NCBI RefSeq assembly: GCF_037975245.1
Contig: NC_092579.1
Location: 12,880,678-12,944,677 of the forward strand
Source of the DNA: Apostichopus japonicus
Taxonomy: Eukaryota; Echinodermata; Holothuroidea; Aspidochirotida; Stichopodidae
DNA length: 64,000 nt
Direction: 5' to 3'
Each line of letters begins with the position of its first letter. Position 1 is the stretch's first letter. The position numbers and the translations under genes are program-made. This document shows positions 1 through 64,000 of the stretch, piece after piece. The notes under the pieces are model-generated. The model was not told the DNA's origin. It worked only from the letters and a program-made list of their open reading frames with translations, and ran no database searches.

Positions 1-22
1 CAAGACCGGAACGGTACTTCGA
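1..22 (+). CDS. possible 3' end of an upstream exon (fragment)
   Basis: The first 22 bases run into GTAAGTAT, a near-ideal 5' splice donor on the + strand. If this is an exon end it would leave one overhanging base, the phase used by all the EGF exons downstream, so it could be the preceding exon of the fibropellin-like gene. Only about seven codons are visible and none is diagnostic. A chance GTAAGT is equally possible. Confidence 0.25.
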
Positions 23-3000
23 GTAAGTATTCCAGTGATGGAGAGTAGATAGTAGTGCTCAGATCCCGACTATTAGTAACATTATTATTAATATGGCTAG
101 GCTGTGCCCATGCAGAAGGGAAGCATAGATATACTTTAGCATACAGAGCCTGTACGTATACATGGTATCCCAGCGTACCATGCTTTGCCTATGTCTCTAA
201 CTGTGCCACGCCATGCTAGTGCACCGTAGCAAACAAACAAAACTTGAAATGGCATGGCAGTCATGTTTAGTAAGAAGGAAAAAAAAATTTCAACTTCAAA
301 GATGCATAACACCATCCATTTATTGAGATTTTAGGGCTGGCTGGAAAGATGAAGCTTGAGACACTAAGGTTAGTCAGGGCCGGATTAAGCTGGTGCGGGG
401 CCTGTAGCACATATTACTTTTGCTACTAGGTTAATCCGTCACTGAGGATAATTTGATTCAAATGGCAAAACGAAAGGTTTAGCATCTGTTCAGTACATAT
501 CTATCTTTGCCCGTTATTTGGGTGGGTGGGGGGATGCGGAGGATGGGGTTTGCTAGTTGGGAAGAAGTCATGGCACTACTATTTTTTCACAGTTGGTACA
601 GATAGTACATAAGACAGCTGGAAGCTAACAGGCCAATTAAAACTGACATTAATTTATTAATTTTTACCACTATTCCTTTTTAAAAGATTATTTGTACCAC
701 AGTGTTGATCAGGCTTGGAAGAACGTTATGAGATTTTAGTAGGTTAGTTTTTAGATCTGTTAGTATCGCAAATAATGCAAATTTCTGCAAGGAGACAGCC
801 TAACATATTAAATACAGGGAATAATTCATTTATTTTTGTCAAAAATGCCAAACAGAAAGAAAAGAAATGGCAGTATCGTGCTGTATTTCTCAAAAAACAG
901 AAAAGTCACAACGACAACAAATAGTGCAGAAGTTTTATAATGCACTCTGTGAGATAGGGACAACTTTTGAACGAGATTGTTGATATGAAAGTCAAAACTA
1001 AATTGATATTATTCCCTGAAATTTTTTTTTTTTTCCCTTAGATTTTAGAATTAGATCGAGTTCCCTATATTACTTTATCCCTGAAATTATCCTTACCGAG
1101 GTGTTTAAAACTTGAAATAACTGTTTAACTGTAGAATTTTAGAAAAGTTATCTTATTAAATGTATAACAAGTAGAAACATTTAACTATCCTGATTTAACA
1201 TTAATTGTTCTTTAAAACCTTGTCCATTTAAATGTGACCCTTTAATTTCACATAATTAATGAACATTATTAATGAACCCATCATTCACCTCATCGATGGA
1301 TATTTCATGTTCATGTTTATAACATGTGAACTGACTGAAAGAAAATTTAGGTACTTGCTCTATGAGTACTTGGATTTTACCCACATCGACACTCAGAGAG
1401 GGCAGGGTACTGTGGAGCTACCCAGCTAATGCATGATTAGGTCATTATACACATACCAGTACTCCTTGCAAGGGAATTCTACCCGAATATTTACACAAAC
1501 TGCACAAGTCTGTGATGAGACAAATTTCATGGAATATCTATTGATCATATTATAGCATGTTTTACCCAAGTAGTGGCTGCAGTAAACATTGCCGCATCAT
1601 TGACCTCGTTATCTAATGACCTCATCATGGACCTCTCTAATGAATATTCACGTATTTCATATTTAATAGCTGTACTCTACGGCTACAGCTTCTTGCTCCT
1701 TAAAGCTGAATCTTGAAAGATAAAAGGGGAGGATGTTTGGGGTACTGGTCTTCAATTTAATAGCCCAAATTTATGCATCACCATAAGGAATCAAATAGTC
1801 CTCATTATTTAATTTTTTTATTTTGGGTATTTAATTCAGAGAATTTTTTTTACTCAGACAGAGGGGGGACCAAGTTTTCAGAACATTAAACTCAAATATT
1901 TAGTAGGTATAACCGCAGGTCAACTGTGAGCTCTATAACACTAACAGATAAGGATGATATATATAGATATAGATATATATAGAGATAAGTAGATATATAT
2001 ATAATATATAGATACAAATATATATATATAGATATATATGTAATATATAGATAAGATAGATAATATATAGATATATAATACATAGATATGTATAGATATA
2101 TACATATAGATCTATATATAGATATATATATATAATATATAGATATATAATATATAGATTATATATAGATTATTTGTTACATAGTAGACACAAAGTACAA
2201 TGTAGTAATAAATTCCTTCAGCTATACTGCCGCCACTAACAGCAATATAGTATTAGTAGTCGGTTATATTGTAGTAGCAATATAAAGTGTACTTTGCAAA
2301 AGATGCATTGATGTAACTTGCATTAATAGTTTTATAACCAAACAATAACATTTCAGTAGAATACTACGTTTTGAATATGCGTCCCAAAAAATAACATAAA
2401 TGATTAGTTTTATAAGTACATTTATCAGCATATATATAGACATCCACAGTTAATATAAAATGACCTTTATTCTGATTTTAAAATCAATCATCATTTTTAC
2501 TGAGAGGACTATGAGCGCTTCACTGCTGCCTTACAAGTAATTCCCCATCCCTGTCCCCCTTCATCCTGAAAATTAACATATAATTAACATATTGCATATA
2601 ACAGTATGGATGAGGATGGAGGATCCAAACAGAGCTCTTTTGAAACCTCTGACATATATTTCAGGATGCTAGACTTTGCGAGATATTTACTGACGTGGTT
2701 TTAGAAAGAATCATATTGAAAAAAACCTCAGCAAAATGTCAGCAGTAAAGTTAATGTTGGTTAAATAATGATGCAGTTTCTCTAATAGCCTATGTATGCT
2801 TGTTATGTTCTGTATGAATACCTGCTTTTGTTTTGTTTTGTTTGTTTTGAAAATATTTCTGCTGTTGATCAATATTTCTTCTGGTACTTAGATATTAATG
2901 TATTATCAAGTAGCTTGATATGTAGACAACAAATATATGTGTATAATAACCATGTACATGTGAACAGAAAATGTTGCATTAACTTTAAGGACTAAAAATC

Positions 3001-3805
3001 TTATACTTTTACTTTTCATAGAAGAAAAATAATTTCTTTTGTTAGGGACTGTATTTACTTAATTTGTTTTGATTTCTAAATTGCGTAGAAAAATCTGTGA
3101 TATATACCTTATTTATGTGACATAAACTAACTCAACATCTACCCTAAGCCATTCCCCCATCTTGCCTCCCACTGTGCTCCCACCTCACCCATTAATATAA
3201 TTATGGATACAAATTCAACTTTCACTTGCATAAACCTTTAATTTAATGACCACGTAGTGATGCCTGATTCTGTAAAATTCTGTAAAAAGTTCTTTTTTTT
3301 TCTTTCTTTTTTTTGAAGACAAATTTTGTAAGGATTAGTTTAGTTTATAGCGTTGGTAGTGAAAAACAAAAAAGGAGAGTCGTACTGTACTTTATTTTGT
3401 CTTTTTCGTATTTTATTTGAACCATTCTATCCGATAGTTGTATCAAAACAAGTCACAGGTAATCAAAGCACTTTTTGCTAGCATTCGTGCACATTACAAT
3501 TGAAGCTTTAACTGCAGAGTTTTGATGTAATTTGCGGCAGCTGTCCCTTCATTTCTTCCGTAAATTGTAATCTGAGGCTCGGTTTGGAACGTCAGGAAAG
3601 ATATCAGTTTTTTGTTTTCTTTAGCCGGAACCTTCTTTAAATAACACCCAGGACTTGTATCGTCTCTATGGTAACGATGTACTGTGATTTGAGCATGGCA
3701 TCGTTGCTCATAGTTTCTGATATTTTGATGAAGATGTCAATATTCTATCTGTCTTTCAGTCACTCTAGAATGAAAGATATTTTTTGTCTCTTTTTCAACT
3801 GACAG
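23..3805. other. intron or upstream non-coding DNA
   Basis: No convincing exon was found here. The stretch is AT-rich with many stop codons in all frames. It contains a GATA/TATA microsatellite (about 1956-2166) and several poly-T runs. It is most likely intronic sequence of the fibropellin-like gene whose first clear exon in the window starts at 3806. Confidence 0.5.
1956..2166. repeat. GATATA/TATA microsatellite
   Basis: About 210 bp of interrupted (GATATA)n and (TA)n. The Tyr/Ile-rich reading frame across it is a translation of the simple repeat and not a gene. Confidence 0.9.
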
Positions 3806-5125
3806 ATACAGACGAATGTGCATCCATGCCTTGTTTGAATGGTGCAACGTGCGTAGACTTGATCAATGATGTCATGTGCATGTGCGCACCTGGCTTCATG
3901 GGCCCATTGTGTTCACAAGGTGTGGTCTTCTTCTTAATTTTTCTTTGTTATTATAGTTATACCTTCTTTTTTCTTCTTCACATTTTAATAGTTCATAGTA
4001 AGTTTTTAAATATTTCACTCCCATTTTCTATTTCTTAATTGTTTTGTTTTTAATTTAAATAGTCCATATTTTCAATTTTTTCTCTTTGATTATGTTCAAT
4101 AATGTTATCTACATACATATGAATATTAGTATGATTTTGTGTCTTTTCTTGAGGGGGGATTGCGGGTTATTAATAAAATTGCCATTTCTTGATACTTACA
4201 GACATAGACGAGTGTGCAAGCTCTCCCTGTCTGAACGGTGCCACCTGTAACAATTTGATTAACCTCTATACTTGCGACTGTATCCCAGGATTCACAGGAG
4301 TCAACTGTGAGACACGTAAGCTTGCTCAGTTCCAGTCGTTTTCATTTTCCAAACATCTCTACTTTAATGATTCAACCCAGCAGTCCGAAAAGCTAGGTTT
4401 TGGAAAACAGTTTTTTTGTTGTGATCCCCTAATCTTCAGGGCTAATAATTGTCAGCATTATTATAATTTATGTGATGTTTAAGTAGAGCTATATACATAA
4501 ATTTGGTTAAAAGTAAAAATCCCAGATAGAATATTTCTTCAAAACCTTTTGTTCCAGCCACATTTGAAATTGATCTCCAATGTTAACATTTCACTACAGA
4601 AATCAATTTCTGCGACAGCAGCCCTTGTTTAAATGGAGCTACCTGTATCAACCTTGTCAATGCATACGCATGCCTGTGTGAAATTGGATTTACTGGAACC
4701 ATGTGTCAGGACGGTAAGCCCATTTTTGAAACATTTACTATTAAACAGAAAACATTCTGCTCATGCTATCAAATTAGCTTCATTACATTCTTTTTTATAT
4801 ACTTTGAGGAACTAGCTTTAGTACTACGTATTGACCTGTGAGGGTGTTTATGCGAGGAACTATGCTTACAGTGTATGGTACTGTGCATACTGTATCAAAT
4901 ATAGATATATATAAAGATCAACATACCAGAAAATTCCACTTCACGACTGGTTTAGTCCTTTTGGGACTCATCAGTGGAAGGTAGGAATCAAACCCCCGAC
5001 CTTTCGAGCAAAACTAGCTCTTCTTCAGTGCATGATCACCGAAAGTGACAAGGAGTAGCAGGAATTGAAACTATTTTATAGAGAAGATGTCGGCATGGTT
5101 GTAAAGGCAAAGCGACATACATATG

Positions 5126-5156
<31 letters not shown>

Positions 5157-8100
5157 ACGTAAGAATTTGGTTATACACCTCCGAAAGTGCTTGATTCTGT
5201 TTAAGAAGAAAACCCTGTATATAGTGATAATGAATGGTGTTGTCTGGACTAGACAGCCATACTACAGTGGCATACACACATACAATATATGTATACATAC
5301 AACATAAGTGTGCATTCATCAGTGCCTAGAGTAAGGCTGTGCATACCAACTTAAGGTTGGTAGCCAAAAATGGCTAAATGCAGACACCATTTGTTTATTC
5401 TGTCCTTTGTACGTAACATTGACAGCTAAAAACAGAGCACTTCCCTCAGGGCCACAGGCTCCACAAAAATCGCATATCGGGCCAGTGTGGAGAAAAGCTG
5501 GCAATCTTTGTTTTCTGTGACAAGTTTTTTTTTTTTCTACTTCACCTCAAGAAAATCTGCTGGACTTTTCAAAATAACTGAATACTAACATTTAAACTAC
5601 TGACCTTTCTTCCACACCTTCATAACAAGTATACTATGTTTTCACGTCTAGACTGTGTAGCAAAATCTAGCTTGGATGTTGGTTTATTGTCGTCTATACA
5701 TTTTCGGGAACCGGGTTGTATTTTTTCGTGAGAAATATTGTACTACACAGGGCCTCATGTCCTGTTAAATCTGGTGTGAAATGTAATTGAGGCTTGTGGT
5801 TCTAATTAAGTAATGTAAAGTGTAATCAATGTTGCTTTAAATGGTGATGCCTTTACAACTGAAGAATTTTACTTGGTGCATGGACGAGGATGGGGCAAGA
5901 TTTTCATTTGGAATTTGGAAGCAAGTTTGTGGTTGTCTTCACATGTTTGGGATTTCCAGTCGTTTTTGGAGGTATTTTGCGTCTTTTTTCTTCTTCTTTC
6001 ATTCGCACAACTCTCATGTGCCCCCATATAAATGTGGTTAGAGGACGGTGAAATGATTAATTCGTTCGCTTCACTTTTCCATAGACATAGATGAGTGTGC
6101 CAGTGATCCCTGTCTGAATGGCGCAACTTGCATTAACCTTGAAGCAAGCTACATTTGTGACTGCGCTCCTGGGTTTGAGGGTACTGAGTGTCAAACAGGT
6201 CAGTAATCTGTTAATTAACCTAATTAACCTAAGAGAGTTAATTAACCTTCGAATCCTTTTCCCCATATGATATTATGATTATTACGAAAATAAATCAATT
6301 TATGTAACATATTTTTAGCTCAAAAGAAGGTTAGGTGTGACAAATAGATAGAAAACTTATTTCACTTTCTTATTTCACTCATTGAAAACTTATTTCACTT
6401 TCGATAATGAGAAAAAAGACAATTAGCAATACGATATTTTGATAGTATTGGAAGCACATGTTTAAACATAGTCAAGCCATTATGCTGATAGAGAAATGGT
6501 GTTGAAATTTTACATTTTCTAAAAAGACATTTAAAAACATTTGATAACACATTCATATTTACAAACTCATGCACACTTGTGTCAAATTGTTTGTCAGACA
6601 AAAAAGATTTAACATTGATGACAAGGAGCTTCAGAGTGGAATCTCTTCAAATATGCTCAACTTATTTTATAATATAAATTTATATAATATAATATCTTTG
6701 TAATACTATATATAAAGTAAGACTGGTTTTCTTACTAGTACATTTTACTGCCAACTTTATAAAATATCAGTAAATTAAGTTCTTACTTTATTACTAAATC
6801 CTTTCATCATATCAGAAGCACTTGTAGGGCATTGATGTTGTGCACATTTTGTTTCATTTAAAGCAGCATTTTGCGTTGGGTCGCTTTTTTCCACTTTTTT
6901 AACATGTGCATCGATTTTTTTACATGTATCAATCATAAAACAGCAATCTAAGATACCATCCAAGTTTCACCCTGCCAAGAGCGTTAATTAGCGAGTAATT
7001 AACGATTTATGTCGATAAATGAGAAGAGTGTCCTCGACAAATTTCACAGTTAAAATTAATCGCATACAATTCCGCCAAACCCACTAGTTTGAATTCAACC
7101 AATCAGAGATGCAGGTTTAGTTATGAGCCGTTGCTAAAAATAGATTCAAGACTTCGCGTTGGTTGTACCAGGGAGTTGTTATGCAACTCCCTGGTACAAC
7201 TGCCATATAGACTGTACACAAATCAAGCGTGGTGTTATATTACGTATCTGTCAATGACGTTCGTAGTGTTTAAATATTCATATTATGGGCGAGGTTTATT
7301 GGGTTCCCAACGGAAAATATCTTGGAGAACAACAAAGTTGAAAGTTGCAATTTTTTCGACTTTTATGCCACCATTTGAAGTAAAATATAAATAGATTAGC
7401 TAGTTATGTATGTCGTTATGGCAAAGTGGAATCAGTGAGGTTGAGAAAAATCATAGAAAAGGACGCAAAATGCTGCTTTAATAACCAAACAAAAATTCAT
7501 TAATTTCAGTACAAACAAACAGCGATCCCTTTTGCCATTTATAGGGAGTTTGTTTTGTCAATATCTGTCTATTTTCTACTATTTTTTCCACCAAAGATAT
7601 TGATGAATGCATGTCTGCACCCTGCTTGAATAATGGAACATGCATGGACCAGGTCAATATGTTCGAATGCATGTGTCCTGACAACTTTACTGGCGCGGTC
7701 TGTGAAGACTGTAAGATACTATATCTGTGAATATTCATAGCTTTATATATAGCATGCTGCTGCTGCCTTTGTAGATATAAGCTCAACTTGTTTGCCTTGC
7801 TTTGGTGCTGGGTAAAGTGTAGTAGATCACTGGTAGCATTGTGAATGAAGCTATGTTACATTTACATGTAGTGTGTTACATGTCATTATATACACTCACA
7901 CTGCATATGCATGTGAGAGCATTATCCACTGCATATACATGTAGTATTAGTAGTAGAGTTCATTTAAGTTCATCATTGATTGAAGTGCATTTTACATGAA
8001 ATTTAAACATTCTGAAAGATCAAACTGTCAAATTCCTAGAGTAATAATAGCTAACTTGACTACGGCTCATCTTCCCCCTCCCCCCACACCCCAAAACAAG

Positions 8101-11100
8101 CTGGAAAAAAATTAAAAAGGTTCAATAAATCATCTTGTGGCAAAGTAGTTAGGCTAGAAGTGATTAAAGCCTAACATATTGAGATACTACAGTTGAAAGT
8201 GCATATTCATGGCTTTTGTGTAGTCAATGTTTAAAGTAAGCTGTGAAAATGAAGAAATGTACAAACCATGCAAAGAAGAATTAAACTAAAAAAAACTAAA
8301 TTAGTAAATTAAACTGGCCAATACCATTATGGTCACAATGGAGGTGATGTTGTATTGTATGACAAGTATTACTCATGGTCACATCAGAATATAGCTAACA
8401 CCAGTTCCCCAAAGTAAGATCTCTCTCATGTAAATGGTATATGAAGGAACGTTAAATCTCATTAACAGGAGTACGTTCAGAAAATTTGTGAAAATTTTAT
8501 CACAAATTTCATCTATGGTTAGCAATATTTCATTGGCATTTTAGTTTCCAAAGTAAGATCTTTCTCATATAGTTGGTATTAGCAGGAAAAGAAAAACATT
8601 TTTGTCGTTAAAGAGGTACCAAATTTTTTGCATTGAAGTTTATCCCAATCTTTTCATAACGAACATGATCATTAATGGGGAATATAAGGTTCCTGAATAA
8701 ACATAGTCTGCTACTTAATGTCTACCACAATGTTCATTACTGGAATTGAATATGGTTAAAAGAAGTGAAAGAAAGGTGTTTAAATTTCATTCTTGTAACA
8801 ATAGGGGCCTAGATTATCCCATTAAAATATGTGTATATTATACTAAATACTAAAATATGATGTGATGGAACAGCAAAGTGAAAAATACCACTTCAGGTTA
8901 ATATCTGAATTTTCATGTCATACTTTGTGACAATAAACTGCCAATGATTCATCACCCTATTTCTTTCCTTCTTGATTTATGCTACTTATTTATCCTGGGC
9001 AAAAAAAAAAAATCCAATGGTTTGCCAGCATTTGTCTTCTTGCTTTGTTTTACAGATTTAATAGCACCTTTGTTTTGTGGGGAAATGCCTTGTTCTTAAA
9101 ATTGGCTCGGTTAACTTAGCTTTTCTTTCTCCAAACGTATCTGCAAATTATATTTAACAATTCTCCAGTCACTTGTATATGCCATTTAAAAATAGTTTGT
9201 AGCATGACGTAAATAAGGAAAGTGATGCTTCATATCACTTTGAGATTTGAATTAATTTTCCGTCCTCTTGAAACTCGCAAATTTTTCATATATTTTTATT
9301 TTTCCTTTTAATTAAATATTCAAAGAGAAATGTGAGTCACTGGTATCCAGGGTGATATCAATATACCAGAAAACTTGACCAGTACAAGACCGCTTTTACT
9401 TTTCATCCAATTTTTTTTTCCATTTTTGTGCTTTCCTGTTCCTTGTCTCTCCAAGATATATGGCTTTCACAGCATTTTTTATCCTGCTTTCCCCAAAAAC
9501 TTCATATATATTTTTTTTATACAGATATTTGCTTCTTCATACCGGTTGCAGTGCTGTCTTATTTTTCTTCACACTAATATTCATAACTCAAAAGCTTTTG
9601 TTTTGCAAAATGCAATTTCTTGATTTTGTCTTTTTGTTTTTATTTTGTTTGTAAAGATAGTAGTGTAGAGCAGAGAGGCAATTTATATTAATTATCTAAC
9701 TTGCATGATGGTTTGTGCATTATTTTGTTACCCATATAATATTGTTCATTTAATGTTTTGAAGAAAACAAAAATTTGTTTTTTTTAAATTATCCTTTTAT
9801 AAAGAAATAAGATTTTTACTCATTACATGTTATGAACATTTAAGATATATCAAAATCAAATCATTGGGTTCATTTTGAAGTTGATGAGTTAGAAAAGAAA
9901 ACAATTGGGGCTTTTGAGTATGCTACGAGAGAGATAAATAATACATTAAATATTTCTTTACAATATAACGACCATTTCATCTACGATGTAGTCTTATGAA
10001 ATCTGTATCAGTCTGATATGTTCTTGGCATGTGGGAATTAAATTTTGAGGCATGCTTCAGAAGCTGAATGTTAAATTTTGAGGCATGCTTCAGAAGCTGA
10101 ACATTAAATTTTGAGGCATGCCTCAGAAGCTGAACATTAAATTTTGAGGCATGCTTCAGAAGCTGAATGTTAAATTTTGAGGCATGCTTCAGAAGCTGAA
10201 TATTAAATTTTGAGGCATGCTTCAGGTGCTGAACTTTGTGACAAATTTAATACTTTAAAAACCATAAAATTTGCGGCGTTAACTTTTGAAATACCCAAAC
10301 ATATGACAAAGTTTATGAAGTTTGTGTGGCAGTTTCCTGAAATTTGCATCAAAACCATAGTTAATTGATTAATTAAAGTACTGCAGATATCTTTAATACT
10401 CATTATTAAGAATTTTTGTCTTCATTTTTCCTTCTTACAACGTAGCCTTAAACGCATGTATAAGCCAACCCTGTTTGAATGGTGGAACATGTACAAACGT
10501 AGGGACTGACTTCCAATGTAGGTGTCCATCTGGCTTTACTGGGGACACTTGCCAATTAGGTAAGTAGCTCCTTTTTGCTTTGTAAAACTGTTTGGAATAT
10601 TTCCATTCCTATCTGGCAGTAAGACCTGTGCACACACCTGTTGATAGTTGGGGGTGGGGGGGGGTGGTGGTTGGAGTTGGAGTTGGGGGGTAAATGATGG
10701 CTACAGCCCTGGTGTTAATAAAAATAATAATACAGTTCTTATAAAGCGCAACACACACAACAAAGTCTTGATGCGCTGTACACTAAACAAACATGTACAC
10801 AAAGTATCATACACTACAACCATGAAAACATATGAGTCTTGAGTACAGTTTAAAGTTATTAACATATGAGCACATTTGACATGCTTTGGGAGACTATTCC
10901 AATGAAAAGCCGAAGTATATTGAAAAGAACGTTGGTCGTATGATTTTGTGGATACCGGGTGTGATACCAGTAATAACTTTGTACTAGACCTGAGACGGCA
11001 CGCTGAAGTGTAGGTTTGCACAAGACAACTCAAATAACTAGTAGCGATGACATGAATACACTTAAAAGTTAACAAGTTGACTTTGAACTCAATGCGTAGT

Positions 11101-14100
11101 TTAACATGGAGTCAGTGAAGGTCGTTAAGGATTATAGGTGTTTAACAGGGAGTCAGTGAAGGTCGTTAAGGATTATAGGTGTGATGTGAGAGACATGACC
11201 ACACCGTGAGACCAATCTGGCACCAGAGTTCTGAATAAGTTGTAATTTGCTCAATTGATGATCTGGTAGACCAAACAGCAGACTATTACAGTAATCTAAT
11301 CGAGAGGAGATGAATGCATGAACCAGATGCTAAGTTGTTTGTCTCTTGAGGAAACTACAGATTTTACCAATTTTATGAAGAGCATAAAGTGTTGGGTCAA
11401 CAATTAGGCATCCAGAGTCAACAAAGAGGGGGGGGGGGGGGCAGGCAGGGGAAATGGAACAAAGAATAATGTATACTCACTTTTATAATATTTAAAAAGA
11501 AAGCTTCTAAAAGGCAGCCCAGTGACATAACTGCCCCGGGGTACTGGCCTGTCTCTCCAAGCCCCTGTATGTGTTGACATTTAACTGGTACTACTTAAAT
11601 CTCCTAATTGATAGCTTAATTAAAGGTTAAGATGAACTATATAGGTAGGCCTGCTCATGTATGTGTTTATTCCATATAACCAAATGTTACATATGATCAT
11701 AATTTAACATAATTTTGTCATGAAATATTAAATTACACTTGTAATGTGGCTTCTAATTTTACATCAAAAAGATATGTCTTACATTTACAGAAATTAATGA
11801 GTGCGCCAGTCTCCCATGCCAAAATGGTGGTCAGTGCAATGATTTGGTGAACGAATACAATTGCACGTGTCTGCTTGGCTTCGAGGGAACAAACTGTGAA
11901 AGTAAGTCTACGCAGAAAGAAAGTAGTCCCTTTCATCTCGGTAATATCACATCCCGCCCACGGATCTACCTTGGTGTCCTGGCAGAAACTTAGACAAGGC
12001 AAAAGTTCTACTTGGATAGCTGGCATGTTGTCCTTTTAATGTCACAAGAGGCATGTTTAGTCAAGGAGGGTTGTCGTGACAGCTGTTCCAAACTTTTACA
12101 TTCATTGAGAATATTCTTTCTAGGCTGTTCCCCATTAACATATATATTGTGGGTCTAAATTTGACTTGGGTGTCTTAAACGTCACACCATGAATGTATAG
12201 CATACTCCCCATGACTGCACTCCGACACATTCTGTGTCCACAAAAAAACACGAGGGATGTAATATAACATTACATTCTTACCCCATTAGAAAAGTAGTGC
12301 TGAAAATAGGTAGGTGGCTGAATGACACATATATACTATAAGGAGAATATGTTAGTTTAATATCAGAAGTGGAAAATGGTTGATGCTTCTTCTCACCAAC
12401 TGGATATCCTTCTTTTTGTTTATGGTCTCTCTTTTTCCATCCTAAGAATGTTTTTGTTCCTCTTGACAGCTTCTGGTTGTAACATTGATGGAACCTGGTT
12501 TAATAGGTTCAATGACCAAATCATCCTTACCAAGACAGCCTCTGGCATGCTGATTGGTGATTATGTGACCTACATCGAACGACAAATCCCACCTCAAAGA
12601 GGTTAGTTTAAGAATAATTCTTCCAATAACCTATTTAATGGAAGGTTGCAGACAACGTTAATGTCCATAAGGTGAAGGTTATTGTTTAACTATAATTCTT
12701 AATGACTCTATGATAAAAAAAAAGATAAAAAAAAAAATCGCAAATTGAAAAACGTTGATAGGACATTTGATTTGGTACTTCACACTGTGACACTTGTTGT
12801 AAAACCTGTGCTGTTACAAACAATAAATAGCATTGATTAATCAAGAATTGATGGTGAGATGTTACATCTCTCTAGACAGGGCATCGAGCTTATCCGCAGA
12901 GTAGGACCTCAAAAAAGTCAAGAAATTGTGTTTTCTGACCAAATTGTTGACGTAAAGCCTAAGCAGCAAACAAATTCTTGGTCTAATTCTCTCAGAATTA
13001 TGCAACTCTCAATTGAAACTTCCTTTTATGTATCCAAGAGGAGGTGGTCCGAATCTGACGAAAATTTATATTTAGCAGTAGAATCAGACGTTCAAGTCAC
13101 AGGGGATTGAGGATTTGAAGTTTGTCCGACCGATCATATGTACCTATTAGTCGCAGGTTCATCCATGCCATCTCTTGAGTGAAATAAATATATCAAATAA
13201 ATGCAAATTATAATATTTTTCAATTGCTTTTAATGGTTACATCACTCGTAAAGTGAGGTAGTCCAGATTTCCTCAGAGTTTTGTTTATTTCGTAGACCTT
13301 AACTCTACTTCACATAGGCCTACATGTAGAAATAGTCTTGTTATTTTCTTTTTAATCTTCATTAATAGTTCTTACCAATTCAACAATAACTCAGACATGT
13401 ATCCCTTTAATTATATACACTGCTGAAGGATCAACAATTTCCTTCTTTCCTTACTCACAGCACCCACAATTGTTCTTGGATATGCCAGTAACACTAGGTT
13501 AATGCCCACTTTTGGATTCACTGCTGTCCGTAATAACGGCCTGACCACCAGGAGCTGGACAGGACAGTGTCATTTTTGCGGAGGAGACGAGGTCCTCTAC
13601 ACCACCTGGGTCGAGACCGAGTTGGCTGCTAACTGTTTCGAGGTTGCCGAGGCTAATAGGTATGTTGCAAGATCTTTAGATTGAAAGCTTTGTAACCGGC
13701 TATTCTGAGGGTTTTAAAAACCTTGCTAAACTTCGTGAACACGTCTTTGCTAGCATATTTCCCACTCAGTTTTGGAAAACTTTGTATTCCTGATACAACA
13801 GGGGTATTTTACAGTGTTTTATATTTTGACATCTTCTTTCCGATCTTTTGAAGAGGAGTGGGAAGGGGGGGGGGCAGGGGCAAGGGATTTTTGGCATGGT
13901 GAATACATGTGAGGACAGAGCTTTTCCCAGGAACCTGCTTGGAATGGTTCTCAACCCTGCATGTTTCAGGAAAAATCATCAACTGACAGGAAATATTGTA
14001 AAAGAAAACTTCTGAAAGTCTGAGCCAAAATATTTATTGGCTATATCATGAAAACAGTGGAAAAGAGTAATCTAATGCTCTAACAAGTCACCGTTCCGCC

Positions 14101-14535
14101 CTTTGATGGTCACAGTTGTTGACAATTCTTATAAAAACTTACCTTCCTTGCTGTCTCCTGTAGAACAGTACCCCAACACAGGTGTTGAGAAGGGTAAGGG
14201 GGAAAGAGACAGAACAAAGTTAGACCATTAATTTTTAATTTTCATGAAAAATTATGTCTGTATAGAAATCTTTCCTATTGAGCGGTTGGCCCTAAGATCC
14301 ACTTCCTTCCCCTTCCCTGCCCCTACACTCAACCACTATTAAGGGGCTCTCTAGAATCCACAGAATGGTTTTTTTTTTTTGTAGAACTAGCATGTGTACA
14401 TCCACACGTCTTAATATGTCATTTTCACTATGTCAAACACATTAAGTAACAAGCTCACCTCATATCTCTTACAGGGTCGGCCAGGATCGTTGGACTCGCT
14501 ACGAACAAGCCCTGTTGCCCGACATGGCTCCATAG
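3806..14535 (+). CDS. fibropellin-like protein, 3' part: seven EGF-like domains plus avidin-like domain
   Basis: Ten exons with consistent AG/GT borders: 3806-3919, 4202-4315, 4600-4713, 6085-6198, 7597-7710, 10446-10559, 11791-11901 (one EGF domain each), then 12470-12601, 13461-13659 and 14475-14535 (avidin-like domain, stop TAG at 14533-14535). All EGF introns are phase 1, the classic exon-per-domain layout. Each EGF domain has six cysteines. Domains 2-7 carry the C-x-[DN]-x4-[FY]-x-C-x-C pattern for Asn/Asp beta-hydroxylation, and most start with a D-I-D-E-C-type calcium site. The C-terminal part shows avidin landmarks: C-N-I-D-G-T-W, G-D-Y-V-T, P-T-F-G-F-T, W-T-G-Q-C and T-T-W. Fibropellins are secreted extracellular-matrix glycoproteins of the echinoid apical lamina and hyaline layer. 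The EGF array plus terminal avidin domain makes this the best family match. The signal peptide, CUB domain and earlier EGF repeats would lie left of the window. Confidence 0.88.
4931..5158 (-). repeat. dispersed repeat with hammerhead-ribozyme-like core, next to a (TA)n tract
   Basis: Lies in an intron of the fibropellin-like gene. On the - strand, 4974-4950 reads CTGATGAGTCCCAAAAGGAC followed by TAAAC. This matches the hammerhead core CUGAUGA, a GUCC/GGAC stem II with a short loop, then xAAAC. The required G of GAAA (G12) is U here. A short helix III (AC, loop CA, GU) and a GUC site follow, then a partner for stem I (UUCCA/UGGAA) after a few unpaired bases. A (TA)n tract is at about 5133-5155. 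Very short helix III is typical of hammerheads in Penelope-like elements and retrozymes. The G12 change suggests an inactive copy. No folding was run. Confidence 0.45.
6858..7481. mobile_element. TTAA-flanked MITE, family A copy 1
   Basis: The element is 6862-7477 (616 bp), flanked on both sides by the tetranucleotide TTAA (6858-6861 and 7478-7481). The left end AGCAGCATTTTGCGT and the right end are perfect 15-bp terminal inverted repeats. A second copy at 48764-49586 has the same ends and the same TTAA flanks. TTAA target duplication is characteristic of piggyBac- and Kolobok-type DNA transposons. No transposase is encoded, so this is a non-autonomous derivative. Inside, 7162-7200 is a perfect 17-bp-arm hairpin with a 5-base loop. 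The element lies in the intron between EGF exons 4 and 5 of the fibropellin-like gene. The roughly 100-codon frame inside it recurs in copy 2 but resembles no known protein. Confidence 0.85.
10036..10236. repeat. 33-bp tandem repeat, six copies
   Basis: The word TTTTGAGGCATGC recurs at 10043, 10076, 10109, 10142, 10175 and 10208, an exact 33-bp period with only a few substitutions between units. It lies in the intron about 210 bp before EGF exon 6 (10446) of the fibropellin-like gene. Each unit includes a palindrome-like GGCATGCTTC segment. No function can be assigned. Confidence 0.95.
10712..11427 (-). mobile_element. L2/CR1-type non-LTR retrotransposon remnant (3' end)
   Basis: Read on the - strand, about 11420-11090 encodes, with stops, the end of a reverse transcriptase: a [13 protein letters not shown] segment and then [12 protein letters not shown], typical of L2/CR1/Rex-like LINEs. 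The C-terminal tail follows to about 10860, including a W-N-S-L-P-K motif. The 3' end is an A/T-rich (ATT)n-like tail at about 10712-10735, preceded by the GCGCTTTATAAG-type 3' signature. A 40-bp segment within it is tandemly duplicated (about 11101-11180). It is a dead copy in an intron of the fibropellin-like gene. Confidence 0.8.
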
Positions 14536-15479
14536 AACTATCCTCAACCCTAAGCAGCAACATAGTGCACCAGTTTTCCAGCAAGTTATTCCACTCCAAA
14601 TCAACAACTTGGTGTTTTTTTAAGTTTTTTTTTTTTTTTTTTGTAATTGGAGCTTTGGCAAATTTTTTATGTAACTCAAAGAAAAAGCCAAAACTGAAAT
14701 GCTTCCTTGGAATTCTTGGTTTGGTTTCCCTCACTGTGAGCTTAATGGGAAGTTTGATGTTGTTTTTATAACTTTTTCTCTGTTACTTTGACTTATGAGG
14801 CTATGAATATTCATTCCCGGGTTGACTTCAATTAAATTACATTTTTTGGGAGATATTGAGACAAAATTTTTAATTTTTATCAAGACATCTTTTGCGAAGT
14901 AGAGATATTCCATAGATGAATGATTGATTTTTGTGTAAGATCATAAATCGTGGAGAAAGGTGTTTTATATTATAACACATGGGTTTATCTAATGTATTCT
15001 ATCGTAGAATGGATTACTTAAAAGATAAGGGAAACATATTAAGCCCTGTCGGTGTTACTGGCAGGATATTGGTGTCGACCAAATTGTTATATTCACATCA
15101 CAAGGTTGGTGTCTGGCGGATTTGTTGACCTTCATTTTATCTGATGATACTTACCAACAATTGAGTGCCAAGGTTCATGACACTTCATTCAGGGGAATTA
15201 AGAATTTATGAAAAATTTCCTTTGGAGCAGGCTTTCAGAATTTCCTGAATTATAAAGGGAAAAAAATTGGGAAAATCTCCAAGGTCCTGGGTACAAAAAT
15301 GACAACTATGTTAATCTGTTGAGCATTTTGAAGCAAATTTTGTCATTTTACAGATACTAGTATAAATGTTAATATTCCTATGGACCATGACAAGGTTTGC
15401 ACCTAATTAATACTTCTGCTAAATGTAATAAAGAAACAGGACACATAGTCAGACAAGATATGCAAGACTTAAGTCAGTT

Positions 15480-15760
15480 GTTGGTGTGATGTTATGTGAT
15501 ACTCTGTGATGACATTTTAATGTCCTAATGATGTTGTGATGACATTTATGATGTCATCCTGTTGTGATATGTCATTTGATGTAATTTAAGATGTCATGGT
15601 GCCATTTGATGTCATGATGTTGTGCATTTGGTGATTTGTGACATCATCACATTGTGATGTTAATTAAGTCATTCGATGGCATGTCTGTTACATCATTTGA
15701 AATTATGTTGTTTATGATGTCAGTTGTGATGTCATTTGATATCATTTATGTTGTAGTGTC
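15480..15760. repeat. degenerate GATGTCATTTGATGT-like repeat tract
   Basis: About 280 bp in which GATGTCAT, TGTGATG and TTTGATGTCAT recur many times without a strict period. This looks like an aged tandem repeat. It lies in the presumptive 3' UTR or downstream sequence of the fibropellin-like gene. Confidence 0.7.
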
Positions 15761-16637
15761 ATATGAGGGGGCTGCAGCCAAACTGCTTGGGACATTAGTC
15801 TTTTTTGTGCTGTACATCAGTTTCACCTGAAAGCTTCTCTGTTGAGATAATCTCTATTCTTTAATATTGATTCATCCTGTCACATCAGTATCATGAAGCT
15901 GCTACAGCCTATCCTTTCGACACAGTGCATCACAGAATGTTGCAACAGCCGCAATATTCCAAAGGGAAGGTCTCGTGATGACAAAATAATAGATCCTCAA
16001 ATTGAGAAATTTAAAACTTCTCGATCTGACGAGGATGCGGGCTGATTTTTGCATGGTGCTTACAATTTTCATATTTTGTACTTATTTCTTGTTTTTTTGT
16101 TTGTGGTGGTGATTTACCCATTACTTGTGCGTAATTTAACTGTTTTCTATGTTGAACTATATTAACAACTTTTTTTTGAAGGCCGCATCAGTTTTTCAAT
16201 ACATTTTATGTTATAAGTATCTACATTTCCAACGATAACATGTTATCTAAATTTGGCCCAGTTCTAGGGTTATGGTTTGGCCTCCAGTTTTTTTTTAATT
16301 CTGTTCTATCGATTCCATTAGTATTTATTCCCCAAAACATTTCTTAGCAAATCTCTTATTCAGTGAATTAATACTTGTGCATTTGTTGATCCTTGTCTAT
16401 AATCAAATATTTTTGTAAGATAGAGAAAAACAAACAAAATTGTCAAGAGTCCATTGGGTGAAATGCTATAACAGGTTAAGGAAATTATATTTTTGGAATA
16501 AATATTTATCCATGTATTTCATTTACTTGTACTTATTAACCTTATTAAATATCACTTAAGAAGAAGACAAAACTCAAAATGGATTGTTCATAAAAAAAAT
16601 TAAAAATGTCTTCTTATTAGTGCCACTGACTTGGCAA

Positions 16638-16795
16638 CCAGTTGGGACAATTTCCTAATCCTAACACCTCTCAAAACTGTCCTCTCATATCATGCTTCAA
16701 AGCACTGGTAGTGACAGTGATAGCCTACCCATACTGCACAGTACAAGTGCTCTGAAGCATGACAGTACAGTATAGAAAAAAATTGTCCCAACTGG
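16638..16795. repeat. long imperfect fold-back (inverted repeat)
   Basis: The outer arms 16638-16653 and 16780-16795 are perfect 16-bp reverse complements (CCAGTTGGGACAATTT and partner). Inner arms 16691-16706 and 16746-16761 pair with one mismatch (CATGCTTCAAAGCACT and partner). The whole makes a roughly 158-nt interrupted hairpin. It could be a small fold-back transposable element or a structured RNA. No TSD was clear and no second copy was seen in the window. Confidence 0.75.
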
Positions 16796-17976
16796 GTGGC
16801 TTTGGAGGAAGCAGTTAGTATTTTGAAACCAGTTGTCTTTCATAAAAGTTACTAGTGTTTCATTTGTCCAGTTAGTAAAATTAAGAGGTCCTGTCTGTTT
16901 GCTTATTTATTATATATGTATTGGTCTGTTTTAATATTTAATGTACCATTTTTAAAATAGTTGCTACTGTTTGTATATTTTTGTGGGGCGGGACAATTGT
17001 TTTCTGTTGATACTTATTAAGCCAGCTTGGACTACAGTTTTTCCTTTCTTCCACTTCCCCAAACTCTTATTGCTGCAGGGGTAAGACAAATGTGATAAAC
17101 ACGCGCTGAGTGCTGTTCTTCAGTAACGTGCAGTAAGGTTTTCAAAGGTGGGGGGAGCCAATTTCTGTATTTGGTAGAGGCACCACTACTTCTATGGACG
17201 TGCTGTAGGTGGCTGAAAGCTTTCTCGAATAATAGGCGTGGCTGTGAATTCATAATGTAAGAATCTGAGGCATATTTATGACTATAAATGGATCGAAACT
17301 CATGGTTTTGCTAATAAATACCTTTGAATTTTGAAGGGTAAAAACAACCCCTCAGACTGAGCATCTTTTACTGTCCTCTGTGTTCCATTTAAAATAGTTT
17401 ATGATCCAGCAACAAAGGCACCACCAAATGTACCTTTTAAATAAATCGATAGACGTTTGGAGTGAGTTAATCCAGGCTGTTTTAAACTATATGATGTTAG
17501 TTGTGTTGTGTAAAATACATTACAAGCAAAGAAATTGAAAAAAGACCGAGCTTAGTTTGACTTTATAATTCTTATTATGGAGATATCATCATCCAATAAT
17601 TACCTTCAGGTTTAGGCTAGGTCATCCTCATTAAACTGGAAAGCTTTTTTGTGTAAGTTACAGCAGTGTTTATATGTTTAAGATCATGTACAATGACTGG
17701 AAAACTACAAGGTGGTGTGGTCAACGATACATTGTACCCATTAACCTCCAATCTTGGGTCTCCCCGGCCGGCCCGTCGAGACTTCCAAGGGTACATGAGT
17801 TATTTACTCTCATTCTTCGTTCAATAAGCCATTACTCGGAAGAAATATTTCAGAAGCGTAGAAAGATATTCGAACCCACCAACGATATGATGTAACTTGC
17901 TAGCGACTACATGACAACAAAATTGATGTATGTAACACAATTTTATATTTTTCCTGTCATACTTTTTGCATTTTGA

Positions 17977-17982
17977 AATAAA
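17977..17982 (+). terminator. candidate polyadenylation signal of the fibropellin-like gene
   Basis: AATAAA on the + strand followed within 15-50 bases by T/GT-rich sequence. It lies about 3.4 kb after the stop codon. An alternative AATAAA is at 15427-15432. Which one is used cannot be decided from sequence. Confidence 0.35.
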
Positions 17983-18357
17983 TTTTGTTTCGCTGGTTAT
18001 TTTGTTTGCGTCTTGTGCATGATTTGTGTTTCTCCCTGTGATATTATTTCCATGGTGATGTGCAGATCTCTTTCAGTGTTGGAAATTGGTTGAATTGAAC
18101 TACTTCGGGCCTAACACTTCACAAGTTACGCCACTTCCCCCCCCCCAAAAAAAAAACCACAGTATAAAATAATCTCCTTTCTAACAGCAAATACTAGCAT
18201 TTTCCTTGCATTTATACAAAATGAAAATGTGTCTACAGGCTAAAACAAGCGTCTTTTCTATTGTAACTGGCAAACACAAAAATCCAGTAAAAAGCCTCAA
18301 TTTTGAGGCATTTGCTTGCCTTTGGAGAGTGAACACCTCTAGTCATTTGTAGTGTTT

Positions 18358-20183
18358 CCTTTATTATGACGTATCTCACATGCAAATGGGCTTTCAAAAT
18401 GCTAACTTTACACCCTAAGAAAATGTCCAAGACCAAAATAAACAACAACAAATATCTACATTTTCCAATAACGGTGATTTTATCATTTTGACCTGTACAG
18501 TTTACAAATGAAACTTGTACAAAAAAAAAGAAACGAAAGAGAAAAATTAAAAAGCAAAACAGATGCACACCTCCGAGTGAGTATAGTGTAGTAGTACACT
18601 GCTATACGAATCTCATTACAGAATGCCTTATAATTTTAAGATTTGAGGTAAATTAAGATTTGCAAAATGGTTGCAAAATAAATTTTCACTTTTACAAGCA
18701 GTCACTGATACCACTTTCACTACAAAGCCAAATGACATGCCAATGTAGCTGCACCATTAATGTGATGAACATTAGCAGTAGTTATGCATAGAATGTTAGA
18801 AACATACTGTATTTCAAACAACAATTTCCTAAAAGTATTCTACCATGTTGGAGGGAACCAAATGGAAAGTGGTACAACAAACATTTTCAACCGTTGTTAC
18901 AAAGGTGCTAGATGCAGATACACTAAGCAATTACTGTAGGAATGAGGGGGGGAGGCAACAACTTTGAATCATTCTAACAAGCCGTGTCATCTTTTCAACA
19001 AATTTGAATCCCCTCAAACAAGGAGATCTGTGTGGTTACAAACATTTGCGTCCAGCATTTAATCAAATCGGTCAATAGTATGTCCACCACCCCCCACCCC
19101 CATAAAGTTAGTGAAACGTTTTGTTTCATTTGGAAACCGTTCTAAATATGCATCACTGGATCTCTCACTTCAAAGTCAAATTGTTTCAAAATATAACCTA
19201 TCATGTTAACACTACTCCACTGGCATCAGGGGTGGAGGATTGGCCTGTCAGAGGCTCTGCCAATGAAAGGACCCAAAATCACAATTTTTTTCCGGATTGT
19301 GAAGGACGCTGTTTTCCCCTAGCAAGGCGCCAATTGCACTGCTTGTTTCAAGGTACCAGAGCGGCCAGTTAGATCAATGCACCGATAGTAACTTATGCCC
19401 CAACCCACCCCTGACGTAGCAACTTATGCCCCAATCCACCCCTGACGTGTGGTAACTCTTACATACAGATGAGAAAAGCAAGATATAGTTATCGTCAAAT
19501 CCTAGTTTGGGATCTCCAAGCCCTTATATTGTTCATTCCTGAGGGAGCATTATCTGAATTCCAATGAAAACTACTTTTTGACATGCTTTTGATAATGGAC
19601 GCATTTTTTGGGATGACATACGATAACTGTTTAATTCACTCAATACTCTCACTGTGTTTCGTTTCTTCAGAGGAGAAAGAATGCTTGCACACCAAAGTTA
19701 ACACCTCTCGAAACATCCCATCGATGGTCACGCCTATCACAGAATAGAAGAAAATTGTCACAGGATTCATCGATCACATAAATTCCTCTTACGGACATTA
19801 CCCAGGACTATGAAGTCTTACGTACTGTTTCACACGTGAAATGATATGAGGATATTAATAGCATACTTATAAACCTCTTTCAATCATGTCTGAATGATCC
19901 CTGCCTTAGACTAGGCTCTTTCAGCAGTGACTCAAGGCATTTACATAAAAAATTCCTTTCAAAATGCTACATTCTCCTCTTTGTTGATTGGGGGGGGGGG
20001 CAGTATTTACCTCCAGTATTTCTATCCACCATCTGTTCAGAGCATCCTAAAATGTGAACAAATGTTGTTTTTTTCCTCTCTCTCTCAGAGACTCTCCACC
20101 CAACGACTAAATGCTTTGACTACAATTAGTGGTAAGGCTGGTTAAATATTTACAGCGAGTTAACCAGAAGACCAGGATTATCA
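18358..20183 (-). other. presumptive 3' UTR of GPS1
   Basis: The - strand downstream of the GPS1 stop. The first good AATAAA on the - strand that I noticed is at about 18365-18360 (TTTATT on the + strand), giving a 3' UTR of about 1.8 kb that ends some 370 bp from the candidate end of the convergent fibropellin-like gene. No further coding exon was found here. Confidence 0.4.
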
Positions 20184-23100
20184 TCACCGATGAGATGGAG
20201 ATGCTCCAGCTGAGGCAGATACGTTGTCTCCTCCACTATTAGATCCCTCCACAACTGGGCTCTGAGAACGGGGCAAACATAAAATAAAAGACAGAAATCA
20301 ATTTAAAGAAACTTAGAAAACAACGAGAGAAATTATTAAGGGGAAAAAAATAATTAAAATTAACAAATTAAATAAAATGAAACAGGGGATTAATCCAATT
20401 AGAAATGAAGTATTCAGTTTCTCCTCCCATGTGGGAACTTTTTATTGTTTCTCCTTGTTTAGATCCTTAGCATTAGGCATGTTATACAGTTCTGTGTTTT
20501 AAAAACAAGTGTGTAATAAGTGAGGCGTTACAGTAATCAGTCGACATCCAGTACTCTCTTCCACACGTCATGATTGAAGTAACGCATTTCACAACAGAAA
20601 ACGAACGACCAAAGGTCTATCCGAAAGAGGTGCGGGGAATCGTCTCGAAATAAAGACAGGGATGAAAATGACTAGAATGAGCCCATTAAATGTTGTGAAT
20701 CCCATTTTGAATTTGTAACTGCAGAAATTAAATCAATTACAGGGGAGTTGGCCCTCAGACTTAGATGTAAGGATATTTATATATATATACATTTTTTTTT
20801 CTTCAGAATGATCGATTTAATATTAACCAAATTCTCCGGCATTTTTAAGATTTACTACTATGTATTTAATTGCAACTGATACCAAACTTAGAGTAACACA
20901 CAATTATAAATTATGCAAAACATAGAAATGGGAAGAACTCATGCTCTCTGGTGACTTCAGATATCTCTTGTTTCACAAGAAAACAAGACTGCCTGGAGGA
21001 TATAATTTTGCTACGGTGTAGAACATGTTGCAAAAGGGTTTGAATTCAAGGCCATGTGTCAAGGTTGCACATGCAAATTACAAAACAAATAATAATAATT
21101 CAAATGCATGTGGTTTACAATCTTTACTTGGGGGGGGGGGGGGGTGGGGGCTCACGAGAGTGAGGTTTTCATTATATTTGAAATGAAATTATCAAAGGAG
21201 TGAGAAAATTAAGGACAAGCCCTTTATATCAAGTCTGTGATTTAAATGGTTAAAATTCTGGTCTTGGACGTTGGATTCTCAAGCCTACTCTGTTGACCTC
21301 ACTAATATAAAACATTCAGCTACGTATCCTTGCAAAGATTGGTTCCAACAGACGGACGGACGAACAGCAGTACTGGTCCTCGAGCGACACAAACAGAACC
21401 GTAACAAAATTGGACACGTGTTTGATTGCACTAAATGGAAAGCATATCAATTGACTTCGGGAAACAAAGAGCCCATATTAGCACAACCCAGCAGCTCAAT
21501 TTAAAACATTAAAACTTGGTTACACTCATTTCCCAAATAACAAACAACAAATCTAAGCATCTGTTTCCAGATTGTCCTCATATGTACAGTTTTTTCCAAC
21601 ATTTAAATTTCTTCCTCTGGGTGTGTTCTGTCATGCATTTCCCCAATTAACTGGCAAGCAAAGCATATGTTGCACCTTCTGACACCAACATCTACCCCCC
21701 CACCCCCCATTCTCCATCCACTCTCCCCCAGCCTCACATTCCACCTCATGCAGTCCATACTGGTTCCTAGTGAAGATGCATTCATTTCATTACATTCAGG
21801 AATAAAGGGATTTCTTGCTGCACAATTTTGTTCCAAATAAAACATATATCACTCAAAAAAATAACTTACAAGTTATTTAAAAATGCAATCAGCAAATAAC
21901 AACACAAAAATATCACATATTTATTAAGAAAATATAACACAAAAATTATATATATATATATGAAAATGAGAGAAACTTGAAAGGAAAAGAAGCTATAATA
22001 TCTTTTAAGAATAACATAATAATATCAAGGTGACCACTGTCAGGTTACAGGTGTGATTAAACATAAATATGTCAACAAGTCCCAACGATGATGAAGAAAT
22101 TAAGAAGGATAAACCAACTGATAATGGGGTGGGGGTGAGTTGGAGGATGAGGGGAGGGAATCATCACATCGAGGAGGGTAAAACCTCACCTCCGTTCATA
22201 CTCACACTGGAATACTGAAATTTGACAAAAGTAAAAGACGCAAGTGCTAATGGTGATAACTGACGACATGTCTAGCACTGAAAAACTGATAGATTTCTTT
22301 CCAAATATCATCCATTACGCTCCCCTTAGTTAGGCTTCCATTCAAGGCTCAGACTTTATCCCGACTGTACAGAATTACTGTCTTTGCTTACATCCCATCG
22401 GTTTGTATTTAAACTAAAGATACATAGTCTGAAAAGCGATAAACAATTTAATAAGACAAAAAAAAAGGGGGGATATTCTTTTTCCTTTCATGTGGAATGG
22501 AAAGTGACCAAATTCAAAACAAGCACTCAAAAGTGAATTAAGATGTATTAAGATGATGAACAAGGATATGCAATACTAGCATCACAACCAGTCTGACGGT
22601 TAGATGAGGCAAGAGTCCATAGCCAAACCTGATAATATCTCCATATCCTGTCCATATTGGGTGAAGATTTAAGAACCAACCCCTTCCCCTGCACCCCCTC
22701 CTCCAACCTTTAAATTAATCTCCCCTGTGCACTCTGTGATGCATGTGGTAGCTTGCATAAGAAGATTTAAGAATCAACCCCTCCCCCCCCCCTCCTCCAA
22801 CCTTTGAATTAATCTTCCCTATGCACTCTGTGATGCATGTGGTAGCTTGCATAAATCCTTACCCCATGTACCTGCTAATATCCAAGTGGCAATCTATATA
22901 TCTTTTGTACATTTCTCGGTATTCAACGTGCAGCATAATCATTCCAACAGTAATTACGTTATCATGGCAACATTGTTATAATAATAATGCATGATTACAA
23001 ACGCAGCTCAAAGATGATATGATACATTCACTCTTCCCTCTTTTCCTAAAACTGCTACCTCAACGTAACTTTCTCTCCTCACTGTATTGAAGTTGTTTAG

Positions 23101-26100
23101 TCTCTTCTTTACTCTTAGAGAATGATGTACTGCTAACATGGCTCTGGTTTATGCTTACCTTCACTTGGATGTCATTCTTCAACATGGCTGACCTCAATAT
23201 GAGAGCCTAGAAGAGGGAAAAGACAATCAATTTAAAAAGGACATTTTTTTTAAATTTTTTTTTTTTAAATCCTGAGGCATGCTCTGAATTTCTGATGTTT
23301 GTTACCTCCATTGCCATGACTGCCGACCTATGCAGTGACATGAATAGTCAGTCATGTGTAAACATCTTGGCAAAAAGTATAAGCAAAATCTGCCAATCCC
23401 ACCTCCCCTTCACCAACTTGTACTGGCCTCAGTATAAGGATCTTATTTCTGTAATTTCAAAAGAGACTATTTGAGGGCTAAGTGAACAAAATTACAGCAT
23501 GAATTAAAATATTAGAGAGGAAAACAGCTTGAGACTAGTTTTACAAGAGCAGTATTACTTTGTATTCATGAATGAGACTTACCACCCATAAAACCACATC
23601 GGAAATCATACATCAAGAAATCAGTCTCTATCATAAGATCCTGTTCTCCAAAAATATTTTATGTTCCCTTTTCTTTTTTTATGCCCCAGTTTAACTTCTT
23701 CCTTAAAGTACCCTAAAGTTAACATGTGATTCAGTACAACTTGACCTTTGACCTCACCTTTGTTCTCCTCTGAAATGCCAACCCCATTGCAAGACTTTTT
23801 TCAAATGTTGAACATCTCTGGTCTACATCCCTGGCATACAAGATCTGCGTACGAAACACATCCAATCATAAAATACCTCGTCGACATGGTCGTGCAAAAT
23901 GTTCAGTACAAGATACTGGCTATCAACGATATAGTACGTGGGTAAACTTAAAGAAAGCTGGTCTCATAAACTTATTGTCATGTGAAATTTCATGGAATAG
24001 AGAGTTCCTAGTGAAGTTACCACTGAATATTTTCTTTCATACACTTGAACCTTATAATAATAATAATACGACTTATAATGCGCACACACCACTCAAAGAA
24101 TGTTCATGGCGCAATTAACAATTAGAAATGATACAAATAATACATAATAATACAAAACAATGACAGAAGAAAAACTTATCTTATTATCCCAGGCATGAAA
24201 ACCACTGATAACATTACATTGGTAGCACACACATACATACATGTGCACACACACACACATGTAAAGCACTTGCTGGACTTGGAATGAGTACTTAAGCTAA
24301 GCTGTTGTGTTTTCTTAATGACAACTCAAGATGCCATTTTGAGAGAGTGTCAATCTACTTTATTGATGGCGCTATTCTGCAATTGCATTGTACTACAATG
24401 GCTAGATAAAACATGATTGATGTTCAGATAGTAATCATTCTTCAATATGATTCGTGTAAAACAACAACTAGGAAAACAACGTCTGGGAATTTTTTTCAGG
24501 AAATACTAACAACTTTGTAAGGCTGCACATGGGGGGTAGGGGGTGGAGGGGGTGATAGAAAGGGAGGATCAGTGATATTCACCAACAGACATTTACCTTG
24601 TTGTGTGAGTCGATTCTAGCATTTATTTGTCCGTCTAATATTAAATGCATCAGTTCATCCTCTAGGGCTGGTACTGTAGTATTGAAAGCAATGGCCATCT
24701 TGTGCATGTCAGCTGATACATAGGGACTGAAATACTGGAAATGTAAGTGAAAGAAAAGTTAAGCTGAGAAGCTCAAAAATCCACCATAACTTACTGTACC
24801 AGTCCCAAACATATTATCAACATGTGTCTAAATGTTATCAAAGTAAGTATTAAATTGGAAGGAAGAATTATACACAAAAATGCTTAGCATAGTCTTTCAG
24901 AAACATACAAAGGCCACAATAGTTGTAAGAAACTTTTCAAGGCCTAGGGTATAGGACCCCTCAACCCCCCCCCCCAAACATTTGTCTGGCCACCAAAATT
25001 GGCCTCCTCCCAAAAGAAGTCTAGCTATGCCCCTGATGAGGTGTCTACCAGTCATTCAATTTGACTGGAGTTCATCTTAAGATTAGCAGTTCAAACAAGC
25101 TAGTAAATCATAGGAGTAATTTGGTCTCAACATCCTAAACTCACTAATTACTACAAGTGCAATTCGTGAAGCTTGTCTTATAGTATTTTGTTCAAGAATC
25201 AGAGGCTAAGTTTCACGGAAATAAGAAAGATCGATTGTCTTATTTTGAAACAGTACTATCAAATAAATTTCTCTACTAAATAATTTTGGTTAAAAACATT
25301 TACATAACTTTCAATAAACATTTAACGAAATATTGGCAAAGCCAGAAGTTTTTTTTGTCCCTTCCATTTGATAAGATACCTGTATAAGAGCTCTGTTCCT
25401 TATCTGTGAGTAGAGGGTAGCAACATGAGTGGCAAGGTACATGTCCAACAGAAGATTGTCCTTGATTTCATCCAACAGCTTCAGGCAAGATGCGTACTTC
25501 GACTGATAAAACATGAAGATGATATCTCGCAGCTGAGGCTCCAGTTCCAGAAACAGCTTGAAAGAGCTGAGGAAAACAAATATCTTTCAGGTGAGAAGAT
25601 AAGATACATAGAGACCCTGAAGATGCAGCAATTAATTAAATAGCCGAGGCTCCAGTTTCAGAAGCAAGTGCTGAGGAGTAAGGACATACATGGTAAGAAG
25701 GGAAGGTCCATGCAGGGAACTATCAGATAACCGAGTCAGTTGTACAAGACATTATTAACAGACATATAGTAAATGAAGTGTCTCTATGGGGTGAACAGGT
25801 CAACTACTTTTTTATTTTCATTTTAGATGGTTTTATTATCATTTCATACACAAGGATAATTTTTCAGAAATAATAACCTGAGATTTCTTTTTCAAAGTTG
25901 CCTCAACAGCTAAGGCTGTTGTCTAACACAACTGAACACAAGACCGAGTGTTGTTCCGTTTTTTTCTTACGTTTTTTTTTTAATGTAAATAAACTTGTTT
26001 TCCTTTGACCAACCTAAGTCAAGTTTGTCTGACAAAAATGGCCAAAGAGCCAGTTCTGTCATGATGAGGAAGACATGCATACTTGATCAGAAAGGTAAGT

Positions 26101-29100
26101 CGATGGTTACAAACATACCTGCTAGATATGATATTTTTCTGCAGTTCTTGTCTTGTGTATGTAGCCAGAGCACAGAGACCACCATAGACAGCTACATTGT
26201 TAGGAGAGAGCAGCTAAAGAAGTAGGAAATAGAAAATAAAAAATCTGACCAAAGTGACTAACAGTGAATGTTCATCTGAATCATTTCTATAATCATTTTT
26301 ATGTCACTAGGACAAAATTTACCTTGGGAGAGTGGGGGGGGAAGAAGGGGTAAGGAATTAAAGAGATCGTTTCCTCCATTCAGTCAAACTTGTTAACCCT
26401 CTTTTATGGTGACTAGGAAGCACAGAGTGTGTGGCAAATGGAGATAGCAGATCTTTTTTATTCCTCAGCAAGATGAGGAAGCTCAGGGTTTGTTCTGCTG
26501 GACCCCCACCCACACCCCACCAGCTAGAAGACTGGAACTGGTGATTCATCTTTCCAATGGCAATCTTACAATGGCATTACCTTCAACATCATTATCTCAT
26601 ACTACTGTAAGAGAAACAGTTGATTTTACCCGCCTCGGGAAAACAGAGAAAACCTTTTACCATTGTATGTCATTTTCTTTGTCTAATAACATGAACACAA
26701 CCTTGAATAAACCATCCTGTTCTTCCAAAGTAGTTCAACTTTTATGAAAAGGACATTTTTGCTTGTCCAATTCCACACATCATCAATTGACTTAAGATCA
26801 GGGATGACTAAAACCAACTTGTCAAGAGCACATTCTTCATTCAATTAACTTACACTAGCAGCTAAACATGGAGTAACTGGCAACCGCCAAAGGCTAAACA
26901 TTCAACTGTGGAGAATCTCCTAAGTGCCATCCATAGTTAGATTTGCTAGTTTACTCTTCGATGCAATTTCGCTTAGCCTTTAGAAATGTTCTTTTGTTTT
27001 AACCATCCAGGGTTCTTTGCTTGTTTATGACATTTGGCTGCAGAAGGCTGAAACAAAAACCAAAAGCTACCAAAATATTGTCTACTCCTTTCAACTCTTA
27101 GTCGTTGTTGGCTTTCATTATTACATCTTCTCGTTGGGTTGGGGTGTGTTCTACGATTTATCAATCATTACCTTTTCAAGTTAATAGATTTCATTTCCCA
27201 TGGACTTGGCTTAAACTTAAGTTTCTTACCTCTGGGAAATCACAGTGATCAAAGGAAGCTTGCAGGAAGTACTTTGCTGCTGGCTTGTATTTCTTTGTTG
27301 CTAATTCTGCGACTCCTGCCGCACATTTTAACTTTGTCACAATCACCATGTTATCCTTTGAATCTTTCTGTAAATGCAAAGAGAGAGAGAGGGCAACGTG
27401 GGTTAAAGAAAGCCACATAATATCAATCAGAACAAAACTAGAATAAGCTTTGTTAGCCACTAGCCCCCTGCTTTTTGCACCCTAGGACTTCGTATACAGA
27501 TCCATGTGGAATATTTTTTCACCAGAAATTAGACCTGCCATTGCTTAATGGCAGAAAGCCTTCAATATAAATGTGCAAAATTTCAACAAAGGCATAAATA
27601 GAGAAAACTTTTAGAGCATGAATTGTCACTAAGTATCCAAGACAGTGAAGACAAACACACTTCTTTCTTTTGATCCTGTACGGAACAAAGCAAACGATTA
27701 ACTTGTACAAATGAAGACTTAAATTGGACCATAATTTTCACCGAGAGGGGGACGCAAGGGGGGGGGTGACAGTTAGATGAGAAAATATGTGAGGGCTTCT
27801 CAAGGATGGATGACACTTCTCTTTAACAAAGGAAAACCTTAACCAATTCTGCAACATGAATGAGAAAACGTTGTCAATAAAATAGTATCCAGATTTTTCT
27901 TTTTCAATTCACGCTGTCCACCCTCCCCCCCACCCCCCCCTCTTCATGTGAGTAGGATTCAAATTTCAGACTGACCTCTGTAAGTTCTGGTGATGACTCT
28001 GCCTTCGTGACATAACTCAAGACGTGAGACCAATTCTTTAAATGTATGCTAACCTGTCGACAGAAATGGTTAAAATGTCAGTACAGTCTAAATGTAACAA
28101 CTCTTAACTTTTATGAAAACAATTCAAATTAAAGAAATTTTAGAAAGGTAAACAGGAATCAGAACATTTTGAAGGAGTGAAGAAGTGTTTGAATAAATGT
28201 TTGTGTTTGAACAAAAATATGGACGCGATTTGAGATTTTCTCAATTAGGTATTGGTTGAATCATCAACAACTGTAGTTTTCTCTGGTAATAGAATTGAAT
28301 ATTATATATAAGAAAAAAAAAAAAAAAAAAAAAAAAAGAATTGAATATTGCTTACAACAATCCATTGAACTTGATAACAAGCTTAAAGTAGTCATGCTGC
28401 TCTAAATGATACAAGTAGATCTAGAGGAAAAGAAATTTCCACTTGATGGTACTGATTTCTTCCTTCCAGTTTAAGACTTACTTTGATAACATTTAGACAC
28501 ATGTTGATAATATGTTTGGGACTGGTACAGTAATCCCTGGCCCTCGAGTAACATTTAAGGGCGTTGCTTAAATCTCCGAGATCAAGGTAATGATCTCCCA
28601 GGTCGTCGTGCCCTCGTCTGTTGATGAAGCAAAAAAACCAGTCTCAAATCAGAAGACATGTTTGCTATATGGCAATATAACATCCTAATTTGTGATGCAT
28701 TATACATGTGACGCATTATACAAATGATGACGTCATTATACGCCTACAAATGATGACGGGGAAAATCGCTGACAAATTTAAGGAACAACTCTGAAAAAAG
28801 CTGAAGAAACACCATCAGAAGAATCTGGAATGATTGCATTTAGGAATACAAGTCAAATGGGCAATGCCAAGTAATCCATCTGGGCCTTCTTTGGTGGTAA
28901 AAAACTTATAATTAACTTTGGCTTTTGGAGTCTTCCTTAGAAGCCACAGTACTTTGGCATAATGAGTAACCAGTTATCACAAACAAGAAAGTAGCAGGGG
29001 AGTGATTTCAAGAGATATTCAGATTTTTAATGTCATGTGTGTGTACTTAAATTGATGGAGGTAAACTGACTGGAAATTTATGAACAATTTTAAAAAGAAT

Positions 29101-32100
29101 CAAGACATTTTTGGCTAGAATGGGATTCAAACCATCCAGACTTAGTTTGTGGCGAATGCTTTAAAGGCCATTTATTTGCTGGATGTCAGTCAGAAGCCAA
29201 AATATGAGCTTGCACACCTTCGATCAAGAGATCACACCCTAAATTGTTTCAGAATGCTGCAGGTAAACATATTTACGACAAATACTCAGAACTGAATTTA
29301 CAAATGTTTTTAAGCTAATCTGCAATGGGCTGTATAAAATCTTCAGTATGGATTCATTGATTAACTATTTTGCACTCCAGGCCTATAAACACATTTATGG
29401 CCACGACACCTCAAACTTCCAACATCTGGACTATACTATATACTTTACCTTATGCTTTCCTTGATTGAGTTAGCTTTGTAATTTTTGAGGTCTGTATCCA
29501 GTTTTTCAAGTTTTAGAGCTGCCTTTTTGTTTGTAGTTTCAATCCAGTTTGTATCCAGACTGGGTATGTTGTGTACCACTCCTGCGACAGCATCTGGTAA
29601 CAGTGAAGAACTAGTCCTGAGGAAGTGGAAGTAGAGGTTAAAGGTCACCTTTAATCTCATATCACTTGACCTGAAAAAGCTGTTTCAATTAATTCAGTTA
29701 AAACAAAAATTAAAACCTTATGTTCGCTTCCCTTCAAAACATGTCTCGGACAAAACCACTAATACAAAACAGTATAAATGTTGGCTATAACACTGAATGG
29801 ACACTGACACACTGTAACATGCCAGTGTTTCACTTTACGGATCCAATTATTTCATTCCGTCTCATACTCTGCATCTTTAGTGTTATAAATAAGTAGAAAC
29901 CAATGATGACATCTAAAATTTCTTCCAAAATGCAATAATGGTTGATCAAAAATCACTTCAACTTTGTTTGTTACTTTAATAGTGAGATGGTTCTGAGCTG
30001 GATGATTATATACACTACTTACACAGCTTCTGCCATTTTTGAATGTATATGTTGATAGGCTTGTGTGTTGTACGTTGTTTGTGTATAGTTGAGAGCCATC
30101 CGTAGAGCTTCCACTCTCAGGGCTGGACATCGTGCAGCTATGAACAGCAGCCTGTTTATCTTGGCAAACCCAGAGTAGCATACTGCATGAGCCTCTAAAT
30201 CCTGTAAATAGAGGTTGGGAGAGAAAGACATATTATATTTAGAACTTAATAATTATTACCTCAAGATTAAAACATTTAAAGATATTTTTAAGTTTCTGGA
30301 AAAGACATTTCAATTACATTCATTGAGGAAGCTCTCACACAAAACAAGTACTGTAACATAGTTCCTTTGCACAGACTATTTTATTGGGTAAGATCAACTA
30401 ATATGAATACTTCAGATTTACTTAATGAATCTGTTATGAAGGGGGTGGGGTATGATGGGGAGAGGAAAGCATATTTCTGGGGATCTGGTGTATTATTATT
30501 ATACTTTATGGGTAATATTAACATCTCTGGACTCTTCATGAAAGTGGTAAAAGGAATACCATCACTATTAAGGAGTTCTTGAACTAGTATCACAGATTTG
30601 TATTATATCTGAGATGTGGAGAGTTAAGACACTCTAAAATGATTTTTAAAAAAAAAGATGGTATGCAAATTTTTCTTACCAGAGTTGGGCTGTCAACAGT
30701 ATAGCTCAATTCTTCTTGGCTCTCTGAGCCCTCTGGTTGTAAATCCAGCTGCATAGGTTCAAGGGAAACCTAAACAAGACAGAAGAACACATTTAATAAA
30801 CTAAACTACTTTTTTACAAGATGTACTATAGGGCTGGGAGCCTGGGAGCATAGCCTTACTTGTCTCTAACCCACAGTAAGCTAGGCAAGACTTTACAGAG
30901 ATGGACCCACACCAAATGAGTAACACCCAGTATTATTAGTAGGATTTTTTAATGTTGCTTCTGCGAGACGGGACGCAACATCTAAAAATTGTTTGCCTCC
31001 TCTCAGAAACATTTGCGTCCCTGCAGTCCTCTATGAAAACATGCACTTTACGACACCTCTACAGGTTCCTGTAGTTATGATGACCCTGACGAATCATTGG
31101 ATTGTGCGCAACGGAAGCCTATAATGTACACAAAAGTAAAACCAAATGATGAAACCTGTAACTAATATCCAACAACAAAATACTGTCAAATTACAAAGCA
31201 GGAAGTTTGCCATAGACTAGTTACCATATATGCTGACCTAGACATAATGCAATGCATACTACGTACTGTACAGTATACAACCCTTGCATAGCAATTGTGA
31301 AGATGTTTTAGGCTATGCATGCGTTGTGAATCAACGTAAAATAACAATGCCTAAAGAGAAAATGTGAGAATAAAAGTAAAGTACTGCACGTTTACGTGAT
31401 TTAATTGAGGCCCTTATATGATGAAAAATATTATTCATATAGATCTCGACGACACAAGAATACGTCTAATAAAAGTCCTAGTACATGACCACAACTTTTA
31501 TGAACCCTTGTCGTAAGTTACCAACTTACCAAATGTTAATAGTTACCCAATGCAACTTTATTAGAATATGTTTCATTCAAGCTTGAACAAATTTCCCCTT
31601 TAACCCAACTACTATAAGCAAGTCTGCCTGAGCCTGGCTAGGTCCGAATTCTTTGCCATTACAGTATGTTGATAACTTTTTACGCAATGTTGATTAATAA
31701 ACTCAAGCTTCAATGGCTACTTTTGACTTTTGAATGTTGTATAAAAAAATTTAAATGAAGCAAGTGGTCAAAGGGACTGTGAAAATTACTTAAGTTTGCA
31801 ATGAAGTTACAACTGTGGAATAAATGCACATTTTTACATAGCAGCTCTCAATGCAGATAGAACAAACATACTGTGAGATGAAAAATCATTTTAACATATC
31901 AGAGATGTTAGCATCCCACAAAATCTGTCTGAACTCATATCATTTTGGTATCAAAACAATGATTCAAAGATATGTGATATTCTTTAAAAAGATTGAACTA
32001 CAACTTTGTACCATTAGCCCTAGTTGTTGAAACGTGTGTTAACAAGGTCTAATGTAATTAACGTAATTTGAGTGCACACATATAATAGCCAATAGCATAA

Positions 32101-33222
32101 GTAGCTTCAGTTGAACAACAAGCTTTGTGTTCATTGAGCATTGTTGATGCAAGAATGTTTGCAGACCATGTGTATTAGTCAATCAAATCATGGGAAATTT
32201 GGAAAAGCATCTTTGACTATTTTAGGTATGAAGATCTTTGCAATGGAAATTTTGTTAGTGCAAACCTAAGCATCACAACAGTTGATTGCTATGATTAATT
32301 TGTTTCAAACAAATTCAATGATCTGTAGGATTGGAAGAAATGTTGGTTCTTTGAGAAGAAGTTGTGGATTTGTTCATTCAAAGATTTTTTTTTGTTTTAA
32401 CATAAGCCTAGTTGTGAGTGTGAGTACTTGGGGTTTCTTTCTCAAAGAAAAAAAAGTTGTGTATGAGGGACACTCAAAATTTTAAGATTTTGCGTCCCTG
32501 GCTAAAATATTGTGTCGCAGACACAGAATTCTGCATTTGTACTAACGCTGCACACTAATAATATATTGAAAGACATTTCTTGAAGTCACACATGTCCAAA
32601 TAATGAGAAGACTTTAAGAATATGGATGGATGGACTTTTAATAGCACGTTTGGTGGGGTGATAACTTGATGCATGGTGCAGAGGTAAGACTTAGGCTAGA
32701 ATGTGCCACAAGACACCAAAATGAAGGCTGCACTGAGTGATAGACACTGTAGATGCTGCTACACAGCTTCAATGAAAAGGGCTAAAATTTGCAAAGTGAA
32801 GATTGAGGAATCAATCTTGTGAGTTGTATCTGGGCGGGAGGGAATAGGACTGTGCCCCGAAAAGTTTCGAAGGCCCTTGACCTCTTACTATATACGCAAG
32901 TTTGACTTCCTATTGCACCACTTGTATTGACTTTAGCATAAAGGATAACATAAGTGCCTGTACCTGGCTGTAGCAAAGTATGTTGTTACTATAACTAAGG
33001 TAGGCTAACCCTAGCCTAACGTCAAGCTTGTCAAAACTTCATTACGTTACATAGCCTAGGCCCAGCCTGAGTTAGGCCAGTCCTAGGGCACATTAGCGTG
33101 ATCGGCTCTTCTTAAGATACGTAAAGAATCCCTAAAGTGTGTATCAACGAAGAGATATTCTTCAATGTAGTAAATTGGAAAATTTAAATGAGCTAACTTA
33201 CCATTCGAATAGGAAGAGGCAT
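20184..33222 (-). CDS. GPS1: COP9 signalosome complex subunit 1 (CSN1)
   Basis: Thirteen coding exons in transcript order, all with AG/GT borders and matching phases: 33222-33202, 30769-30680, 30201-30023, 29616-29449, 28617-28482, 28053-27976, 27367-27230, 26213-26119, 25566-25380, 24734-24597, 23844-23758, 23206-23159, 20261-20184. They sum to 1443 nt, 480 residues, close to vertebrate GPS1 (about 490). The start is M-P-L-P, as in the human protein. The middle has [30 protein letters not shown] and K-Y-A-S-C-L-K. The PCI domain lies roughly at residues 280-410, ending near [13 protein letters not shown]1 is a scaffold of the COP9 signalosome, which removes NEDD8 from cullin-RING ligases. 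The C-terminal tail is short and Ser/Gly-rich, more variable than the core, as usual for the family. The intron before the exon at 24734 contains an inverted copy of part of the exon at 28617-28482. Confidence 0.96.
22672..22854. repeat. tandem duplication of an ~90-bp segment
   Basis: Copy 1 is 22672-22760 and copy 2 is 22761-22854, directly abutting. They share GAAGATTTAAGAA at the start and GATGCATGTGGTAGCTTGCA at the end, with a C-rich, length-variable middle. The duplication lies in the last GPS1 intron and has no coding content. Confidence 0.85.
24054..24175 (-). mobile_element. LINE/SINE 3'-tail remnant
   Basis: Read on the - strand this has the 3' signature of many L2-like LINEs and their SINEs: a segment ending in GCGCATTATAAG and then (ATT)n. 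Only the tail remains, inside a GPS1 intron. The clade is an inference from the tail alone. Confidence 0.5.
24791..24867 (+). repeat. inverted duplicate of the GPS1 exon 5 / donor junction
   Basis: These 77 bases match the reverse complement of 28457-28533 at 75 of 77 positions by eye. The source segment is the last 52 bases of GPS1 coding exon 5, its GTAAGT donor and the first part of intron 5. The copy sits in reverse orientation in the intron between exons 9 and 10 of the same gene, 57 bp before the exon 10 acceptor. In the GPS1 primary transcript the two segments would be complementary. Confidence 0.93.
25641..25682. repeat. partial direct duplicate of a GPS1 exon 9 segment
   Basis: GAGGCTCCAGTTTCAGAA and the following bases resemble the start of GPS1 exon 9 at about 25534-25575 (GAGGCTCCAGTTCCAGAA), with a shortened middle and a shared GCTGAGGA end. 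The copy lies about 75-115 bp upstream, in transcript direction, of the exon's acceptor. It looks like a decayed local duplication of the exon start with its splice acceptor. Confidence 0.6.
28291..28349. mobile_element. poly(A)-only retroinsertion with target-site duplication
   Basis: The 13-bp word AGAATTGAATATT occurs at 28291-28303 and again at 28337-28349. Between them is only ATATATAAG followed by about two dozen A residues. This is the footprint of target-primed reverse transcription in which almost nothing but the poly(A) tail was copied. It lies in GPS1 intron 5. Orientation is + as judged by the A-rich strand. Confidence 0.8.
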
Positions 33223-36200
33223 TCCTCACTGTGCTAATTAGACGTTACAATGAAGCTCAATATTACTTGTTACGGTGCCAAAGACCATCCAAATAATTGA
33301 GGGCGTACTTTATATATGATCGACAGAACGGTGTATTTGCGACACTAAGAGCAGACATAATTATGACAGATATAATGTTAATCTATGATGTACAGATGTA
33401 CTTATTTCTATCGCTTCTCAGCCTTTTAAGGTTAAGATTATAATTCCTATTGGAGAATTGAGAACATCTCATGTGAATATCATGGAGTGTATCCAAGGGC
33501 GTATCATGGGCGGGGGGAGGGGAGGGGGTGGATGCACCCATCACTTCTTGAGATTGTTCACATCTGCATGAAATCGCGCGCCCCACAACCCCCGAAAATT
33601 CCCAAGAAATCCCAAGGACATTCTACTGTATGGATATCTAGTAATATCAAGGGATGAAAATGCCAAGATCTTCCCTAAGCTGAAGGCAGATAGAGAATCG
33701 AAGCCTTCAGTATGTAATGAACTTGAAACTGTGCGTCTTTCGAAATGAAAAGTGAGGCATTGCAAAATAAACAGATAAAAGTTATTTATTTCAGTCTCAT
33801 TTCAGTTATTCGAATTTGTAAAGCAAACAGCAGATATCAGATCATATCACATCATATCAGTGAGCATGAATATGGCGTTCCAGTATGAACAGCCTCCAAA
33901 CTGTCTATGTTTGTAGTGTTCGGTTTTGGAAATATCTGGTATTTTTTCATTTCCTCCAACGAAGTGTTATACGGTAGCCGTTATAAGAGGTTTTAATACT
34001 TTGTACACCAATAAATTAACTGTCTGAATTTTCGAAAATTCCCTGACAAACATTCTTCATCATACGTCCCTCAACTCGTGCAATTTTGAGCGGTCTGTTA
34101 GGGGTTGAAGGAGGTTTTTCTATATTGGTTGTCCGTAGATGAAATTTTGGGCAACATTAGGCCAATGTGTATGTTTTGAAGTGAATTTAACCACGAGAAA
34201 TGTGAATTTCCAAATTCTGGACAAATAATGGCTTAAAACCTTGAAAAGTGGGGCTGACGGGTATTGTGGGCTGCGACGTAGAATCACCTACAAAATCAAT
34301 GATCCACAGGAGACAGTGCATGCGATGAGGTCGAGCATGACTCGTGTGACTGGTCACAATCTTCAAAAAAGTTATGGATGGGGAAAAAATATTGGGAAAT
34401 ACTTGGTTCTCAGGCAAAAGTGTAGATCTGGTTGGTCATTTTCAAGCCCGAGAAGTGCCATTTCCGGTGATCTGGGGGGGGGGGGGGGGTATCAAAACCA
34501 GAAATTTTCTTGTATACGCTGCGCGCCAACTGCCATGGTGGCGCTCCGCTATGGAAACGTCAAAAATGGAGGTAAACGTGTAAGAGTAAGCTGAGGCGCA
34601 CGCCCTTCCGAAATCCGAAATCCGTCACTGGCTACCCTGTGTATACAATAGGGATCAGCGCTGTAATTATGAGACTGAACCTCTTTGTCTTGGCGTTTTT
34701 CTTCATCTATCCCTCGTGTCGAAGCTATGCAGTCGCCATATAGGGGAGTGTTTTTAACGTGTAGATGATGTCTCGAGGCTAGGGGTATATGCCCTCGCCT
34801 GGTCGCATTTTTGTTCCTTCAAGCCCAATCAGGCTCGAGTGAGCATTATTACGTGTAGATTGCGTCCATAAGGTACGAATTAGACGCTGATTTCGGGGAT
34901 AATTTGTAAATATGTATAATGATTTGTAAATAAATACACTAGAGAAACCATTTCCACGGTCAATGAAAAGTTATTACCGATCTGCTATAGGCTATAACTT
35001 TGCTGTTATAAAATTATCCCAAGTAATTGATTGGAGCAATCCATTCTCCATTTCTAATCTTGACAGCTTGTTTCGCTGCTGATATATGTATTTCATTCAT
35101 AACTTGGAATAAGTTAAGTAGGCCCCTGTTACTATGCAATAATTTTTGGATATGTCATTTCAATACATTGTATGGAGATAAATTACAAGCCAGATCAAGT
35201 ATGTATTTCTTCAGTGCACCCCATGAAATTACACGAAGACGCGCGTAAGCTATTTCTGTCCTGATCAAAACGGTAAGTGTCTATATCGAAATTCCTTGCT
35301 GTTATGACTTGGTTGATGTAAAAGCACAGAAAGCACTTCTGTTCAGTCATGTCTTAACTTTCTTTTCAAAATTTGGTTTTAGGTGAAATTCAAACTCTTT
35401 GGTATAACTTCTGTTGTCGCGGAAGTAGGCTGTATGATACTCACTGCTTATACAGCCTACAGGACTCAGTACAAGTACAACTTTGCTGTATACTATTACT
35501 AGTATAGTATATAGTTTATGAAATATGACTTACAATTACAAGCTGTATGGTAGTTTATGAATACGATAATGACAGTCTAAGCCAAGACCCAACCTGTGTA
35601 TTGTCACTAGTAATATGTTAAGCTATCCAAATCCTTCTTTGCCAAATTAAGCAGACACAGGAAACCGCAACAATCCAAAATTTGCCAAATGTACAACTTT
35701 CATCCATAGCTAAGAAGTAAGGTTAGTGATGTAAATGGTCCCCTCAAAAACTCTCATGATTTCTGGGGTATTGACCTAGAAAAGGGGGTAGGCTTATACT
35801 CTCATACATGTTACATGATATAGGCCTAGCTACGGCAAGGTTTTACAAGTGTTTGTGCATCAATATGAATGACTACTGTAGCTACAATAGGCCTAATGGT
35901 TATAATAATAGTTTTTGGACACATGGACATCCCAGTTAACTAGGCTTATAGACAGTACTTAGCAAGTAAATGTCAAGTTTTTTTCTGTTACTTTTAGTTG
36001 TTATTGTTGTTCAAGATCAAGGAATTGAAAATGTATTCAAATGATAAAAATGGCACATAGGCTTGCTGTGCATTTTGAAGTGACGTCACTCAAAAAATTG
36101 TTGGGAAACCGGTCTCAAATTTTAACTGGTGATAATGAGCAATCTATGACGTACCCATTCAGTGCCACATCATTTGTTATTGGTTTAGCAATTAGAGCAT

Positions 36201-36258
36201 GCTGGTACTGAAATATATGGCCAGATGATACTTCACTACCCCTGGAGGTGAGGGCAGG
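33223..36258. other. intergenic region between divergent GPS1 and the CUT-homeobox gene
   Basis: About 3 kb between two divergent start codons, so it should hold the promoters of both. No TATA box or CpG island could be placed with confidence. It contains a G-tract-rich dispersed repeat at about 34441-34560, partly shared with 57843-57950 in reverse orientation. Open frames overlapping that repeat (34241-34594 and others) are not gene-like. Confidence 0.5.
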
Positions 36259-38807
36259 ATGGAAGAAGTTGATCAAGACTTTGGACTTACCTTTGAAAAT
36301 TTTGTGAAGAAGTTTAAACACTGGATGAAAGAACACAGGCTTTCACAACGAATGGTAGCATCAGCTCTACACGTAAGCCAAGGTCATTTGTGTGACCTTC
36401 TGGCACAGGACAAGGTATAATTTTCTTTATCAATTCCAAGAAAGATGTGTCTTTCTTTTCATTTATTGAAATGTTCTTTTGTATGCTATGTTGTTCAGGT
36501 GGTAAAGTTTGAATTTCTTTGGCAGGAAATTAAGGATTCCCAAAAGGAATGGAAATTTTGCAGAAGAATTTGTCTTCCATAATCACTGATATACAGTAGC
36601 TTTTAGATGTTTGTATGATTTATACTCACTGTGTTTATTTTCTGCCCCATATTCAGGCAATATCATGGAAAATGATAACAAAAGAAGGAAGGAAACCATT
36701 TGTACGAATGACAATGTTAATGGAGGATGAGATCACTCTGAAAGCCATTTCTCGCAACCCAAAGCAATTTACTGGTAAGTCAATTTGGAAATAAGTCATT
36801 CAGACCTGTACTATCCATAAATGATTTAAGAATTTTGAAGAATTTTTATAGATTTCATTATTTCTTGCCTTTGCTCTTTTCCATTTGCAATTGGTTTAAA
36901 ATGTAAGGAAAATGTCAGCATTGTATGATTCTTTCTGTGTAGCTTTTTGAATTTAGAACAGAATAACTATGTTAAGCTTTGGGTTGAACACTACTCAAAT
37001 CACTTAACATGTATGAATCTAGTAGGGAGTGGTCTGGAAAGGGGAAAAGGCTTATTTTAAAGCAAACAGATGTTATCTTTGTAGGTCTAATAGAAATGAA
37101 ATTACAAGGAAGTCACTTTGATGATAGAAGTAATTGTACCTTATTGATTCCAGGTAAACGTGAACCAAACAGATGCAGAGAAAAGAAGAAAAACACTTTG
37201 AAGAAAAGTCGTTTTACACCTTACCAGACAAAGACATTAGAAACGGCATACCAAGTCTCAAGTTATCTCACAAAGGAAGCTTACCAAGCACTTGCAGAGA
37301 CAGTAGACTTGAACATTGCACAAGTTAGAACCTGGTTCAACAACAGACGAAAGTTGAGAACTCACGGAAAGCCGCGTGAAAAGACTGTTAAACCAGGTTT
37401 GTCATTGCTCTTTAATTTGTAGTTATTTAGCATTGAAAAAATGACAATATGGTCAAGAGAACTGGAACCATCTGATGTTTTTTATAATTATATTATTCTT
37501 AGACAAATTCAACTTGGTTGCTTTACATTAACCAGGTAACCGAATAAAAATTTAAAGCCAAGGAATCACAGAACTCGGCTTCCTGGTTTTTACCTTGCTC
37601 TACACATCAAATATGGACATGTTTCTTAAGATTAATAGCCAAGAGATGGGAGAAACCTTGCATTGATTTACTGTGAGGAAATTATAGCGGCCCAGGGTTC
37701 AAATCTATAGCCAATCTAACAAGGAGACAAAAGGAAGCAAAACTTGAGGATCATCTCATTATTTAGAGGTCCATTGTTTTTAGTGTTTGATGCAAAAACT
37801 TGGCTTATGCATGCGGTGGTTGTTATCTCCCTACACCTTTTTTACCTATCTCCTTCATCTTCAGAGATAGAATTCCAAGCTGATAATACCTGCAACACAA
37901 TTACAGATATTTTGCAGAATTTTCAAAAAGCAGTTTTCCCTTGAAGCCATTCCTAGATATTCATTTGTTTTTTATTTTCACTCCTTTCATCTCAGGTGAA
38001 AACTTAAAGGGTTCAATTAAGGTGAGAGATGGTAAAATTTGCCCTACTTCTGGATGGTCTCCCAACCAGTTGAGTGATTCGACTACCACGCTGTGTCAAG
38101 AGACGGATGGCTCAGTCACTGCGGCAGTTAGTAGTAATGTCTTCGAATCCCAGCAGTTGGCATCTTTGCTTGAAGAATTCGATGATGCACAGGGAGAGCC
38201 TGATGCCACATGTGGTCCAGATGTTGAATCCATCCATTTGTCCGACGTTGTCGGTCAAAACTTATCGAGAGATTCTTCTTCCCTATCTGAGACAGGTTTG
38301 TCTGCTGCAGCCGAGAATGGCAAAGCTCATGAAACAGAAACAAGTCAATCAGGGATATTTGAAGGATTGGTCATTACCTCAGATCTACCTACGGGTTCAA
38401 AATGTCTTCAGAGACCGCAGTCTCTTTCTGTGCGAGAGGTGGAACAGTTGGTCAGGGCAAGCATGTCCGATAGCAGTCTTCCAGTGGTGAGCCCCTCAAT
38501 GTCTGCAGACAGTGTTTCCGGTGCACCCGATTTGCCTTCCTCGGATACTTCGAAAGACAGCAGAGGAATTGTCGCGATGGAGCAAGATATCGAGTTACGA
38601 TGGAGTTGTAATGTGTCCCAGAAATCTCTCGCTACCAACCAAAGTGATTATGAAGAGGCCCAGCTCAAGTTTTTGAAGCTTGCATATGAAGTTCACAGGT
38701 ATCCCTCTGAGGAAGTGGTGGATGCTTTACATGTGTTAACTTTGATGGGGAAGAAAGAAATAGCAGATTGGTTTTTTGAAGAATCCCTCAGAAGAGTAGT
38801 GTGCTAA
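36259..38807 (+). CDS. CUT-class homeobox transcription factor with an extra degenerate homeodomain
   Basis: Four exons: 36259-36414, 36657-36774, 37154-37396 and 37996-38807. Phases agree and the product is 442 residues. Residues about 12-80 form a single CUT-like domain (L-S-Q-R, V-S-Q-G-H-L-C-D-L-L, then E-G-R-K-P-F-V-R-M). A homeodomain follows at about 104-163 with helix 3 containing W-F-N-N-R-R, so W48, F49, N51 and R53 are kept. Exon 4 encodes a Ser/acid-rich linker and then a C-terminal segment (about 393-439) patterned like another homeodomain, but with W-F-F-E-E-S in place of W-F-x-N-x-R. The protein is probably a sequence-specific nuclear regulator. CUT plus homeodomain is known from Onecut, Cux, SATB and amphioxus Acut-type genes. 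I could not assign it to one. The ATG at 36259 is the first that reads into the CUT domain; further 5' exons are possible. Confidence 0.85.
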
Positions 38808-41800
38808 TCGTTCCATCATATTATCATGTTAAGTGTTATAAAGCTTTCTTTCAAAGTGCATTCTCCCAGATTATACCCCCCAAAAAAGGAAAAAAATTAG
38901 AACAGTACTTAAATCATAACACCTTGAAGCAGAAGAAAAGACAGGGATATATTTTTATGTTAAGTTGTGAATTGAATGTGTTTATTGTACTTTTATAGAG
39001 ATAAGAGAGCGGTGAGTCTGGATCCCAGCAGTATCATACTCGAATGCCGGTTGAAAATGTTTTCAAACAAATTTCTTAAACGACAGACTCCTAGATAAAG
39101 GATGTGGCAGATGAGAGAAGGGGCTAACTAAAGAAGCAACGGGAGAAAAATAGGGGCTTTGTAAAACAGGGTAAAGTACAACAAGGGGGTTTGTTAAAGA
39201 GGCTGAAGGGAAGAAGGGGTTTATAATAAAAGGCAAAATGACATATGTTCTTGAAGAGGCTGAAAGAATGGATTCACTAAAGTGACTCTGGAGGCTGAGC
39301 TGTGCAAAGGAGGCAATATTATGAATGAGAAGTCCTTGAATTATTGAAACAAATTTATCTGTACTGTCCATGTCTTTCATTATTGTAGCAATATGATTCC
39401 ACTGCCTGCAGACCGTTGCTTACTCAGGTATATTTGTAAACTAATAGCAATGTGCAAAGTAAGAAGAGAAAAAAATTAATATTTTTATTGTTGTGTTGTG
39501 TTGTGAAAAATTGTATCCGAGTGAACCAAAGTTTTTGTACTGTAGGAAATGGAATGGAATTTTTGTTTCCACCCTCCATTGGTGTTGTGTAATCAATTTA
39601 TTATATAGTGTGCTTTTAGATGTATTTATTTGTTTATTGTGTATTTGGGGGTTGGTGTTATTGGTGTCATTAGAAGTCAACAAGAGGTAAACATGTCAGT
39701 TAACCATAAGAGTTGGATGTTTCTGGTACTCAGCGTGTGGATGTCTAATAACAGGGAACAACAACTTTACCATTGGTGCTATGAAAGTTAAAAAGTCATG
39801 TACCAGATGCTATGCGTAGTTTACAGCTGAAACTAACATTTGTTGCGCTCATGAATGTGTTTCGTGTGTTCATCCCAGAACATCAGTACTAGGGTCTTTT
39901 CCCCACATTGATAAAGTACTTTACAATGCAAGCAAAAAAAAACCTTGTAATTAAGGAAATAAAACAAAACAAAGGATTTTAGCTCTGTCATTGTTTCTGC
40001 TACTTAATATTCAATATTTCTTGAATAGTGTTTTGATGATCTTTTTACTCAGACTTACCTTTTAGTCAGATTGTACAACTGCCGCTTACCATCAACTGTA
40101 TTTCGATGAACTTTGTCTTTCATTTTGTAGCAGCAATATTAGTATAAAGAACATGGTGGCAGAGTTGAGTATTTATTTATTTTTTCATCAAAATATGACA
40201 GAAATATCATTGTGTATAGTTATAGTAATGTACATGTTTCATCAGTTGCTGCATTATTAACATAACTTACAGAAAATATGTCCCTAAGCTAAATTGCATC
40301 AAGTTTTAAGCGTGATATATTTCTCTTATAATGTATGACAGAGTGGTTTCAATAGTAAGAATAGTGTTAATTTGTATTTTTTCCAAAGTGTTTTCCTCTG
40401 TGTTTTGTTGTTGCTGCACATAACTCTGAAATCCATTTACCATTTAGTTATTTAATTTCCGGGCTATTACAGCTCATCTATGAAGTAATTTTCTAAAAAA
40501 TTAAGAAGAAAAAAAACCCATCTGACTTTCCTTTGTAATTGATGAAATTCTACCATCTGAAAAAGTGTTCGCGTGATGAAAAGTTAAAACTTGAAGTTTA
40601 ATCATGGAGTGCTCTTTAAATTGAAAATATCAATGGATGACAAATCAAGCAATGTGTCTATATTTGACCAGTTGCAAATTATGTTTAAATCAGTAAAAAT
40701 GATGAAAATGCTTGAAATTTGAGACCGAATGTAAAAATGGTGCTTTAAGTGCCTTATATGGCTTTCTGTTTTCTTTTACTGTTTTCTTTCTTTTTATTTA
40801 TTTTTGTGTTTTGAGTTTTGTTTTACCTGACAATTGTATGTTTGAATATATAAAATCACAATATTATTTTATCATAACGTCATATTTTGTGAATTTTTTT
40901 CTAAAACTGTGTGCTGTAAAGTCATCCTTCATGTGAAGGCTCTGCATTCCTAAGGGGTTGTGGAGGGTGGGGGAAGGACGGGGAAGGAAACAAATGTATA
41001 TTGTTCAATTTTCATAATTATATAAACAATTTACATTAATTTTAAATCCACTTTAACATTGGCATTCCTGGTCAGAAAGATAGAAATAGTGAAATATTTA
41101 TTTAGTTTTGACTCAAAATTGCAATGTAATCATGTGATATTTATTTTGTCAAACATTGAATTGTTTATTGATTGCAGTCAATTTTTGGGGTTGGTTATTC
41201 ACTTAATTGAAAGTTTAATACCTTGATGTGCATGTGATTTGAAAAAGGAAGAAAAAACGAAACTGAATTCCATTGTTTTTGTTTATATTTTTTTCTGTCT
41301 TGCCTTTGAAGGAATTACAAGTTGTAAAATGGTAAATAACCAAAGCAACAGAGAATCCCTCCCCACCCACCCCCAGCCCCCCCCCCATCCCCAATATGAC
41401 AGAAGTACTACAAAGAGATACACAGTACAGTAAACAATTTTGTCCGGCTGAGGTCCTACGAATATACAGAATTGTCATTTTTGAAGAAAGAGTTATTTCT
41501 AATTGTGAGACGTAGAAAGCCTCATTAGCTTTCAAAGTCTAATAATTTGTCAAATATTAAGTATGTAAGTGCCCCACCCTATGCGGCCAAACCTTATAAC
41601 CTGAAATTCATGGACAGCAGCAGATTCCCTCAGCCTTCCTTTCCCTCCCTCCAAAAAATAATTATGAAGGACAACAATAAAATATGGAGTGAATCCAATC
41701 TGCTGGAAGTGTTGCAGGGAGGAGGTGGGGGGGAGGGGTTTCGAGGGTGCTTACTTTTGTGATGGTATCCAGGCTTAGCTCTGTTTATGCTAGATATCTA

Positions 41801-41981
41801 TTTTGTGTTTTAAATGTTGGCTTGATCTTCATGGCTCTCTTGCCTTCATTCCTCTACCCCTCCTCATCAACCCTGTATCCCATCCCTTCCTCTCCCCCCA
41901 CCCAATCCCCCCACACCTCGTCCTTACCCACGTTATTTTCTTGTGCTAATTATTCATTCTTTTCTTCTACACATGTGGTAG
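38808..41981. other. 3' UTR of the CUT-homeobox gene and intergenic DNA
   Basis: No gene is recognised. A candidate poly(A) signal (AATAAA, + strand) is at 39958-39963, giving a 3' UTR of about 1.15 kb. The region just before NUDT1 has C-rich tracts (about 41360-41395 and 41880-41915) and a G-rich run near 41725. Any 5' UTR exon of NUDT1 must lie here but cannot be placed. Confidence 0.5.
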
Positions 41982-41987
41982 GTGAAG

Positions 41988-44747
41988 ATGGGAATCCCCA
42001 ACAAGTTACTCACGCTCGTCTTTATCCATCAAAACTCTAGGATTTTACTGGGAATGAAGAAGAGAGGGTTTGGAGTCAACAGATGGAATGGCTTTGGTGG
42101 CAAAGTCCAAGCAGGAGAGACAATAATGGAGGCTGCTAAGCGGTATTTGCAATTAAAACTTGTTTGAACATTGTGCCCATGCCAGAAAGGTGTGTGGCAG
42201 GGGAGTGGGTGGGGGAAGGGTTGGTTGTAAACATTAACCAAGTGCTTAAAGGATTGTTCAGGTGTTTGACATGTCTATTTTTATGAAAGAGCACAAAAAG
42301 AAAAAAAGAACAGTGAAGAAACTACCATGATAGCATGCTCTGTTAAGGAGATATGACACTTTGAAGATATCAAAATTTCTTTGAAAACGACTGGTGTATA
42401 AAGACTTACTGTGAGGGTGTGACGTCACATCCTCACTTCCTTTACATTTGTGAATATATATCTTTAAAAATTATTTACATTTTTTAACACATTGGAAAAT
42501 AATATAATCAAAAATTCTTCAGATGTTTAATCTCAAATACTTCCTTTGACAAATATGAGATCTCCTGACATATCTTTTGGTTGACAGTCATGAAATCTCA
42601 CAAAATATTTAGAGAAAAAAACAAAGACTTTTCAGGAATGTGAGGATGTGACATCACAGCTAGTCAGATTTCAGCAGTTTCTACACAATCTGATAAAACT
42701 TTACACTTGAATATCTCTTTAACCGAAAAAGATATTTGAACAGTTTTTTTCACCATTGTATTTCTTTTATTGTCCTCTTTCATATTACATAAACATGTAT
42801 GACAACTGAACCAATCCTTTAAGCCGAGGCATTTGCAAACATATTCATTTTCAAGATGATCGTTGTTTTGCCCATCACCACCCTACCTGTTGTTCTCTTC
42901 ACACGCCCACCCCCACCTCCACGAAATTGTATTTTGCTTACAAGCAAAATGTAAATAATATGGAAATGTGTTGGATCGTAAAATGCTAATGCAATCATGA
43001 ATTATTCAATACTCTAATTAATCTTCAATTGTTGAAGAAAAAAATATATGACTGTTTGTTGAAACATTTGATCAATTTCATTCTCATTTTGAATAATACT
43101 TTTTAAAGGTTTGGTAAACTCATATACTTGCTTTAAGAAACGAATGACAGAATAGCTGTGCAATCAATACCAGGTAATGATTAATCCTTGTACTAGAATC
43201 CTTTTTTGGTAGTACTTGATTAAACAACACTAACCAATTTTCAGCATAAATGCCAAGAAACGAAAGACTGCCACCATTTATTGTCATTGCATGGTGCAAA
43301 CATGATCAATTTGAAAACTTATTAAATTTGACAATTTTGGTAAACAAAGCATATTGCAATTTTTGGGGGAGGAGGGGCAGTGGGGGGGGGGGGGGTTGTG
43401 CAAAGTCTGGGTATTCCAAATGTAAGGTAAGGTGACCAGACATCCCCGATTTTCGGGGACAGTCCCCGATTACAGTGTGCTGTCCCCGATGAACAAGTGT
43501 CCCCGAAAATGTCCCCGATTCATCAAAATGTTCAGGAATTTCGAAAATATCCCACATTATTAGTAAAATAATTGTAAAAAAAAAATTTAGTCAAGTGTGC
43601 AGTCGCAGAACGGAGCTAACCAATAGTTCAGATGGGCCAGTGTAAAGTGGAATGTGCTAGATCGATCTAGCCTAGCACTCTTACGTAAAGTAATTAAAAT
43701 TAATCTAAAAAAAGCTACATTTTTGAAAATAAAATTGATATAAAACTTGCTTCTAAGTATCACCATTTTACATCTAGGCACTTAGGCACTTGAAAATTTT
43801 CCAAAGGGGAGGTGGACACCCCCTCCCCTTAAACCCCTCTCCCATATCTGTCACGCAATAAATGTCCCTGAATCCAGTCAGGCAAATATGGTCACCTTAA
43901 TGTAAGGGCACCATACAGGAGGTAAAATATAAAGTAACATGGGCTATCTGCTGTCCCTCCTATGATTAGAAGGTATATTAATTTCTGAAAATTGTAATTT
44001 GCCAACAGAGAGATGTTAGAGGAGTCTTGTCTAACAGTGAACAACCTGACAGAAGTCGGCAGGCTTGATTTTGAATTTGTCGGCGAGGAGCAGATCTTTG
44101 AAGTTCATGTCTTTAAAGGAGACCAGTATGAAGGAGAGCCTACAGAAACAGAAGGTATCGGCAGGGGTACTGATAGGGGCTCATGGTATTGTTAGGGGTA
44201 GGGCGTAGGGGTATCGATAGCCAGCTCATGCCCAATGACAATTATGCCTCTAGGTCTCCTGTTTGAAGCCTTTGTTTAAGTACAATGTGAGAACTGCCCA
44301 AAATTGTTGCCAGGTGCAAACATATATTTCTGCCACAAGCACAAATTTGATAGCTGAGAATAATGCAGAAAAGGTGTTTTATCATTGTCATTTTTATTAG
44401 TGAATTATTACCCCACTAGTTAGTCTAATCACAACAGAACACTGTAATGCATAAAACGATACCATATATTTAGTTTAGACCTATGACACATTCATAGAAG
44501 ATCCAACTCTTTCAAAGATTCCTTGAATATTTTTATTTTCCGTATTATAATTATAATTTCCTTCACTTTTGCAGAAATGAGACCCAAATGGTTTTCTGTA
44601 GACGACATACCTTTCAAAGAAATGTGGCCAGATGACATTTTATGGTTTCCCATGCTCCTCAAGGATGCAAAGTTCAAAGGTTATTTCAAGTTCAAAGGTC
44701 ACAACGATATCCTTGATTACACTCTCACTGAAATATCAGATAGCTGA
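41988..44747 (+). CDS. NUDT1: oxidised purine nucleoside triphosphate hydrolase (MTH1, 8-oxo-dGTPase)
   Basis: Three coding exons: 41988-42142, 44009-44154 and 44575-44747 (stop TGA), encoding 157 residues against 156 in human MTH1. A splice acceptor at 41980-41981 just before the ATG shows that a non-coding exon lies upstream. The protein hydrolyses 8-oxo-dGTP, 2-OH-dATP and related nucleotides, cleansing the nucleotide pool. Motifs seen: G-M-K-K-R-G-F-G and R-W-N-G-F-G-G-K; a Nudix box beginning G38-K-V-Q-A-G-E44 and continuing R52-E53-x2-E56-E57; W118-P-D120-D121, which recognise the oxidised base; and the family C-terminus Y-F-K-F-K-G, then I-L-D-Y-T-L. One Nudix position is unusual: the conserved Gly after E-E-x is Cys59. 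Intron 1 splits the Nudix box and carries two DNA-transposon relics. Confidence 0.96.
42246..42822. mobile_element. TTAA-flanked MITE, family B
   Basis: The element is 42250-42818 (569 bp) between two TTAA tetranucleotides (42246-42249 and 42819-42822). The ends are imperfect inverted repeats: AGGATTGTTCAG on the left and, reversed, AGGATTGGTTCAG on the right. There is no transposase. Two internal stretches, one reading GTGTGACGTCACATCCTCAC and a similar GTGAGGATGTGACATCAC, suggest internal symmetry. It lies in NUDT1 intron 1. Confidence 0.75.
43420..43907. mobile_element. hAT-like non-autonomous DNA transposon, 472 bp
   Basis: The 8-bp word ATGTAAGG is present at 43420-43427 and again at 43900-43907 as a target-site duplication. 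The element between (43428-43899) starts TAAGGTGACCAGAC and ends GGTCACCTTA, giving an 11-bp terminal inverted repeat. Eight-base duplications and TARGGTGACCA-type ends are typical of hAT elements. The left end carries repeated CCCCGA words (about 43444-43518). No transposase is present. It lies in NUDT1 intron 1. Confidence 0.85.
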
Positions 44748-45226
44748 CTGACGTCTCTTAAATGAAAAAATTCTGATGTTTTTTTTTGCCTGTCCTTTTT
44801 TCTTTTCTTTTTTAATTATTTTTACATGTGAAAATATTAGTCTTCTCTTATGATGGATGACTAATGTAAAAACTATTTAATACCTCCTCAATTTTATCAA
44901 AAGGGACCAATGTTACAGGAACATACAATTAAGGTAGTTCTCTGCTGTATCTCCGAAAAGGATTTCATAAAAGTTGACATTCCAACTTCTTTGAGTAAGT
45001 AGCTTTATAACATCTAAAACTGTTTTGAAAATGTGCATTCCCATATCCATTGAAGGCAGCTTGTAGAGCAGTAAGCTTCTCATGTTTTGTTCACACCAAA
45101 GTTACTCTGAGAGTTCCAGTCTTTGAATTGGTACTTGCCTTAATGTAATATTTAAGAGATTCAATTCTATAAAAACATAAATATCAACAGTACTTTCTCC
45201 AGTGTTTCTTATCCTAATCATTTGTA
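44748..45226 (+). other. NUDT1 3' UTR, proximal part
   Basis: No gene and no clear AATAAA were seen between the stop codon and the minisatellite. The next AATAAA on this strand that I noticed (46479-46484) is beyond the minisatellite, so the transcript may run through it. Confidence 0.4.
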
Positions 45227-46272
45227 AACCGAATAGTGTGGAATCTATGCAATTGAATGCATTAATCGTACAGTGTTTACTGGTACAGTAATGGATCAAA
45301 ATCAAATAGTGTTGAATCCATGCAATTGAATGCATTAAACGTACAGTGTTTACTGTTACAGTAATGGATCGAAACCGAATAGTGTTGAATCCATGCAATT
45401 GAATGCATTAATCGTACAGTGTTTACTGGTACAGTAATGGATCAAGATGGAATAGTGTGGAATCCATGCAATTGAATGCATTAATCGGACAGTGTTTACT
45501 GGTACAGTAATGGATCAAAATCAAATAGTGTTGAATCCATGCAATTGAATGCATTAAACGTACAGTGTTTACTGTTACAGTAATGGATCGAAACCGAATA
45601 GTGTGGAATCCATGCAATTGAATGCATTAATCGTACAGTGTTTACTGGTACAGTAATGGATCAAAATCAAATAGTGTTGAATCCATGCAATTGAATGCAT
45701 TAAACGTACAGTGTTTACTGTTACAGTAATGGATCGAAACCGAATAGTGTTGAATCCATGCAATTGAATGCATTAATCGTACAGTGTTTACTGGTACAGT
45801 AATGGATCAAAATCAAATAGTGTTGAATCCATGCAATTGAATGCATTAAACGTACAGTGTTTACTGTTACAGTAATGGATCGAAACCGAATAGTGTTGAA
45901 TCCATGCAATTGAATGCATTAAACGTACAGTGTTTACTGTTACAGTAATGGATCGAAACCGAATAGTGTGGAATCCATGCAATTGAATGCATTAATCGTA
46001 CAGTGTTTACTGGTACAGTAATGGATCAAAATCAAATAGTGTTGAATCCATGCAATTGAATGCATTAAACGTACAGTGTTTACTGTTACAGTAATGGATC
46101 GAAACCGAATAGTGTTGAATCCATGCAATTGAATGCATTAATCGTACAGTGTTTACTGGTACAGTAATGGATCAAGATGGAATAGTGTTGAATCCATGCA
46201 ATTGAATGCATTAAACGTACAGTGTTTACTGTTACAGTAATGGATCGAAACCGAATAGTGTTGAATCCATGT
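45227..46272. repeat. 73-bp minisatellite, about 14 units, with alternating A/B subtypes
   Basis: The word AATAGTGTKGAATCCATG recurs with an exact 73-bp period from 45231 to 46253. Two unit types, one with ATCAAAATCAAATAG and TTAAACGTAC, the other with ATCGAAACCGAATAG and TTAATCGTAC, mostly alternate, giving a 146-bp higher-order repeat with occasional breaks. Each unit contains GCAATTGAATGC and GTACAGTGTTTACTGKTAC, both near-palindromic. The repeated - strand open frames here are an artefact of the repetition. Confidence 0.97.
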
Positions 46273-48763
46273 GATCAAATATACCTATCATATTTAAAAC
46301 ATATACATGCAGTACTACTTTACTCCTTGTAAAAACTAATGGATATATTTGTCAATTAACATGCGATATTTCTAAATGTATGATATTCTTTGGAATGGCA
46401 GAGTGTAACTTAAAACTGAGAATGTGAATTCACCTATGCATGTACATATTTTGGCTTTGAAGCAGTTGTTGTATCAGAAATAAATATTCCATACACAAGA
46501 AACTTTGAAAGTGTGTGTCTGGTATATCTATTGTCTGAAAAGAAAATAGTAGGAATTGACTATTAGAATTCTTTTTCTGATTTCTGCAGTTATCATTACA
46601 AATAAATCAAAGGTCTTGTTTGTGTGAAAATTGGGAACAAACGAATACAAATTTATATTATATCTAATTGTCATAGAGTATGTGAAAGTGAAAGTTATAT
46701 TTCATCAGCCAATGAGAATCTGAAATGTCATAAAGAAGGTTTAGTGAATTATGCAAGCTTGGAGATTATCTGCGTAAACCTGGTAACCAACTAACTATAT
46801 GGGACATTTAATTATTTGAGGTCAAGTATTTTGTTTTTGATTAATTGCTGGCTTTGCGAATATACAGGGGCCCAAGCTATATGCACTGTATATGTGTGTG
46901 TTTTGTTGGGGTGAGGGAGGTGTTCTTCTGGTTGGTACATTCAAGGAAGGAATTCTTTACTTTTTTATGTTACGTCATATCCGGTTAGGATGATCAAAGG
47001 TCATAGGTTAATCAGAGTTCTTTGTCAACTTTGTTATTGGATTCATTCCAAATTGTTGTGAGGGGATACTGTAAGAAAAGATATTGAGACTTTTTCCATG
47101 TTGCTATACTATTCATTTTATTACAAACAGAAAATCTTTTGGCACAAATTTGAAGGCTGTTGTCCCCTCCCCCCCCCCCCCGGCCCTTGCGCAATTATGC
47201 CAGACATTTCAATAATTGATTTGGTCTTTCATGCCATTTTTCGTTCAATTTTCCATAACGTTAAATTTTAAGCTAGAATGGTGTTTTCCCAAAATTTCGT
47301 TTCCTCTCGTCACATAATCTTCCCATTTCACCAGCGAGATCTTAACTTCTAGTCTTTCATATAGCCTACTCCATAACAGCCAAGCATAACAAGCGGTGAT
47401 GATAACCAGAAGCATGTAGTATAAAGTAACGTTGTAGTAGAGACATTCCCCCACAATCGTTAACCTAATTGGAGAGGAGTTTAATTACTCTAATTGTGAT
47501 GTGATATCTTATGTAATAATATATCTGAATATATGCACCTACATGACCAGCAATCATACCCCCCCCCCCCCCCTCTCTCCCCAATATTCAGGTCGTTCCA
47601 TGTTGACATATATGTGATGAGTTCATTCTTGGGGTGTAACTTAATGAATATAACAATTTTCGCTGAAATCATCTCCTCTATTTATAACTGTACAAATCTA
47701 TATTGCAATAAAAACGATATATAATAATAATAATCATAACAAACATTTTATATCCCACCTAACTTAAATCGTGTTCGTTCATATTCATCTTGTTACCGAC
47801 CCTGGCGTAAATGTTCCCAAGTACTGGTCAGAAGTTAGCGTGCTACAGTAAACACAGCTCTAGAGACTAATCTTGACCAATTAACTAGGTACTTTTGGAA
47901 TGGAAATCCTCGTAAGACAGAAGAGGTTTCACTGAATGTGACATTGTGTGTTCCTATTTTGATACTGCAAATGGTTTAGGAATGTGTATCACCGATAAAT
48001 GAATGCCATCGACTCCAAGGTATTCCTTTGGCTTTTAGACTTATCATTGTATCTAACGCAGTACTCGTCACAGATTGGCTACATAAAGCCTCGTACAGTC
48101 TCGGAAACAGCCGTTTAATCTGTCAACTCTGGTTTATGGTAACCGATGACACAACCGATCTTGAAGGAAAGTCGTCCACACATAGTACATGTAGGCTACA
48201 GAAAAGGAAATACAAAACTATCATTTTATTCCGTAAATATTGAGGTGTGGAGGGGAGGGGGTGAGAGGGATGAGTATGAAATAATAAGCTCTGAAGTTAA
48301 TAAACACTGTCTTTTAAATATTGTTTTGTCGGTATTTATCTCCGTTCCGGCATTATGCAGATATAATTTCTTTATGTAAAAATTATTTAAACATTAAATA
48401 TAGTAAAAAAAACCTGTTCAGCACAATTTCCAAGATGGCAACATTTGCTTGTTGACACATGCACTCACGAAATTTCACTATATTTAAAAAAAATATATGT
48501 CTTTGTTATGTTTTGATCTAAAAAAAAACCAGAAAATGTCCAATAATATTGTTCATCAATCATCTTCAGTCACCTGACATTTCTCACGAAAATCATATTG
48601 CAAACCAAGGAATAGAAGCAAAGTCAATCTTCAAACGAATTAAGAAGAAAAGAAGAGATATACAATGGAATAATACTTACACCCTGCAATATGCAGATGA
48701 CACAATGGAATTGAATATGCAAAGGAAGAAACCGTATTGAAATTAAAATTAAAGGATCGAAGT
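46273..48763. other. intergenic DNA, no gene recognised
   Basis: AT-rich with two long C tracts (about 47165-47182 and 47559-47573). A candidate NUDT1 poly(A) signal, AATAAA, is at 46479-46484. The short frames here show no family resemblance. Confidence 0.5.
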
Positions 48764-49586
48764 GTTAAAGCAGCATTTTGCGTTGGGTCGCTTTTTTCCA
48801 CCTTTTTAACATGTGCATCGATTTTTTTAGATGTATCAATCATAAAACAGCAAACTAAGATACCATCCAAGTTTCACCCTGCCAAGAGCGTTAATTAGCG
48901 AGTAATTAACGATTTATGTCGATAACGAGTAAAAGTGTCCTCGACAAAGTTTTCATATCTCCAAATCCACTAGTTTGAATTCCACCAATCAGTGAAAAGT
49001 ATGTTTATTCATGAGCATTTTGCGTTTGGTCGCCGTTTTCTACTTTTTTGACATGTCCATCGAGTTTTTTTACATACATCAAATCACAAAACAGCAAATT
49101 AAGATATAAGCCAAGTTTTTCCCTGCCAAAAACGTTAATTGGCGAGTATTCTACATACAAAATTAATCGCATTCAGTTCCCAAACCCACTAGTTTGAATT
49201 CAACCAATCAGAGATGCAGGTTTCGTTATGAGCCGTTGCTAAAAATAGATTCAAGACTTTGCGTTGGTACAACCAGGGAGTTGTTATGCAACTGCCTGGT
49301 GCAACTGCCATATAGACTGTACACAAATCAAGCGTGGTGTTATATTATGTATCTGTCAATGACGTTCGTAGTGTTTAAATATTCATATTATGGGCGAGGT
49401 TTATTGGGTTCCCAACGGAAAATATCTTGGAGAACAACAAAGTTGAAAGTTGCAATTTTTTCGACTTTTATGCCACCATTTGAAGTAAAATATAAATAGA
49501 TAAGCTAGTTATGTATGTCGTAATGGCATAGTGGAGTCAGTGAGGTTGAGAAAAATCATAGAAAAGGACGCAAAATGCTGCTTTAA
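48764..49586. mobile_element. TTAA-flanked MITE, family A copy 2 (with internal duplication)
   Basis: TTAA is at 48764-48767 and 49583-49586. The element 48768-49582 (815 bp) has the same 15-bp inverted ends (AGCAGCATTTTGCGT) as the copy at 6858-7481. The right 400 bp are almost identical to copy 1. It is about 200 bp longer because the left segment occurs twice: about 48768-48960 and again, diverged, from about 49014. The internal hairpin equivalent to copy 1's 7162-7200 is present near 49266-49304 but has mismatches. Confidence 0.87.
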
Positions 49587-51070
49587 CATTATATTAGGAG
49601 CATTGATTATTATAATTGAATTACAATCTTGGAACATGAAGGAAATATTGAAAGTTGAATTTTTAACGAATATGATCGGTTAAAAATTATGCACTCAAAA
49701 TTTCAGAAAATATTGACAACAACAAAATCTCACTGTTTTTAATTATTATTGTTAATTGGGTATTGTTATGGTTTAAGCGATTTACTCAATAAAATCCATT
49801 TCCAATGGCGGATCGAGTATTTTATAAATGGTGCATTACGGTAGTAAAGACTTAAAGGAGACCTATTATTAGATCTAAATACATGGCTGTGATAATAACT
49901 TCTTTTATGTGAGGTTGAAAAGTAGAAGTATACACCCCCCCCCCCCAACTCACACACACACCATTGGATCCGCGCCTGATTTCTAATATTATAACGATAT
50001 TCAAGAAATTTGTCTTGACTGACCCACTTCCGATTCATCGCCCATTTATCTCTACTATAAACTCGTTCTTTCGAATCTACCAAAAACGTTAACGTTTAAG
50101 GTTTCGCTATTTAAATCATTGAATCAACAACTAATTAACCCAATACCTAACTGCTATTCTCTTACAAGAGGACTTGATATTTGGTTAAATATATGGTTAA
50201 ATAATAAAGAAATAGGTAGAAAAACAGAAATATTTTACCTACCCCCTAAATAGATTGCAAGATCACGTGAAAACATGTCCATCAGATTATAAGGAGAGAA
50301 AAGACAAAAATCAAATATGATATGATATGACAATAAACACATAAACTTTCTCAGTTCATTGAAGAAAAAGTTGTAATATTTAATTCAGAATCATAGAATA
50401 TACAACAGGATAGTGATTGGTTTGTTAGTTTGGAGAGTGTTCAGGATTCTTTAATAATAATAAAATACATTTTATTGCTGACATCTAAAACAAACATTCT
50501 TTTCATTCCTTGCTTAATGACTTGTATATCGGTAGTACATTATAGCATGGAAAAATGGAAAATGCAAAGTAATATTGTTATGAGTACGTGAATACAAGGC
50601 TCTCTCGCCACATACACACAACTTCACATACATACATATACACACCCATACATACCTCAACACAAACTGTCTGCCTATATTACTTAAACATACACAAACT
50701 TGCATTTGTTTTAATTCAAAAGAAAGGCCCCTTGTCATTTTTAACACAAAACATATTTGATAAATAACATACAATTGAAAATATAGTATTATTAATATCC
50801 ATGATTAATTAATCAAGTTAACTGGGTTATACTTACATACTGCTTCACCTGTTAAGTAATTAGACAATAGAAACAGAAAAAAAGACGAGTAATTTGGCGA
50901 GAGCTTTAGCATTACTGTCAAAGAAAATCAATTTTTCATTGTGCATAGGAAAGAAATGTTAACACATATATTATATAATGGTGTAATGTGGAAATATTGG
51001 GACAGGGTATAGATACGGAAAACGAGCAATTTTTCTTCTACTTTTTGTAATATCTACAGACTTTTGATTG
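49587..51070. other. intergenic DNA, no gene recognised
   Basis: AT-rich, with a C tract near 49936-49949 and CA-rich words near 50600-50700. No exon with a recognisable product was found. Confidence 0.5.
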
Positions 51071-51074
51071 ATTG

Positions 51075-51154
51075 CTATATAGATATATATGTATATAGTT
51101 ATATATATATATATAGTTATATAGTTATATAGTTATATATAAATATGTAAATAT

Positions 51155-51197
<43 letters not shown>
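51075..51197. repeat. (TA)n-rich microsatellite
   Basis: About 120 bp of TA, ATAG and TAAATA simple repeat, ending in a pure TA run. Confidence 0.9.
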
Positions 51198-51439
51198 CGG
51201 TCCAATATTGGAGGGCTACTACGTCACATTTTTTAAAGAAATATATTAGAAACTTATGAAAATTGACCGGATAAAGCTGACGCAACTCACCAACTATTTC
51301 GTCATCGTTTTGAAATCACATGGAAGAAAAAAGGGGAAATTGAAGGTTATTTTACTAATACGAATATATTGCAATGGCAGGAAGAAAACAAGATGAAACA
51401 TATTTTTTTAAATTTTACTTTAAGAAGGATGAGAAGGAG

Positions 51440-52092
51440 AAGGACCTTTCGTGACCTTGGGAGACTCCAGTTAGTTCAGAATGCTGCAGCGAGACTTGTC
51501 ACTAAGATAAAGCGCTATGACCATCAGCACATTACACCAGTTCTCCGAGATTTACATTGGCTACCGATTAGAGACAGGGTCGTTTTCAAAGTCTCGCTTC
51601 TTACATACAAAGCCCTTAACAATCAGGGACCTACTTACATCTCTGAACTTTTATTGCCTTACACACCACCCCGGTTACTTCGTTCTGCATCTCTTGCCCT
51701 ACTGGAGCCCCCCAAGAACACCAACACGTCGTTCTACGGTCACCGAGCCTTTGCAGCAGCAGCCCCAGACATTTGGAACAAGCTCCCGGTTGACATCAGA
51801 ACCGCTCCATCTGTGACTGTTTTTAAGAGCCGTTTAAAAACATATCTTTTTAACAATGACATTTCATAACTTTTTCCATACTTTAACTTTCTTATACCTT
51901 TATCCGCCTTTTTACCATGTTTATTTGTATCTCCTGATCTTTTAGGTGTTTTTTAGTGTTTTTATTCGTTGTTTGATATTTTGCAGTTTTGTAGTTTTGC
52001 ATTTTTCTGTTTCACCTTTTATTGTAAAGCGCTTAGTGGCCTTTGTGATGTTAGGCGCTATATAAATGCTTTATATTATTTTATTATTATAA
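51440..52092 (+). mobile_element. L2/CR1-like LINE, 5'-truncated 3' end
   Basis: The open frame ending at 51869 encodes the last ~140 residues of a non-LTR reverse transcriptase: L-Q-L-V-Q-N-A-A-A-R-L-V, then L-R-D-L-H-W-L-P, T-Y-K-A-L, Y-G-H-R-A-F, W-N-K-L-P, F-K-S-R-L-K-T-Y-L-F. This C-terminal block is shared by L2, CR1 and Rex-type LINEs. The 3' UTR ends with AAGCGCTTAGTGGC, then GCGCTATATAAATGC and an (ATT)n tail at about 52065-52092. The frame is intact to its stop, so the insertion is fairly young, but the 5' part is missing. Confidence 0.88.
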
Positions 52093-52180
52093 GGAGAAGT
52101 AGAAGAAGAAAGAGGCAAAGGAGAAGGAAATGGAGAAGGAAAAGGAGGAGAAGGAGATTGAGAAGGAGAAGGAGATGAGA
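52085..52180. repeat. GA-rich purine tract
   Basis: About 95 bp almost entirely A and G on the + strand (GAGAAGGA-type words), directly after the LINE tail. The Arg/Lys- and Ser/Phe-rich frames across it are translations of the repeat. Confidence 0.85.
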
Positions 52181-53260
52181 ACCAAAACAAAAATTTGATC
52201 TACTGTATCTGTAAATATATTACAGAATTGAAAATACTCGTGTCGGTAAATGTACAGAATTGTTAGGCTGCCTTTTGTAGAGTCAATTGACTGATTGACT
52301 GAGATGTACACACGTTCAACATTTAACAACCAGAGAATCGCAGTATTGCGTTATTGTAACTTCTATTCAAAACATTACAGAGAAAAGACAGTTCAATATA
52401 CGAGATTTACGTTCTTCATCTTTCTGATCAAAGAGTATCGAGTTGTGTTTTTGTTGGTACAAAGGACATGAGGAAAAAAATGGGAGAAGATGAATGACGT
52501 ATCGGATTGAAAATTCGTTTATCAAATTAGCTGACGTATAAGTATAAATATCTCAGTTGCCAAGTATGAAAGGATAACTTTGGGGAGCTTACAGTTGATA
52601 CGTAGTAATCCAAGTACAAAGGAAATTTTGAGTGCTCGTAATGTTTCTATATAGCTGTTTGGGTTTCAAGACATTCCTTTTCAAATTTGCTAAAATCTCT
52701 GGAATTCAAGAGGATTAAAATTGGAAAGATGAGAGGCAGATATAAAAATTGGACATACGTAACGATTAGTTGATATTTTCTAGAGTAAATGACTGGCCGA
52801 TCCAGGATTTTCATAGCGACAGCACCGGTATAGATACAAAAATTTCTACCAAAAACTCAGTGCATAAAGAAAACATTGGTAAGAATAAGGAATACCCAAA
52901 TCGCGGCTAACTTTTAGTGCCCCAAAAAAAAACTCAGAAGAGGAGGCTTGTGCCCTAGGTCCGCTGCTGCATGTATGAGGGTAATTTCTGATGACTATTA
53001 AAGGGAGTGAAGACTAGCGCACAAAGAAACGGCTCATGCCGGTAATCTGACCTAGTTTCGAATTAGGTGTCACAGAAGTGTTAGACACCATCATCCATCC
53101 CAGAAAATACACACACAGCTTGCTACCGTCGGTAATTAGACACTAGTGTACAGTCAATACATGCAGCTACGGTCAATACCCACAACACAGTGTACATAGC
53201 AGCGATGGACATCTCAGGTCCAGATAAAAGATAAAAAGGTATCACGTTTCATTACTGTCT

Positions 53261-54478
53261 TCATTTTGTACCGACAAGAAAGAAAACTTCACTTGCAAGC
53301 AACGGCAAGTTAACTTTTCTCAGAGGGCGGCACGTGGTTTGGGGCGAGTCTTCAATGCCTTTATGTTCTGGTTTCGAGATGTAGACTATACTTACGTCTC
53401 TGTGCCAGCAACAAGCTCTCTCGTGGTTGTCCCTCTGTTTGAAAAATTTACCACATTGTCTGCATTTGATATTGGCGTCAATGGATTCCAGTTTAACGGA
53501 AATCCGGTCCGTCATCATGCCGTCTACCGATTTGCGAACATTTAGACTCCCGCAAAAACTCCCCGAGGAGTACTCACTCGGTACAATAAGACTGATGTCG
53601 TCTGATACATCTGACAGACTGTCATCTTTCCAATGCGACGTATTGATTGGCTGTAACAAAGTTGGTAGATTTCGCGGAATTGATAATTCGACAACATTGT
53701 TGAAATCGTGGTCGTCAGGGGGGCAGGCTGGTGCGCTCATGGATCGCTGTTGCCTGGGAGTTGGATGAGACTTTGGGATGCGAGCGGACAGGGTGGTTCT
53801 TTCTCTTTTGTGAGCGTGTGTCATCGCAGACAAGGAGCGGCGTCTGGCCTCGAGTCTGTTTGATCTTAGTCGCGTTAGCTGACTTCGAAGAGCGACCTGC
53901 TCTAAACGCATAGATAACCAATGCTCTCGTACCTCCTTCGAATTTCTCCTCTCTGAACGTATAGTCTCGTTCATTAATTTGGCCTCGACACATTTGTTTC
54001 TAGCTTGATGAGCTTGCAGTTTGCTGAATAGTAAACGCTTCCCACATCCATCACATGACGTCACTCTATACAAACAGTTCTTCATAAGATGCTCCTCCAT
54101 TTTACAACGAAGAAATTCCGCGACACAACCTCGTCTCCTATTGTGGCAGGATACCACTGAATTCGGGCAGTCCTGAGCAAGATGTTGAGGCAGTTGTTTC
54201 AGACTTCCTTCAAATCCACACATGAGGTGACACCGGCTTTCCAACGAGAGGATTCTTTCAGTAAATGATGTCGGTAATTTTAAGGGTCTCCGCCATAGCT
54301 GAATTCCACACACTGGACAGTTACCTTTAACATGCGACTGCTTGGATGGTATACACGCTACGCAGATTGTATGCCCACATGGTGACAAACGTCTAGGGTC
54401 GACCAGCACACCGAAACAGACGAAACACACGCAGTCGTCTGGTGGCGGTTGCAGTAGGTAATCTTTCTTAAACCCCAT
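53261..54478 (-). CDS. RING finger and TRAF-type zinc-finger protein (no MATH domain)
   Basis: A single coding exon of 405 residues. The ATG at 54478 lies 8 bp after a splice acceptor (CTGGTTTTCAG, - strand, exon from 54486) and has a strong GCGCCATGG context; codons further upstream in this frame would be intronic. A C3HC4 RING is at C18-x2-C21-x12-C34-x-H36-x2-C39-x2-C42-x11-C54-x2-C57. A TRAF-type zinc-finger region follows at about 83-163 (C83, C87, H99, C104, C111, C118, C125, H130, C135, C142, C145, H157, C163). Then come a basic helical stretch (165-230), a Ser/acid-rich linker and a small Cys/His cluster (C339, C342, H352, C356, C357, H359). It probably acts as an E3 ubiquitin ligase. 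There is no C-terminal MATH/TRAF-C domain, so it is not a canonical TRAF. The exact orthologue was not recognised. Confidence 0.85.
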   Translation of the reverse strand: MGFKKDYLLQPPPDDCVCFVCFGVLVDPRRLSPCGHTICVACIPSKQSHVKGNCPVCGIQLWRRPLKLPTSFTERILSLESRCHLMCGFEGSLKQLPQHLAQDCPNSVVSCHNRRRGCVAEFLRCKMEEHLMKNCLYRVTSCDGCGKRLLFSKLQAHQARNKCVEAKLMNETIRSERRNSKEVREHWLSMRLEQVALRSQLTRLRSNRLEARRRSLSAMTHAHKRERTTLSARIPKSHPTPRQQRSMSAPACPPDDHDFNNVVELSIPRNLPTLLQPINTSHWKDDSLSDVSDDISLIVPSEYSSGSFCGSLNVRKSVDGMMTDRISVKLESIDANIKCRQCGKFFKQRDNHERACCWHRDVSIVYISKPEHKGIEDSPQTTCRPLRKVNLPLLASEVFFLVGTK

Positions 54479-54486
54479 GGCGCATC
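54479..54486 (-). promoter_or_regulatory. splice acceptor and start-codon context of the RING/TRAF-zf gene
   Basis: After the acceptor the transcript reads GATGCGCCATGGGG. It contains two ATGs in different frames: the first (frame M-R-H-G-V-stop) and the second, which opens the 405-residue protein. The first ATG has a weaker context and would make a five-codon overlapping upstream ORF. Confidence 0.55.
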
Positions 54487-56659
54487 CTGAAAACCAGAAG
54501 AGATATGAGTCATATACAGGCCTATTCTTGACAGCAATTTTTATCAATTTAAAAGGAATGATTCAGTCCTCGCACAACCCATGCAACCACCGGCAGACAG
54601 TCTCATATAAAAATCATAATGGACAGTATATCAATATATAACATGTTTATGCGGTACAACCCGAAACAGTCGACAATTCTTCAAAATGTGCAAACTATAG
54701 CGCCGATTTGGATATAGAAGTGGTAGTACGTACCCTGCCATTTTACCAACATTTCTGAAGCGGGGGGCAACCAACATTCCCTGGACAACTTAACATGTTA
54801 GCCCCCACCCTCCCCAATACCAAAAAGTTGGTTGCGCCCCTGCAACAATGTCTCTGTGAAAGAGATCCGTCCAAATAGAGATATGGATACCATTTAACTA
54901 TAACTTGGTTGTGAAACTTTCAGCAGAATAATGTTATATAATATATACATTACATATGAGGAACATGACATTTGAGGAACAATTCATCAGTAATAATCAG
55001 GTTATTGAAGGCCTTACTAGCAAGTCGCATAGCTAGGAGCAACGCCCCCACCCCAACCTATCAACACCTCACCCATCAGTGTGACAACAGAAAATGGGCT
55101 CCTTAAAGTGATCGTCCAGCATTTTTTAATATTTGGCAAATTTAGACTATGTCACTCGTGCTTTCTCTGCTGAGGAAAGGATTTCGTTTGAATAGGTGAC
55201 ATTTAAGTTAGATTGAGTAACATGTTATAACATTCCTGCTAGATATTTGCTATCAGTTGATTTTATTTTAGTAAACCCGGCGTCCTTGAAAAGTCCGAAG
55301 GTCCTGTACTTTGGGGTGGTTTGAACTTAATTAATACTTCATTTTTTGTCAACTCTCAGAGTTAAGAAGGGGTCATATGGATATCTAGATGAATGCAATG
55401 GTCCCTAAAGAGGACATGAGACCCGTTATAGTGACTGCACGATTCATATCACCTACTAGCCTACCGAGGTTGTTACATTCGTTTATTGGGGTATTTTATA
55501 GCAACAAAGTTTTTTGTCTTTTAAAAAAACACGTGACTATTGTACATGTGTATAAATAATTGACTAACAGTAATTCATTGCTCACTGTGTACTAACAGTA
55601 ATTCAGTTCATTAAAATTAGCAAGACATGTACAGTGTCGTTCTCAAAGTAATTTGAGAACGACACATAGCCTTGTTGCTGTAATACTCCCTAATAAGTAA
55701 ATGGTACAATCCAACTGGGGAATATGTTGTCACATGTCGAAGCCCCTCCCACCCAGGGGGACCTGCGACTCGAGCGGCCACACCGGTTACGCCGATGTCA
55801 GTGGCTACACAGTCGCCAAATTATTACTAAGAACACATATGAATATCTGCCACGTTAACCAGTATCGACAAAAATAATTATCATAATCAGAAAAAGAACT
55901 TACATTTCCATGGTTACGATGCGAAGGATTAACTCTCTTGAAGCTGACATCCGATAATTGTGTTTAAGTTCACAGAGTATCATTATTGTCTTCGTAAACC
56001 GAGGAAACAAAACATCATATCCGAAACAAATACTTTAGCCAACGAAACTTGCAAAAGAACGGAATATAGTATCAGCTTAAGTAAGCTGCGGTATACGCTA
56101 TAGCAACAACTAGCATATAGTGATGACAGTAGAGTGATGATGACAGTTCATTTTAAATACCTTTGTAGGCTGCGAACCACCTAAAAGCAGCTTTATACAG
56201 AGTTGTATTATTCTCTCAACCCAAATATCGATCGCTGCTTGTTTATCTTGAAGACGTCAATGAGGATTACCATCCCAGATTGTGTATTTAGTCAGTAAAA
56301 TATTGATTTTATTGTCTTGTCTGGCACTTCGTGGTCCCACCTCCCGGTATGTAAACTCAGACCGATTTGTCGTTATTGATTAAATTAAACAGAACTATGG
56401 TCGAAACAAGGTCATTTGCAAAGAAAAACCACTTGTTTCAAGCAGGGAACTCCAGTGGGGGAACCACAAGTTCCAAAGTAGACCGGTGGAAGGGGGGGGG
56501 GGTGGAAGCAAACAGCTTGGAGGAGGGTAGAAACGCATGCATTAAGTGCACATCACGGGCAAATTTAAGGGGTTAGAGGAACAAGTCCAACTACCGCACC
56601 ACGCTTCATCGGTGAACCAAATTTCAAATTCAAAATTGTGACAAGTTAACAGGATAATT
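54487..56659. other. upstream region or 5' intron of the RING/TRAF-zf gene
   Basis: A possible 5' non-coding exon on the - strand ends at a GTAAGTTC donor near 55903-55902 (exon roughly 55904 to about 55990). If spliced to 54486, the ATG it contains would run into a stop after seven codons. No other exon was seen. A G tract is at about 56491-56500. Confidence 0.4.
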
Positions 56660-56897
56660 GTATGTATATGTGATCTTCCCGCAAGCAGGAACTCGCGAAA
56701 GAAGCCATGGAGGCTTATAGACTCGCAAGCTGACCGAAGCCAATCTCTCGGCACACATCCATTTAACGTCCATGTCGGGAAGTTGTTATTGAACAACACC
56801 CTTGCCAGACGACACACCTTGCTGTCGGCGGGGAATCGAACCGGGGATCTCATGACTGGGAGACGCCGGCGTTAACCACTAGGCTATACACTCCGCC
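56660..56897 (-). mobile_element. tRNA-derived SINE, copy 1
   Basis: Read on the - strand from 56897, it starts with a degenerate tRNA-like head. The A-box-like element is TAGCCTAGTGGTTAACGCC, and the B box GGTTCGATTCC lies about 30 bases on. A body with GACCGAAG, TTAACGTCCAT and CGCGAGTTCCTGC follows. A second copy at 59085-59325 shares head and body. The T-arm does not fold cleanly, so this is a SINE and not a tRNA gene. The tail is ATAC/ACAT-rich. Confidence 0.82.
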
Positions 56898-57650
56898 GTT
56901 ATAATTGCATATAACCAGGGTCTTTTTTTGAAAGAGGGATTTGGATCGACTTCGAGACCGACTTGGCTTTTAAAGGCCTAAAAAAAACCTCTATATGAAA
57001 GGTATTCAAGCACTTACTCTGCAGTGCTATGAAACAGTTCTCTTGTAGTTATTTTTCATTTTTAACACAGAAATAGACTCCAGATAGGCATTTCATGTTA
57101 TTGGAATGTATTTCAAAGCCCCTGAGGAGTTCCAGGGGGGGGGGGCGAAGCCCCCGGAAGGTTTTGCAACTTCATTAGCCCAATATCACCCAATGTGGGA
57201 AAACTGCACATTAGAGCGATTCATTTTTTTTTACCACAGCCGACTATAGGTATAAGCACCATGATGGGTGGGGGGGGGGTGGCACCTCATTCCCACATGT
57301 AAAAGAGCGATATAAATGTTTGGACAAGTTACCGGAATATTTAATCATGGAGAGGTTAAAAGATATATAAAGGCAATAAATTTACACTGGCTCTGTATGA
57401 ATTAATATGGTTGACTGTACGTTTATATACTGTATACTGTACATATACTGCCCATCAGAGTGATGACATTTTCGTTAATTAAAAAAGTTAGCATATCCTA
57501 ACTGAGATTGTCAAAGTGGTCACTCTTTTTCCCAATGAAACGTATAAGTATATATATTTGTCTATATTAAAAGCTGTGTATTCTAATGAAGGACGCAGTG
57601 TATAGTTTTCAAGACAATTATTATGAATCAAATTTAAAACAAAAAACTTT

Positions 57651-59003
57651 TGGGCACAGGGGCGTATCCAGGATTTTCCAATAGGGGGGGCGCCAGACAT
57701 GAATGATCGCCGTTCTGGGGGATGGGTCTAAGGGGAGGGGTGTACAATTTTTGCTTTCAAAGAAGGGCTGAAATGCAAAATGGTGTCATATGCATGGGCG
57801 GCGATCCGTACTTCCGAGTGGGGGGGGGGGATATGACCTTGTTGACTATCTAAGCGTAGCGCCACCATGGATTGGCGCGAAGCGTACAAGAAAATTTTGG
57901 GATTAACAAACCCTCTAGATGGCCGGAAACGGCACTTCCCGAGGTTTCCAAGCGGCATATACCCAACTTTAAAATAGGGATGTCATGTCCGAAATATCTC
58001 ATAATCAGGATCCAAAATCCTTTTTTTTTTTAATTTCGGGTGTTATTTTGGGAAAATTGCCCCTGTCAATCTTGTTTCAGGCGCAACGTTAGAATGTTCG
58101 AGAGCTCTGTTATATTATTCGATGAAGAAAATGGCCTCATGCAGGCTATTATAGGCCTATACACATGCAATACACAATAACACATAGTTACATTCCTAGG
58201 TACCGATTGCTAGGGCATCCAGGTGAAACGTGTATTAAGCATTACCCTGGTTACATGGGATTCTCTGCTGTTCGAGGGAACATGTACGTGTGTAGGCCTA
58301 CTATAGGGCCTATATGAATACTATGAGGGTGCATATATGTACTATATCAATACCGTGGGCGCAATAATACATTTTGTTCTTATAGGGCCAATGAAGCCTA
58401 CAGTCAACTATTTTTGCTTTATAAAGACGCTTTATTTGAAAAGATCGCACTGCGTTTATGGTAGGCGAGAAATGAAGCTAAAAAAGAGCCGTACATTAAC
58501 GAAGATGCATAAATGTAGGCATGAAAATATTCTTATCCCTGGCATTTGGTGGGGGGGGGGGGATATGGTGCATAACATCCCCTCCACCCATTTTCATGGG
58601 GGGATATATCCCCCCTCCACCCAGGATCGCCGCCATATGTGATCCATTTTTCGACCTTAATAATAAGCAACATTTCCAGTAAATATGGACACAAAATGCA
58701 CAATTTAGTATGGCTGGCATGTCATTTAGTGTTTATAGTGATAATACAAACACAATTACCATCTATGTTTCTAAAACTATTATGCCGCCGAACTTCGCCA
58801 GAACCTTTTTTTGGCAAACAAAAAATAAAGCATACGGGAGGGGGGGGTGGGTTGAGCGATCACCGACATCTCACATAAAGGTCGTCATCAATTTTTTTTT
58901 TTTTTTTTTTTTTTTTGCTAAACTTTTTTTTTTTTTGGTGGCGGCCAATAGGGGGGGCGCGCGCCTGTTGCGCCCCCCCCCCCTGGATACGCCCCTGTGG
59001 GCA
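57651..59003. mobile_element. 1.34-kb terminal-inverted-repeat element
   Basis: The ends are exact 16-bp inverted repeats, CAGGGGCGTATCCAGG at 57657-57672 and its reverse complement at 58982-58997. They are flanked by the 6-bp direct repeat TGGGCA (57651-57656 and 58998-59003). CAGGGGCG ends are common among hAT-like elements, but hAT normally makes 8-bp duplications, so the superfamily is uncertain. The interior is rich in G tracts (57821-57830, 58551-58562, 58842-58849) and a long T run (58892-58936), with no transposase. A segment near 57843-57950 is also found in reverse orientation near 34441-34560. Confidence 0.78.
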
Positions 59004-59084
59004 TATTGCACTTTGGACATAAACTATGGACGCATGACAACAGTTGAATATGTGTATATGCTATGACTCCCTATGAACATATAT

Positions 59085-59325
59085 ATGTTGTATGTATGTA
59101 TGTTTGTATGTATTTTAGATCCTCAGAGCAGGAACTCGCGAAGAAGCCTCATTGACTTATCAAAGCCGCAAACTGACCGAAGTCAGTCTCTTACATTCAT
59201 ATTTAACGTCCATAATTATGAATTGTCAACTCTGTAACTGGACGACATACATTAATCTTGGAGTGACTCGAACCGGGGACCTTATGATTGGAAGGCACCG
59301 GCGTTAACCACTGAGCTAACACTCC
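59085..59325 (-). mobile_element. tRNA-derived SINE, copy 2
   Basis: On the - strand from 59325: GGAGTGTTAGCTCAGTGG and TTAACGCCGG (A-box region), then GGTTCGAGTC (B box), then the same body as copy 1 (TTCGGTCAG, TTAATATG-like and CGCGAGTTCCTGC words), ending in an ACATACAT-rich tail. The A and B boxes are better preserved than in copy 1. Confidence 0.83.
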
Positions 59326-61198
<1,873 letters not shown>

Positions 61199-61940
61199 GG
61201 GGGTGCAACCACGTACACTTCTGGGTCGGAGAGGGAGTGTAGCGAAGAGGAGGAGGGGGGGGGTGGGGGGGAGTTTGACAATGGACGTGTCTGGATTTAA
61301 TGACTTACTACATATGCGGTCTCGGTAAATAATAATTCCTGTTGAAACCATTTTTTCACTGGAAATTATACCATACGTTATATAGGACAAATGGTTGATG
61401 GTAGAGCGAGATACTGTGGTCTTGCATGATAACTAGCTATAGCGTGATATGTGTTAGCCAAGTGAAAGTTTAACGACAAAAGCTTATGCGGGCACGTAGA
61501 AAGAAACAGCTAAATGTTCATATCAATTATCATCGTTTAAGGAACAAAACGTATCGATATATTTACATTGTTATGTAAAGGCAAAAATCTTACTGAATCT
61601 ACTCAATATGCGTTAATTTGAAGAAAGAAAAAAAACACGTGTCCTTCCATTGATAGAATTAAACATACAGCGTGTGTGAGACAGGAACAGAGATAGAACA
61701 AAGCAGTACTTGATACCAAATCTATAATAAGAGCATCTGTCTAAATTGTATTTTGGGCTATTTTTTTTATTTCAATTTACCGTTGGAGATGTCATATCCA
61801 ACACTTTATCTTTGTCCTTATACATAAATGCAAATCAAAGCTTCAATTCTATGGGGAAAAGGGCAATAATAAGCAACCTGATGTTTTTCGTCACTCACAG
61901 CTCGATTTACAATCAGAGACGGCCGTCAGGAATCAACATC

Positions 61941-63288
61941 ATGAAGTTAGCCTTGTATTTAGCTGTTCTTCTCATTGGAGTAATGGTGGCGCTAAAGGAA
62001 ACTGAATCGGCTCCTGCTTCACCACACCTCCGTCATGGTAAAATATACGTGCATCCTATGAAGATTTGATGGCTTGGATTTTTCCTTTTTTTATGACCAT
62101 ATATTTAGGGTGCGCTGACATGCTATAGGTCTTAACATCGCCATATGTCGAATTTTATTTGGCATATGTCAATTTCTCGCACTTTCAGGAGTCTAGCTGT
62201 CACATGTCATTCTATAACGATTTTGATTGGAAATAACTGTCATGTGTAAAAAAAAAAAATCGATATATTTTTATACAATAGAAATTCCTTTGCACGGACT
62301 TGGGGCATATTCAAGGGTATCTTATTGATGTTACTTCCACGTCCTCTCCAAGTTGTTGTTTACTTGTCTTCGTTTATGTATTTTACCGGCCGTTTAAGGA
62401 CAAACAATGAGATTAGACCGGCCACAATTTCCGTCCGCTTCGTTCTGACACTATATATAGCTGTTGTGATCGAGTTATATTGGCTTGCAAAACTTGCTGA
62501 TATATTCTGTTATTGCTCTTCTCAATTGTCAAAAAAACAAAAGTAACACAGCCCCCAATCCGTTGCACATTAATCAACGTTCTCTTTTTGTTATAGTTAT
62601 TTGTTTATTCTCCTATACTGTAGGGAAAAGAATTCATTTTGCCGAGGAGCGGGTGAAGCGAATGGCTTCTAAACGCGACAGCAAAGAAAGCGGAAAGAGC
62701 GACGACGAAGAAGAAGATGAAGATGAAGATGAAAGCTCAGACGACTCGGACGCAAGTAAAGATGAAAGTGACTGCAGCAAATCCTCCTGTTCAGGTGACG
62801 AAAGCAACGACGAGAGTAAGAAAAAGAAATCTAACAGCTCGGAGAGCAGCGAAGAAGAAGAAAGTGAAAAGAGCAAGAAAAAGTCTAAGGCGAGTAAAAG
62901 TCAGAGTAGTTCCGGTGGCAAGACCCGCGTCACTTCCGAAGAAAGAACCGACTCGGACTCAGACACTGGTTCTGAATCTCGCTCTGATACCAAATCCTCT
63001 TCTGATGATAAATCAGTTACAGTTGGTCGCGACTCTGGTGACAATAGTGATTCCGAAGACAATTCTGATACCTTCGATCGTGATGAAGACAAGACTCAGG
63101 GGGGTGAGTCTGATGAGGGGGAATCTATGGGGGACGATGACTCTGAAGAGAACGAAACTGAGGATGGTGTGTCTCAGGACGGAGAAGAGTCTGATGACAG
63201 TGACCAACTGTTTACTGAAATGCTCTATTTGACGACGTTGGTGACCGAGATTCCAACAACCAACCTGGACACTTTGACTGTAATTTGA
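61941..63288 (+). CDS. secreted, extremely acidic Ser/Asp/Glu-rich protein
   Basis: Two coding exons: 61941-62037 and 62624-63288 (stop TGA), joined in phase 1, encoding 253 residues. Residues 1 to about 24 form a clear signal peptide ([18 protein letters not shown]), with a likely cleavage near E-S-A-P-A. A basic segment with the furin-type site R-V-K-R (about residues 43-46) follows. From there to about residue 225 the chain is low-complexity: Ser with Asp/Glu runs ([10 protein letters not shown]) and Lys clusters. The last ~25 residues are hydrophobic/Thr-rich. The composition resembles phosphorylated matrix proteins of mineralised tissue (dentin/SIBLING type; phosphodontin-like in urchins), with many S-x-E/D sites for FAM20C- or CK2-type kinases. 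Function in biomineralisation is inference; no conserved domain was recognised. A candidate AATAAA is at 63941-63946. Confidence 0.82.
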
Positions 63289-63318
63289 AAAAAAGAGCGC
63301 GGTTAAAAGCTATAACAT

Positions 63319-63857
<539 letters not shown>

Positions 63858-63940
63858 ATTGTTTTAGAAAGTAGTGTGTTGTAAAAGAACGTGATTAAAT
63901 GCTATAACATAAGCCTTCTACACCTTGTTGATATGCCAAC

Positions 63941-63946
63941 AATAAA
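63941..63946 (+). terminator. candidate polyadenylation signal of the acidic-protein gene
   Basis: AATAAA about 650 bp after the stop, with T-rich sequence downstream. If it is used, the 3' UTR would include the TA tracts and the 373-bp repeat. Confidence 0.35.
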
Positions 63947-64000
63947 ATAGCACGTTAAGTATCTTACTTGGTATCTCTCTTATAGTGCCATGGAATTATA

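Follow-up and report, generated by a model that had tools for sequence, protein, structure and literature searches.

In the 64-kb stretch of Apostichopus japonicus DNA analysed here (the window), intron 9 of the GPS1/CSN1 gene contains an inverted copy of 77 bp that corresponds to the junction of coding exon 5 and intron 5 of the same gene. We consider the copy most likely to be harmless, a short, recent and neutral inverted templated insertion, and give this reading a probability of roughly 0.73.

The inverted pair and its place in GPS1

GPS1/CSN1 is encoded on the minus strand, where 12 coding exons with AG/GT borders can be read from 33222 to 23159. The modelled protein of 455 aa matched COP9 signalosome complex subunit 1 (entry 6r6h) from end to end (phmmer, 713.6 bits, E = 6.6e-214). 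The match to 6r6h extends only as far as residue 467 of 491, and exon 12 has a donor-like sequence at its end, so a further short C-terminal exon, which was not located, probably exists. Exon 11 of the model ends at 23758, and the donor of exon 5 is GTAAGTCTTA. The features of the locus, with the basis for each in brackets, are as follows.

23159–33222, minus strand: coding exons 1–12 of GPS1/CSN1 as modelled; exon 12 ends in donor-like GTAAGC (gene model and homology)
28482–28617, minus strand: GPS1 coding exon 5, 136 nt (gene model, homology)
28457–28533, minus strand: source arm, arm A; made up of the final 52 nt of coding exon 5 (28533–28482) and the first 25 nt of intron 5 (28481–28457), GTAAGT donor included (alignment, gene model)
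28054–28481, minus strand: GPS1 intron 5, 428 nt (gene model)
25566–25380, minus strand: GPS1 exon 9 (gene model)
24735–25379, minus strand: GPS1 intron 9, 645 nt, in which the inverted copy lies (gene model)
24791–24867, plus strand: arm B, the inverted copy, within intron 9 and antisense to GPS1, with 75/77 identity and 56 nt between it and exon 10 downstream (alignment)
24789–24797, minus strand: insertion junction with a chance donor-like ACA/GTAAGT, first intron base 24794; copy and target share TTA (donor score 5.2)
24597–24734, minus strand: GPS1 coding exon 10, 138 nt (gene model)

The first-pass annotation had described 24791–24867 as the reverse complement of 28457–28533 with two differences, and the alignment bears this out: 75 of the 77 positions match, identity is uninterrupted over the first 58 bases, and the match breaks off sharply on either side. 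Both mismatches (window positions 28475 and 28469) are in intron 5. It had also stated that the copied piece spans the end of exon 5 with its GTAAGT donor and that the copy lies between exons 9 and 10, in agreement with the gene model, which divides the piece into 52 nt of exon and 25 nt of intron and places the copy in the 645-nt intron 9. That one arm covers a splice site is unremarkable: GPS1 has 12 modelled donors in ~10 kb, and by simple arithmetic 77 bases picked at random from the gene would contain one of them ~9% of the time.

Comparison of the window with itself by BLAST (E ≤ 1e-5) yielded 25 matches, two of them inverted: the pair described here, with E = 1.4e-30, and a match of 49 bp at 85.7%. 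An exact search with a low-complexity filter returned nine inverted matches that were 16 bases or longer, of which the longest was the 58-base run and the next 21 bases, whereas the longest inverted matches in five simulated first-order Markov sequences were 16–20 bases long. The 77-base inverted pair is far beyond chance expectation. By both searches, the piece is present in only two copies within the window. Bacterial and archaeal contigs contained no match to an exact 30-base pattern from the copied piece, and viral contigs searched with a 285-aa CSN1 stretch gave three pattern matches and no confirmed one, as expected for an animal-like gene; both searches are uninformative about the relatives of such a gene. 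Within the window, there were no Rfam matches at the gathering score and ARAGORN reported no tRNAs.

The window also holds other repeats and reading frames. A 94-bp tandem duplication (22663–22854) lies just downstream of the modelled GPS1 exons, and a tandem array with a 73-bp unit (14.3 copies, 92% matches) occupies 45226–46271. The segments 6858–7481 and 48763–49588 are related (430 bp at 96%), have inverted ends of 19–21 bp and resemble a DNA transposon or MITE present in two copies. A homeodomain ORF is found at 36988–37422 (E = 6.5e-14), and a minus-strand ORF at 53261–54562 carries a RING finger together with a match to a TRAF-type zinc finger that falls short of its cut-off. The ORF at 51267–51869 had no match in Pfam; we take it to resemble the end of a LINE reverse transcriptase.

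Origin and age of the copy

The source was kept, as exon 5 and its donor are intact and both copies are in the window. We take intron 9 to be the recipient site because exon 5 is coding. A break or stalled fork in intron 9 would have been repaired, with 77 nt copied in inverted orientation from the exon 5/intron 5 junction 3.6 kb away and joined into the intron. Because it is recent and intronic, the insertion would since have been carried as neutral or nearly neutral, and it may still be polymorphic. The divergence between the arms, 2/77 (95% interval 0.3–9%), fits a recent event of this kind. The high identity had earlier been put down to recent origin, conversion or selection; recent origin is retained as the simplest reading of 2/77, whereas conversion and selection are not needed, since both differences would fall in the 25-nt intron part by chance with P about 0.10.

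The junctions of the copy lack poly(A), and by eye show neither a terminal inverted repeat nor a target duplication of at least 5 bp. The copy begins with TTA, which also stands immediately to the right of the insertion in the target, and no bases are shared at the other junction; either microhomology of 3 bases or a target duplication of 3 nt would account for the TTA. Among 20,000 placements drawn at random within the gene, at least three shared bases occurred at one junction in 12.4% (P = 0.124), at the same junction in 6.3%, and in sum in 20.4%. Microhomology at the insertion is therefore weak and not significant. A transposable element was considered and rejected, given the lack of terminal repeats by eye and the presence of only two copies within the window, even with the TTA as a possible 3-nt target duplication.

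Two other origins were weighed against a templated insertion copied from DNA. We see an outside chance that the copy is an assembly or library chimera, in which a read that folded back or was joined wrongly, perhaps one of the other haplotype, ended up in intron 9. Allelic differences would give the distribution of mismatches found (both within the intron part, with all 52 exonic bases identical, itself expected by chance at the P value given above), but intron 9 and its surroundings show no run of N, the splice sites of the intron are intact, and an isolated 77-bp insert amid normal intron is an unusual form for a fold-back chimera. An RNA origin is constrained by the 25 nt of intron in the copy, which was thus not made from fully spliced mRNA; a pre-mRNA fragment would have had to enter by reverse transcription, either at a break or through a LINE-type reverse transcriptase, which we regard as improbable. 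The source is transcribed and spans an exon–intron boundary, and in PMC5110952 templated insertions obtained experimentally are reported to be enriched for transcribed sequence and more than 3-fold fewer with reverse-transcriptase inhibitors. Against an RNA template stand the lack of poly(A) and of a target duplication of at least 5 bp at the junctions, and a local source is equally explained by a DNA template 3.6 kb away. The sequence by itself would not separate the two kinds of template.

A short inverted templated insertion, the reading we prefer, has counterparts among described insertions. Class 2 templated sequence insertions, which have end-joining features (PMC5110952; experimental 73–414 bp), are similar in that a short segment is copied, the donor is left intact, and neither poly(A) nor a LINE-type target duplication is present. 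They differ in that their sources are distant, whereas the GPS1 source is in the same gene at 3.6 kb. Germline inverted templated insertions have been linked to template switching (PMC8421209), and the inverted template on the same chromosome, the short length and the intronic position of the GPS1 copy are all like those of inverted templated insertions/MMBIR (PMC8421209, PMC7954356). The software range in PMC8421209 was within 100 bp, whereas the GPS1 template is 3.6 kb away and its microhomology is not significant. The source distance thus lies between those of the two sets and, like the weak microhomology and the strength of the computed duplex, speaks against our reading. Short-range switches in great apes are enriched in introns, with a median copied length of 12 and a maximum of 128 (PMC7954356). 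In a human long-read call set, dispersed duplications accounted for 773 of 13,850 annotated insertions (PMC7640490).

Pairing and splicing of the GPS1 transcript

A long, near-perfect duplex over the exon 5 donor, with exons 6–9 looped out, had been proposed at the outset, and the computed energies are in line with this: −118.9 kcal/mol for the whole duplex and −85.1 kcal/mol for its 52-nt exon part alone. In the minimum-energy fold of the 4021-nt pre-mRNA from exon 5 to exon 10 (−1086.3 kcal/mol), a free fold at the 4-kb scale that ignores kinetics and proteins, 74 of the 77 positions pair between the arms. The corresponding 3944-nt version without the copy folded at −1004.6 kcal/mol, and 55 of the 77 source positions paired elsewhere. 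By these calculations, formation of the duplex in the unspliced GPS1 transcript would be thermodynamically possible in principle.

Pairs of this type are common. In the pre-mRNAs of 49 organisms, inverted duplicates of >96% identity number ~0.78 million, against 1.07 million direct ones (PMC7006430). The GPS1 pair is like the inverted duplicates of that source that are able to form dsRNA, being >40 bp long, >96% identical and in an unspliced transcript; those pairs are mostly due to intronic sequence, whereas one GPS1 arm is on a coding exon/donor junction. The complementary arms enclose exons 6–9, as in pairing-driven circular RNA or looped-out exons (PMC7404189, PMC4479058), but unlike in pairing-driven circular RNA systems the upstream arm is mostly exon. 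Among the matches listed in a literature search on CSN1/GPS1, circular RNA, introns and inverted repeats, the feature was not reported.

The order of splicing bears on how long the full duplex could exist. Intron 5 is 428 nt long, and more than 3 kb of transcript separates its 3′ splice site from the copy downstream, so in normal splicing intron 5 would probably be removed first, and intron 9 would be discarded later together with the copy. After removal of intron 5, 52 nt of complementarity between exon 5 and intron 9 are left until intron 9 goes.

The pair might also serve as a cis-acting RNA element, whose duplex would mask the exon 5 donor or loop out exons 6–9 and lead to skipping, an exon 6–9 circular RNA or A-to-I editing. 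We consider such a regulatory role unlikely. The strength of the computed duplex and the fold that joins the arms at nearly all positions argue for it, as do the inverted repeats that looped out exons in a minigene (PMC7404189), but exon makes up 52 of the 77 nt of arm A, and transcription reaches the copy only after a further 3.6 kb, by which point the 428-nt intron 5 may already have been spliced. Moreover, exons 6–9 total 498 nt in frame, and their loss would take 166 codons from a conserved protein. For mammals, PMC4479058 states that inverted repeats are not sufficient for circular RNA. Circular RNA formed by pairing is described as relying on complementarity between the introns on either side of the exons that circularise (PMC6769675); here, arm B is wholly within intron 9, and arm A has only 25 of its 77 nt in intron 5 (23 of 25 matching), the other 52 being exon. 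A more specific form of the idea is that a one-step mutation, by placing an antisense exon 5 splice site in a later intron, created a self-complementary switch: late removal of intron 5 would allow exon 5 to pair with intron 9, hiding the donor and yielding edited, exon 6–9-skipped or circular GPS1 RNA. We hold this to be very improbable.

The insertion also produced splice-like motifs. The donor-like site at the junction scored 5.2, compared with 5.1–10.9 for the 12 modelled GPS1 donors, on a score that was derived from the 12 donors and 11 acceptors of GPS1 itself and hence favours those. It is the best of the 33 GT sites in intron 9, and on the minus strand of the window 198 of 3512 GT sites score at least as high. 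An acceptor-like CATTTAG on the sense strand of the copy ranks below the top 8 among the 36 AG sites of intron 9, which caps its score at 1.5, against 9.1–13.8 for the true acceptors. A cryptic exon of 33 nt (24827–24795), stop-free in the frame read, was judged unlikely, with a donor at the bottom of the range and a weak acceptor. Within 24789–24850, the copy reads AUACUUAC on the sense strand, which resembles the 5′ end of U1 RNA simply because the copy is antisense to a donor.

If splicing of GPS1 is altered, the locus would offer a natural single-step test of a self-complementary exon/donor arm, with its partner 3.6 kb off, in competition with splicing. If the insertion is neutral, as we consider most likely, it would be a clear example of a small repair or template-switch event seeding potential double-stranded RNA in a gene.
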